From the NCBI RefSeq assembly GCF_020520425.1, contig NC_079490.1, forward strand, positions 51,686,517 to 51,750,516: a stretch of DNA of 64,000 nt, in the 5' to 3' direction. A model generated the notes under the pieces. The model had not been told where the DNA came from and did not search any database. It saw only the letters and a list, made by a program, of their open reading frames with translations. Below are positions 1 to 64,000 of this stretch, piece after piece. The stretch comes from Spinacia oleracea (taxonomy: Eukaryota > Streptophyta > Magnoliopsida > Caryophyllales > Amaranthaceae). The translations under genes were made by a program, and so were the position numbers. Every line of letters begins with the position of its first letter. The first letter of the stretch is position 1.

Positions 1-31
<31 letters not shown>

Positions 32-66
32 TTATTATTGTCATTATTGTCATTATTATTGTTGTT
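1..66. repeat. (ATT)n microsatellite
   Basis: Imperfect ATT trinucleotide repeat at the very start of the window, with CTT, GTC and GTT interruptions towards its right end. It lies upstream of the first Harbinger ORF and may be internal to that transposon, whose left end is outside the window. Confidence 0.9.
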
Positions 67-139
67 ACTAGTAGGTATATTTACTGTTAAAATTATTATC
101 GTTACTTATTAGTGTGCTTGCGTATTTTTTAAAAATAAA

Positions 140-1174
140 ATGGACCCTAATTACTATTCTCAAAATTTAGAAAACAATTTTGATGATTTTGATCTCAACT
201 CTGACAACAATCAGCATCCCGGCTATGATTCTTATTCGCAGGGTAATTCTTCCTCTCAAAATTTTCAACAATCTTTTTATGCTAACACTATTGTAGACCG
301 TGAAGCTATAGAGGAACGTGTTATGGAGACACAAGAACCGATCATGACACATCCATTTCCCGTCAACCCAAATCAACCAATTAAGGTTGCATCTCAGTCT
401 CGAAGTTGGTCGATTCAGGAGGATGAAGCTCTGGTTGATTCCTACATTAAATTTTGCTCCGATCAGATTATAGGCACCAACATAAGAAAAGCTGATATTT
501 GGAGGCAAGCTGCTGCGCGCTATAGCCAAATTCAAGTAGGTAGACCGTACGAACTTCCTGTAAGAAATGCAAAATGTTTAGAGAGTCGTTGGGGAAGGAT
601 GTCTCCAGACATCATGTTGTGGGCTGCTAGTTTTGAAAAGGCTGGTAGGTTATTTGCAAGTGGGAATAATGATGCGGACCAAGTTGCTACCGCTCACAAG
701 TTATACCGCACAGAAAACAAAAAGAATTTCACATTGATGCATGCTTGGAAGATGCTTACTAAAGAAAACCCAAAGTGGAGGGTGATGATGAGGTGGGGTA
801 TGTCAAAGACAGAGAGAGAAACATACGATGCCAGTCTACCAATTTCTACTGAAGAGAGTGATGGAAGTGGCAAGAGAACTAGAGTTGATGATGATGGTGA
901 CACCGTCTTGCCAAGTGGTGGGAGCTTCGTATCTAGAGGTATATCTCGACCAGATGGTGTAAAGAAAGCTAAGGCCAGAAGAAAAGGAAAAGGGGCAGAA
1001 TCATCAGAGGCAGTTTCGTCTTTTGGAAGTCGTTTGCAAGCTAACACTGGAGTGAGGAATAATGAGCACGAACTTAATTTAAAGAGATTCGAGCTAGAAG
1101 CAGAAAAGACTATAATTAGGAGGCGACAACTTGACATAGAGGAACAGAGAATTCAGTTGGATAACAAAAAATGA
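140..1174 (+). CDS. Harbinger Myb/SANT-like accessory protein (ORF1)
   Basis: Open frame of 344 codons. Residues about 88-160 form a trihelix/Myb-SANT-like DNA-binding region (RSWSIQEDEALVDSYIKFC, then a conserved W in KADIWRQAAARY and SRWGRM). The middle region (LYRTENKKNFTLMHAWKML) matches the family often annotated in plants as NAM-associated or 'glutathione S-transferase T3-like', which is the second ORF of PIF/Harbinger transposons. The C-terminus is lysine-rich with a predicted helix (HELNLKRFELEAEKTIIRRR). In the superfamily this protein helps the transposase bind DNA and enter the nucleus. The N-terminal 60 residues are Asn/Ser/Tyr-rich and probably disordered. It is followed at 1858 by the transposase on the same strand. 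It looks intact, but expression cannot be judged. Confidence 0.85.
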   Translation: MDPNYYSQNLENNFDDFDLNSDNNQHPGYDSYSQGNSSSQNFQQSFYANTIVDREAIEERVMETQEPIMTHPFPVNPNQPIKVASQSRSWSIQEDEALVDSYIKFCSDQIIGTNIRKADIWRQAAARYSQIQVGRPYELPVRNAKCLESRWGRMSPDIMLWAASFEKAGRLFASGNNDADQVATAHKLYRTENKKNFTLMHAWKMLTKENPKWRVMMRWGMSKTERETYDASLPISTEESDGSGKRTRVDDDGDTVLPSGGSFVSRGISRPDGVKKAKARRKGKGAESSEAVSSFGSRLQANTGVRNNEHELNLKRFELEAEKTIIRRRQLDIEEQRIQLDNKK

Positions 1175-1503
1175 AACATGATTTCTTGCAAACATTGGTG
1201 TCTAAGGCTTGTCTAACTCCTGATGAGGAAAAAGTTAAGGCAAGATAGATGTTGGAGTTTTATGGTGGTGATAATTAGCAAGGTGTTTAATGTTTAGTTT
1301 ATTTCATGTGTTTAAATTTTATGTCACAATCTAGTTTTAATAAGTTTTCAATAATCTTGTATTAATTCGTGTTGTGCCTTTAAACTTGTATTAGTTCGTG
1401 TTATGTCTTTAACTTTGTATTGTTTTGTGTTATGTAATATATTATATTATGTTTTATTGCCAAGTAGTATTTCACACATTGTTGTTATTATATTATAAGA
1501 AAG

Positions 1504-1770
1504 TACAATATAATCCTATCAAGAAATCCATAAAATCTTATCAACCAATAGAAAATCTAAGAAAATCTGAGAACATCCAGTAACATCTTATCAAGAAAAT
1601 CTTATCAAAAAAATCTAAGAACATCCAATAACATCTTATCGAAAATCTAAGAAAATCCAAAAAAATCTTATCGAAAATCTAAGAAAATCCAAAAATGTTA
1701 TCGAAAATCTAAGAAAATCAAAAAATCTTATCGAAAATCTAAGAAAATCCAAAAATCCATATATTCTTAT
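1504..1770. repeat. Short A-rich tandem repeat inside Harbinger
   Basis: A degenerate tandem array with a unit of roughly 30 bp built from ATCTTATC, GAAAATCTAAG and AAAATCCAA, with five or more copies. The last three copies (about 1635-1760) are nearly identical. It lies in the spacer between the two transposon ORFs, just before the transposase start. Confidence 0.8.
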
Positions 1771-1857
1771 CCACATCACTCTTTAAATACACACACATTA
1801 TCAAACTCATTTCTCACACTCACTTCTCATTCTCACACTCTACTATATCTCAAAAAA

Positions 1858-3190
1858 ATGTTATTTGAATACAGTTCAAGCTCAGAATCTGCTGATGAGA
1901 ATCCATACGGAGAAGTTGATCGAATGGTTGACGAATTTGTCACTCATCACTTACCAAACACATTCTTTCCACGAGGTCCTAGACTTCGAAATGTGAATGA
2001 TACCATTCCGATTCCAGCAGATAGAAACCGTGAAGAAGGGCATAACCGCTTGTTTAATGATTACTTTGCGGAAAATCCAGTATATTCAGACAAACAGTTT
2101 CGTCGAAGGTTTCGAATGAGAAGACCTTTGTTTTGCCGTATCATGAACAAAGTGGTTGAAAATGATGTTTTCTTGCAACAGAGAAGAAATGCTGCCGGAA
2201 AATTAGGGTTATCGGGATTGCAAAAATGCACTGCAGCTATCAGAATGTTAGCGTATGGTTTGGCTCCGGATGCAATTGATGAATACCTGCGAATGGGTGA
2301 AACAACTTCAAAAAAATCATTATTACATTTCACTCAAGGGGTAATCAAGCATTTTGAAGAGGATTACCTAAGAAGTCTACAGATGAAGACTTAAGGAGAA
2401 TCCTTTATCAAAATGAAATGCGCGGATTTCCAGGCATGACCGGTAGTATTGATTGTATGCACTGGGAATGGAAGAACTGTCCTACCGCATGGAGAGGTCA
2501 ATACCAAGGACGCAACGGGAAAGCGTCCCTAATTCTTGAAGCTGTTGCAGATCAAGATCTATGGATTTGGCATTCATTTTTTGGTATTCCTGGTTCATCT
2601 AATGACCTTAATGTTCTGCACCGTTCTCCTGTTTTTGATGATGTTTTGACAGGTAAGGCACCTCCTATCACTTTTCAGGTGAATAGACATGAATACAACA
2701 TGGGGTACTACCTCACAGATGGTATTTATCCAAATTGGGCTACGTTCATTCAAGGATTTTCTCGTCCCCAACTTGAAACGAAAAGGTTGTTTCTAACAGA
2801 CAAGCGCATGTTCGTAAGGATGTGGAACGTGCGTTCTGAGTTTTGCAAGCAAGATTCGCCATTGTACGACAACCATCTCTGGCTTACGATGAAGATATAT
2901 TAGGCGATATAATGAAGGCTTGTATCATCTTACACAACATGATAGTTGAGGATGAACGAGATATGTATGTCCGAGCTGATGTGTTACGAAGGTACTATGA
3001 AGAAGACCTTTAGAGCTTAACCGCAACAGTGAATAATGGTGAACCCTTTGAGTTCCAGACTGGACAACCCTACTCCATTAACGCATTATTGGGGAGAATA
3101 ACAGCTTTGCGTAGCAGTCAAATTCATCACTCTTTGAAAGAGGATTTAATTGAGCATAACTGGGAAAAATATGCAGGCAATAATCATTAA
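1858..3190 (+). pseudogene. PIF/Harbinger transposase, broken
   Basis: The first open piece (1858-2394, 178 codons) is the N-terminal part, with the helix-turn-helix region around QFRRRFRMRRPLFCRIM. The second (2418-2903) holds the catalytic core of the plant transposase (DDE_Tnp_4 type): first Asp in GSIDCMHWEWKNCP, second Asp in GIPGSSNDLNVLHRSP, third conserved block LTDGIYPNW. The Glu block (DVERAF) is readable in another frame near 2817-2850. The C-terminal part is readable to about 3190 (ACIILHNMIVEDERD). Breaks seen: a one-base loss near 2370 (reading AGAAGTCTACAG where the family has RSPTDED), a shift near 2797, a TGA in place of a Gly codon after DVERAF at about 2850, and missing bases just before LYDNHLW. 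It cannot encode an active enzyme. Confidence 0.85.
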
Positions 3191-3601
3191 ACTCATGCCT
3201 CGAATAAGAGTTGTTATTTTAGTGGTTGCGTTTGATTTATCGTAATTTTTTTTTAATCATATTTTGGCTTTATGATGTTTTAGTTTATGACATAGTGTGT
3301 TTAGTTGTTGTAATGTTTTAGTTATCCGAAACTTGTCTTGCTTTAGTCCATCTATTATGTATTTATTCAATTATGTCCCTTTATTTTATTTAAATTTATG
3401 AAATATTTTCAATAAAATTTATAGTATTAAAAATAGATATAAAAATAACGTAAATAAAATGATTAACGTAAATTAAATAATTTATCTTAACTAATTGTTA
3501 AAAGTCATTTAAGTTATTAATATAATTGAATAAATACAAAAAGGATGGAGTATGTGGGAAATAGAAAGTGTGGTGGGGTTTAGTGAATAGTAAAAGTAAA
3601 A

Positions 3602-3746
3602 GTGGTGAGGAGTTTTTTTTTTGCTCATTGGTGGGATGAGTTTGTTGTAACAAAATTTGTATGTGAGGAAAGTGATGTGGAGGAGTAAGAAAGTGGTAGA
3701 GAGATAGTGGTGAGGAGTTTTTTTTTACCCATTGATGGGAGTGGTC
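3602..3746. repeat. Harbinger right terminal and subterminal repeats
   Basis: The last 145 bp of the transposon contain two related units. GTGGTGAGGAGTTTTTTTT occurs at 3602 and 3707, and CATTGGTGGGA / CATTGATGGGA occur at 3626 and 3730, giving a spacing of about 105 bp. The outer unit ends in GGGAGTGGTC at 3746, followed by TAA. Duplicated subterminal motifs of this kind are usual transposase-binding sites in the superfamily; the binding role is inferred. Confidence 0.7.
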
Positions 3747-3749
3747 TAA

Positions 3750-3980
3750 TATCTTATTTAAACTCAACCTCTAACCAACGAATTAAAAAGCATCCACGTA
3801 CGTTACTCGATCTACGAATCCAATCGAGTCATTTAGATATTTGTTCCGGCACAAGATTTTATCCCCCTTTTAGCAATTGTAAAGATAATGTGTTAATGTA
3901 ATGTGTGGCTAGTTGGCTACTACAAGATTGAAAACATTCTATCAAGTGAGTAACCCAACCCATATTTATCAGCCTAAATT
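3750..3980 (+). promoter_or_regulatory. 5' flank of the PPR gene
   Basis: Only about 230 bp separate the Harbinger right end from the PPR start codon, so the core promoter and 5' UTR must lie here or inside the transposon end. I see no convincing TATA box. A short upstream reading frame begins at 3913 and overlaps the PPR start in another frame. No operator-like site is supported. Confidence 0.35.
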
Positions 3981-6329
3981 ATGGCAACAACAACTTCCTT
4001 CACTGCTTTCAAATTCCAAATACTCCCACAACAAAAACTTCCCACATTCAAACTCAACCTTAAACAACCAAATCATAATCAAATTACCATTGATGAAACA
4101 AAGCAAATCCATGCCCACTTGCTAAAAACCTGCTTTCGAAATCCTCAAGAAATTAATCCTGCAATTCAACTACATTCAACCCCTGCTGCTCGCTATAATT
4201 TCCTCATAACATCTTATAACAAGAATTATCAGCCAAATTGTGCACTAAACATGTATTCCCAAATGAGAGAAATGAACATTGAAATTGACAGTTTTATAGT
4301 TTCTTCTGTCCTAACATCTTGTTCACAGATTGGTTGTGTTCTTTCAGGGAGAGAGATTCATGGGTTTGCACTAAAAAAAGGGTTAGATTTTGATGTTTAT
4401 GTTGGGAATACTCTGATCCAAATGTACAGTGAATGTGGGTTTCTGGGTTCTGCACAGCTCGTGTTTGAAAAACTGGTTGAAAGTGATGTTGTTTCTTGGA
4501 ATACAATGATTAGGGGATATATTAAGCAGGGTTTATTTGATGAAGCTTTGGGAATGATGAGAGAAATGCAGTATAAGTTGGTGAAGCCGAGTGAGAGTAC
4601 AATGATTAGCATGGTAAAGCTTCTGGCAGATGATGGAAACAAGAAATTGACAAAGTCCATGTTTGCTTATGTGATCAAGAATAGCAGAATGAATCACTTG
4701 GGTACTAATTTGACTACTACTCTGATAGAGATGCATTCTAAGAGTGGGGATTTTTCTGTTGCGCGCTTCTTATTTGACAGTCTGACTGAAAAGAGCATTT
4801 ATTCGTATACAGCCATGGTTGCAGGCTACATACATTGTAACGCCATAGAGGAGGGTGTACTACTTTTTGGACAGATGATGGGTGATGGGATTTTGCCAAA
4901 TGAAGTCACTCTGCTGAGTTTAATAACAGAATGTGGAACAGTTGAGGCTTTGGACTTAGGAAAGCAGCTACACGCCTACCTTCTTAGAAATGGGTTTGCT
5001 TTAACTTTACCACTGGCTACTTCTCTGGTAGACATGTATGGTAAATGTTATGAAATCAGTAGTGCACGGACGATCTTTGATAAAATGGAGAGAAGGGATA
5101 TCAGGACTTGGACTGCTCTCATATCAGCTTATACACATGGAAATTGCATTGAAAAGGCAATTGATGTCCTAATTCTAATGACAGAAAACAATATAAGGCC
5201 TAATCAGGTAACAATGGTTAGCCTTGTATCATTCTGTACGGAATCAGGAACACTTGACTTAGGGAAATGGATTCACATGTTTATAGACAAACAAGGGATA
5301 GAAATAGACATAGTACTCAATACTAGCCTTATTGATATGTATGCCAAATGTGGGGATATAACCACGGCATACCAGCTGTTCGATGAAGCTAAAGATAGAG
5401 ATATACGCATGTGGAACTGTATGATAATGGGGTTTGGTTTGCATGGTTTTGGTGAAGAAGCTTTGGATCTTTTTATCGAAATGGAAACTTATAGAATCAA
5501 ACCTAACGATATTACATTCATAGGATTGCTTAACGGTTGTAGTCATGCAGGGATGGTAACACAAGGGAAAAGGGCATTTGACAAAATGAGGAACAAGTAT
5601 GGGTTGTTACCAAAGATTGAGCACTATGGTTGCATGGTAGACCTTCTAGGGAGAGCAGGTTTGCTTAGTGAAGCATATGATATAATAAAGAGCATGCCAA
5701 TGAAACCTAATATAACTGTATGGGGTGCTCTGCTTGCGGCTTGCAAAGTTCATAAGAACCCTAACATGGGGGAATTAGCCTCTAAAAAACTGCTTGAAAT
5801 AGATCGTGACAGTTGTGGACACAATGTTCTTATATCTAATATCTATGCAATAGAGAAGAGATGGAATGATGTAGTGAGTGTTAGAAAAGCCATGAAAAAC
5901 AGAGGGATTAACAAGGAACCAGGATTCAGTTGTATTGAGGTAAATGGTTCAGTAAATGAGTTCACAACAGGAGGAGTTGAGGCACACCCAAAGTTTAGAG
6001 AAATTTATGATATGCTTGAGGAGATGATCTACAAACTCAAGGCGGCTGGTTACAAACCAGATACTTCTGTAGCTTTGCTTAACATACAAGAGAAAGAAAG
6101 AGAGCACTCACTTAAGTATCACAGTGAGAAGATTGCCATGGCTTTTGGCCTCATTAACACAGCTCCCGGTACTCCTCTTCGGATTGTCAAGAATCTTAGG
6201 GTTTGTGATGATTGCCATACTGCTACAAAACTCCTCTCCAAGATCTATAAGAGGAAAATCATAGTTAGGGACCGTAGTCGTTTCCACCATTTCTCGGAGG
6301 GATTTTGTTCTTGTGGCGACCATTGGTAA
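3981..6329 (+). CDS. PPR protein, PLS class with E and DYW domains
   Basis: Intronless 782-residue frame, the usual length for this class. The first 50 or so residues are Thr/Ser/Lys/Gln-rich and poor in acidic residues, as in a plastid or mitochondrial targeting peptide. Tandem PPR motifs of the P-L-S type fill most of the protein (repeated 'VVSWNTMIRGYIKQG', 'SLIDMYAKCGDI' and 'PNDITFIGLLNGCSHAG' patterns), followed by E/E+ motifs. The DYW cytidine-deaminase domain runs from the PG box at about P647 to the C-terminus (136 residues). The zinc-binding H714-S715-E716 and C742-x-x-C745-H746 are present, and the last three residues are DHW rather than DYW. Such proteins bind organellar transcripts and convert specific C to U. 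The target cannot be read from sequence, so no symbol is given. The start ATG is the first in frame, in context AATTATGGC. Convergent with the next gene, with 158 bp between stop codons. Confidence 0.93.
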   Translation: MATTTSFTAFKFQILPQQKLPTFKLNLKQPNHNQITIDETKQIHAHLLKTCFRNPQEINPAIQLHSTPAARYNFLITSYNKNYQPNCALNMYSQMREMNIEIDSFIVSSVLTSCSQIGCVLSGREIHGFALKKGLDFDVYVGNTLIQMYSECGFLGSAQLVFEKLVESDVVSWNTMIRGYIKQGLFDEALGMMREMQYKLVKPSESTMISMVKLLADDGNKKLTKSMFAYVIKNSRMNHLGTNLTTTLIEMHSKSGDFSVARFLFDSLTEKSIYSYTAMVAGYIHCNAIEEGVLLFGQMMGDGILPNEVTLLSLITECGTVEALDLGKQLHAYLLRNGFALTLPLATSLVDMYGKCYEISSARTIFDKMERRDIRTWTALISAYTHGNCIEKAIDVLILMTENNIRPNQVTMVSLVSFCTESGTLDLGKWIHMFIDKQGIEIDIVLNTSLIDMYAKCGDITTAYQLFDEAKDRDIRMWNCMIMGFGLHGFGEEALDLFIEMETYRIKPNDITFIGLLNGCSHAGMVTQGKRAFDKMRNKYGLLPKIEHYGCMVDLLGRAGLLSEAYDIIKSMPMKPNITVWGALLAACKVHKNPNMGELASKKLLEIDRDSCGHNVLISNIYAIEKRWNDVVSVRKAMKNRGINKEPGFSCIEVNGSVNEFTTGGVEAHPKFREIYDMLEEMIYKLKAAGYKPDTSVALLNIQEKEREHSLKYHSEKIAMAFGLINTAPGTPLRIVKNLRVCDDCHTATKLLSKIYKRKIIVRDRSRFHHFSEGFCSCGDHW

Positions 6330-6487
6330 TGCACAAAAAAAGAAGGAAAAAATAAACAGAATGTAATACATTTGTAACTTAAAAGTAGTAGAGTATATAC
6401 AGTTAGAGCTTAGAGTTCTCTTTCTCAATGAAAATGATATTCTTTCTATCCCCAGATAGATATTCAAACACCATTTTCTCAATTAAA
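6330..6487. other. Convergent 3' intergenic space
   Basis: 158 bp between the PPR stop codon and the stop codon of the minus-strand gene. It must hold both 3' UTRs, which therefore probably overlap; an A-rich stretch with AATAAA-like sequence lies at 6345-6360. Confidence 0.5.
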
Positions 6488-9400
6488 TCAACCAAGCCAC
6501 TGTTGACAACGACGGTCCCCAGCACCCCCAACAGCACGACGAATGCTGATCTTCTCATTTGAGTACTTCTCCTGAAGAGATTCAAAAGCAGTCACATCAA
6601 GCTTACCGGAAACTGACTTCCCTTGTTTTCTACGAGAAAGTTGCTCCCGTATTGAAGCCCACAGTTTTCCTATGGCATCCCTTTGACGAGAGGTGAACCT
6701 CGATACATTTTCAGAAGCATGTTTCACCAGTATGTCAATGACAGTCTGACACCTGCAAATAAGATGTTCATAGTCATGAGCACCAAAACCGCATATGAAG
6801 CAATCACCTTAAAACAAAGGAACGCAAGAACAAACCATGGGATTTTATAGCGCTTTGCAGCGATCTCCAAACAACTGATTATGGCTTCTCTTTGTAACCT
6901 CAGAAATCTCATTGTCTCTTCTTCCTCCTTCCCTTTATTTTCTTTTGCTTTCTCATCTTTTTTTGGTTTACATGAGATAAGAGCATCAAGCCCAAAAGGA
7001 TCAAGCTCTTCTTTGGTGGTAACCTCAGTAGAAGAAATCACATCTTGGTTTGACTGAACCTCCCTACTAGCCATTTCTTTTTGATCTTCAAGAGCTGCAG
7101 CTTCCTCGGAATCATCTTCCTTGGTTGCCACAGGAAGATTAGATATCAAATCTTTGATGCGTCCAGCAGCTTTTGAGAACTACATATAGACAGAACAATT
7201 CAGCAGCTTATCACAAATGCATAACAGGCTCATGAAAATTAGAAAACAATTCACAGCAATGAAGCTTCACAGTGACAAAAAACTGGCAAAAAAAAATAGA
7301 ATAAATAATGAACTAATTGACAAAAATGTCAAGGCAGGCTGCCAACCATTGAAGAGCTGCGAAAAATAATTTCAGCAAAGAAGGAAGACAAAGGGACGTG
7401 CGGACACCATCCAAAACTGCAACATGAAGTTATGATCTTTTAAATGCCTCCTGGTGGAGAGCAAAAAAAAAAAGTTACCAATTTACCAAACCATGCATTT
7501 CTTTAGAATTCTTAATTTATCTTCACCAGGTTAACGCTTATTAAGGACTACAGCTATGTTACTTCGACACCTTGGTTGACCGGGGTGTCGGGTGTCGACA
7601 CGACATGACAATCGACATGACACTTTACACATGTCAGAGGAAGTGTCGACACCCATGTCGGCAAAGGATCCGAAATCAAGTGTCAAGATCAGAGAAGAAC
7701 AGAAAAAGAGAACAAAAATGTTCAATTTTTGGCATCCAAGATGAAAATGAAGCATCATCTGTGAATAAATTAGTCTTATCATGTTCCCGGATGAAAAAGC
7801 TCTAAAGTAAAATAAAAGATTGAAAAATTAGGGTTAACTTAGTGCCCTCCTCTTCCCTTTCTTTTTATTATTTACATTTAAAATAATATAGGGTGAGATC
7901 TAAAGAACTAGTTAAGACACTCCATTGATCGTGTCGCGGTGTCCGCAAAAATTTTGGTCGGAGTGTCGAATAACACTTAAATCTGTGTGTGAGCAACATA
8001 GAACTAAAGTATCTAACATACTACATAAGTATATACTTCCTCCATTCCATATTAGTTGACAGTATTCCTTTTCGGGAAGTTTCTTTGTAGTGACAAGTTT
8101 CTGTTTTTGGCAAGTTTTGTGTGTTCAAATGTCAATGTTACCTTTACTAATTTCTCTAACTCTTCTTCTCTACCATTCCTTTCCCATACCAGACCCAACT
8201 TCTGTAGCCTCTCTCACCCCTCCGTCATCATGTTCGCCACATCCCCACTCCAAAGATTATACCACCACAGCACCACCCATCTTCCATAACCTCCACTGCC
8301 GCCACCACTCCACCACTCCACCACCACTAAACCCTTTTGTCTTTTCCTCTCACGAGTTTCTTCTCCACCCACTTCTCTATGTTCCTCAGACACGTAAGTA
8401 TCCGACACTCGGATCCAAAATTTAAACTTTGTAGACACGACTACCAGTCAAATGAGTGTCTTGACTAGTTCTTTGGACACTGCTTTCATATAAAATGTCG
8501 GAAAAATGCTCACCCATATTATTTTAATATATAAAAAGAAAAAAGAAAAGAAGAGGGCAGTAAGTTAACCTAACTTTTTAGTTTTCTATTTTTACTTTAT
8601 TTCTCCTTTATTTGCCTTTTCACTCTCCCCGTCTTCACCCTTCTATCTTCCATGGCTCCATTAAACAAGCTTTGATAACCAAAGCTTCTTGATCCGAAAC
8701 ATCCTATAAGGCTAATTTATTCACCCATGATGCTTCATATTCATCTTGGATACCAAAAGTTGAACCTTTTGCTTCTGTTTTTCTCTTATCCTCTCACCAG
8801 TTTATTTCGGATCATTAGTGTTATGTCATGTTGACACCCCTGGTCAAGGTCAAGCAGGATGTCAAAGTAACATAGCCACTTCTCCTCCCAAGCCCTTTCC
8901 TTCGGCTCCACCGCCTCCACCGTTGAGCGCCTACCATGACCACCTCTTCTCTCAGCTCTCCTCCCTCCGTTTCTGTGGCGGATTTTAGTCAACATCAACG
9001 AGAGCCCAACGAAAACAACGGCCCTTCCTAGCCCAACCCAGGAGTGAAATAACCTTTTTGAACCTTAAAACAATGTCGATGGCCACCGCTTTGCAATTCA
9101 AATCAATCACTATACCATTTTTATTGTTAGCAAGAGAAGGTAATTAGGTATTTTTGTTAATAGAGATCGAGAGGTTGGAGGAAATTATGAACACCTTGAA
9201 GGCCTCAAGCAGTTTCATGAGCAATGGCTTCTTCCATACGGGTGAGAAGAGGAGAGAGAAAAAGAGAAGTCAGAGGCGGAGCCAAGCATGAGATCTACTC
9301 CACTGCTTCTGTTCTTTTCTCTAATTTGATTTAGTAAAGTGGGTGCTTAGGTGTTTCACGGACTTGTGAGTCTCAGAAGGGAGAGGAGAAAAGGTTTAAG

Positions 9401-12400
9401 GTGAGGAAGATGGGGTCAGTGGTGGCTGAGGAGTAGACGACAGTGGGGGTAGTGGTGAAAGGTTGCTCTGTTAATTTGCCAAAGGAGAAGGGTAGATGGG
9501 GAAGGATATAAAGGGGTATTTTTGTCTATTTTCTCTCTCACTTCACCTCAATATGTGTGCCAATAACATAAGTGTCAACTAATTCGGAACGGAAAAGAAG
9601 AAAAATAAGAATAAGTATTATCTAACATACTCTGCAGTCTACCAAACCTACTTTTCAATTAGTTTATGGTAGTGATCTGTGGAAAGGGAAATTCTTCAGC
9701 ATCATGAGGTTGACAATCTTGACATCATGGAGAAGATGCCAAACAAAGGAGGAGTAGTTTAGGAATCAGGTTCTTATGTTAAATACAAGGATTACCATGG
9801 ACAACTTTTGATATGTTTCTAGGTCTTGACTTCATACTGTTTTGAAGGATTACCATGGACAACTTTTCCTCTCCCTTCTGTATGTACTCTATTTTGAAGG
9901 ATAATGCTATATGTCCTTTTTTTCCATTTCAATTTCCCCAAAGAAGCCAGATAGTTAGCTATAGACCTTTCAATAGGTAACATGCTGGTGTGTTGAGGTT
10001 CAGGTTATGTATTGGGTTTGGTAAAATACAGGTCAGATGTATCTCCTTTGGGAATTTGCAACGCTCAATTTTGACCAGAGTTTTTTCTTGTAGCTTAACC
10101 AAGATAAACTTTATCTTCCTTGGTAGTTTTACATTAAGTGAATATCTATTGATTTTTCTAAATTTTCATCTCACCTTTAGATTGAGTGCGGTAATTGTGT
10201 TAAGAGGCAAATAGTACTAGAGTATTACAGCTAAAGATAAGATGAGAAGGATAAGATAGAAGGTGGGACCACAAGAAAGAAAAGAGATCAGAAGTGATAC
10301 TCCCTACGTCTCCTTTTAGTTGCTCCATTCAACTCAAAAAGATTCTACTTTTCAAAGAAGTTTTGTCTACGCTTCAACAAATTCTATATATAACAGAAAA
10401 CTAGTAACAATGCAAGCACTTGAATGCATTACCCATCTCATAAATTAGACACATATTCACATTACATTTTTGAAGAATTAATGCTTACCACAAAGCTGTC
10501 ATCAGTACACAAGTCATTTGCCACCACAGCCCGGACGGTCCATGCTGTTAGCTGGTTCTTCTGACACGTATTCAGACACTACAAGGGAACAACACAAGGA
10601 GAGTCATCTCTATAAGAAAAGAATATTTAATCTGAGAAAGACGGTCATAACAAATATAAAAAACTAAGAATCAAAGAACACTGTCAAGAACTTACTTCTT
10701 TTGCATCTTCTGCAGCAGAGAACAATGCGTGATAATCTGCTCGTACAGAAGCATCGTTACACACAGTAGGCGAAAACATTGCTGCTTCCAGTATAGCAAA
10801 GAAGTGATCAGCGGTTTCAGGTTTAACACTTCCAGCCTGAATCAATTGTACAGCCAACTTTGAAGCTTTACCGAATTTAGCAGGGTTCGCAATATGAGAG
10901 GCTATCTTCTGCATAGCTTCTACAATCTGTGAGACAGATGCATCCGTGGTGGTTTTAAACCTCAGTTTCTTTCCAGATCCAATATCTGACAAAACTACAA
11001 TAATTCAGCACCTTACTAGCACTTACTTACTATGTTCAGAAATATATAGTCACAACAATATGATACCATAATGTCTCATACTTGGTCTTTCTATTTCTCA
11101 GAACACCATGAAATGCCTATGAAAGATAATTATGAAAAAAATGGTCAAGAATCGAAGATCGGCAATGTAGTCTAATATGAGATATTTCTATACTACAACA
11201 AAAATACAAAATACAGCAGGTTCTCTAGTGAAAAACCCATGTGTGCAACCATAACAAACCAAACTGGAAAAGACCTTAGCTGATTTATGGCTATTAGAAA
11301 ATAGAGACACAATCACACAAATGACTCAAAAATCTTGGAAAAATTAGAAGAAACTAGAGAAAATTATTAATCACCTATAAAAATGACATGAAAGAGTCAA
11401 AATCCTGAAGAAACCATGAAACTCCTTAATACCCTGAAAATCAAAGATAGAGGTAAGACGAAACTTTTGCAACTTCCAAGAATCAGACGAAGTGTAAATA
11501 TATAGTCGACATATTTAGTCTGGTGCCACCTACTCACCTAGTCGCTAATGCAACAACCACAACAGAATATCAATCCTGTATACTAGTTTAACCAAAAGAA
11601 TAACCATTGTATCATTGCATGGCCGTTTATAACCAGTGTTACCTAATCCCTAATTCACCCACGAATTATGATCCAAAATATACGAATAAACACATAAGAA
11701 CTGATACAATGGAACACTTACATGCCAATTTATTTACATAAGGTAGAAAATTGTATTTCAGTACCTGTTCTACATGCCAAATAGTGCCGCGAATCAGATA
11801 GCATAGCGCTGACTATACAAGAGAAGTGAGAAAGAAATAAACCGTTGTCCCTATACCCTGATTTTTTTGTGCCAGAGGTTATAAATTTTATGGGTCATGT
11901 TGACATTTTCAGACAATAGTTCCTTAAGGATGTACTTGAATAAAATTTTACATTCCCTATTTAGCTATGACTATCTAGAAACACATATTAACCAAACCTA
12001 TGAATTCATGCCAGCATCGACCCTTGTCACCAGAACATTATCCAAAAGCGAATCGACCACAATCAATATCATTTCTTACTCTGCGTATCTAGAACACTAT
12101 ACTAATATAATATCCAATACATATGAGTTATGAGTACATGTTGGTGACAATCCTTAATCACCAAAACTTTATCCAAAAGCGAATCAACCACAATCAATAT
12201 CATTTCTTGTTTTTAATAAAAATTGTTCATCTCTGCCTATCAATAACACTATAGTAGCCATACCTATGAACTTATGTCAGCAACGATTCTTAATCACCAA
12301 AACTTTATCCAACAGCGAATCAACCCCAATCAACATCATCACTTGTTCTTGTTTTAAAAGTGTCCATTCCCTAAACTAGCTCTACCTATCAAAAACACTT

Positions 12401-12968
12401 TATAAATCAGACCTAAAGTTCCAAGTCGGTGACATCCCTTTATCACCAAACAATCATCCAAAAGCAAATCAATAACATTTGAACCAATCGTCAAACAGCC
12501 AAATCATCTAATCTTGAACTTGCACTACTTATAATTATTCAATTCCAAAAAGAACTAACTCTCCCTAATCATAAACCCTAAAATGACCAACTATGTCAGT
12601 TCAAGTCAGCAATAACTCACAATAACCCTAAAAATATACAAACTACAATCGCAACAACCAACAGCAATCCAATAACAACGAAGATGCAAAAACTATGAGC
12701 ATGAAATTGAAAACATAAAGTAATTTAGAGAAAAGGGCGAAAAAATACCATCTGGTGAGGTGATTTCTGGAGGTTTGGACCGTTTCATGGCGCTTTTGAG
12801 GGGAGGAGGAGGGAGTGAATTTGGATCTTTATTAATACTATGTGTATTGATTTCATTGATTTTCACGGATTTGTGATTTTGAAGATGTTGCTGTTGTTGT
12901 TCTTGTTCTTGAGTAGAAGGTGAATGATATGAAGGAGGTGGTAAGTCGCCGAATAAGTCGCCCGCCAT
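6488..12968 (-). CDS. Conserved-looking five-exon gene of unknown function
   Basis: Five exons join in frame with GT..AG borders: 12749-12968, 10696-10985, 10489-10578, 6836-7179 and 6488-6752, giving 402 residues. The start is ATG at 12968 (MAGDLFGDLPPP), and the stop is TGA at 6488. The N-terminal 75 residues are Pro/Gln-rich and probably disordered. Residues about 75-210 look like an all-helical fold (QIVEAMQKIASHIANPAKFG, LAVQLIQAGSVKPETADHFF, FSKAAGRIKDLI). Then comes an acidic/Lys linker containing DPFGLDALI, and a helical C-terminus (LRLQREAIISCLEIAAKRY, CQTVIDILVKHASENVSRF) with a basic tail. There is no signal peptide or membrane segment once spliced. I do not recognise the family and assign no function. 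Introns are 1763, 117, 3309 and 83 bp. The 3309-bp intron holds an inverted repeat and a Stowaway-like relic; I see nothing in 9601-10488 except one MITE-like terminus at about 10298. Confidence 0.8.
7553..8876. repeat. Long inverted repeat inside an intron
   Basis: Left arm about 7553-7965 and right arm about 8405-8876 are reverse complements of each other with scattered mismatches and gaps. Matching blocks include GCTATGTTACTT at 7553 against the complement at 8865-8876, GAAGCATCAT at about 7748 against about 8730, GGTTAACTTA at about 7833 against about 8558, and AAAGAACTAGT at about 7902 against about 8460. The spacer is about 440 bp. The gene is transcribed through this region, so the intron RNA could fold into a hairpin with arms of about 400 bp. 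Confidence 0.8.
8034..9600. mobile_element. Stowaway/mariner-like non-autonomous relic
   Basis: The left end TACTTCCTCCATTCC, followed by TTAGTTGACA (8034-8061), is matched in reverse complement by TGTCAACTAATTCGGAACGG at 9573-9592. These are the termini of the common plant CTCCCTCCGT-type elements. The outermost right bases have diverged. No transposase is present. The left boundary lies within the spacer of the 7553-8876 inverted repeat, whose right arm is inside this element, so the two structures are nested or rearranged. Confidence 0.45.
11945..12480. repeat. Four-unit degenerate tandem repeat in intron 1
   Basis: Four related units of about 130-145 bp. Each carries a core such as TTATCCAAAAGCGAATC followed by CACAATCAATATCATTTCTT (at about 12040, 12170, 12308 and 12455), preceded by a TATCxAxAACACT block. 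The units are clearly diverged, so the array is old. It lies in the first intron of the minus-strand gene. Confidence 0.75.
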
Positions 12969-14630
12969 TGTTGAAAATTGAAGGTTTGTCTGAGGTTGTC
13001 GCTATGGTACAGTTGCTTGCAGATTCTTGTGAACGGGAAATTGAAAGGAAAAAAGAATGGAAGATTGGTCCTTTTTAAAAAAAACTAGTTGTGTAAAAAT
13101 GTTATGTAAAAGACGACATCGACAAATTTGTGATAATGTTAGAAAAGGTAATACTAAATTTCGATTTGCATATAATTGATAATACAATGTCACAAGTACG
13201 TTTATAATATAGATGTATTGAAGACATTAAACTCTCAAACACTTGTTGTAGCATTTCACATGCAACATTAGAACGTATTTGTGAGTTAAATTTTGCACGC
13301 CCTACCCCATGATATAAAAACTAATTACATAAATTGAAAGGGTAATTACTTACGAATTAAGTTTAGCAAAACACATTAGTGGGATGACTGTTATCATCCT
13401 TGTCAATTTGTAAAAAATACTCGAACATTATGTTATTATCCAAATCAATGGAAAAGACATCAAAAATTAATGTGGGTGCTTAAGAGGAATCTGGATAGTC
13501 ATTGATAAATAAATTCCTCAAGCAAAGCCCTCACATGCTTGCAACAATGTTAACTCAAAACTCCAGTTACACTTGGTGAAGAATTCCACGCTACTTAGGC
13601 GATGTCACGCTACGAGGATAACATTATAACAAAAAAAACTATCTCAAATCTCTCCCGTAACAACATAGTTAGCTAATCAACAAAATATCCAAACTTAATT
13701 AATTCATTAACAAAACGGTCAAAAAATATCGCGAATAATTATAATTACAATGCATATTAGTATATTACCTAAGGAAAATATTAGTGTTGTCTTCACAAAG
13801 ATGTAAGAGGCATTTTCTGCAAAAAGCCTTTGGTTAGTAAGCCTCTTATCCTAGCTTCTATACTGCAATAGAATTCTAAGGGTCATCCACATAGGTGCAA
13901 AGATAAGATAGTTTACAAGTAAATCAGCTAGCTTAGTTACTACTCTGGCAGTAGCTACCTTAGCAAATGCTTCTCCTTGTCGATTTCATGAATACACTAC
14001 ATCGGAGGTGTTTGCTCGTGGCTGAAACACGTGATCCCGATATTGAGCAGACGATCCTCCCCAAAACACCAAAGCTTCTCCAAACTTGTTGTGTTCCCAT
14101 CCTAAGCCAGAAGGTAGGCCTAGCATGAGACATGTGGTTCAATTTCTTCACGGAGATGTCAGCGTGCTTGCTTGATATTCCTTCTGATTATGACCATCAA
14201 AGCAACAGTTACTAGGTGGGAGTTAGATAATATCTATTTCAGTTCCATCATTATCTTCGGTTGGTATATATCATGCCACCATATCTCGCAATAATTCTGT
14301 CATACATAATGGCCTGTAAGTATCTGTATTTTACAATATCAAGGAAAATATGTTTTGCATTTTGTGTCTTGTATGTAGTAAACCACGTACAAATGCATAA
14401 ATACGTCATTGTTCCTTGATAAGTCAACTTTTCAATAAAATGTAGACATTGAAATCTGAAGTGAAGAGTTTCCTCTTTATTTGCTTCTACTACGTATTTG
14501 CTGTGACATTATACTAAAACTGAACGAGATGGTTACAGTTATTTGTATACACTTGTGTGCTAGATGCCGTTGAGGTTTTTGGATTATATGATAAAATAAA
14601 TGAAAAAAAGCCATCCACCTTTGCACACTT
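12969..14630. other. Intergenic DNA, little recognised
   Basis: The first 50-100 bp should contain the promoter and 5' UTR of the minus-strand gene starting at 12968. The remainder is AT-rich without a convincing gene. A 63-codon minus-strand frame at 13960-14151 has near-average composition, but I cannot match it to a family. Confidence 0.5.
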
Positions 14631-15677
14631 CGGGATTGTTCGGTACCAATGTTACTCATAACCGATTTCAGTTTTTAATATCCAGTTTTTTAAAACTACA
14701 GCTTTTATTCTGTTCCAGTTTAATCATGTGCGGAGTAATTTTTTTATAACTAATTATATAAAATATTTATTGTACAAGGAATAAATCATAGGAAGATAAA
14801 TTATGATTTTATTCTTTCACTACGGAAGTTCTAACCCACACTACAAAGATCCCTCCCCCCTAAAAAATAAATACACACATGACCAACTATTTGCAATCTC
14901 AATCGGATCTCCATTGTTGGGTGCAAAAAATTACCACTGGAACTTTTTTCATCTTTTGGATCAGAACTTCATTGTTGGAGTATCTTCAAGCTTCTCATAT
15001 TTTTGTATGAGATAATATAATAAAAAAATTATGATAGTGGGAAAAAATCAGAGAAGTAACCAGGATATGACTGGAATTGGAAGGAAGATCTAAAAATGAA
15101 GAAAAGATAAACAATTTTTCTTATTATATTAATTTTAGTACTCTTCTCCTTCATCTTCTTGTCTTTCCATACCACAACAATTGAGGGTGGCTGAAGAAGG
15201 CAGCGATGGTGGTTACGCGGAAGGAAGGAGATGTACAATCTGTATAAGAAGGCAAAAAACGAGGCAAGAATGAGAGCAAGAAGCCTATTATTATCAAGAA
15301 AATTGGAGGAGCCTAATATTTTTTTGGAGAAGGGTATCCAATTAATCCTTAAAATTTTGATAATCTCAAAATCAAAGAAAATAATTCTGAAGAACAAAAG
15401 ATGAGATTGAGAGATGATAGATTATTATTTGTATGTGAAAACGAAAACAGGAAAACCAAAACCACAAATAGTATTTTGCCTTTTTCCGCTTTTGTTTTAG
15501 GGAAATGGGATTGAATTTTCTCCAGTCACTACATATATGCTAAGTCTGGTTGCTCGGGCCGTTGTACCTTTTGATTATGGTATGTTTTTCAAAACAGTTT
15601 AACCGAACATGTTTCGTTTTTATTTTGTGAAAAAACGGAAAACGAGCAAACGGTAGTAGTACCGAACACCCCCTTAG
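14631..15677. mobile_element. hAT-like non-autonomous DNA transposon
   Basis: The left end CGGGATTGTTCGGTACC (14631) and the complement of the right end, AAGGGGGTGTTCGGTAC (ending about 15675), form terminal inverted repeats of the GGGGTGTTCGGTA type common in plant hAT-like and Harbinger-like elements. The element is about 1.05 kb, AT-rich and without transposase. A clear target duplication was not found, so the superfamily is uncertain. Confidence 0.6.
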
Positions 15678-15896
15678 TTATCCAAATCTAGCTAACTGGT
15701 CCTGTTACTAATATATGCTTGGACAAAAAGTGAGGGTTTTTTATCTGTGTGATCAGTTTTGGAGTTTTGTCAACGGTAGTAGTACCGAACACCCCCTTAG
15801 TTATCCAAATCTAGCTAACTGGTCCTGTTACTAATATATGCTTGGACAAAAAGTGAGAGGGTTTTTGATCTGTGTGATCAGTTTTGGAGTTTTGTC
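15651..15896. repeat. 123-bp tandem duplication
   Basis: Two near-identical copies (15651-15773 and 15774-15896) starting CGGTAGTAGTACCGAACACC. The second differs by a GA insertion in GTGAGAGGG and a few single bases. Each copy contains the right terminus of the hAT-like element plus about 90 bp of its flank, so the duplication happened after insertion. Confidence 0.9.
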
Positions 15897-17078
15897 AATT
15901 TCATGTATTGTATGAATAATTTCATCTTCTGGCTGTCTGAGAAGCAAATTCTAGTTCTAGTAAAATATGATATTGGACAATGGAGAAAAAAATGAGTTGG
16001 AAAATTCCATATCTCTGTATTCAGAACTCCCAGATATACATTTGCAACTCCATTAACTTCTCAGAAAGCTACATAAAAAAAAAGCTCTAATTCTTCAAGC
16101 AAAACCAAAAATGGAATAACATAAAAGTACATGTCATTTAACTTCAAGAAACTTGGGTCATTGGAAGTTAAGAAACATGAGATACATCAAGTACATAAAA
16201 TGGAGAATGCTTCCTTTAAGTAAGAAGGCAAATTTTTAGTTGAACTTTGAGTATCATGTATGATTAAAGTTTAACGGTTATAATCTAGCATTTCTAGCCT
16301 GTATTATTGCTGACATTTCCTTGTATAGTTGGCTTACTGTCCTCTTAACAAGGAAATATTGACTGTATTCTTTAAGTTTTCTTCTTTTGTTTTGGCTGTA
16401 TTTTGCTTGGTTTTCGTGATTCCCTGGGCTGACAGGTGTTATGAGTTAAGTGGAGCTTTGTTCTTTAAATTCAGTAAGTTTTCGTCTGTTGTTTAGATTG
16501 GGTCATTACATTTGAATGATTAAAATTGGATGATATGAAAAAATGAAAATATTTAGTAACTGAAGGACCAACCCAATGCAAAGACCCAAAGAAAATTTTG
16601 GAAGAACAATTATCAAGGATTCTGACAGTTTGGTAACATGTCTGAATAGTGAAAACTCTAACATGGTTCTTCGATAGCCATGTACAAATCTCAAATAGCT
16701 TTCAGTAAGTTCAAGTGATACTCCTGTTTAATGTGGAGTTATTCTTCCCAAGACTAATCTACACAGCTAAATTCACACGATGACAAGCGAGTAGTGTGTA
16801 AAGTAGTAGTAGTGGTGACATGGTTAACTAAAGGTGTTCATATAATATACCTTCCAACAATCTAATCAATTATTAAGAATAAATTTGTGAGATACGCCGT
16901 CATTTTACAATCTATGACTCTAACAAAGCTACATTTATAGATAAATCCCTTCTTAACAATATAAACTTGCTTTACTCAATCGAATTAAGAGTTAGCAAAG
17001 AACAAACAATTTTACCTTGTGAATCTTCTCAATCTCAGGACATCATTCTTTAAACTTCTTCCCAACTGAAGCTTCAGT
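15897..17078. other. Intergenic DNA, nothing recognised
   Basis: AT-rich sequence without a gene-like frame, repeat or transposon terminus that I can support. Confidence 0.5.
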
Positions 17079-20000
17079 TCATTTCTCGCTTGTCATAAGC
17101 TTTTCCTGCAGACAAACACATGGACATTATTTTTCTCATAAAGTTGATGGCAAATCCCAGCCAAAATTCAGTGACACTATACATTCATATCAATAATCAA
17201 AGCATATTTTTCTTCATTTATTACACAAAAATATTCGTTCTCCATGCTAAGCTGATTTCTACCTTCCAAAGTAGCTTATGCGATTAATTTGTCGAGATAA
17301 ATGAGGGATTTCAAATAATTTTCCCAAATCATAATGCCAATTAATAAAAATATTCAAAATAAAGTGTAAAATTCAGCTACAAAGAAAAAATTGAGATGAT
17401 CACTTAAACACAGATGTTTCAAAATTTTCGATATCTGTTCATTAATTTTGACTATGCAAATTATATTCAGTTAATATAAATGGCTGAACTCTACAAGAAT
17501 GGACAAGTTAATATAATTGACCAAGCTTAATAGTATGTACTTGAAGACCAAGATTAACAATAGTTTATAAAAGATATCAGTGACATTGTGCACAACAGCA
17601 CAAGTCAAACAAGTCACAGGGAGTCAGGGTCACTCAAGTTATTAAAGATACAAGATTAAGTCTCGCTTTATAGGGGAACATTCGGCTAAAAACTCACTGT
17701 ATAGTTGGATAATTGCTTGTTCATGCCTGCCTTCCATACAACTTTTGGATTTCCATTTACCAAACCAACTATTGAGTCCTGAAATAAGAATTTGGAGGTA
17801 GAAATATGATCAATAAAGAGATCGCTTGTTAGTTATATACACCGCTAAAGGTAGCAAGAACTCTACCTAGAGAAGTTTGGAGTTCAACCTTAGCTTAGAT
17901 GCTGAATCTGCCACTAAAAGCTACAATGAAATATGAAAAAGTTACATTTTTTTAAAATATCTAATATGAAAAAGTTACAAATTGATAATCATTTGCTTTC
18001 CATGGATATTGCACGAGTGGATAAAAAAGTAGCACATGTAACGTTAAAGTTAACACTGAAATATGTAATTTGATCATCATTAATCATTTTTCTGGAAACT
18101 AAACCTTGATATAGTGGCCAACCAGTAGCATATGTAGAAGCTGGGTCTGAGCTGTATACTTTGGACGCTCAAGCTTGGGGGCTGAATAAATGGTAATTTT
18201 GAAAACTCGTAGACTCAATTTTACGGAGAGGTTTCCTTCCATATAAGGAAAACTTGCAAGTGGCTAGCCTTGAAAATTGGATTAGAATAAGAAGCATAAG
18301 AAATGGTCATATATATGAATCCAGTTGAACTTACCCTCCCAACCCCTCCACAAGTTGGACAAATTCTAGCCTTTGCATAAATAGGATGGCCACGCCCATC
18401 TAAATCACAAGCCAAAAATGAAAATATATCAACTTTAGTAAGATGGGAAAAGAAGATTCTCAAATATTAGTGCCCAGAATAGTTAAATTGATAAAACAAT
18501 TCTAGTATGTAGCAGTGACAGTGGAAGTATTATCAGTCAAATTGGGTTATAGGAAGTTCCAAACTCTTCATTGAGAAAAAGGCACAAGCTCTAACACAAC
18601 TCTCAAATTCCATTCGAATTCCTATGAAAATCTTGACTCAACTTTCCTCATAACAGATACTCTGTAATAAGTAAAAGAAGATAAAACCCAAAAGATATAA
18701 CATCAACAACTTCTTCCAGGCTTCCACTCAAGTAAACAGAATCGATGCTAAATGTTCAGTAAACAGAATCCCCCTACTAAAACTTCCTTTCTCCGAATGT
18801 TCTGGCATATCATATAAATAGCTAAGGAAAAATGTGAATAACTAAAACTGAGTGCCAAAATAAAGCCAACAACAAAATATGCATTCAAAAGAGTGACAGC
18901 CATCTTAAATCAATTTGAAGCTACTATAAGGTCTATAACTAGAGAATTCTGTACAAGGAACAATGAAGGTACAAACAAAATTTCATTTCTACAAATAAAA
19001 TTGAGAAATTGTTCACCTTTTCACACACAATCAACTACTCACTCTGAATTCAGTCCGTCTGAATTGCTTCCCACAACTCCAAAACCCTACAGATCATGAA
19101 ATGATGATGAAAATTAATCAACAAATGATCACACCTAGAATAGTGACAAATGACATTATTCTTAAGGAAAATGACAAAAAAAATTGGGGGCATATTTACC
19201 AATACAAAACACAACCCACCAAATTGTGATTTTGTTTGTCTGTTAGTCTCTTATATCTATTTATTAAAAGGCGATGATCAAAAAGTAATTGTAATAATCT
19301 ATACTCATTCACTAAGTTGATGACCTCAATAGTTTTTTTAGGGTGGTCGATCCAGACCGTAGAGACAAAAGGCAAGAAGCAGTAAGCCAGTAACAAAAAA
19401 ACGATATCCGGCAAAGGAACAAGGAGTTACAACTTCAAGGAGTACAAGTCAGGGGAGAATAACAAGTAACCTCACTGTTTTACTTTTGGGGTACATTTGG
19501 TTGAAATGTATCTTTGCAAATATGTTTTCTGAAGTACAATTCCCATTAGATACAATTAGAGATAAAGGATGTAACATCTATAAGAAAAGTTTTAATTCTG
19601 TTTACACTAATAGGAAAAAGCTAGTAAAGAACTGAAAACTTGCAAGTTGCAACAGGTAGTAGTTTATTTAGCATTAATAACATGATATTTAAGCAATAAG
19701 TCAGGCGACATACGATAGTGCTATTATCATTTTCAGATCTTGGGGGAGTTAGAAGAGGAAAGGAGTTACGGCTAAGCCTCGGGACATTGTACAATTCCAT
19801 AACCTTCTCATAGTTACCCGTCCATCATTATTGGGCATGCCATTTGTTGAACATATATCTGCTAATAAAAGCATACAAACCATCAGAACCCAGATTTCAT
19901 ACTCCGTACTATATAGCCTTAAAAAACGTATACATAAACAAAGACATTGTAAGAATATTCACATATAACTTAGTATGACTTTCTGAAACTGCATCAATAT

Positions 20001-21174
20001 ATACCATAGATCTACACCATAAATTTCATGGTACATGTGTAATAGCTTCCAAAAGTAGGACTTAAATTCATACTGCAATACTATTTTTTTGGGAACAGTA
20101 ATAACACGAGCTTGACACAAAGTTACAAAGCCTATCAATATCTATGATACCCAGACTCTTTATTTCACATTAAGAAAACGTGTCTGGTCCACTACAGTCT
20201 ACAGTCTTACATGTATCCACACTTGAACACAAGAAAAAGGATTTTGCAGTGAACAGTCATATATATGGGTTTTTCCCATCCCCTGTATAAACTTTATGTG
20301 CTTTCTCGGAGGAACTTATGAAATTGATGAGGCGAAGCAAGATAAAAGAAACGGAATATTGATTGATAATTCCACACTTACAATAGTTACAAACTATATA
20401 CAACTTACCATAGCCTTCTATCCACTATATATGATGCTTCTCGATGTCATATGCTTCCTTTACCATCCTTGTTTTCATACTTGCATCTCGCAAAGTTTTA
20501 AGAGAAGCATTATCCTCGTCGCTTTTCTCACTGCAAAGAATAAGAGATAGGATATATGTGAGAGCCTCTACCTCATAATCTACTTTAAAAAAAAATAAAG
20601 CTTGGTCTACACGAAGAAAGTCACATTCTCATCATTATTAATAGAATAAATTCTAGATTATATAAGCGTTCTAATGAGCTTATAATCTTGTACTGGACAA
20701 AACACCTTACATCTATTTGATCAACATGTTCAGCACTATTTTTTGAACTCGCCCGTATATAATATGCAAAGAAAAAGTTCCTCCCAATGATCAAATCTCA
20801 GTCTTCCGTCCTTAAAGTCGAATTGACAATCGACATTAACATAATGGATCAAATTATTTAAACACTTGAAAGATATGACAATTCCTACGTGCTACCAGTT
20901 CTACTAAACAATTTAACAACTGGATAATCAAATATTACTAACGAAAATCATAAGCTAATCCAAATATCCAAAACTCAAAGATTGAAGAGGAGAAAATATG
21001 CGTTCATTGTGTATAATATATATTCATTTACATAATTCAACTACACAAAATCCAGCTACACGTTATCTTATAAACCCCTATAGTTAAGAAAAAATGAGGC
21101 AAAAATTCAACCATAAATCCCAAAAGAAAAGTAATAAACTCTAACCTGACATTGCCAATTAGATTCCCCAATAC
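17079..21174 (-). CDS. Candidate small spliced gene, zinc-ribbon plus cathepsin-B piece
   Basis: A possible transcript with a non-coding first exon (about 21545-21404, donor CAG/GTCTGA) and coding exons 21146-21174 (ATG at 21150-21152), 18335-18399, 17698-17778 and 17079-17105. All borders are GT..AG and the phases agree, predicting 59 residues. Exon 18335-18399 gives DGRGHPIYAKARICPTCGGVGR, half of a CxxCxGxG (DnaJ-type) zinc ribbon. Exon 17698-17778 gives 27 residues (DSIVGLVNGNPKVVWKAGMN) matching the start of the plant cathepsin-B propeptide. The remaining exon ends in EKLMTSEK. An alternative exon-like block at 20409-20530 would stop the frame early. This may instead be a non-coding RNA or a set of gene relics; the joining is my inference. 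Confidence 0.3.
17698..17778 (-). pseudogene. Cathepsin B-like propeptide exon
   Basis: An 81-bp, 27-codon block bounded by TTTCAG and GTGAGT. It reads as the segment that in plant cathepsin-B-like cysteine proteases follows 'ILQ' and precedes 'VGEFKRLLGV'. About 620 bp downstream on the same strand (17050-17070), the sequence TTGGGAAGAAGTTTAAAGAA could be the decayed start of the next cathepsin exon. No catalytic exons (QGHCGSCW, His/Asn blocks) are present, so a full protease is not encoded here. Confidence 0.65.
18335..18399 (-). other. Exon-like block with CPTCGG zinc-ribbon motif
   Basis: A 65-bp block between a TTTAG acceptor and a GTAAGT donor encoding RGHPIYAKARICPTCGGVGR. The CxxCGGxGR pattern resembles one knuckle of DnaJ-type cysteine-rich domains. 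A complete domain is not seen nearby. It is a separate entry because the gene model joining it to its neighbours is uncertain. Confidence 0.55.
20409..20530 (-). other. Exon-like block, possible alternative exon
   Basis: A 122-bp block with acceptor TTTGCAG and donor GTAAGT. One frame reads KSDEDNASLKTLRDASMKTR followed by MVKEAYDIEKHHI and a stop. If spliced into the 17079-21174 model it would introduce an early stop, so it could be a poison exon, the last exon of another isoform, or chance. Confidence 0.3.
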
Positions 21175-21589
21175 CTGCACCCAAACAAAAATAAATGAAG
21201 TAGGAAAATGTTACAAGCTTAAAATCTCAGAAACCTTAAAATCACAACGCTATAAAACAAAACATTAATGAAATTGAATTAGAAAAGAGATAAAAATAAG
21301 AACCCTAAATTCAAAATCACTGGAAATAGACCAAATAGATTATCTTAATTGATGAATTAAAATGTCAAATACGTATACACTAATTAAAAATAAAAACTCA
21401 GACCTGAGATTCGAGGGTTCAAACGGTTTTCGCAGCGGAGAATTTGTTTGAGAGAGTATAATCATGAAGAACCTGGGTGCTGATTGTTGAAGAGGCGAAT
21501 TAAGAATCAACCGATTCGTCACATGAGAGCGGATAGCTAGGGTTGAAAATGAAGGAGGTAGTGAGTTAAACTGACCAAAAATAGCAAAA

Positions 21590-21907
21590 TTAATAACAAA
21601 ACCATAGAAAACAATCGATTATCACATTCGAATGCATCAATGTCGGACTCCTTCTCAAAATCCTCGAACGTGGCCTTTGATCACCATAAAACAACATCCT
21701 CTTGAAGAAAAACGGGGATTGACGATCTGAAAATCCAGGATGATGGAAGGAGATAGGTGAAGGGGGCGATGGAGATTGTGGAGATTGCGGAGATAGAGCT
21801 AGGGTTTCTAGAAAATGGAAGGGGAAGAAGATCTCAGTCGAGGAAAGAGAAATGGAAAACAAAGAGGAGCAAACCAGGCAGATGGCTGATGGAACACGTG
21901 GCACCAT
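21590..21907 (-). other. 105-codon Ser/Pro-rich open frame, probably not a gene
   Basis: An open frame from ATG at 21907, rich in Ser, Pro and Phe with no recognisable domain. It lies in the likely promoter region of the candidate transcript at 21545 and contains CT-rich tracts typical of plant 5' regions. I lean to promoter/UTR sequence rather than protein. Confidence 0.25.
21894..21902. promoter_or_regulatory. G-box / ABRE-like site ACACGTGGC
   Basis: ACACGTGGC matches the abscisic-acid response element core (ACGTGGC) and the G-box CACGTG bound by plant bZIP factors. It lies about 350 bp upstream of the candidate first exon at 21545 (minus strand). Function is inferred from the motif alone. 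Confidence 0.4.
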
Positions 21908-22034
21908 CCAACGTCATGGAAAAATCCAGTAATTAAGGTTGAAAGGTGGGGGCAAAATCGGCAGCACACTATTGCTGCAATAGTAACTTGAAGTTTGTAT
22001 GTTTTAAAGTGTTAGGATTGGGTTCGCAAAATAT

Positions 22035-22288
22035 GGTTTATACACCCGGGTGCACAATGCTCACAGTGCATCCTGTTTTTAAATGAACATGTAATTCAAA
22101 TACAAAGAACATATTGTTCATATCCAAAGAACATATAGCCAATGAACATATAATTCAAATCCATAGAACATATAGTTTAAATATTTCACTAGTATATGTA
22201 CATTGAAATCATTCTCAATGTTCTTTAGATTTTCAATAAATGTTCAACAGGGTGCACAATGAGCACTGTGCACCCGGGTGTATAATCC
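22035..22288. mobile_element. MITE with 37-bp terminal inverted repeats
   Basis: The left terminus GGTTTATACACCCGGGTGCA (from 22035) pairs with the complement of the right terminus, GGATTATACACCCGGGTGCA (ending 22288). The match extends about 37 bp through TGCTCA. The 254-bp interior is AT-rich with repeated GAACATAT motifs. Related sequence flanks both sides (ATTGGGTTCGC and ATTGCGGGTTCGC), which may be a long target duplication of the Mutator type. There is no coding capacity. Confidence 0.75.
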
Positions 22289-22469
22289 AAATTGCGGGTT
22301 CGCCACTGGTCGTGGTCCTTTTTTTTATTTATTTATTTTAGTCACTTGATTTAGATTGAATCATATTCTTTGTCAACCCGGCTTTCCTTCCCTCCAAAAT
22401 TCATGCAGCGAGAGGCTCCAAAAACATCAACCCCAACCTGTCAGTGAAGTTCAGAACATTGTTGAAGTA

Positions 22470-22880
22470 ACAGAAGGAAATGTGTCATTCACCAAGGTGC
22501 ATTAGTCTAATACAGAATACTAAGGTTCAAATTAATTACGAATAATTAATTCAGTAAGATCAAGTGATCGGAACAACTAGCTGGATCAATGTTTCCGATC
22601 AGTGAGTTATAATACTCATTAGGCTAACAGCTTACTCTTGACTGAACCTACAAGGTCACACCAATGACAGGAAACATATCGCCGGATTAAATGATATGAT
22701 ATTGGATCGTCAAATACGATATGATAAATAAATTGTCGAAATATAATTTAATTGCAACACGAAGAGCAATCCATGAGCCAAGTGCAAGGCCCATAGGCGC
22801 AGCGCTGGGCCAAAGGCCTTGCTGTTGTGGCCCGCGCAAGAGGCACAAAAAAGGGCAAAGAGTAATGTTGAAATACACTT
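22470..22880 (+). mobile_element. Diverged copia LTR fragment, opposite orientation
   Basis: Weakly but collinearly similar to the complement of the LTRs of elements A-C: AGAAGGAAAT, TTCACCAAGG, ATTCAGTAAGATCAAGTGA, CAGCTTACTCTTGACTGAAC and AGGTCACAC occur in the same order. It therefore represents an older, related LTR on the plus strand, and only part of it remains. It carries a GC-rich stretch (about 22775-22850) like the other LTRs. It abuts the 22884-22962 repeat. Confidence 0.6.
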
Positions 22881-22883
22881 TAT

Positions 22884-22962
22884 ATGACGCCTTATAGGCG
22901 TTCTTCAACTCAGCGCGCTATAAAGTTTATAAAACGGGTAAAAGAAGCGTCTTATATACCTA
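22884..22962. repeat. 80-bp direct repeat, left copy
   Basis: GACGCCTTATAGGCGTTCTTC followed by CTATAAAGTTTATAAAACGG is repeated in the same orientation at 52793-52872, on the other side of the retroelement nest. The copies are about 75-80% alike. The last five bases (ACCTA, 22958-22962) are the target duplication of element A. It probably belongs to a DNA transposon into which A inserted. Confidence 0.7.
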
Positions 22963-24119
22963 TGTTAGGTTATGATACATATGAACAACATAAATCATGC
23001 GGAAAAACCTTAATGCCAGGAATCATATTCATTGCACATAATCATATAATTAGTCCAGGATGCATACACTTTGTAGCGTGCCCTCCCTAGCTGCGCCCGA
23101 ACCGAACAAGAACAAGTCTTTAGGACTCCAAGTGTCGTCCCTCCGTAGAAAGTCCACAGCACGTGCGGATCCGCCTTAAGCTTGACCAACTAGAATCGCC
23201 CTTAAGGTTCTTAGAATTTTCGACTATTAGGGTGCAAGTGTTTGGCTGGTTTTTTGCTTGAAAATCTTACCGTTGAATACTTGAAAACTTCTGTATAAAT
23301 TTGTGAACCTAGGCACATATTTATAGAGTCATGGAAAAGGATTTAGAATCCTATTAGGATACCAATTTGTTTAATTAGAATCTTATTAAAACTCTATTAA
23401 ACAAATTCTATCTTTATTAGGATTAGGATTTAATCATAGAACAAATTCCATTAGCTTTAGGATTTGTATTGAACACAAGCGTTGCACAAGCACGAGCACG
23501 AGCCGCACAGCCCGCGCAAGCCTTGCGGCCAACGCGAGCAGCATAGCCCGCAGCCCACGAGCTCGGCGCGCACCATGGCCTTGCTGGGCTTGGCCTTGCG
23601 CTGGGCCTGGCGAGGCTTTGCTGCGTTGTGTTGATGCACATGGCTTGCTGGATGCGGGCCTGGCTTCGTGCTGGGCCTTCGTCTAGCAAGTCTCGTCTGA
23701 TGCTAATTCGTACGATGCGCTTCCGATTAAATTCCCGATTCCGGAATTCATTTCCGATACAAACAATATTTAACATTTCCGATTCCGGAATTAATTTCCG
23801 TTTCGAACAAATATTTAATATTTCCGTTTCCGGAATTATTTTCCGATTCCGATAATATTTCCGATTCGAGCAATATTTCCGTTTCCGGCAATATTTCCGA
23901 TACGATCCATATTTCCGTTTCCGGCAACATCTACGACTTGGATAATGTTTATATTTCCGATACGATCCATATTTCCGTTTCCGGCAATATCATCGTTTCC
24001 GGAGTATTCATTTACTTGCCTTTGACGATCTCAGCTCCCACTAAAACCAAGATCCTTCGATTCCGAATATCCATAGATGGAGTATTTTTTAATGTCATTA
24101 AATACTCGATCCGTTTACG
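22963..24119 (-). repeat. Element A 3' LTR, outer segment
   Basis: Begins TGTTAGGTTATGATACATATG and runs to the insertion point of element B. It contains the 3' LTR's GC-rich block (about 23470-23700) and the TTCCG array (about 23720-24000). The rest of this LTR resumes at 34651. Confidence 0.9.
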
Positions 24120-25511
24120 TGTTAGGTTATGATTCATATGACAGTTCATAAATCATGCGGAAAAACCATAAAGCCAGGAAACATATTATTTACACATAAT
24201 CATTTAGCATAGTTTAGATGCATACTCTTTGTTGCGTGCCTTCCCTAGCTGCGCCCGAACCGAACAAGAACAAGTCTTTAGGACTCCAAGTGTCGTCCCT
24301 CCGTAGATAGTCCACAGCACGTCCGGATCCGCCTTAAGATTGACCAACTAGAATCGCCCTTAAGGTTCTAATATTTTCGGTTAGGTAGGCAAGAATATTG
24401 GCTGATTTTTCTGCTTAAAAATCTTAGTTTTGAATACTTAAAACTTGTGTATAAATAATGACCCCTAGGCCTTTATTTATAGAGTTATGGAAAAGGAATC
24501 GTAATCCTAGTAGGATACGAATTAATTGAAATTAGAATCCTACATGAATTCTATTTAATTAATTTATCCAATTAGGAATAGGAATTTAATCATACACTAA
24601 CTCTTGTAGATTTAGGAATCACGCATGAGCACAAACTCACACACACACGGCAGCCACAAGGGCTGCCCATGTGCGTGCGAGCAGCAGCCCACGCAGCGCG
24701 GCCCACGCATCCGTGGCCTTGGCGCGCGCTGGGCCTGCCTTGCGGTAGGCCTGGGCGCTGCCTTGGCTGGGCTTGTGGCGCGCGTGCTTGCTGGGCGATG
24801 GCCCGGCTTCGTGCTGGGCCTTCGTCCGGCAGGCCTCGTCCGGCAGGCCTCGTCCGATGCTAATTCGTACGATACGCTTCCGATTAAATTTCCAGTTCCG
24901 GAATTTATTTCCGATACGAACAATATTTAATATTTCCGATTCCGGAATTAATTTCCGTTTCGAACAAATATTTAATATTTCCGTTTCCGGAATTATTTTC
25001 CGATTCCGGTAATATTTCCGATTCTGACAATATTTCCGTTTCCGGCAATATTTCCGATTCTGGTAATATTTCCATTTCCAATAATATTTTCCGATACGTA
25101 CCATGTTTCCGTTTCCGGCAACATCTACGACTTGGATAATATTCATATTTCCGATACGATCCATATTTCCGTTTCCGGCAATATCATCGTTTCCGGAGTA
25201 TTCATTTCTTGCCTGTGACGATCTTAGCTCCCACTGAAACCAAGATCCGTCGGTTCCGAATATTCATAGATGGAGTATTTAATGCCATTAAATACTTGAT
25301 CCGTTTACGTACTATTTGTGTGACCCTACGGGTTCAGTCAAGAGTAAGCTGTGGATTAATATCATTAATTCCACTTGAACTGAAGCGGCCTCTAGCTAGG
25401 CATTCAGCTCACTTGATCTCACTGAATTATTAACTTGTTAATTAATACTGAACCGCATTTATTAGACTTAACATAGAATGCATACTTGGACCAAGGGCAT
25501 TATTTCCTTCA
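24120..25511 (-). repeat. Element B 3' LTR (left)
   Basis: 1392 bp, TG...CA ends. Contains the conserved CTAGCTGCGCCCGAACCG block, a GC-rich block (24655-24860) and the TTCCG array (24880-25200). Followed by GTCTCCCACTTGTCC, the complement of the polypurine tract. Confidence 0.95.
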
Positions 25512-28500
25512 GTCTCCCACTTGTCCTTAGGGACAAGTGTGCATTTCCTAATTCCTTTGTCGCTCGATGCTTGCTCTTGAACATAAGGTAAGAGTTGTCA
25601 TCCTTATTATGTCCAGAGGCGTTCCTCGGTTTCAGAGTTCAACTGATCAAATAAACAGATAATCATAGCCTATGATTCATCCGAGCACGGCCATGCATTT
25701 CACAGTTTCTAGCTCTCCGAGTGGCCTTGTACAACTTTTAAGCATCTCATCCCGATTTATGGGAGGACAATCCCAATCTTGCGATCTTGAGATTAGACTT
25801 CGTTTGATAGGTGATTACCTGAGCGTTGCCTTTATAGCCTCCTTTTACGGTGCGACGGTTGGTCAACGTCAAAGCAACCAGTTCTCAAACAAGTAATCTC
25901 AAATCACTCAGGTATTGAGGATTTAGTGTCTAATAATTTAATGAAATTTACTTATGACAGACTTTCATCTCTTACAGTAAAGTTTCATAGGTCTTGTCCG
26001 ATACTAGTCTTCCCAAAGTAAGTATCTATGCAAATGATTATGACATTGCCATGTCCACATAGTTCAAGAAACAGAACTACTAGTCATCTTGCATTCTAGT
26101 CGTCTAACGTTTTCTATGCGTCCGATTTTATAGAAAACTCCGACTAGGGACCATTTTCAACCTTTGACATTCAAGTTCACTTGATAGACATTTCTTAGTC
26201 ACAGGACTGGTCCTGACAGTCTATCTTGAATATATCGTCAAATTGAAGGGACTCATCATTTAATACTAAACCAAGATTAAATGGAATATGAAAATACATT
26301 TCATATATGATAAATGTTCAACCCCAATGTTTTACAACCATGGGCCTCAAACCCATCTTCTAAAACAGTTCATGGAATTTCAAAGCTATGCTTGATTTCC
26401 AGTGCTACAATGTAAGTGTTGCTTCTCACTTGTTGCATAGGTTTAGTTATCATGCTTTGCCAATCTTAATATCCTTTTCATCGAATGTTCTTCGAGATAG
26501 ATGATAAGATCTTTTGAGTATGTTTATTTTGTGATCTAGTCTTTCTCGCTACAATGGTGGTTCTACGCATTTCTCAATGAAGAACCATCAAGTTAGCAGA
26601 CCTTTTTCTTGCTTCAAGAGTGGTTCTACGCATTTTTCAATGAAGAACCATCAAGCCAGCAGATAGGTGATCTTCCCAAGTTCAGTGAAGAACTCTTTAA
26701 ACAACCCTGTTTTATTGCTTCTTAGGCAATAATTACTTTTACTTCAACTGTATAGGTTGCTAGTGATGCTTTGTTTGGTTTTACCTATCCAAGCAGTTCA
26801 TAGATATGTGGAAGACTCTCCAACTATATCTTAGAACATAGAAATTATTATTTTAATTTCCCACGCAACAACTCATGGTCTCCAATCCATGTTGCCATTT
26901 CAAAACACGATGCTCTATAGCTCGTCCTTATCAATGGTTAACTCCAAAGGGTCTTGCTTGATCCTTTGCCAGTGTTTATGCGTGTAGCATCAATATTTAG
27001 CATATCTTTATTTCCTTGAATTCAAGAACTATTCCTTTGTACCTTTTCAAGTACCATAAGTATTCTTGATCTCAAACTAGTTGATCTTTACTTAGATCAA
27101 TAGAGATTGGTATATGTTCGTCATTGCTAAAGTCATACAATACGTTTTTGGCGATCCTCATATTATATCATACATGATAAGTTCTTTTGCAGAATAATTC
27201 CCAATTGAATTCTATTCATGTAACTTTAGCTCATCTAGTTTCAGTAGATACTAAATCCAGCTAAATTCTTTGACATATAATATAGGTTTAAGAATCTTAC
27301 TTAGATTCTTTGATGTTTAACTTAGTAAATGCTTATACATAGTTCAAACATCCTTTACTTAGATTTATTCATATGGGTCGAATATCTCCAATGGAGTCTT
27401 TCGTGTTTGATTTAGTAAATGCCATTACTTAATCCAAAACAATATCATAAGATCTTTGTAAATAGATCTTAATATCCAGTATGTACTAAGTTTCGCCATG
27501 GTCCATCATTGATGAATAATTTCAAATCTAAGTCATTAGCATTTGAATGTTGTTTCACAATAGAGAGATATGTGTGTGATACACATAGGACCAAATAAGT
27601 TTTTATGTACTCCCACTAAACTTCTTATATATCTATAAGAATCATGTATATTTTATGAAACTAAAATACTTATTAGCTTCACTAAAATACATTTCTAATT
27701 CCCAATTGCTTGCTTTAAATCTGTACTTAGATTTTATAAACTAGCTTTCTCTTTCAAGCATTTATTTGGATCCACAAATCCTATGACATACCATGTACAT
27801 AGTTTCTTCCAACATTTGATTGAGGAATACGTTTTGTCATCCAATTGCTATATGTACCAATATGCAATCATTGCTTGAATTATAGACTTGAGCATTACGA
27901 TTATGCATGAGGTTTCAACACAATTCACACCATGAATTTGCTTGTAACCTTTAGCAACTAATCTAGCTTTGTGTGTGAACACAATTCCATGTTTGATGGT
28001 TTTTATCCTTAAAACAAACTTGCAACCAATAGGTGTGAACCTATTCTTGCAAATCAACAAAATTTCAATTTTGTCATCAAAACATTGAGTATGTTTTATG
28101 GCCTTTAACCAATTAAACATATAGTCTATATATGGCCTCTAACCATTTTAGGGAATCTGGGTTTCGTCATAGCTTTCTTACAAGTCACTTCTTTTAGTTT
28201 GACTGCAAGTTGTAGGTTTCTTTACTATCTAATAGAAGAATTGCATAGTTTCAGTGACCTGAACTCCATGTTTCTTCACTATCTAATAGAAGAATCTCAT
28301 AGTTCCAGTGACTTGAACTCTATGCCTACTTGGGTATAGAACATCAAACATTAGAATATCAATAGCCACTTAAAGTCCTTTGAATATTCTGTTCTCCTTG
28401 AAGCACTTGTAAAGTCTTCTAAGAGATGTCTATTTTTTAAAGCCACTTCTAAAGTCCTTAAAGAATAAGTTCGGATTTTCTGAAGCACTTCGAAAAGCCT

Positions 28501-31500
28501 CCGGAATTTCCGTTTATGTTTGTTGTTCGCCTCGAAGACTTTCGAGGTCTATTTTCTCCCACTTGTCATTTTGGAAACGAATCTCCAAAGGACATTATTC
28601 CGAGCAAACAAACATTATGTTCTCAAAAATTCGTGGTAGAAACAATACCCTTGTGTCTCATTAGAATAAATCACAATGAAACATATATCTAGACTTGGGC
28701 CTTAGTTTGTCGAATGACAAACACTAAGCTCCCACTGAGTTTTGCAACTCTCTAGATATTTTATGAAAAGTTATTCTGAAATTACTTTTCAAAAGCTTTG
28801 ACGAATTTGGTTTAGTTTGGTGGTAGTTGAGCATTTTGTTTTAGAAATTATAGGAAAAGTCTTTATGATTCATCATTGATCGAATCAAGTACTAATCGAC
28901 TTCGATCATTCCAACTTAGATATGCCATATCTTATGGACCTAGATTGTGAAATTACAACACACAATCATTGATGATCATATTTGGTCTCAAGTAATCATC
29001 AACATGATCTAACCTAGATCTTTATGATTTCTTGCCAAGTGGATTTTATACTTCTGAATCTTTGAACTAGCCAAACAGATTCAACTTATATCACATTTGA
29101 GTAAATAAACCTATATTCACTCAAATCCATGTGAAATAATAAAGTCATAAAATCTTTCTTTAGCTTTGAACTCTATTGTCTAGGCGTTCTAACAATAGTT
29201 CATATCTTTTGTTACTTTCAACAAGTAAGACTAGTCGTCTTAAATTGATCTAGAAATCAATGAACTTTCAAAAGTCCATCAAAATAGAGCTTTTGAAGTT
29301 TAACTTATTGATATGGTCTAAGCAACAATGCCAAAGATTAGTGGAACTCAAATCAAGGGTTTGATTTGAACCTTAGTAAAGTTCTTTAAAGAGTTGTTTG
29401 TTTTAATCAAGCATATTGACTCAACCTGTAATTGACCATTTCATTCAAATAAACAAACAAACATTGTTTTTGTTCTTCTGAATGTGAGTCTTTCTGTGTT
29501 TGAAACAGAAATTTAGGTATGCTGATTATGGAACAAAGTAGCCATTAAGTTCCAGCCTTTGAAAGGACTTAAAACAAACTAGATGACCCTACAATTAATG
29601 TAGCAATGCCATGCTTCATTTCCCACTTGTAGGTCATTAGTGTATCCTAGCTTCCATTGTTTGAGTTATTACCGAAGTAAGAACCTCAAGCGGTATATGA
29701 TACCAAGGAAGTTTGATTGCTAGGTCACTTCTCTTTAAACATAAACTTATAGGTAGAAACGGAATCGTAAATTCCTTTCATTTGTTCCTCGTTTTCCTAT
29801 TTCTTGTACCCTTTCTTATAGTCTTAAGAATTGAATTCTTTAGTGTTGACTTTTATACTTTGTTAGACATGTCCAATGTCACCAACAAGGTTCTTTACCA
29901 TTTTAATTTATGTTGAATATTTTGTTTCAACTAGATGATCTTACCAGAAGCTTCTAAAGTTCTCTAAGCATCGATCTATTCGAATGTCTAGGGACTAGAC
30001 TCATTCGAGAATTAAATGGACAAAGATATTAGGTTGTTAACCATTGGTAAGGCTGAGCGTTTAAACTCAATGCTTTACGATCTCAAAACTACATTGTATT
30101 TTGAATTCACAAGCACCAATTGGTTTGCCATTCGATTTTGATATTCGAAAACAACCATAAAAGTCGCTATAAGAAACGTACACTTTAAATTGCTCACTTT
30201 CTCTCATTTCCGTGAATCGTTCTTGGATTCACTACCAATCGAGGAAATTTACTGTTACCTTTCTAAAAGGATTTATTGCAGTGCAAGATATTTAATTATA
30301 AACAATAATTAAAACATTCATTGAAGCATGCAAAGTCTAAACATTTATCATGAGTAATAACTTGAAAATGAAAGCAATCATGCAATCTAAGCAAGTCATT
30401 AGCATTTTATTCGAATTATGTGTTCCGGCAGGTGTGAATAAAATGATTCCAAGATCCTAAAATCATTGAAGAACTAAGCACAGTTTGTCGACTTAATCCT
30501 AGAATATCTTAGGTAAGCAAAAGCCTTTTGCTAATAGTCTAGAAACTATTCTTGGTTGATAGGTACGTCTAAGAACTTATTAGGTAAACCTATCGAATTT
30601 GCCACGACATAAAAGGACTCCTTACTTATATCGTTGAGTTTCACCAAAACTAACATGTACTCACAATTATTTGTGTACCTTGCCCCTTTAGGACCAATAA
30701 GTAACACCTCGCTGAGCGAAAACTATTACTAGATTGATGTAAAGGATATCCAAGCAAGTGTATATTTTGGCATGGCACCTTTTAACTCAATTTTTAAGTT
30801 TGGAACTTAAGGCTCTTACTATGTTGGTTAGATTTTAAGTGAACTAAAATCCTTAATCATGCAACATAATCAAGCTTTTGATCTCATGCATTTTAAGACA
30901 TATTTAAAACAATAAATAACTTAAAACATGCATAAGATATTTGTGATCTAGTATGGCCCGACTTCATCTTGAAGCTTTGACTTCAAAGTCCGTCTTGAAA
31001 ATCTCCGTGGGAGGCACCATTTTCTTCAAATAGGATAAGCTATAACTAATTACAACTATTTGATGGTTCGCAGACCATATTTGAATTGAAAAATAACTTT
31101 GGTACTTTAGACCAATTACATTCAAATTAATGGTACGCAGACCATATTTTCTATCCTATTTGGGCCATACTAGTCACTTCATAACCTGCAAAACAGTACA
31201 TATACAATATATACCATTCACCCATTCATTATCATGAATGGCCCACATAGCTGGTTAGTAAAACACATTATGCATCACGTAAACATTTGCAGCAATTAAT
31301 CAAGGGCACCAATAATCTACCAATTATTCAGTCCTTATTAATTCTAATCAAGTTGTTTTAACCTTAAGGATTTGTAGACCTAATCAAGAGTTTATGACTA
31401 AAAAGCGCTCCCACTTAAACCAATAAATTCATATGCTTTACCAATTTTAAACATAAAAATGTATTTCTAGTCTAACCGGAAACATACAAATTTAATTAAA

Positions 31501-31734
31501 ATTTAAAGCTCATATCAATTTATAATTGAATCCAAAAATTTAATTTAATTTCAGTCGTATTTAAATTAATTCATGATTTTAATTTTAGTAAAATAATTAG
31601 AATAAATAACATTTATTATAATTATAATATTCAAAATTAAAATCCAAGAAAATAATTCAAATTATTAATTTTAAAATTAATTAAAATTACGTGAACTGAA
31701 ATTTTCAAATTAAACATTCAAAACGATCTAATCG

Positions 31735-32500
31735 TAACGCAAACACCCTACGCGTTGCACGCCCATGGACCGTACGCACACAACCATTGCTGGCCATGTG
31801 CGCGCAGCCCATGCGCTCGTCGCATAGCTGCTGCTTCCCTATCGCAAGCCTCCGCACGCATTGGTGCTCGCTGCGCGCGCCAGCGCTCATCGCACGCGAG
31901 CTATCGCTCGCAGTGCGCGCGCGCGACATCGCTCGCTGGGCGCGCGACATCGCTCGCTGGGCGCGCGAGCCATCGCTCGCTGGGCGCGCGAGCCATCGCT
32001 CGCTGGGCGCGCGACATCGCTCGCTGGGCGCGCGACATCGCTCGCTGTGCGCGCGAGCCATCGCTCGCTGGGGCGCGACATCGCTCGCTGGGCGGGCGAC
32101 ATCGCTCGCTGTGCGCGCGAGCCATCGCTCGCTGGGGCGCGACATCGCTCGCTGGGCGGGCGACATCGCGCGCTGTGCGCGCGAGTAATGCTGGGCGCAG
32201 CGCTCGTGGCACGCGAGCTTGCGCTCGCTGCGCGCGAGGCTGCGCGCTCTTGTGCGAGGCAGCGCGCGTTGTGGCGCAGCTCGCTTGCTGCCCACACGCG
32301 ACTGCCTTGGCTCGCCCTTCGCCCATGCCCATTCGTTCATTGCTCGTGGCACACGACACAAGGCAGGGCTGCTGCCTTGTGCTCGTGCACTACGCCCTTG
32401 CTCATTGCATTCGTGCCGCACGGGCGACGAGCTCCCTTGCTCGTCGTCGCATGCCCGCATTATACAACACCCCTTAAGGGTAACACGAAGCGTCCATTGC
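31735..32500 (-). repeat. GC-rich island in the element B leader
   Basis: A sharply bounded island of about 765 bp, very rich in GCGC and CGAGCG, in otherwise strongly AT-rich leader sequence. Its side nearest the 5' LTR holds a block conserved with A and C (GACGAGCTCCCTTGCTCGTC, then the palindrome CCCTTAAGGG at 32471). The overlapping long frames on both strands result from the composition and the 21-bp repeats and are not treated as genes. Confidence 0.85.
31921..32186. repeat. Twelve-unit 21-23 bp tandem array
   Basis: Twelve units of the form GACATCGCTCGCTGGGCGCGC, alternating with a two-base-longer variant that begins GAGCCATCG. The last three units repeat the previous three as a block of about 65 bp, showing higher-order duplication. 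The island of elements A and C lacks this array. Confidence 0.92.
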
Positions 32501-33253
32501 TTCGTGCGTGCAAGTTTTATGAACGAATCGCATAAAAATTTAAAATTTATATTTAAAATTAATGACAAATTAATAAATAATATTAATTTCATAATTTTAG
32601 GGCGAAAAATCGAAAATTTATTATCCAATTGATTTCCGATTGTTATGGATTCAAGTCTAGGTCATAAAAATTTAAAATTTATCGTAAATTTACAATTTTT
32701 ATGGTGGTTTTTAATCATAGGTTTCTAATTAAATTACAATTAATTATGAAAATCAAATTAATTCTAAATTATTCTAATTTTCAACAAATTAATCATAATT
32801 ACAAATTAGATTGCATAATTAACAAGACTAGGCATTCAAACTTGTTAAACATATGCAGTAGGTCAATCAAAAATTCAAGATTTATCAACAAGAATCGCAA
32901 ATATTTAATTTAACATCTTAAATTTACGAAATTTTGCATTCGAAAAACTAAAGCCTTCGAAAAGTCATAGTTAGGCTTCGAATTTGAGAATTCTGGGTTC
33001 GGCCGAAAAACACTATTTTTGTCAAAATTTTAGAATGCCTTTTACATGCGGAATTGACACAAAAATCACTCGATTTGGATGAGTAACGAAGAAACTGCCG
33101 AAAAACTGCGTACGTATAATTAAATAAACGCAATTTGCAATTAATTAACAATTACGAAAATTAATCACCCCTTTTAATTCTTGCAAATTTGTAATATTTA
33201 ACCATGTTCATGCAATTTAGATTATGAAAATAATAAGGGGCTCGTGATACCAC

Positions 33254-34645
33254 TGTTAGGTTATGATTCATATGACAGTTCATAAATCATGCGGAAAAAC
33301 CATAAAGCCAGGAAACATATTATTTACACATAATCATTTAGCATAGTTTAGATGCATACTCTTTGTTGCGTGCCTTCCCTAGCTGCGCCCGAACCGAACA
33401 AGAACAAGTCTTTAGGACTCCAAGTGTCGTCCCTCCGTAGATAGTCCACAGCACGTCCGGATCCGCCTTAAGATTGACCAACTAGAATCGCCCTTAAGGT
33501 TCTAATATTTTCGGTTAGGTAGGCAAGAATATTGGCTGATTTTTCTGCTTAAAAATCTTAGTTTTGAATACTTAAAACTTGTGTATAAATAATGACCCCT
33601 AGGCCTTTATTTATAGAGTTATGGAAAAGGAATCGTAATCCTAGTAGGATACGAATTAATTGAAATTAGAATCCTACATGAATTCTATTTAATTAATTTA
33701 TCCAATTAGGAATAGGAATTTAATCATACACTAACTCTTGTAGATTTAGGAATCACGCATGAGCACAAACTCACACACACACGGCAGCCACAAGGGCTGC
33801 CCATGCGCGTGCGAGCAGCAGCCCACGCAGCGCGGCCCACGCATCCGTGGCCTTGGCGCGCGCTGGGCCTGCCTTGCGGTAGGCCTGGGCGCTGCCTTGG
33901 CTGGGCTTGTGGCGCGCGTGCTTGCTAGGCGATGGCCCGGCTTCGTGCTGGGCCTTCGTCCGGCAGGCCTCGTCCGGCAGGCCTCGTCCGATGCTAATTC
34001 GTACGATACGCTTCCGATTAAATTTCCAGTTCCGGAATTTATTTCCGATACGAACAATATTTAATATTTCCGATTCCGGAATTAATTTCCGTTTCGAACA
34101 AATATTTAATATTTCCGTTTCCGGAATTATTTTCCGATTCCGGTAATATTTCCGATTCTGACAATATTTCCGTTTCCGGCAATATTTCCGATTCTGGTAA
34201 TATTTCCATTTCCAATAATATTTTCCGATACGTACCATGTTTCCGTTTCCGGCAACATCTACGACTTGGATAATATTCATATTTCCGATACGATCCATAT
34301 TTCCGTTTCCGGCAATATCATCGTTTCCGGAGTATTCATTTCTTGCCTGTGACGATCTTAGCTCCCACTGAAACCAAGATCCGTCGGTTCCGAATATTCA
34401 TAGATGGAGTATTTAATGCCATTAAATACTTGATCCGTTTACGTACTATTTGTGTGACCCTACGGGTTCAGTCAAGAGTAAGCTGTGGATTAATATCATT
34501 AATTCCACTTGAACTGAAGCGGCCTCTAGCTAGGCATTCAGCTCACTTGATCTCACTGAATTATTAACTTGTTAATTAATACTGAACCGCATTTATTAGA
34601 CTTAACATAGAATGCATACTTGGACCAAGGGCATTATTTCCTTCA
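33254..34645 (-). repeat. Element B 5' LTR (right)
   Basis: 1392 bp, almost identical to 24120-25511. Preceded on its left by GGCTCGTGATACCAC (33239-33253), whose complement is the primer-binding site. Directly followed by the TTACG duplication and the rest of element A's LTR. Confidence 0.95.
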
Positions 34646-34650
34646 TTACG

Positions 34651-34852
34651 TACTATTTGTGTGACCCTACGGGTTCAGTCAAGAGTAAGCTGTGGATTAA
34701 TATCATTAATTCCACTTGAATTGAAGCGGCCTCTAGCTAGGCATTCAGCTCACTTGATCTCACTGAATTATTAACTTGTTAATTAATACTGAACCGCATT
34801 TATTAGACTTAACATTAAATGCATACTTGGACCAAGGGCATTATTTCCTTTA
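34651..34852 (-). repeat. Element A 3' LTR, inner segment
   Basis: The continuation of the LTR interrupted at 24119. It starts TACTATTTGTGTGACCC and ends at the boundary with GTCTCCCACTTGTCC. The two segments sum to 1359 bp, against 1363 bp for the other LTR of A. Confidence 0.9.
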
Positions 34853-35713
34853 GTCTCCCACTTGTCCTTAGGGACAAGTGTGCATTTCCTAATTCCTTTG
34901 TCACTCGATGCTTGCTCTTGAACATAAGGTAAGAGTTGTCATCCTTATTATGTCCAGAGGTATTTCCCGGTTTCAGAGTTCAACTGGTCAAATAAACAGA
35001 TAATCATAGCCTATGATTCATCTGAGCACGACCATGCATTTTACTGTTTCTAGCTCTCCGAGTGGCCTTGTACAACTTTCAGCATCTCATCCCGATTTAT
35101 GGGAGGACAATCCCAATCTTGCGATCTTGAGATTAGACTTTGTTTGATAGGTGATTACCTGAGCGTTGCCTTTATATCCTCCTTTTACGGTGCGACGGTT
35201 GACAACGTCAAAGTAAGCAGTTCTCAAACAAGTAATCTCAAATCACTCAGGTATTGAGGATTAATGTCTAATAATTTTAATGAAATTTACTTATGACAGA
35301 TTTTCATCTCTTACAGTAAAGTTTCATAGGTCTGTCTGATACTAGTCTTCCCAAAGTAAGTATCTATGCAAATGATTACGACATTGCCATGTCCACATAG
35401 TTCAAGAAACAAAACTACTAGTCATCTTGCATTCTAGTCGTCTAACGTTTTCTATGCGTCCATCTTTATAGAAAACTCCGACCAGGGACCATTTTCAAAT
35501 TTTGACATTCAAGTTCACTTGATAGACATTTCTTAGTCACAGGACTGGTCCTGACAGTCTACCTTGAATATATTTTCAAATTGAAGGGACTCATCATTTA
35601 ATAAACCACAAATTAAATGGAAAAATGAATTCTATTCATTTATTGTGAATGACTAACCAATAATGTTTTACAAAGTATTAAACTATAAAACTTTAAAACA
35701 TTAAACTAGGACA
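34853..35713 (-). other. Element A 3' untranslated region
   Basis: About 860 bp between the RNase H end and the 3' LTR, closely similar to 25512-26300 (element B) and 39209-39990 (element C). There is no gene. Confidence 0.8.
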
Positions 35714-37090
35714 TCAAAGCCATTCTCCAATATGCTTGATTCCCATAGCTGCAGTGTGAGAGTTGTGCTTCGCCTGCGGCAAAGGTTTAGTCAATGGATC
35801 TGAGATGTTATCATCACTTCCAATCTTACTTATCTCGACTTCTTTTCTTTCAACGAACTCTCGTAGAAGGTGAAATCTACGAAGTACATGCTTGACTCTT
35901 TGGTGGTGTCTAGGCTCCTTTGCCTGTGCAATAGCTCCGTTATTATCACAATATAGAGCTATTGGTCCTTTAATGGAGGGGACTACACGAAGTTCACCTA
36001 TGAACTTCCTTAGCCATATAGCTTCTTTTGCTGCTTCATGTGCAGCAATGTACTCCGCTTCAGTTGTAGAATCCGCAATGGTGCTTTGCTTAGCACTTTT
36101 CCAGCTTACTGCCCCTCCGTTGAGGCAGAAGACAAACCCAAACTGTGATGTGAAATCATCTTTGTCGATTTGGAAACTTGCGTCCGTATAGACTTTAACA
36201 ATTAATTCAGCATCTCCACCATAGACCAGGAAATCATCTTTGTGCCTTTTCAGGTACTTCAAAATATTCTTGGCAGCAGTCCAATGTGCCTCTCTTGGGT
36301 GTGACTGGTATCTGCTCGTAGCACTGAGTGCATACGCAACATCCGGGCGTGTACATATCATAGCATACATTATTGAACCAATCAATGATGCATATGGAAT
36401 CCCACTCATTCGTCTACGCTCATCAAGTGTTTTTGGGCACTGAGTCTTGCTTAGAGTCATTCCATGAGACATGGGTAGGTAGCCTCGCTTGGAGTCTGTC
36501 ATCTTGAACCTTTCAAGCACCTTATTGATATAAGTGCTTTGACTAAGTCCAATCATCTTCTTAGATCTATCTCTGTAAATCTTGATGCCCAGTATGTACT
36601 GTGCTTCTCCTAGATCCTTCATCGAAAAACATTTCCCAAACCAAATCTTGATAGAGTTCAACATAGGAATGTAATTTCCGATAAGTAATATGTCGTCGAC
36701 ATATAATACTAGAAAAGAAATTTTTCTCCCACTGACCTTCTTGTATACACAAGATTCGTCTGCGTTCTTGATGAAACCAAAGTCACTGACTGCTTCATCA
36801 AAACGTATATTCCAGCTCCTTGGTGTCTGCTTCAATCCGTAGATTGATTTCTTAAGCTTGCATACCTTTTTAGCATTCTTTGGATCCTCAAAACCCTCAG
36901 GCTGTGTCATAAACACAGTTTTTGTTAAAACACCGTTTAAGAAAGCGGTTTTGACATCCATCTGCCATATTTCGTAATCGTAATAAGCAACGATTGCTAA
37001 CATTATCCGAATAGACTTTAGCATTGCAACTGGTGAAAAGGTTTCATCGTAATCCACACCGTGGACTTGCCTGTAACCTTTTGCAACCAA
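35714..37090 (-). pseudogene. Copia reverse transcriptase and RNase H piece (element A)
   Basis: A 458-codon piece of Ty1/copia pol. Reverse transcriptase blocks in order: VAKGYRQVHGVDYDETFSPV, WQMDVKTAFLNG, QPEGFEDP, KKSIYGLKQ, and the catalytic YVDD in LVLYVDDILLIGN. RNase H follows (VYTDASF, STTEAEYIAAHEAAKEAIW, LYCDNNGAIAQAK) and the typical end DPLTKPLPQAKH. In the living family these copy element RNA into DNA in cytoplasmic virus-like particles. It is one part of a broken element; lineage within copia is not assigned. Confidence 0.93.
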
Positions 37091-37105
37091 TCTAGCTTCG
37101 AAAAT

Positions 37106-37729
37106 TTAAAGTTTCCCATCCTTGTCTTTTTTCAGTTTGAAAACCCATTTGCTTCCTATGGCTTGGTAGCCATCTGGCAAATCGACCAAATCCCAAACTT
37201 GGTTTTCAGACATGGAGTCTAATTCTGATTGCATGGCTTCATTCCATTGCTTGGAGCTAGGGCTCGTCATAGCTTGTTTGTAAGTCGCAGGTTCATCACT
37301 TTCAAGTAATAGAACGTCATAGCTCTCGTTCGTCAAAATACCTAAGTACCTTTCCGGTTGAGATTTATATCTCTGCGATCTACGCGAGGTTACATTTCTA
37401 GATGGTCCATGATTCTCACCAGATACTTCTAAAGATCTCTGAGTTTCATCCTGAATGTCATCTTGAGCATTCTCTAGATTTTGTTGTTCGACTCGAATTT
37501 CTTCGAGGTCTACTTTTCTCTCATTTGTCATTTTGGAAATGTGATCCTTTTCCAAAAAGATACCATCTCGAGTAACAAACACCTTGTTCTCAGATGTATT
37601 GTAGAAGTAATACCCCTTTGTTTCCTTTGGATAGCCCACAAGGATACATTTGTCAGATTTTGGATGAAGTTTGTCTGAAATTAATCGTTTGACGTATACT
37701 TCACATCCCCAAATCTTAAGAAAAGACAC
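37106..37729 (-). pseudogene. Copia integrase C-terminal / linker piece (element A)
   Basis: A 207-codon piece with the copia GKLLPKS-like region (FLKIWGCEVYVKR, KCILVGYPKETKGYYFYN) and the approach to reverse transcriptase (RRSQRYKSQPERYLG, SKQWNEAMQSELDSM, GSKWVFKLKKDKDG). Part of broken element A. Confidence 0.88.
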
Positions 37730-37790
37730 ATTTGGAGCCTTTCCAAACCGTAACTCATATGGAGTCTTTTCAACAGCTTTAGACGGAGCT

Positions 37791-38507
37791 CTATATATTT
37801 ATAGTGAGTGCAGCTGTATTCAGTGCATGTCCCCAAAATTTTATTGGAAGTTCGGCCTGACCCATCATTGATCTAACCATGTCTAGCAAGGTTCTGTTCC
37901 TCCGTTCCGACGCACCGTTCCATTGTGGTGTTCCAGGAGGAGTCAATTCTGATAGAATTCCACATTCTTTCAGATGGTCATCAAATTCATAGCTCAGATA
38001 TTCACCGCCTCTGTCAGACCGCAGTGCCTTAATCTTCTTGCCTAATTGATTTTCTACTTCACTCTGAAATTCCTTGAATTTGTCAAAGGATTCAGACTTA
38101 TGCTTCATTAGGTAGACATAACCATATCTACTGAAGTCATCAGCGAAAGTGATAAAGTAGCTGAAACCACCTCTAGCATTTGTACTCATTGGTCCACATA
38201 CATCTGTATGGATTAAACCCAATAGTTCATTTGCTCTTTCTCCAACTTTAGAGAAAGGTTGCTTTGTCATTTTGCCAAGTAAACATGATTCGCATTTACC
38301 ATAATCCTCTAAGTCAAATGGTTCTAGAATTCCTTCCTTTTGAAGTCTTTCTAAACGTTTCAAGTTTATATGGCCTAATCGACAATGCCACAGATAGGTG
38401 AGATCTGAATCATCCTTTTTGGCCTTTTTGGTATTTATGTTATATACTTGTTTGTCGTGATCTAATAAATAAAGTCCATTGACTAATCTAGCAGATCCAT
38501 AAAACAT
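37791..38507 (-). pseudogene. Copia integrase core piece (element A)
   Basis: Holds the GAG-pre-integrase zinc region (HCRLGHINLKRLERL, CESCLLGKMTKQPF) and the integrase core with Asp in HTDVCGPM, Asp in LRSDRGGEYLS and Glu in WNGASERRNRTLLD. Part of broken element A, next to the insertion of element C. Confidence 0.9.
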
Positions 38508-38548
38508 CTCTTTAAAATAAAACGAACAACTATTGTCTTTTATTCCCG

Positions 38549-39208
38549 GTCCGATGCTAATTCATACGATGCGCTTCCGATTAAATTCCCGGTTCCGGAA
38601 TTCATTTCTGATACGAACAATATTTAACATTTCCGATTCCGGAATTAATTTCCGTTTCGGACAAATATTTAATATTTCCGTTTCCGGAATTATTTTCCGT
38701 TTCCGATAATATTTCCGATTCTGACAATATTTCCGTTTCCGGCAATATTTCCGATTCCGGTAATATTTCCATTTCGAATAATATTTTCCGATACGTACCA
38801 TGTTTCCGTTTCCGGCAACATCTACGACTTGGATAATATTTATATTTCCGATACGATCCATATTTCCGTTTCCGGCAATATCATCGTTTCCGGAGTATTC
38901 ATTTCTTGCTTGTGACGATCTCAGCTCCCACTGAAACCAAGATCCGTCGATTCCGAATATCCATAGATGGAGTATTTAATGCCATTAAATACTTGATCCG
39001 TTTACGTACTATTTGTGTGACCCTACGGGTTCAGTCAAGAGTAAGCTGTGGATTAATATCATTAATTCCACTTGAACTGAAGCGGCCTCTAGCTAGGCAT
39101 TCAGTTCACTTGATCTCACTGAATTATTAACTTGTTAATTAATACTGAACCGCATTTATTAGACTTAATATTATATGCATACTTGGACCAAGGGCATTAT
39201 TTCCTTCA
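38549..39208 (-). repeat. Element C 3' LTR, partial
   Basis: Starts inside the LTR at TCCGATGCTAATTC and runs through the TTCCG array to the normal inner end, followed by GTCTCCCACTTGTCC. Confidence 0.88.
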
Positions 39209-42200
39209 GTCTCCCACTTGTCCTTAGGGACAAGTGTGCATTTCCTAATTCCTTCGTCGCTCGATGCTTGCTCTTGAACATAAGGTAAGAGTTGTCATCC
39301 TTATTATGTCCAGAGGTGTTTCTCGGTTTCAGAGTTCAACTGATCAAAAAAACAGATAATCATAGCCTATGATTCATCCGAGCACGGCCATGCATTTTAC
39401 AGTTTCTAGCTCTCCGAGTGGCCTTGTACAACTTTTATCATCTCATCCCGATTTATGGGAGGACAATCCCAATCTTGTGATCTTGAGATTAGACTTCGTT
39501 TGATAGGTGATTACTTGAGCGTTGTCTTTATAGCCTGCTTTTGCGGTGGGACGGTTGGTCAACGTCAAAGCAACTAGTTCTCAAACAAGTAATCTCAAAT
39601 CACTCAGGTATTGAGGATTTAGTGTCTAATAATTTTAATGAAATTTACTTATGAAAGATTTTCATCTCTTACAGTAAAGTTTCATAGGTCTGTCCGATAC
39701 TAGTCTTTCCAAAGTAAGTATCTATGCAAATGATTACGACATTGCCATGTCCACATAGGTCAAGAAACAGAACTACTAGTCATCTTGCATTCTAGTCGTA
39801 TAACGTTTTCTATGCGTCCATCTTTATAGAAAACTCCGACCAGGGACCATTTTCAACTTTTGACATTCAAGTTCACTTGATAGACATTTCTTAGTCACAG
39901 GACTAGTCCTGACAGTCTATCTTGAATATTTCGTCAAATTGAAGGGACTAATCATTTAATACTAAACCAAGATTAAATGGAATATGAAAATACATTTCAT
40001 ATATGATAAATGTTCAACCCCTAATGTTTTACAACCATGGGCCTTGAACCCATCTTTAAAACAGTTCATGGAATTCAAAGCTATGCTTGATTTCCAGTGC
40101 TACAATGTGAGTGTTGCCTCTCACTTGTTGCATAGGTTTAGTTATCATGCTTTGCCAATCTTAATATCCTTTTCATCGAATGTTCTTCGAGATATGATGA
40201 TAAGATCTTTTGAGTATGTTTATTTTGTGATCTAGTCTTTCTTGCTACATTAGTGGTTCTACGCATTTTTGCAATGAAGAACCATTAAGTTAACAGACAT
40301 GTGATCTTCCCAAGTTCAATGAAGAACTCATTAATATAAACAACTCTGTTTGATTGCTTCTTAGGCAATAAGTACTTTTACTTCAACTGTTTAGGTTGCT
40401 AGTGATGCTTTGTTTGGATTTACTTATCCAAGCAGTTCACAGATATGTGGAATACTTTCCAGCTGTATCTTAGAACATAGAAATTAATATTTTAATTTCC
40501 CACGCAACAACTCATGGTCTCCAATCCATGTTGCCATTTCAAAACACGATGCTCTATAGCTCGTCCTTATCAATGGTTAACTCCAAAGGGTCTTGCTTGA
40601 TCCTTTGCCAGTGTTTATGCGTGTAGCATCAATATTTAGCATATCTTTATTTCCTTGAATCGAGAACTATTCCTATGTACCTTTTCAAGTACCATAAGTG
40701 TTCTTGATCTCAATCTAGTTGATCTTCACTTAGATCAATAGAGATTGGTATATGTTCGTCATGCCTAAAGTCATACGATACGTTTTTGGCGATCCTCATA
40801 TTATATCATACATGATAAATTCTTTTGCAGAATAATTCCCAATTGAATTCTATTCATGTAACTTTAGCTCATCTAGTTTCAGTAGATACTAATTCCAGCT
40901 AAATTCTTTGACATATAATATAGGTTAAGAATCTCATTTAGACTCTTTGATGTTTAACTTATTAAATGCTTATACATAGTTCAAACGTCCTTTACTTAGA
41001 TTTATTCATATGGGTCGAATATCTCCAATGGAGTCTTTCGTGTTTGATTTAGTAAATGCCATTACTTAATCCAAAACAATATCATAAGATCTTTGTAAAT
41101 AGATCTTAATACCCAGTATGTACTAAGTTTCGCCTTGGTCCATCATTGATGAATAATTTCAAACCTAAGTCATTAGCATTTGAATGTTATTTCACAATAG
41201 AGAGATATTTGTGTGATACACATAGGACCAATTAAGTTTTTATGTACTCCCACTAAACTTCTTATATATTTATAAGAATCATGTACATTTTATGAAACTA
41301 AAATACTTATTAGCTTCACTAAAATACAATTCCCAATTCCCAATTGCTTGCTTAAATCTGTACTTAGATTTCATAAGCCAGCTTTCCTTTTCAAGCATTT
41401 ATTTGGATCCACAAATCCTATGACATACCATGTACATAGTTTCTTCCAACATTTGATTGAGGAATCTTTTTTGTCATCCAATTGTCATATGTAACAATAT
41501 GTAATTATTGCTTGATTTATAGACTTGAGCATTAAGATTATGCATAAGGTTTCAACACAATCCATGCCATGAATTTGCTTGTAACCTTTAGCAACTAATC
41601 TAGCTTTGTGTGTGAACACAATTTTATGTTTGATGGTTTTTATCCTTAAAACAAACTTGCAACCAATAGGTGTGAAACTATTCTTGCAAATCAACAAAAT
41701 TTCAATTTTGTCATCAAAACATTGGTTATGTTTTATGGCCTCTAACCATTTAAAACATTTGAGTCTATATATGGCCTCTAACCATTTTAGGGAATCTGGG
41801 TTTCGTCATAGCTTTCTTACAGGTCACAAACTCATTAATCTATATGACAATATTTGACTGCAAGTTTTAGTTTTCTTCACTATCTAATAGAAGAATCTCA
41901 TAGTTTCAGTGATTTGAACTCTATGCCTACTTGGGTATAGAACATCAAACAATAGAATATCAATAGCCACTTGAAAGTCCTTTGAATATTCTGTTCTCCT
42001 TGAAGCACTTGTAAAGTCTTCTAAGAGATGTCTATTCTTTAAAAGCCACTTCTAAAGTCCTTAAAGAATACGTGTTCGGATTTTCTAAAGAACTTCGAAA
42101 AGCCTCCGGAATGTCCGTTTATGTTTGTTGTTCGCCTCGAAGACTTTCGAGGTCTATTTTCTCCCACTTGTCATTTTGGAAACGAATCTCCAAAAGGACA

Positions 42201-45200
42201 TTATTTCGAGCAAACAAACATTATGTTCTCAAAAATTCGTGGTAGAAACAATACCTTGTGTCTCATTTGAATAAATCACAACGAAACATATATCTATACT
42301 TGGGCCTTAGTTTGTCGAATGACAAACACTAAGCTCCCACTGAGTTTAGCAACTCTCTAGATATATATTATGAAAAGATATTATGAAATTACTTTTCAAT
42401 AGCTTTGACGAATTTGGTTTAGTTTGGTGTTAGTTGAGCATTTTGTTTTTAGAAATTATAGGAAAGTTCTTTATGATTCATCATTGATCGAATCAAGTAC
42501 TAATTGATTTCGATCATTCCAACTTAGATATGCCATATCTTATGGAGCTAGATCGTGAAATTACAACACACAATCATTGATGATCATATTTGGTCTTAAA
42601 GTAATCATCGACATGATCTAACTTAGATCTTTATGATTTCTTGCCAAGTGGATTTTATACTTCTGAATCTTTGAACTAGCCAAACAGATTCAAACTTATA
42701 TTACATTTGAGTAAATAAACCTATATTCACTCAAATCTATGTGAAATAATAAAGTCATAAAACCTTTCTTTAGCTTTGAACTCTATCGTCTAGGCGTTCT
42801 AACAATAGTTCATATCTTTTGTTACTTTCAACAAGTAAGACTAGCTTGTCTTGAATTGATCTAGAAATAAATCAACTTTCAAAAGTCCATCAAAATAGAG
42901 CTTATGAATGTTAACTTGTTGATATGGTCTAAACAACAATGCCAAAGTTTAGTGGAACTCAAATCAAAGGTTTGATTTGAACCTAGTAAAGTTTTTATTG
43001 TTAAAGAGTTGTTTGTTTTAATCAAGCATATTGACTCAACCCGTAAATGACCATTACATTCAAACAAACAAACAAAACATTGTTTTTGTTCTTCTATATG
43101 CGAGTCTTTCTGTGTTTGAAAACAGAAATTTAGGTATGCTGATTGTGGAAAAAAATAACCATTAAGTTCCAGCCTTTGAAAGGACTTAAAACAAACCAGA
43201 TGACCCTACAACTAATGTAGCATTGCCATGCTTCATTTCCCACTTGTAGGCCATTAGTGTATCCTAGCTTCCATTGTTTGAGTTATTACCGAAGTAAGAA
43301 CCTCAAGCGGTATATGATACCAAGGAAGTTTGATTGCTAGGTTACTTTTCTTTAAACATAAACTTATAGGTAGAAACGGAATTGTAAATTCCTTTCATTT
43401 GTTCTTGTTTTCCTATTTCTTGTACCCTTTCTAATAGCCTTAAGAATTTAATTCTTTAGTGTTGACTTTTATACTTTGTTAGACATGTCCAATGTCACCA
43501 ACAAAGTTTTTTACCATTTTAATTTATGTTGAATATTCTGTTTCAACTAGATGATCTTACCAGAAGCTTCTAAAGTTCTCTAAGCATCGATCCATTCGAA
43601 TGTCTAGGGACTAGACTCATTCGAGAATTAAATGGACAAAGATATTAGGTTGTTAACCATTGGTAAAGCTGAGCGTTTAAACTCAATGCTTTATGATCTC
43701 AAAACTACATTGTATTTTTGAATCCACAAGCACCAATCGGTTCGCCATTCGATTTTGATATTCGAAAACAACCATAAAAGTCGCTAAAAGAAACGTACAT
43801 TTTAAATTGCTCATTTTCTCTCATTTCCGTGAATCGTTCTTGGATTCATTACCAATCGAGGAAATTTACTGTTACCTTTCTAAAAGGATTTACTGCAGTG
43901 CAAGATATTTAATTATAAACAATAATTAAAACATACATTGAAGCATGCAAAGTCTAAACATTTATCATGAGTAATAACTTGAAAATTAAAGCAATCATGC
44001 AATTTAAACAAGTCATTGGCACTTTATTCGAATTTATTGTTCCGGCAGGTGTGAATAAAATGATTCCAAGACCCTAAAATCATTGAAGAATTAAGCACAT
44101 TATGATTGACTCAATTCTAAAATATTTTAGGTAAGCAAAATCCTTTTGCTAATAGTCTAGAAACTACTCTTGGTTGATAGGTACATCTAAGAACTTATTA
44201 GGAAAACCTATCGAATTTGCCACGACATAAAACGACTCCTTACTTATATCGTTGAGTTTCACCAAAACTAACATGTACTCACAATTATTTGTGTACCTTA
44301 CCCCTTTAGGACCAATAAGTAACACCTCGTTGAGAGAAAACTATTACTAGATTGATGTAAAGGATATCCAAGTAAGTGTTTATTTTGACATGGCACCTTT
44401 TAACTCAATTTTTAAGTTTGGAATTTAAGGCTCTTACTATGTTGGTTAGATTTTAAGTTAACTAAAATCCTTAATCATGCAACATAATCAAGCTTTGATC
44501 TCATGCATATTTATGACATATTTAATAGCAATAAATAACTTAAAGCATGCATAAGATAAATGTGATCTAGTATGGCCCGACTTCATCTTGAAGGTTCAAC
44601 TTAAAAGTCCGTCTTGAAAATGGATTGGAAACTCCGTCTTGAATTTCACCGTGGGAGGCGCCATTTTCTTCAAATAGGATAAGCTATAATTAAACTAATT
44701 ACAACTATTTGATGGTACGCAGACCATATTTGAATTGAAAAACAAATTTGGTACATTAGACCAATTACATTCAAATTAATGGTACGCAGACCATATTTTC
44801 TATCCTATTTGGGCCATACTAGTCACTTCATAACCTGCAAAACAGTACATATATAATATATACCATTCACCCATTCATTATCATGAATGACCCACATAAT
44901 TGGTTAGTGAAAACACATTGTATGCATCACATAAATATTTGCAGAAATTAATTAAGGCCACCAATAATCTACCAATTATTCAGTCCTTATTAATTCTAAT
45001 CAAGTTGTTTAACCTTAAAGGATTTGTAGACCTAATCAAGAGTTTATGACTAAAAATGCTCCCACTTAAACCAATAAATTCACATGCTTTACTAATTTTA
45101 AACATAAAAATGTATTTCTAGTCTAACCGAAAACATACAAATTTAATTAAAATTTAAAGCTCATATAAATTTATAATCAAATCCATTAATTTAATTTATT

Positions 45201-46529
45201 TTAGTTGAATTAAACGAATTTAAATTAATTCAAGATTTAATTTTAATAAAATAATTAGTATAAATAAAATTTATAATAATTATAATATTCAAAATTAAAA
45301 TCCGAGAAAACAATTTAAATTACGAATTTTAAAATTAATTAAAATCGTTTCCAAACTGAAAATTAAAATTTAAATTCAAAGCGCATCAATCGGGTCAAGA
45401 CGAGGCCATGGGCTTGCGCCCATGCCCCGTCGAGTCCACGAGGCAGCATCGCCCCTCACGAGTGATCGCACAGCAAGGCACGAGCAGCAGCCACGCGCAA
45501 ACACAGCAAGCCAAGCCACGCTTGCGCGCAGCATTGCTCGCTGGCTTCGTAGCGCAGCAGCTGCTTGGCGAGGCAGGGCGAGGCAGCGCTCGTGCTGCGA
45601 GGCACCCCTCGCTGCCCACGCGCGCCCCTGCCATCACTCGCTCGACTTGCTTCTTCGCCCATCCGCCCATGCATCATCGCAGCACTCGACGCAAGGCAGG
45701 GCTGCTGCCTTGTGCTCGCGTGCTACTTGCCTTGCTCGCTGCATTCGTACCGCATGGGCGACGAGCTCCCTTGCTCGTCGTCGCATGCCCGCACTATACA
45801 ACACCCCTTAAGGGTAACACGTAGCGTCCATTGCTTTGTGCGTGCAAGTTTTATGAGCGAATTGCATAAAAATTAAAACTTTTATTTCCAAAATTAATAA
45901 CAAATTAATAAATCATATTAATTTCATAATTTTAGGGCGAAAAATCGAAAATTTATTAATCAATTAATTTCCGATTAACATGGATTCAAGTCTAGGTGAT
46001 AAAAATTTGAAATTTAACACAAATTAACAATTTTTATGGTGGTTTTTAATCATTGGTACCTAATTAAATTATTAATTAATTATGAAAATCAAATTAATTC
46101 TAAATTATTCGAATTTCAACAAATTAACCATAATTACAAATTAGGTTGTATAATTAACAAGGCTAGGCATTCAAACTTGTTAAACATATACAGTAGGTCA
46201 ATAAAAGATTCAAGATTTATCAACAAGAATCGCAAATATTTAATTGAACATCTTAAATTTACAAACTTTTGCGTTCGAAAAACTAAAACCTCCGAAAAGT
46301 CATAGTTAGGCTTCGAATTTGGGAATTCTGGGTTTCGACGAAAAATATTATTTTTGTCAAAATTTTAGAATGCCTTTTACATGCGGAATTGACACAAAAA
46401 TCACGCAATTTGCAATTAATTAACAATTACGAAAATTAATCACCCCTTTTAATTCCTTGCAAATTTGTAATATTTAACCATGTTTATGCAATTTAGATTA
46501 TGAAAATAATAAGAGGCCCGTGATACCAC
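39209..46529 (-). mobile_element. Element C internal region
   Basis: 7.3 kb, AT-rich and decayed, collinear with 25512-33253 of element B, with many shared blocks (for example CGTTTTTGGCGATCCTCATA near 27144 and 40780). It contains the leader and primer site (complement of 46515-46529). No gene is supported. Confidence 0.85.
45395..45830 (-). repeat. GC-rich island in the element C leader
   Basis: About 435 bp of GC-rich sequence in AT-rich surroundings, ending towards the 5' LTR in the conserved GACGAGCTCCCTTGCTCGTC and CCCTTAAGGG block (palindrome near 45808). It lacks the 21-bp array of element B. Confidence 0.85.
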
Positions 46530-47922
46530 TGTAAGGTTATGATACATATGACAAAACATAAATCATGCGGAGAAACCATAAAGCCAGGAAACATATTATT
46601 TACACATAATCATTTAGCATAATTCAGATGCATACACTTTGTTGCGTGCCCTCCCTAGCTGCGCCCGAACCGAACAAGAACAAGTCTTTAGGACTCCAAG
46701 TGTCGTCCCTCCGTAGATAGTCCACAACACGTCCGGATCCGCCTTAAGCTTGACCAACTAGAATCGCCCTTAAGGTTGCTTAGGAATTTCGGCTATTTAG
46801 GTGCAAGTGTATCGCTGATTTTTCTTCAAAATCTTACCTTTAGAATACTTCAATTGCGTCTATAAATTATGACCCTAGGCACCTATTTATAGAGATATGG
46901 AAAAGGAATTATAATCCTACTAGGATGTGGATTTATTAATTAGAATCCTATTTGAACTCTAAATAATAAATTTAATCTATTAGGATTAGGATTTAATCAA
47001 TACACGAATTCCGATAGGATTAGGATTCGTTACGAACACGAGCGTCCTATGGCCACGAGCATCTCACCACCCGCGCAGGCCTTGCGGCCCACACGAGCAG
47101 TCGCTGCTCGCAGCCCACGAGCGCGCTCAGCGCGCGCGCCAAAGGCCTTGCTGGGCCTGGCCTTGCGCTGCGCCTGGCGAGGCTGTGGCAGCTCCGTGTT
47201 TGGGCGCTCGGCTTGCTGGGCGCGGGCCTGGCTTCGTGCTGGGCCTTCGTCTAGCAAGCCTCGTCCGATGCTAATTCGTACGATGCGCTTCCGATTAAAT
47301 TCCCGGTTCCGGAATTCATTTCCGATACGAACAATATTTAACATTTCCGATTCCGGAATTAATTTCCGTTTCGAACAAATATTTAATATTTCCGTTTCCG
47401 GAATTATTTTCTATTTCCGATAATATTTCCGATTCTGACAATATTTCCGTTTTCGGCAATATTTCCGATTCCGGTAATATTTCCATTTCCAATAATATTT
47501 TCCGATACATACCATGTTTCCGTTTCCGGCAACATCTACGACTTAAATAATATTTATATTTCCGATACGATCCATATTTCCGTTTCCGGCAATATCATCG
47601 TTTCCGGAGTATTCATTTCTTGCTTATGACGATCTCAGCTCCCACTGAAACCAAGATCCGTCGATTTCGAATATCCATAGATGGAGTATTTAATGCCATT
47701 AAATACTTGATCCGTTTACGTACTATTTGTGTGACCCTACGGGTTCTGTCAAGAGTAAGCTGTGGATTAATATCATTAATTCCACTTGAACTGAAGCGGC
47801 CTCTAGCTAGGCATTCAGCTCACTTGATCTCACTGAATTATTAACTTGTTAATTATTACTGAACCGCATTTATTATACTTAATATTATATGCATACTTGG
47901 ACCAAGGGCATTATTTCCGTCA
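46530..47922 (-). repeat. Element C 5' LTR (right)
   Basis: 1393 bp, begins TGTAAGGTTATGATACATATG and ends TTATTTCCGTCA; contains the GC-rich block (47030-47265) and the TTCCG array. It abuts the gag piece of element A directly. Confidence 0.9.
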
Positions 47923-48401
47923 TGGAGGATGGTGTCTACAGCCATTTCCTGAGAGAATTGCTGATCCAGCCGACTCATATTCTCAATGAGTCCAATCATT
48001 TTGAGAACATGTGTACTTACGGGCTCGCCTTTCTTAAGCTTGGTCTCAAGAATTTGCCTATGAGTCTCGAATCTATCGACCCGAGCCAGATCTTGGAACA
48101 TGTTCTTTAACTCACTGATGATCGTGAAAGCATCTGAGTTGATGAACGTTTTCTGTAGATCTGCACTCATGGTTGCAAGCATTAGACATTTCACATCCTT
48201 GTTGGCATCAATCCAACGATTGAGGGCTGCCCGAGTGACCCCGTCGCCCGCGGCTTCTGGCATCGCCTCTTCCAGGACATACTCCTTTTCTTCCTGCATA
48301 AGAACTATTTGCAAGTTCCTTTGCCAGTCAAGGAAGTTTTTCCCGTTCAACTTCTCCTTTTCGAGAATTGAACGGATGTTGAATGAATTGTTGTTTGCCA
48401 T
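47923..48401 (-). pseudogene. Copia gag piece (element A)
   Basis: The N-terminal part of copia Gag from ATG at 48401 (MANNNSFNIRSILEKEKLNG). It shows the conserved NFLDWQRNLQIVL, LNRWIDANKDVKCLMLATM and ELKNMFQDLARVDRFETHR blocks of the plant UBN2/retrotransposon gag family. It adjoins the insertion of element C. Part of a broken element. Confidence 0.88.
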
Positions 48402-51105
48402 AGTTAAAACTACAATTGAAAAAGAATAAACAAATAAATAATCATTCACAGTTTCTCTTAATAAACTTAAATTCTAGCATGCATGCATAATTTAATGTTC
48501 ATTAAGCATTTTATTCAGGTTATGTGTTCCGGCAGGTGTGAATAAAATGATTCCAAGACCCTAAAACCATTGAAGAATTAAGCACATTATGTATTTAAAC
48601 TCAATTCTAAAATCTTTTAGGTAAGCAAAAGCCTTTTGATAATAGTCTAGAAACTACTCTTGGTTAATAGGTACGTCTAAGGACTTATTAGGTAAACCTA
48701 TCAATTTTGCCACGACATAAAATGACTCCTTACTTTTATCGTTGAGTTTCACCAAAACTAACATGTAGTCACAATTATTTGTGTACCTTACCCCTTTAGG
48801 ATCAATAAGTAACACCTCGCTGAGCGTAAAACTATTACTAGATTGATGTAAAGGTTATCCAAGTAAGTGTTATTTTGGCATGGCACCTTTCAACTCAACT
48901 TTTAAACTTTGGAACTTAAGGCTCTTACTATGTTGGTTAGATTTTAAGTGAACTAAAATCCTTAATCATGCAACATAATCAAGCCATAATCTCATGCATA
49001 ATTAAGACATATTTAAAGCAATAAATAACTTAAAGCATGCATAAGATAAGTGTGATCTAGTATGGCCCGACTTCATCTTGAAGCTTCAACTTCAAAGTCC
49101 GTCTTGAAAATGGATTGGAAACTCCGTCTTGAATTTCACCATGGGAGGCGCCATTTTCTTCAAATAGGATAAGCTATAATTAAACTAATTACAACTATTT
49201 GATGGTAGCAGACCATATTTGAATTGAAAAACAAACTTTGGTGCATTAGACCAATTACATTCAAATTAATGGTACGCAGAACATATTTTCTATCCTATTT
49301 GGGCCATACTAGTCACTTTCAATAACCTGCAAAACAGTACATATACAATATATACCATTCACCCATTCATTATCATGAATGGCCCACATAGCTGGTTAGT
49401 AAAAACACATTGTAATGCATCACATAAATATTTGCAGCAATTAATCAAGGGCACCAATAATCTACCAATTATTCAGTCCTTATTAATTCTAATCAAGTTG
49501 TTTTAACCTTAAAGGATTTGTAGACCTAATCAAGAGTTTATGACTAAAAATGCTCCCACTTAAACCAATAACTTTATATGATTTACTAATTTTAAACATA
49601 AAAATGTATTTCTAGTCTAACCGGAAACATACACGTTTATTTAAAATTTAAAGCTCGTATAAAGTTATAATCGAATCCATTAATTTAATTTATTTTCAGT
49701 TTAATTAAACGAATTTAAATTAATTCAAGGTTTAATTTTAGTAAAATAATTAGTATAAATTAAAATTTATAATAATTATAATAATCAAAATTAAATCCCA
49801 AGAAACAATTTAAATTATTAATTTTAAAATTAATTAAAATTATTTCCGAACTAAAAATTCAAAATTAAAAACAAAACGTATCAATCGTAGCAAGAAGAGG
49901 CACTTGGGCTTGCGCCCAAGCCCCATCGAGCCATGAGGCCGCATCGCCCCTCGACAGACCGTTGCACAAGGCACGAGTAGCAGCAGCCATGCGCAAACGC
50001 AGCAAGCCAAGCCACGCTTGCGCGCAGCCTGCTCGTCCGCATCGCATCGCAGCAGCTCCCCTCGCGAGGCATCGCTCGCTGCGCGAGCCAGCGCTCGCTG
50101 GCGCGAGGCAGTGCGCGCTGTGGCGCAGCACGCTTGCTGCCCACACGCGACTGCTAGCAGTGTCTTGCCTTTCGCCCATCGCTCATTGCCCATCGCATAT
50201 CACACACGGCCAGCACCATCGCCTCGCGCGCGCACCATGCTATGTTTCTCGCGGCATTCGTACCGCACGGGCGACGAGCTCCCTTGCTCGTCGTCGCGTG
50301 CCCGCACTATACAACACCCCTTAAGGGTAACACGTAGCGTCCTTTGCTTTGTGCGTGCAACATTTATGAGCGTTTTTCATAAAAATTTAAAATTTTTAAT
50401 TCAAAATTAATGACAAATTAATAAATCATATTAATTTCATAATTTTGGGGCAAAAAATTTAAAATTTTTTAATTAATTAATTTCCGATTAACATTGATTA
50501 AAATATAGATCATAAAAATTTCAAATTTATCACAAATTAACAAGTTTTATGGTGGTTTTTAATCATGGATACCTAATTAAATTATTAATTAATTATGAAA
50601 ATCAAATCAATTCAAAATTATTCGAATTTCAACAAATTAATCATAATTACAAATTAGGTTGTATAATTAACAAGTCTAGGCATTCAAATTTGGTAAACAT
50701 ATACAATAGGTCAATCAAAAATTCAAGATTTATCAACAAGAATCGCAAATATTCAATTTAACATCTTAAATTTACAAACTTTTGCGTTCGAAAAACTAAA
50801 ACCTCCGAAAAGTCATAGTTAGGCTTCGAATTTGGGAATTCTGGGTTCGGCCGAAAAATAAATTTTTTATTCAAAACTTTAGAATGCCTTTTACATGCGG
50901 AATTGACACAAAAATCACTCGATTTGGATGAGTAACGAAGAAACTGCCGAAAAACTGCGTACATATAATTAAATACACGCAATTTGCAATTAATTAACAA
51001 TTACGAAAATGAATCACCCCTTTTTAATTCTTTGCAAATTTTTAAAATTTAACCATGTTTAAGCAATTATAGATCATGCAATTAATAAGGGGCTCGTGAT
51101 ACCAC
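48402..51105 (-). other. Element A long leader between 5' LTR and gag
   Basis: 2.7 kb without a supported gene. It includes a block starting TGTTCCGGCAGGTGTGAATA (48526) shared with B (30421) and C (44039), a GC-rich island (49890-50340), and AT-rich sequence up to the primer site at 51091-51105. A leader of this size is long for copia. Confidence 0.75.
49890..50340 (-). repeat. GC-rich island in the element A leader
   Basis: About 450 bp, with the conserved GACGAGCTCCCTTGCTCGTC and CCCTTAAGGG border (50272-50330). The interior has irregular GCGCGAG / CATCGCTCGC motifs but no regular 21-bp array. Confidence 0.82.
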
Positions 51106-52468
51106 TGTTAGGTTATGATACATATGAACAACATAAATCATGCGGAAAAACCTTAATGCCAGGAATCATATTAATTGCACATAATCATATAATTAGTCCA
51201 GGATGCATACACTTTGTAGCGTGCCCTCCCTAGCTGCGCTCGAACCGAACAAGAACAAGTCTTTAGGACTCCAAATGTCGTCCCTCCGTAGAAAGTCCAC
51301 AGCACGTGCGGATCCGCCTTAAGCTTGACCAACTAGAATCTCCCTTAAGGTTCTTAGAATTTTCGGCTATTAGGGTGCAAGTGTTTGGCTGATTTTTTGC
51401 TTGAAAATCTTACCCTTGAATACTTGAAAACTTTTGTATAAATTTGTGAACCTGGGCACATATTTATAGAGTCATGGAAAAGGATTTAGAATCCTATTAG
51501 GATACCAATTTGTTTAATTAGAATCTTATTAAAACTCTATTAAACAAATTCTATCATTATTATGATTAGGATTTAATCATAGAACAAATTCCATTAGCTT
51601 TAGGATTTGTATTGAACACAAGAGTTGCACGAGCACGAGCACGAGCACGAGCCGAACAGCCCGAGCAAGCCTTGCGGCCCACGCGAGCAGCACAGCCCGC
51701 AGCCCACGAGCTCGCGCGCGCACCATGGCCTTGCTGGGCCTGGCCTTGCGCTAGGCATGGCGAGGCTTTGCTGCGTTGTGTTGATGCGCATGGCTTGCTG
51801 GACGCAGGCCTGGCTTCGTGCTGGGCCTTCGTCTAGCAAGTCTCGTCTGATGCTAATTCGTACGATGCGCTTCCGGTTAAATTCCCGATTCCGGAATTCA
51901 TTTCCGATAGGAACAATATTTAACATTTCCGATTCCGGAATTAATTTCCGTTTCGAACAAATATTTAATATTTCCGTTTCCGGAATTATTTTCCGATTCC
52001 GAAAATATTTCCGATTCTGACAATATTTCCGTTTCCGGCAAAATTTCCGATACGATCCATATTTCCGTTTCCGGCAACATCTACGACTTGGATAATATTT
52101 ATATTTCCGATACGATCCATATTTCCGTTTCCGGCAATATCATCGCTTCCGTAGTATTCATTTACTTGTCTTTGACGATCTCAGCTCCCACTGAAACCAA
52201 GATCCGTCGATTCCGAATATCCATAGATGGAGTATTTAATGCCATTAAATACTTTATCCGTTTACGTACTGTTTGTGTGACCCTACGGGTTCAGTCAAGA
52301 GTAAGCTGTGGATTAATATCATTAATTCCACTTGAACTGAAGCGGCCTCTAGCTAGGCATTCAGCTCACTTGATCTCACTGAATTATTAACTTGTTAATT
52401 AATACTGAACCGCATTTATTAGATTTAACATTAAATGCATACTTGGACCAAGGGCATTATTTCCTTCA
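51106..52468 (-). repeat. Element A 5' LTR (right)
   Basis: 1363 bp, begins TGTTAGGTTATGATACATATG and ends TTATTTCCTTCA, followed by the ACCTA duplication (52469-52473). GC-rich block 51625-51850; TTCCG array 51880-52150. Confidence 0.93.
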
Positions 52469-52473
52469 ACCTA

Positions 52474-52792
52474 GTCATACAGTACAGTAACAAGGGATAA
52501 GCGTCCTCTATTCCCTTCTTAAAATCAGAAAATAAAAAAGGAATATAGAACGGTTAACGTACATAACCGTCCCCTATACATTATAATAGAGCGCATCTTC
52601 CGTACATAACCGTCCTCTATTGTTCCTGTTAAATATTGAGATAGAGAACCTCTTTCGTACATAGGCGTACTTTAACCTTAATGTTTAATATTGAGATAGA
52701 AAACAGTTCTTTTACACAACCGTTCTATATTCTACCCCTTTTTAATATTATTCAAATAAATAACAGTTGTACATAAACCTAGATCCTCACTA
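52474..52792. repeat. DNA-transposon subterminal-type repeats
   Basis: CGTACATAACCGTCC and close variants recur at about 52558, 52603, 52653, 52712 and 52750, roughly every 50 bp. Closely spaced short repeats of this kind are typical of CACTA-type subterminal regions. No terminus or coding sequence is visible. Element A inserted at the left edge of this sequence. Confidence 0.5.
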
Positions 52793-52872
52793 TACGCCTT
52801 AGGAGCGTTCTTCAGCTAAGCGATCTCTAAAGTTTATAGGACGGTTTGGATAAGCGTTTTGTATACCTTGGT
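52793..52872. repeat. 80-bp direct repeat, right copy
   Basis: ATACGCCTTAGGAGCGTTCTTC followed by CTCTAAAGTTTATAGGACGG; the partner of 22884-22962 in the same orientation. Confidence 0.7.
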
Positions 52873-53140
52873 ATGGATTCTTCATTTTTGTTTAAAAAGA
52901 CTAGTTGGGCCTCCGAGTGCTACACACGCGGCAGCCAACTTGGTTAATCGACGGTTGAAATACTTGATAGATTTGCTGTAGCAGTCAATATATATCTCAA
53001 AAAAGAACATAACTTCAAGAGAGTTATACGATCAATAGGTAATGTTAAAAATCACTTTAGTTAAAGTATCAAGATGTTTGTTAACTTGTCCTTTAAGCAT
53101 AATTTATTTCATGACAACTAACGGTTAATATTTTTTTACT

Positions 53141-53364
53141 CGCAAATTGATGATGATAATAGTCAACCAACACTTGCGATATCTTTCTTTAGGGGACCAA
53201 CAGAGAAAGAACAGGTGATTCCAGAAGACATCTATTTTGAAGCTTTAGAAACTAAAGATGGCGTTACATCATCAATGGTTGTTTGTTCATTTACCTGCTA
53301 CTAAAATAAACTACTTTTTTCCATAACAGATAAATTACTAAGTTGGACTAATATATATTTATAA
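53141..53364 (+). repeat. 224-bp exon-like repeat, copy 1
   Basis: About 98% identical to 63777-64000. It contains an open stretch of 45 codons (QIDDDNSQPTLAISFFRGPT, EKEQVIPEDIYFEALETKDG, VTSSM) bounded by possible splice sites: a TTTCTTTAG acceptor (about 53193) and ATG/GTTTGT-type donors after 53278. Between copies I count three amino-acid changes, one synonymous change, and no break. I do not recognise the family. Confidence 0.7.
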
Positions 53365-54695
53365 ATAACATTATTTTATTATAAATTGTAGATACAGAAA
53401 ACATAGTGGTTGTTTTATTTTAACTACAAACATTTACACATTGTATTTAAAAAGATAGTTACTTAAGATGAAAGTGTAACTCCTAATGAAATACAGACGG
53501 AAATGAAAAGTGTGACTCCCAAATAAATACGGAGGAAGTATATGATGGAATATAAAATTAACATTGGAACATCAACCATTAGCTTAAGATACGTTATACA
53601 ACCAGACTTCGTTCGGGTCAAATCGGTATGAGTAAGAAACGGTAAGCTAATAAAAGTTTCATTTTAGCGGGTTAGTAATGTACGGATCAAAGTGGGTCGT
53701 AGGTCAATAATAGACCAATAGTGGAGTAGGTGAATAAATGACTAAGGAAAAATAAAAAAGCGGAAAAAATTATATGAAAATACAAGTGAATACGAATCTA
53801 TGCAGGTAATTTTTTATATCATGCGGATTACTAATTTAGTTTACATAAATATTGTGTTATCTATTTTCGATCCGTATAAATTATGTTTATTGACAATAAT
53901 GGTACCCTTTGTTTTGGTCAGATATGCTTGACTAACTAACTTTTTATTCCAAACTCCAAAGTGGATGAAAAAGAAGGGTGAAAGAAGTGGGTGCAATTGC
54001 AAATTCTATAGTATGAACAAAAAGGTTAAAAAAAGAAAACAAATAATGGCAGAAAGACATGTTGGCAGACACATGTCCAGAGTTAATGAAAAGGATGAAC
54101 AAAGAATTTGTTGGCATGGGACAAGGAAGGAATTATTGGAAAAGAGTACATTGTAAAAATGACCTTTAAGTCAAAACCATCAACTCTCTTTATATGTAGA
54201 ATATGAATTAAGTATAATCAAAAGCAAATGAGTAAATAGATTTAGCTTTAGTTAGATTAAATTATAATATGTAAGGAGAGACATGTGAAGACCATTAACT
54301 AAATAAGGTATGGGGCAAACAAATAGGATCGAAAATCCATTTATAGTGTATGAGACAATGTTTTAGGGACGAAGAGAGTACGAAGTCTTTATAATAAATA
54401 AAAGCAATCAAATGCATTAATTAACGTTAAATTTATTGATCTGTAAGATGTTTTATTAAGCCCAAAGATGACAACAAACAGAAACAATGTAACCAATGAT
54501 ATTATTAATTACTCGACACGTGCCTACATTAGATGAAAAAGAGGACCATCAATGACAATTAGTTGGGTAGGTTGGGGACGTGGGGTTCTAATGGAGGGTC
54601 ATAGTTATCACAAAAAAGGAGGAAAAAAAATTAAATAAAGGAGGAATGAGAAAATGATAAGTGGAGGGACTCAAAGGGAATTTTATAAAAAGAGA
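53365..54695. other. Intergenic DNA, one MITE-like terminus
   Basis: AT-rich. The sequence AAATACGGAGGAAGTATA at about 53523-53540 looks like one end of a Stowaway-type element, but I cannot find its partner. A 63-codon Lys/Arg-rich frame at 53965-54156 has no recognisable domain, and I do not call it a gene. Confidence 0.45.
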
Positions 54696-54710
54696 GCACT
54701 GTGCAAATAG

Positions 54711-55915
54711 TTTTTTTTTTTGAGGGAAAACGGGTGGTACCGCTAGTTGTTATTATTCATTAAACAAAAATCAGACGCAATTACATAATCTAATATACTT
54801 GGACAACCCCCTATCCACACTCGAGTATTAAATTCAAGTGGGCTAAGGTGAGCCATAGTATGGGCCGCTAAATTGGCCTCTCTAAATATATGAGAAAACT
54901 TAACACTATCGAAACAACTAGCTAATGAGATAATTTCTCGAACAATCATTCCCAATTGCGAGCCATCCTTGCTGCACCATTAATCAAATCGACCACCTGC
55001 AAATTATCGCATTCTACTTCCACCATTGTGGCATTGCTTTGCGCAGCTAGCTTCAGCCTAAGGGCTATAGATTTGGCCTCTACGACGACCACTTCCCACC
55101 TTTGCTTTGTTTGTAAGCAAGCAGCATGAACAACTCTACCACCCTCATCTCGAATAACCACCCCTATCCCCAAACCTATATCCTTGAATAAGGCTCCATC
55201 CACATTAACCTTCATAGCACCACTTTCAGGAGGTTTCAATACGGCCTCCTCACGCCTCCTTGACCCCCTTTGTGCACTTCCCGTTGCTTGTTTACCCTTC
55301 CCACCTCCCTCCTCCCCCTCATTTGCTGCACCATAGGCCGCGTGCAAAGAGATAACAGCTGCTACCACCTCTTCCGGAAGTCGTGCTTGGGTTCCATGGT
55401 ATACTGCATTTCTCTCATTCCAAAAAGTCCACTTTATTATTGCGATCTTGCTAGCATCCTCCCTTTGTAACTTTGACAGCCACCACCCCGCCCAATCGCA
55501 CACAGATCCCCCCTTTGGACAATCCCACATGCATCTCGTCTCTTCCAACTCCCATACCCCCGCAATTTTCTTGCAACCCCAAACCGCATGTAAGTTTGAT
55601 TCCTCCTCGCACCCACACCTGCTGCAATAAGGCGAGATGCCTTCAATCCTTCTATGCAGTCCAATCGCTGTGGGCAATGCCCCACTGCAAAGCCTCCACA
55701 TGAACACACGAATCTTAGGCGGGACTTGTATCCAATGCCACAACCTCGACTCTTCAGACGCTTGTCCACCATTTCCTTCTACTCCCTTATAGAAAGTGAT
55801 GAAGTTATATCCTGACTTAACAGTATACTCACCTGATTTGTCGTAGCTCCAAACCAATTCGTCACCCAAAGGAATTGATGAGAGGGGTATGGACAACACC
55901 TCCTCAGCTTTGAAC
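54711..55915 (-). mobile_element. 5'-truncated L1-type LINE
   Basis: On the minus strand the element ends in a poly(A) tail (complement of the T run 54711-54721). It is flanked by a target-site duplication of at least 15 bp, GCACTGTGCAAATAG, at 54696-54710 and 55916-55930. Only the last 1.2 kb of the second ORF is present: the zinc-knuckle RVT region and a plant-type RNase H domain. This is a classic target-primed, 5'-truncated insertion; the perfect duplication and nearly open frame suggest a fairly recent event. Confidence 0.93.
54743..55915 (-). pseudogene. LINE ORF2 C-terminus: zf-RVT and RNase H
   Basis: Reading from the truncation point: VWSYDKSGEYTVKSGY, then the zf-RVT region (RLWHWIQVPPKIRVFMWRLC, CSRCGCEEESNLHAVWGCKK), then an RNase H domain with first Asp in MKVNVDGALFKD, Glu in VVVEAKSIALRL and Asp in VEVECDNLQVVDLI. 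A one-base shift near 54950 (RNWE/GMIVREII) moves the end into another frame, where SHIFREANLAAHTMAHL completes the domain at about 54743. There is no reverse-transcriptase core because of the 5' truncation. Confidence 0.9.
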
Positions 55916-55930
55916 GCACTGTGCAAATAG

Positions 55931-56791
55931 TTTGTATGCTCAAACCATGTGTTCTCTTTTATATATAGTTATAGAAATAATTTAGAAACTGCGCCGATCA
56001 TAACACAATTCAAGGAATTTAACCCAAATGATCGAGAAAAACGAAATTATATGAATTTAACCCAACTGATTATATGAAATTTTAATCATAAAAAGGTACT
56101 CCATATATCTTATTTATAAATTAATATACAAATGATGAACATAGTGATCCTGCTTTACAATGAAATTCAGTAGAAATAGGGATGAAAATGATAGAAACGA
56201 AAAAAGCGCTTGTCGATTTTCTTGTTCTTTGTTCCTTTGATAAATCTGCAAAAGAAAAAAAGTATGAACAAGTTGGAATCTATCGGCTAAATAATAAACT
56301 CATAATTCAAATTAAAGTGAAATGTACAACCTAAAATAGATCAAATCTACTTATAACCATAAAGAATTAAGGTCATTTCAACTACCTTCAGCATTATTTT
56401 CGTCAAAATTTTACCTTAGTTTCAATTAAATTCTGCATCCTTTTCTTTTAAATGAGAGAAGATGAATTTCCTAGCTTGATTGTCACAGCAACAAAGAACA
56501 AAACATCAAAATTTGAAGTATACGACCAAATAGAACCAAATAAGAAAAATGAAAAGAAGAAGTGAAATTACAAATTAAGTTATTATTAAGAGGACCCAGA
56601 TTAAAGAGAAATTAAGTCAACCGATTTATAATGGAGAAATCAAATTGACAACTTCATCTTGAGTGAATCTAAAAAGCAGAGTCTGTATCAAATTAGAAAA
56701 GTCAAAGAACATATAAAAGCTTTCACTCAATTTAAAAACAGAACCCTAAATTCATATCATGAAGAAAACAATCAAATTAAAAGAATATAGA
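55931..56791. other. Intergenic DNA, nothing recognised
   Basis: AT-rich sequence between the LINE and the CACTA left end without a supported gene or repeat. Confidence 0.5.
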
Positions 56792-56814
56792 CACTAGAGG
56801 AAAAAATTTCATGT

Positions 56815-56975
56815 GCTTCCCTTCAAGTGCGGCTCATATACTAAATGGGCAGCACTTAATACCACAAAAAATAAAGAAAAAAATACATATTTATAAGTAC
56901 GGGCTCATGTTAAAAATTTGGCAGCACTTGAGTTCAAGTGCGGGCTCAGTTTACAAACGAGCAGCACAAAATATA
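56815..56975. repeat. CACTA left subterminal repeats
   Basis: Three units carrying AAGTGCGGCTCA or AAGTACGGGCTCA followed after 15-20 bp by GGCAGCACTT or GAGCAGCAC. Likely transposase-binding sites. Confidence 0.8.
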
Positions 56976-57330
56976 TTTCTAAAAATGTTTACCAAATACA
57001 TTTCATCTCCCGCCTCTCCTCCTCTTCTTCTCTGGTTACTGCTTTTGCCTCAAACATTTTCTTATTTTCCCGATGCTCTCTCCTTCTCCTTCCCTTCCTC
57101 TCTCTGGTTTCTCTGCTCCTTCCCCTCTCTGGTTCTCTGGCTGCGAAATTCAACATTCACAGCACACACCGCACGACTAGCCGCGCCCGATGCTGTTCCC
57201 CACCGTTGCGTCGCCGCTACCGTTCCCCCACCGCCGTGTCGCCGCTGCTGTTCCCCTACCACCAAATTTGTCCTCTTCCTGTCGCCGCCGAGGCACACAC
57301 GTGTAGCTCCTCCTCATCGCTTATAGGTTT
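56976..57330 (+). other. CT-rich 5'-UTR-like captured segment
   Basis: A pyrimidine-rich stretch followed by GC-rich sequence with several overlapping open frames of up to 171 codons (Pro/Ser/Arg-rich, no domain). A possible donor, GGTTTGTAATTT, lies at 57325. It resembles the promoter or 5' UTR of a captured host gene rather than a real protein gene. Confidence 0.4.
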
Positions 57331-58430
57331 GTAATTTAAAACCTAACTTTTGAAACATTTCCCTAAATTGTTAATTTTACTGTTTAAAATTTTTGAATAA
57401 CGTTGTTGCTATTTCTTCGTTAATTTGTTCAATTGGTTTCTGAATAAATTTCATTATTTCTGAATTTATTCAATTGCTTTCTAAATACATTTTATAAAGC
57501 ATCAGATCTTGTTATGATAGGGTTGTATGTGTTGATGTAGTGTTTTCGTTCTCACATTTGCTAAACTAGGTATTATTGCTATAGTTGAACTGGAATCTCT
57601 ATTTGTTAACTAGAGTTTCATTCGTATATTTGTGTGTTCATGTTCTGCCCACACAAGCAAGCATACTACTGGCTTAAACAAGCTTTTTGAAGTTATTGTC
57701 GTTTGAGTTCTACTCTTTGTTTTATGTCTCGGGCATGTTTCAGGCTTAGTTTAAAGCTTGTTTTTAGGGTTACTATCAGTGTTTAGTGCCCTACCATGTT
57801 AACATGTAACATTGAGCCTGGGGAAAATTCATTTGCATTTGGTTAATGATGAATCTATTTTTTGGGGTTTTGTGAGATTGTGACAAATCACTCTTATTAT
57901 ATTTCTTGGTGTTCAATATACAATCTTAGATAATTTTTATAAATCCTAAAAGACCTTATGTCCCTATCCATATTACTTTGTCGAGTAAGTTGGTCATGTG
58001 TCCCTCTAATTGGGTCCATCGTATATCTCTTGGTCTAGTGTACAGTAAGTAGCTGAACTTCAAAAGAAAATTGCAAGAAACCAGATGAATGGTTCATACA
58101 TCAAAAAGGTTCTATAATGATCAACTTAATGTTTCTGGAATAATGATTACTAGGGTTTAGATATCTTATAGTTCTGCAACCGACTCAATATATACCCTTT
58201 GACCTCATTTAAGATGATGGAATGTACTTGCTTATTATGAAACAGGGCTAGTAGTTTGTAATTCATAACCAAATACTTGGAATTATACAGAGACTAATGT
58301 ATTATAGAAGGTGAGAGTTGATGCATCATTAAATTTGTAGATAGGTTATTGCTATAACCTTTATGAATCTGTAGATTAAAGTGTGTTTTGACATCCTATT
58401 GACTAATTGCCCTTTCCCCTCTGGCTTCAG

Positions 58431-59187
58431 CTGTTATTTCATGAGGATACAACAGTTGATGATCTGATTGATGTGATTGAAGGGAACCGTAAATACATAA
58501 AATGTGTATATGTATACAACAAGATAGATGTAGTTGGTATTGATGATGTTGACAAGCTAGCAAGACTGTAGAACAATAATGTCATTAGTGCCAACATGAA
58601 GGTACTTTTTTGACATTGGCTTAATTTAAATTACAATTGTGGGTAGCTAGCTTGTTACTGCTTCTAGTTATTATATTACATATTTAAATATCGACATGTT
58701 AGAGACTCTGTAAAGCACAACATAGCATAAGAGAAACAATTTGTAAGATAGTTGGAATGTTGATGCACCTGCAGTATGAAACTCCTATCTGTTAGGTGTT
58801 CTAAGGACATACAGTTCTAAATGTGCTTCCTGAGTTTATATCAAAAACAAAAAAAATGTCTTGTCTGTTTCTATATTAGAAAGACAAGATATAGAAATCA
58901 ATGGCATGCCGATTGTGCTCCTTTATAGTTTTGCTTGGGTATATTCTCACTTGACAGCTGAGCAGATTATTCTGCTTTCTTTTTAGTCAATACATTTTAT
59001 CTAAATTATAATATTTCTTTTGAAAATAATGTGTCCCTCCTAATCAGATCTTCTTGCTATGTTCCTTGAACAGCTTCATCTAGATAGATTGTAGGCAAGA
59101 ATGTGGGCGGAGATGGGACTAGTAAGAGGTTATACTAAGCCTTAAGGCTAGCAGCCTAACTTTTCGGAGCCTGTGGTTCTCTCTGCG
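58431..59187 (+). pseudogene. DRG: Captured DRG-type GTPase gene fragment (two exons)
   Basis: Exon 58431-58601 (acceptor CTTCAG, donor GTACTT, 57 codons) reads [46 protein letters not shown], stop, NNNVISANMK. Exon 59074-59187 (acceptor GAACAG, donor GTATGT, 38 codons) reads LHLDRL, stop, ARMWAEMGLVRGYTKP, stop, G, stop, QPNFSEPVVLSA. Together they match consecutive parts of the developmentally regulated GTP-binding protein (DRG) family. NKID is the guanine-specificity NKxD motif, and MGLVRVYTKPQGQQPDF is the start of the TGS region. A 472-bp intron is kept. Four in-frame stops make it a pseudogene. It lies inside the CACTA element, so it was captured from the host; it could form chimeric transcripts. 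Confidence 0.9.
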
Positions 59188-59201
59188 GTATGTTCTGTTC
59201 T

Positions 59202-59204
<3 letters not shown>

Positions 59205-59235
<31 letters not shown>
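59205..59235. repeat. (CT)n microsatellite
   Basis: About 15 CT units, directly downstream of the second captured DRG exon, in what would be the following intron. Confidence 0.95.
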
Positions 59236-59236
<1 letters not shown>

Positions 59237-59557
59237 GGCGGACATTTGATGTTTCTTATAAGACCTACTTTTTATCGGACCTACATATAAGACCCTAAAG
59301 ATCCTTAGCAAATTTTCAGTCAATTGTAAACTGGTTTACTTATTTGTTTCTCCTCGTCACTTTAGTATTTGATTTTATGTCTACGGTTCATTTGTTGTAA
59401 CTTCATGACTTGTACAGTTATACATCTATAATTATGGATTTGAAAGGAATTCATTGTGGATTTTAGTTTGCATGCTTTATTTATACACTATATCTCGCTT
59501 GTTAAATAACACATTGCCGAATTCATAAATACGTGTTTTGAACATTTTGTTGTTTTA

Positions 59558-59670
59558 TACTCTCTCCGTATTGAATTGATTTAACTTCTGTTAATGTATA
59601 AATGACGTTTAATTTTTTTAATATGTTTTTAATAAAAAATAAATAAACTTGTTGTGAAGTGGAGGGAGTA
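59558..59670. mobile_element. Stowaway-type MITE
   Basis: A 109-bp element starting CTCTCTCCGTATTG (59560) and ending AAGTGGAGGGAG (59668), flanked by TA on both sides (59558-59559 and 59669-59670). The ends are the CTCCCTCCGT-type termini of Stowaway MITEs. It is inserted inside the CACTA element. Confidence 0.85.
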
Positions 59671-60794
59671 TTACTTATTGCTTTATTGTACCATGGTGGC
59701 ATGGATATGTTAAAAGTAATGTGGAGCATATATCTTGTTACCTTGCTGGTTTGAAAGCATACATTGCTGGATCTACTAGAGTTCTCTTTTTAATGTTCAT
59801 CCCTTGATTGTTGCGACATTAGTTCATTACCTGGTAGTCTAGTAGCACATGTTCTTGAGCGCAGCTCAAGTACATCTGACACGTTATATGGCAGAAAACC
59901 TCACCAAGTCAGCTACTGGCGATAATGATTCAGTGGCATTCAAAAGTTGACTAGTTCAGCCACATCTTACTTTTTCTTTCATTCTTGTTGCATCCTTCAC
60001 TTTCTCACCCACCTGCCTTACAACATTTTTTATCCACTACAGTTCACATGCTCCATGACGTATGCAATTGGACAGGAAGAACATTCACACTGCCGGTTCA
60101 AAGTATTCAAGCAGACTAGTTCACCCGGTGAGCTCTTCATCTTTCTCTCTTTTACTTTCATTCACTCATTGAGGGCAATGTGTATGCTGCTCAATCTTTT
60201 ATCAGTTAATGCACTAGATAAATTCTATTCAATAATGAAGTTCTATGTTGGTGTATATATTGTGATAATCAATATCTATTCATTATGGCCTTGCCTGTGC
60301 CCGTTTGTGTTTGTTGTTTTGCCTGCTGCAATACGATTCTGCTTGCTGCTATACCTACTGTGATTCTGGTTCTGTTGTTGTACCTGCTGTGATTCTACTG
60401 CTATTCTGCTATACTTGCTGTGATTTTGATATGCTTCTTCTGTTTGACCTGATCTACATGATTTTGACTTGATCTTCTGTTTCTGATCTGATTTTGTTCT
60501 ACTTCTTCTATTATGATCTTGTGTTTTTATTCTGATATGCTTATGTTTTGCTTCTATGTGCAACCAGGTGGTCATTCATGATCAAAGTTGACCACATTTA
60601 ACTTTCTAGTGTTTGTGTTTTTTTGTTTAGCTTGTATGCTCGATTTTGTTTGGTTTGAAGGAGTTTAGGTGTTATTTTTTTTAAGTTGGGAATTGTTTTA
60701 TTTTAGTTCACGATATGTCGAATATGCTAAGTTTAAACATCATTTGATTTCTTTAGCACTTGTTTAATAACCTCCCATGGTTGATTCCTTTAGC
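59671..60794. other. CACTA interior, low-complexity stretch
   Basis: No supported gene. 60310-60550 repeats CTGCTGTGATTCTG / GATCTG-like motifs irregularly. A 138-codon open frame at 59947-60363 has no recognisable domain. Confidence 0.5.
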
Positions 60795-62930
60795 ACATGT
60801 GCGTAGGTATTTAAGTTAAGTATTTCAAAGTTAGGAGCGAAATAACTTATTTTAGACAAGATATGACCTATATTGATCAAATAAGCCATTTTAGTGAAAA
60901 TTTGACCTATAATGATCAAACGAGTCTTATATGTGCATAAATTGACCAAAGTGGGTGAGAAAGAGTCTTTCAAACATAAAGATAAGTGTATTAAACTTGT
61001 AAAGGGTTTAAAATAGTCATTTGAGTTCATTAGTTAAAAGTTGGGATCGAAATAAGCCATTTTAGTGAAAGTTTGACTTATAATGATCAAACGAGTCTTT
61101 TATGTGCATAACTTGACCGAAGTAGGTGATAATGAATCTTTGAAACATAAATCCAAGTGTATTAAACTTGAAAACGGTTCAAAATATTTATTTAAGTTCA
61201 TTAGTTGAAAGTTGGGACCGAAGCCATTTTAGTCAAAATGTTACCGATAATGAACTAACAAGGCTTAAATGTGCATAACTTTACCGAAATGGGTGAGAAT
61301 GAGTCTTTGAAACATAAAACTAAGTGTATTAAACTTGTAAAGGGTTTAAATTATTTATTTAAGTTCATTAGTTGAAAGTTGGAACCGAAATAAGTTATTT
61401 TAGTCAAAACGTGACCGATAATGAACTAACGAAGCTTAAATGTGCATAACTTCACCAAAATGGTGTGAATGAGTCTTTGAAACATAAAACTAAGTGTATT
61501 AAAAATGGAAAGACTTTAAAATACTCATTTCAGTTCATTAGTTGAAAGTTGGGACCGAAATTAGCCATTTTAGTCAAAATGTGATCGATAATGAACTAAC
61601 GAGGCTTAAATGTGCATAACTTCACCAAAATGAATGAGAATGAGTCTTTGAAACATAAAATTTAGTGTATCAAACATTGAAAGACTTTAAAATACTGATT
61701 TAAGTACATTAGTTGAAAGTTGGGACCGAAATCAGGCATATTAGTCAAAATGTGACCGATAATGAACTAACGAGGCTTAAATGTGCATAATTTCACCAAA
61801 ATGGGTGAGAATGAGTCTTTTAAACATAAAACTAAATGTATTATTCATGGAAATAATTTAAAATACTCATCTAAGTTCTTTAGTTGAAAGTTGGAACTGA
61901 AATAAGTCATTTTAGTCAAAACGTGACTGATAATGAACTAATGAAGCTTAAATGTGTATAATTCACCAAAATGGTGAGAATGAGTCTTTGAAACATAAAA
62001 CTAAGTGTATTAAACATGGAAAGACTTTAAAATACTCATTTAAGTTCATTAGTTGAAAGTTGGGACTGAAATTAGCCATTTTAGTCCAAATGTGACCGAT
62101 AATGAACCAACGAGGCTTAAATGTGCATAAATTCACCAAAAGGGGGTGATAATGAGTCTTTGAAACATAAAATTAAGTGTATCAAACATGGAAAGACTTT
62201 AAAATACCGACTTAAGTTCATTAGTTGAAAACCATTTTAGTCAAAATGTGACCGATAATGATCAAACGAGTCTTAAATGTGCATAACTTCACCAAAATGG
62301 GTGAGAATTAGTATTTGAAACATTAAACTAAGATTTTCAAACATGGAAATACTTTAAAATACTCATTTAAGTTCATAAGTTGAAAGTTAGTGCCGAAATA
62401 AGCCATTCTAGCTAAAATGTGACCGATAATGAACTAACGAGGCTTAAATGTGCATAACATCACCATAATTGGTGAGAATGAGTCTTTAAAACATAAAACT
62501 AAGTGTATTAAACATGTAAAGACTTTAAAATACTCATTTAAGTTCATTAGTTGAAAGTTGGGACCGAAATTAGCCATTTTAGTCAAAATGTGACCGATAA
62601 TGATCAAACGAGTCTTAAATGTGCATAACTTCACCAAAATGGGTGAGAATTAGTATTTAAAACATAAAACTAAGATTTTCAAACATGGAAAGATTTTAAA
62701 ATACTTATTTAAGTTCATTAGTTGAAAGTTGGGACCGAAATTAGCCATTTTAGTCAAAATGTGACCGATAATGAACTAACGAGGCTTAAATGTGCATAAC
62801 TTCATCAAAATGGGTGAGAATGAGTCTTTGAAATAGAAAACTAAGTGTATTAAACATCGAAGGACTTTAAAACACCCATTTTAGTTCACTAGATGAAAGT
62901 TGGGACCGAAATTAACCAATTTTATTATTA
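60795..62930. repeat. 170-bp tandem array, about twelve units
   Basis: The unit includes GTTGAAAGTTGGGACCGAAA, AGCCATTTTAGTCAAAATGT, GACCGATAATGAACTAACGA and GAGTCTTTGAAACATAAAAC. Using GAGTCTTTGAAACATAAA and variants as anchor, copies lie at about 60964, 61134, 61292, 61470, 61645, 61814, 61981, 62153, 62308, 62478, 62647 and 62820, spaced 155-178 bp (average about 169). The first two or three units are the most diverged. The array is inside the CACTA element. Confidence 0.93.
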
Positions 62931-63339
62931 TACGGTTCATTATTTCTTTGTTATGAACAAATTAGGTCTTAATTTATTGTACGATTCAATATTTATAATA
63001 TAACTAAAGTGTATATATATTTTTTGATGGTCGATCTTTTTAAGGTTTTCAATAATCCAAGGGAGCGGCCTTTCACCTTTGAGGAGATGAAGTTCGAGAA
63101 ATGCTGGCAAACTTCATTACCAGTGATTGTCTTTGATATTTTCTTGTAATGAATGTTAAATATGGATGCTAGTTTTTCATATGATTGTAATGTAATCGAC
63201 TTTTATATTTACAATTATATACTATTTAATTTAATTATCTATATAATTGGATACTTTTTATGTGACTTATGGAGGGTAATCAATGGCGTGGTCCAATTGT
63301 AATATGTAGCAGGGAAATCGGTTATACGACAAATCTAGA
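62931..63339. other. CACTA interior, no gene seen
   Basis: AT-rich stretch between the tandem array and the right subterminal repeats. A short block around 63035-63110 (TTTTCAATAATCCAAGGGAG, GAGGAGATGAAGTTCGAG) has exon-like composition, but no family is recognised. Confidence 0.4.
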
Positions 63340-63752
63340 TCATGTGCGGCTCATTTATTGGCAAAGTGCGGCTCATTTATAAGCCAAGTGCGGCTCATTA
63401 ATAAGCCAAGTGCGGCTCATTTATATATCAAGTGCCGCTCATTTTTATGCTTGTGCTGCCCATTTCTATGTCAAGTGCGGGCTCATTTTCAAATTTGGCA
63501 GCACTAAATATGTCATGTGCGAGCTCATTTTTAAAATTGGCAACACCAAATATGTCAAGTGCGGGCTAATATTCTAAAATTGGCAGCACAAAATATGTCA
63601 AGTGCAGGCCCATTTTTCAAATTGGCAGCACGTGAAACATCAAGTGCTGCCAATATTTTGGCAGCACTTGAGAAACATTAAGTGCAGGCAGGCCATGTGC
63701 TGCACATGTAAAAGCCCGCACTAAAACCCTTAAAATGAGCCCGCACTTGAAG
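63340..63752. repeat. CACTA right subterminal repeats
   Basis: About ten units with AAGTGCGGCTCAT or AAGTGCGGGCTCA, alternating with GGCAGCAC. Most are in the same orientation as at the left end, and only the last one or two (GAGCCCGCACTTG at 63737) are inverted. The palindromic CAAGTGCTGCCAATATTTTG region at about 63637 marks the change of orientation. Confidence 0.8.
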
Positions 63753-63776
63753 TTATAGTCAACCAACACTTGACCC

Positions 63777-64000
63777 CGCAAATTGATGATGATAATAGTA
63801 AACCAACACTTGCGATATCTTTCTTTAGGGGACCAACAGAGAAAGAAAAGGTGATTCCAGAAGACATCTATCTTGAAGCTTTAGAAACTAAAGATGGTGT
63901 TACATCATCAATGGTTGTTTGTTCATTTACCTGCTACTAAAATAAACTACTTTTTTCCATAACAGATAAATTACTAAGTTGGACTAACATATATTTATAA
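63777..64000 (+). repeat. 224-bp exon-like repeat, copy 2
   Basis: Second copy of 53141-53364, running off the window edge. It keeps the 45-codon open stretch with three changes (Q to K twice, F to L). It is preceded by ATAGTCAACCAACACTTG (63755-63772), an extra copy of a motif that also lies inside the repeat, suggesting a microhomology-type junction with the broken CACTA end. Confidence 0.7.

What the first reader, a model, noticed from the sequence alone, without database searches (positions are those of the whole stretch)
24120..34645. Very young but coding-dead copia element (B): trans-mobilised non-autonomous lineage
Seen: 1392-bp LTRs with only two visible differences, a perfect TTACG duplication, intact primer site and polypurine tract, and a 7.7-kb interior with no substantial coding frame. 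Element C has the same decayed interior collinearly but is older (LTRs about 2.5% apart). The decay therefore predates both insertions and belongs to the lineage. Inference: B was moved by proteins of an autonomous relative such as the A family, with which it shares LTR, leader and 3' region.
Basis: partly seen in the sequence, partly recalled or inferred. Interest (0 to 1): 0.8.

Follow-up and report, generated by a model that had tools for sequence, protein, structure and literature searches.

The report
Young jump by coding-dead copia retrotransposon
This is a recently inserted plant jumping gene whose own protein genes died long before it jumped, so it must have been moved by another element's proteins; much of its control sequence matches a neighbouring element with recognisable genes, a known kind of parasitism seen here clearly.

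Summary
Element B (24120-34645, minus strand) has 1392-bp LTRs with 2 differences, a perfect TTACG duplication, primer site, purine tract and no conserved open frame. It sits in the 3' LTR of older element A (22963-52468, ACCTA duplication), whose other LTR shows the empty site. Element C, nested in A's gag, carries B's dead 4-kb coding block (95% identical). In the readable islands, 16 of B's 16 stops and frameshifts have the same state in C by the B-C alignment (12 of 16 when C is aligned independently). So death preceded both insertions, and B moved in trans.

The noncoding parts are not clearly slower than the dead block between B and C. Best reading: a dead coding block from another copia branch that shares ends with the A family through recombination. 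Wheat RLC_Angela is the closest precedent: new member of a known kind. No genome was available to count copies or name the species.

The parts
33254..34645 (-). B 5' LTR (1392 bp; TATAAA at LTR position 1031)
24120..25511 (-). B 3' LTR; 2 of 1392 differences from the 5' LTR
24115..24119 (.). target site duplication TTACG, left copy
34646..34650 (.). target site duplication TTACG, right copy
33240..33252 (-). B primer binding site (starts TGGTATCA; initiator-Met tRNA type is recalled); same letters in A, one base different in C
25512..25539 (-). B polypurine tract AAGTGGGAGAC with a perfect 9-bp hairpin overlapping it; same letters in A, B and C
30396..33253 (-). B long untranslated leader (2.9 kb); alignable with A and C except around the GC-rich array
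31903..32185 (-). GC-rich tandem array in B's leader (21-bp unit, 12.4 copies at 31919-32184); cause of the 318-aa spurious frame
26338..30395 (-). B dead gag-pol block; relics of the SH3-like domain (28520-28711) and reverse transcriptase (27415-27970)
25512..26337 (-). B 3' untranslated region, 93% identical to A, 96% to C
38549..47922 (-). Element C, same dead lineage; 5' LTR 46530-47922, 3' LTR truncated to 38549-39208; nested in A's gag
22963..52468 (-). Element A, host of both nests: 5' LTR 51106-52468, 3' LTR 34651-34850 plus 22963-24119, flanked by ACCTA on both sides
47923..48473 (-). A gag, N-terminal part (Retrotran_gag_2, E 1.4e-6); in-frame ATG at about 48401 (counted by hand); interrupted by C
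35714..38561 (-). A pol in three frames: GAG-pre-integrase, integrase core, SH3-like, RVT_2 (E 7.2e-61); itself now broken

Best explanation
B is a young insertion of a non-autonomous copia lineage. Its gag-pol block comes from a copia branch distinct from A's and lost coding function before B and C separated. It has kept, or re-acquired by template switching in shared particles, working noncoding parts (LTR termini, distal U3, primer site, leader, 3' region, purine tract) of the family to which autonomous-type element A belongs. Its RNA was made from its own LTR, packaged in particles built from a relative's Gag, reverse transcribed and integrated by that relative's enzymes, leaving TTACG on both sides in A's 3' LTR. 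Shown: the insertion, its recency relative to A and C, death before both insertions, and the mosaic. Inferred: transcription, packaging, the A family as donor of proteins, and template switching as the exchange route.
For: Insertion anatomy and duplication; the joined 80-base site aligns to A's other LTR over 72 bases at 94%, without gaps. LTR differences A 43 of 1354, C 17 of 660, B 2 of 1392 fit the nesting order. B lesions in the readable islands: 6 of 6 stops are stops in C, and 10 of 10 frameshifts have no B-C indel within 12 columns. Aligner control: 0 false frameshifts in 12 of 12 synthetic intact genes at 48% aa identity (these genes had no stops by construction). B-C differences by codon position 5/7/7 in 187 codons, A-B 81/63/102 in 230; 27 of 28 B-C indels in the block are not multiples of three. 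Ratio of A's distance to (B,C) over the B-C distance: pol 13.9 (bootstrap 11.6-17.0); LTR first 660 bp 1.05, rest of LTR 1.02, gag-side leader 1.01, PBS-side leader 1.29, 3' region 2.07. A-B identity is 0.89 and then 0.47 in the last two leader windows before A's gag ATG, where B-C is 0.89 and 0.95.
Against: Only three elements, one locus, no genome. LTR positions about 700-1100 are strongly diverged between B and A (windows 0.56-0.74), so B does not share A's whole promoter region, and over the rest of the LTR C is nearer to A than to B (K 0.188, 0.260). A is itself broken and older, so it is a relative of the donor at best. Called lesions depend on the aligner: B's frameshifts are 13, 10, 3 and 2 at penalties 10, 14, 20, 26, though stops plus frameshifts stay at 17, 16, 14 and 13; sharing with C was tested at penalty 14 only. 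When C is aligned independently, 8 of 10 frameshifts and 4 of 6 stops fall on the same residue, and four one-base B-C indels lie inside the two islands, the nearest 16 columns from a B frameshift. C shows 2 stops and 2 frameshifts not shared with B in the longer stretch aligned there. Direction of exchange is unknown.
Confidence: 0.78

Rival explanations
1. B and C are ordinary decayed copies of the A family; no exchange took place, the coding region simply decayed.
For: Same order of parts, same purine tract and nearly the same primer site; pol block still detectably homologous to A; A-C likeness runs about 75 bases into A's pol end in one aligned piece.
Against: Under one common history the pol block should be about as far from A as the leader is. 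It is not: K 0.64 against 0.07-0.15, and B-C show the dead block evolving no faster than the leader (0.046 against 0.07-0.11).
Confidence: 0.1
2. The noncoding ends are alike because selection holds them, not because they recombined.
For: They carry the signals a parasite must keep.
Against: Between B and C the ends are not clearly more conserved than the dead block: LTR first 660 bp 0.047, leader 0.070-0.109, 3' region 0.037, block 0.046. Selection strong enough to hold A-B at 0.05-0.14 while the block went to 0.64 should have slowed B-C too.
Confidence: 0.12
3. B is not young: its LTRs were made alike by gene conversion or by an assembly or polishing artefact.
For: LTR identity alone cannot tell; no reads or other accessions available.
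Against: B lies inside A's 3' LTR and must be younger than A (43 of 1354 differences); the duplication is still perfect; the two LTR copies do differ at two sites, so they are not a plain copy of one consensus.
Confidence: 0.07
4. B was moved by an autonomous family other than A's, for example living relatives of B's own pol branch.
For: A's insertion is older (43 of 1354 against 2 of 1392); B's promoter-proximal LTR part is unlike A's.
Against: LTR termini, primer site and purine tract printed for A and B agree, apart from one change in A's 3' LTR terminus, and leader and 3' region are close to A's.
Confidence: 0.3
5. The ends of A, B and C were made alike after insertion, by gene conversion between neighbours in this nest.
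For: The three copies lie within 30 kb.
Against: A is about as close to B as to adjacent C in the gag-side leader (0.074, 0.066; B-C 0.070). In the first 660 LTR bases B's two copies do not differ, so B's likeness to A there most simply predates its insertion.
Confidence: 0.07

Closest known systems
Non-autonomous RLC_Angela sub-populations of wheat (PMC9744471; section 2.6 read whole, other passages)
   Same: Copia elements similar in size to autonomous ones, with highly degenerated coding sequence (frameshifts, stops), linked to autonomous partners; trees of LTRs and of interiors disagree; authors suggest partner switching by gene conversion or template switching.
   Different: There the two kinds are over 85% identical in DNA; here the pol block is 58% identical to A's. 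There thousands of copies were used; here three.
RLG_Quinta / RLG_Cereba of einkorn wheat (PMC11302176; passages seen)
   Same: Quinta A and B lineages have gag about 65% identical inside flanks over 90% identical, read as recombination; non-autonomous partner shares primer site and LTR ends.
   Different: Gypsy, and Quinta keeps an intact gag; B encodes nothing recognisable as intact.
SNRE of soybean, LTR swapping (Du et al. 2010; not held; title and SNRE seen in passages of the TARE1 paper PMC3701649; the partner name SARE is recalled)
   Same: Autonomous/non-autonomous pair; partnership strengthened by exchange of LTRs, by the title.
   Different: Details could not be checked.
BARE2 on BARE1 of barley (PMC3735527; passages seen)
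   Same: Copia element that cannot make Gag, with its RNA found in the partner's particles.
   Different: BARE2 has a specific gag defect; B's whole coding block is dead and distant from A's.
LARDs such as Sukkula (PMC7215508 passages seen; primary paper not held); Dasheng/RIRE2 (not held; named in passages of PMC3701649)
   Same: LTR elements without coding capacity, assumed to be complemented in trans.
   Different: LARDs are described as lacking gag and pol domains; B retains recognisable pol relics.
Non-autonomous grass pararetroviruses (PMC5491270; abstract seen)
   Same: Defective and competent elements share noncoding regulatory sequence kept alike by region-specific recombination.
   Different: Different kind of element.

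Membership tests
Ty1/copia LTR retrotransposon | Two LTRs, 5-bp target duplication, primer site, purine tract | tested here: met
Ty1/copia LTR retrotransposon | Copia-type reverse transcriptase (RVT_2) with integrase upstream of it | tested here: inconclusive
   Met in A: order integrase, SH3-like, RVT_2. In B only an RVT_2 relic, 28.1 bits against cut-off 31.6; integrase not detectable by protein alignment, though a short nucleotide match to A's integrase region is found (61 bases of B, E 5.7e-4; C 118 bases, E 3.6e-6).
Non-autonomous, trans-mobilised LTR element | Recent insertion | tested here: met
   2 of 1392 LTR differences, nested in older A
Non-autonomous, trans-mobilised LTR element | Coding loss older than the insertion and shared by other copies | tested here: met
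   16 of 16 B lesions in readable islands shared with C by the B-C alignment; 12 of 16 by independent alignment
Non-autonomous, trans-mobilised LTR element | RNA packaged in partner particles | not testable with these tools
   needs particle RNA
Non-autonomous, trans-mobilised LTR element | Many copies with the same defect | tested here: inconclusive
   two copies in the window; no genome held; viral and bacterial collections gave no match
LARD (strict sense: no gag or pol sequence inside) | Interior without coding-derived sequence | tested here: not met
   RT and SH3-like relics in B and C
Angela lineage of copia | Placement of reverse transcriptase in a tree with named lineages | not tested
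   no reference plant copia sequences obtained; the one relative search (viral contigs) found none

The most novel reading that the evidence does not exclude
A copia coding block that has been dead for longer than the age of its current regulatory ends survives as a passenger: the dead lineage renewed its distal U3, leader and 3' region by recombination with an autonomous family whose pol is of a different branch, so its helper could change while its own genes rotted.
Probability: 0.5. Interest if true: 0.5.

Novelty: new member of a known kind. Interest (0 to 1): 0.36.

Why it matters
One 30-kb nest holds an autonomous-type element and two jumps of a dead one, so the order of events can be read directly. 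The contrast between a coding block in which A stands 13.9 times further off than B and C do from each other, and ends in which it stands 1.0-2.1 times further off, gives a simple test for exchange between parasite and helper that could be run on whole genomes. It does not overturn anything: partner switching by LTR exchange is already proposed for wheat (PMC9744471).

Tried and rejected
Genome search: no genome is held. A 29-base LTR pattern in viral and bacterial collections: 0 matches each. Relatives of A's reverse transcriptase in viral contigs: none. tRNA and Rfam scans of the window: nothing. Literal LTR and purine-tract strings in papers: none. A spinach origin was a guess from memory; the paper search for it settled nothing and I do not claim a species. 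The 318-aa frame was considered as a gag and rejected (no Pfam match; frames scattered in C and A).

Dating the death of the block on the stem before B and C split, in substitutions per site: 10 shared frameshifts give 0.10 (0.05-0.19) and 6 shared stops 0.30 (0.11-0.65); all lesions together give 0.12-0.14 at four aligner penalties, lower limits 0.06-0.08. At strict penalties the frameshifts alone (2-3) would give far less than 0.10, and the rate of indels is itself taken from B-C, so this is rough. The chassis split, as half of A-B or A-C, is about 0.023-0.04 per branch in the LTR first 660 bp, gag-side leader and 3' region, and 0.068-0.073 in the PBS-side leader; for the last the margin is small. 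Years: B about 55,000-103,000 with rates 1.3e-8 and 7e-9, which are recalled; Poisson limits 6,700-371,000; the species is unknown. A tree of copia lineages was not possible without references.
Full report
Observation. The finding's coordinates are exact. The two LTRs (24120-25511, 33254-34645) are 1392 bp, ungapped, with two transitions. TTACG flanks both sides. The primer site lies beside 33253 and the purine tract beside 25512, so B reads on the minus strand. The purine tract has the same letters in A, B and C; the 13-base primer site is the same in A and B and differs at one base in C.

Nest. A is one element, 22963-52468, with ACCTA on both sides. Its 3' LTR is split by B, its gag by C. 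A's gag N-terminus (47923-48473, Retrotran_gag_2) and pol (35714-38561: GAG-pre-integrase, integrase core, SH3-like, RVT_2) are recognisable but now broken (pol in three separate frames). C's 3' LTR is cut at 38549 and meets A's pol directly, so a deletion took the end of C's LTR and, by inference, the middle of A. B's joined target site aligns with A's other LTR over 72 of 80 bases at 94% without a gap, which is the empty site. LTR differences are 43 of 1354 for A, 17 of 660 for C, 2 of 1392 for B; by nesting B and C must both be younger than A, and they are.

Coding state. In B's 4.06-kb block the longest open frame is 96 aa, as in shuffled sequence. A 318-aa frame in the leader is a by-product of a GC-rich tandem array. 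Relics of pol are present: a 96-aa frame matches RVT_2 at E 1.9e-6, below the curated cut-off. A's SH3-like and RT parts align to B and C with scores 106-220 against 32-36 for one shuffled protein each, whereas the integrase part does not (28 and 29 against 32 and 29); a short nucleotide match in the integrase region is found. In the islands B has 6 stops and 10 frameshifts. By the B-C alignment, 6 of 6 stops are stops in C and 10 of 10 frameshifts have no B-C indel within 12 columns. Against this: when C is aligned independently, 4 of 6 stops and 8 of 10 frameshifts are called at the same residue, and there are four one-base B-C indels inside the two islands. C, aligned over a longer SH3-side stretch, shares 7 of 9 stops and 11 of 13 frameshifts with B. 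Twelve of 12 synthetic intact genes at similar divergence gave no frameshift. B-C differences by codon position are 5, 7, 7 over 187 codons, whereas A-B are 81, 63, 102 over 230, an old trace of selection. In the block 27 of 28 B-C indels are not multiples of three. The block was therefore once a gene, was dead before B and C parted, and both later inserted.

Mosaic. K2P distances for A-B, A-C, B-C are: LTR first 660 bp 0.047, 0.052, 0.047; rest of LTR 0.342, 0.188, 0.260; PBS-side leader 0.136, 0.145, 0.109; gag-side leader 0.074, 0.066, 0.070; 3' region 0.073, 0.080, 0.037; pol block 0.638, 0.635, 0.046. The array region between the two leader parts was left out of this table; B and C are only 57% identical there. 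The ratio of A's distance to the B-C distance is 13.9 (11.6-17.0) in pol and 1.0-2.1 elsewhere. The pol alignment is real but distant: 58% against 43-45% in 5 shuffles. A-B identity is 0.89 or more in the last eight full windows of the leader, then 0.47 in the final window, which covers about 100 bases before A's gag ATG and in which B-C is 0.95 (ATG at about 48401, counted by hand). On the other side strong A-B likeness begins at 35673, 41 bases beyond A's last pol frame; A-C likeness runs on to 35791, inside that frame. Selection on the ends does not explain this well, since B-C ends are not clearly more conserved than the dead block. Local conversion in the nest does not explain it either: A is about as close to B as to C beside it, and B's two LTR copies do not differ in the first 660 bases. 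Recombination between lineages, most simply template switching in shared particles, remains. The middle of the LTR (about 700-1100) is diverged in all pairs, and over the rest of the LTR C is nearer A than B, a further sign of mosaicism and a caution against saying that B has A's promoter. It lies at and upstream of a TATAAA found at 1001, 1031 and 1032 in A, B and C; A and C have a second one near 365, B does not.

Mechanism. Transcription from its own LTR, packaging by a relative's Gag, reverse transcription and integration by that relative's enzymes are inferred from the cis parts, the dead genes and the fresh insertion. The A family is a reasonable donor family, but A is older than B and broken, so a living member or another family with like ends did the work.

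Known context. Wheat RLC_Angela is close to this: full-size copia elements with degenerated coding sequence, LTR and interior trees that disagree, and suggested partner switching (PMC9744471, section 2.6 read, passages of the rest). Quinta lineages show a diverged gag in flanks over 90% identical (PMC11302176, passages). BARE2 RNA is packaged in BARE1 particles (PMC3735527, passages). ONSEN copies recombine pairwise during bursts (PMC5668417, abstract), and distantly related Athila elements have recombined into new lineages (PMC2410132, abstract). The case is thus a new member of a known kind. My literature searches were not a test of whether this family is in print.

Noticed in passing
60879-62924: Tandem array of a 171-bp unit, 12.1 copies, 85% matches: satellite-like.
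   Followed up: no
3978-6329: Open frame of 783 aa with PPR repeats, E motif and a full-length DYW deaminase domain match: a likely organelle RNA-editing factor gene (role recalled).
   Followed up: no
113-2903: Frames matching the NAM-associated C-terminal domain (113-1174) and Plant_tran transposase (2358-2903) near each other: probably a PIF/Harbinger-type DNA transposon (type recalled).
   Followed up: no
54946-55968: Minus-strand frame with zf-RVT and RNase H-like (RVT_3) domains: remnant of a non-LTR retrotransposon (type recalled).
   Followed up: no
25518-25539: Perfect 9-bp hairpin with 4-base loop whose 3' arm overlaps the purine tract; same letters in A, B and C; fold z-score -3.5, 0 of 200 shuffles as stable.
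   Followed up: partly
31919-32184: Leader tandem array is larger in B (12.4 copies of 21 bp) than the related one in A (3.0 copies of 20 bp at 50063-50120); B and C align poorly there.
   Followed up: partly
53141-53364 and 63777-64000: 224-bp repeat, 97.8% identical, outside the copia nest.
   Followed up: no
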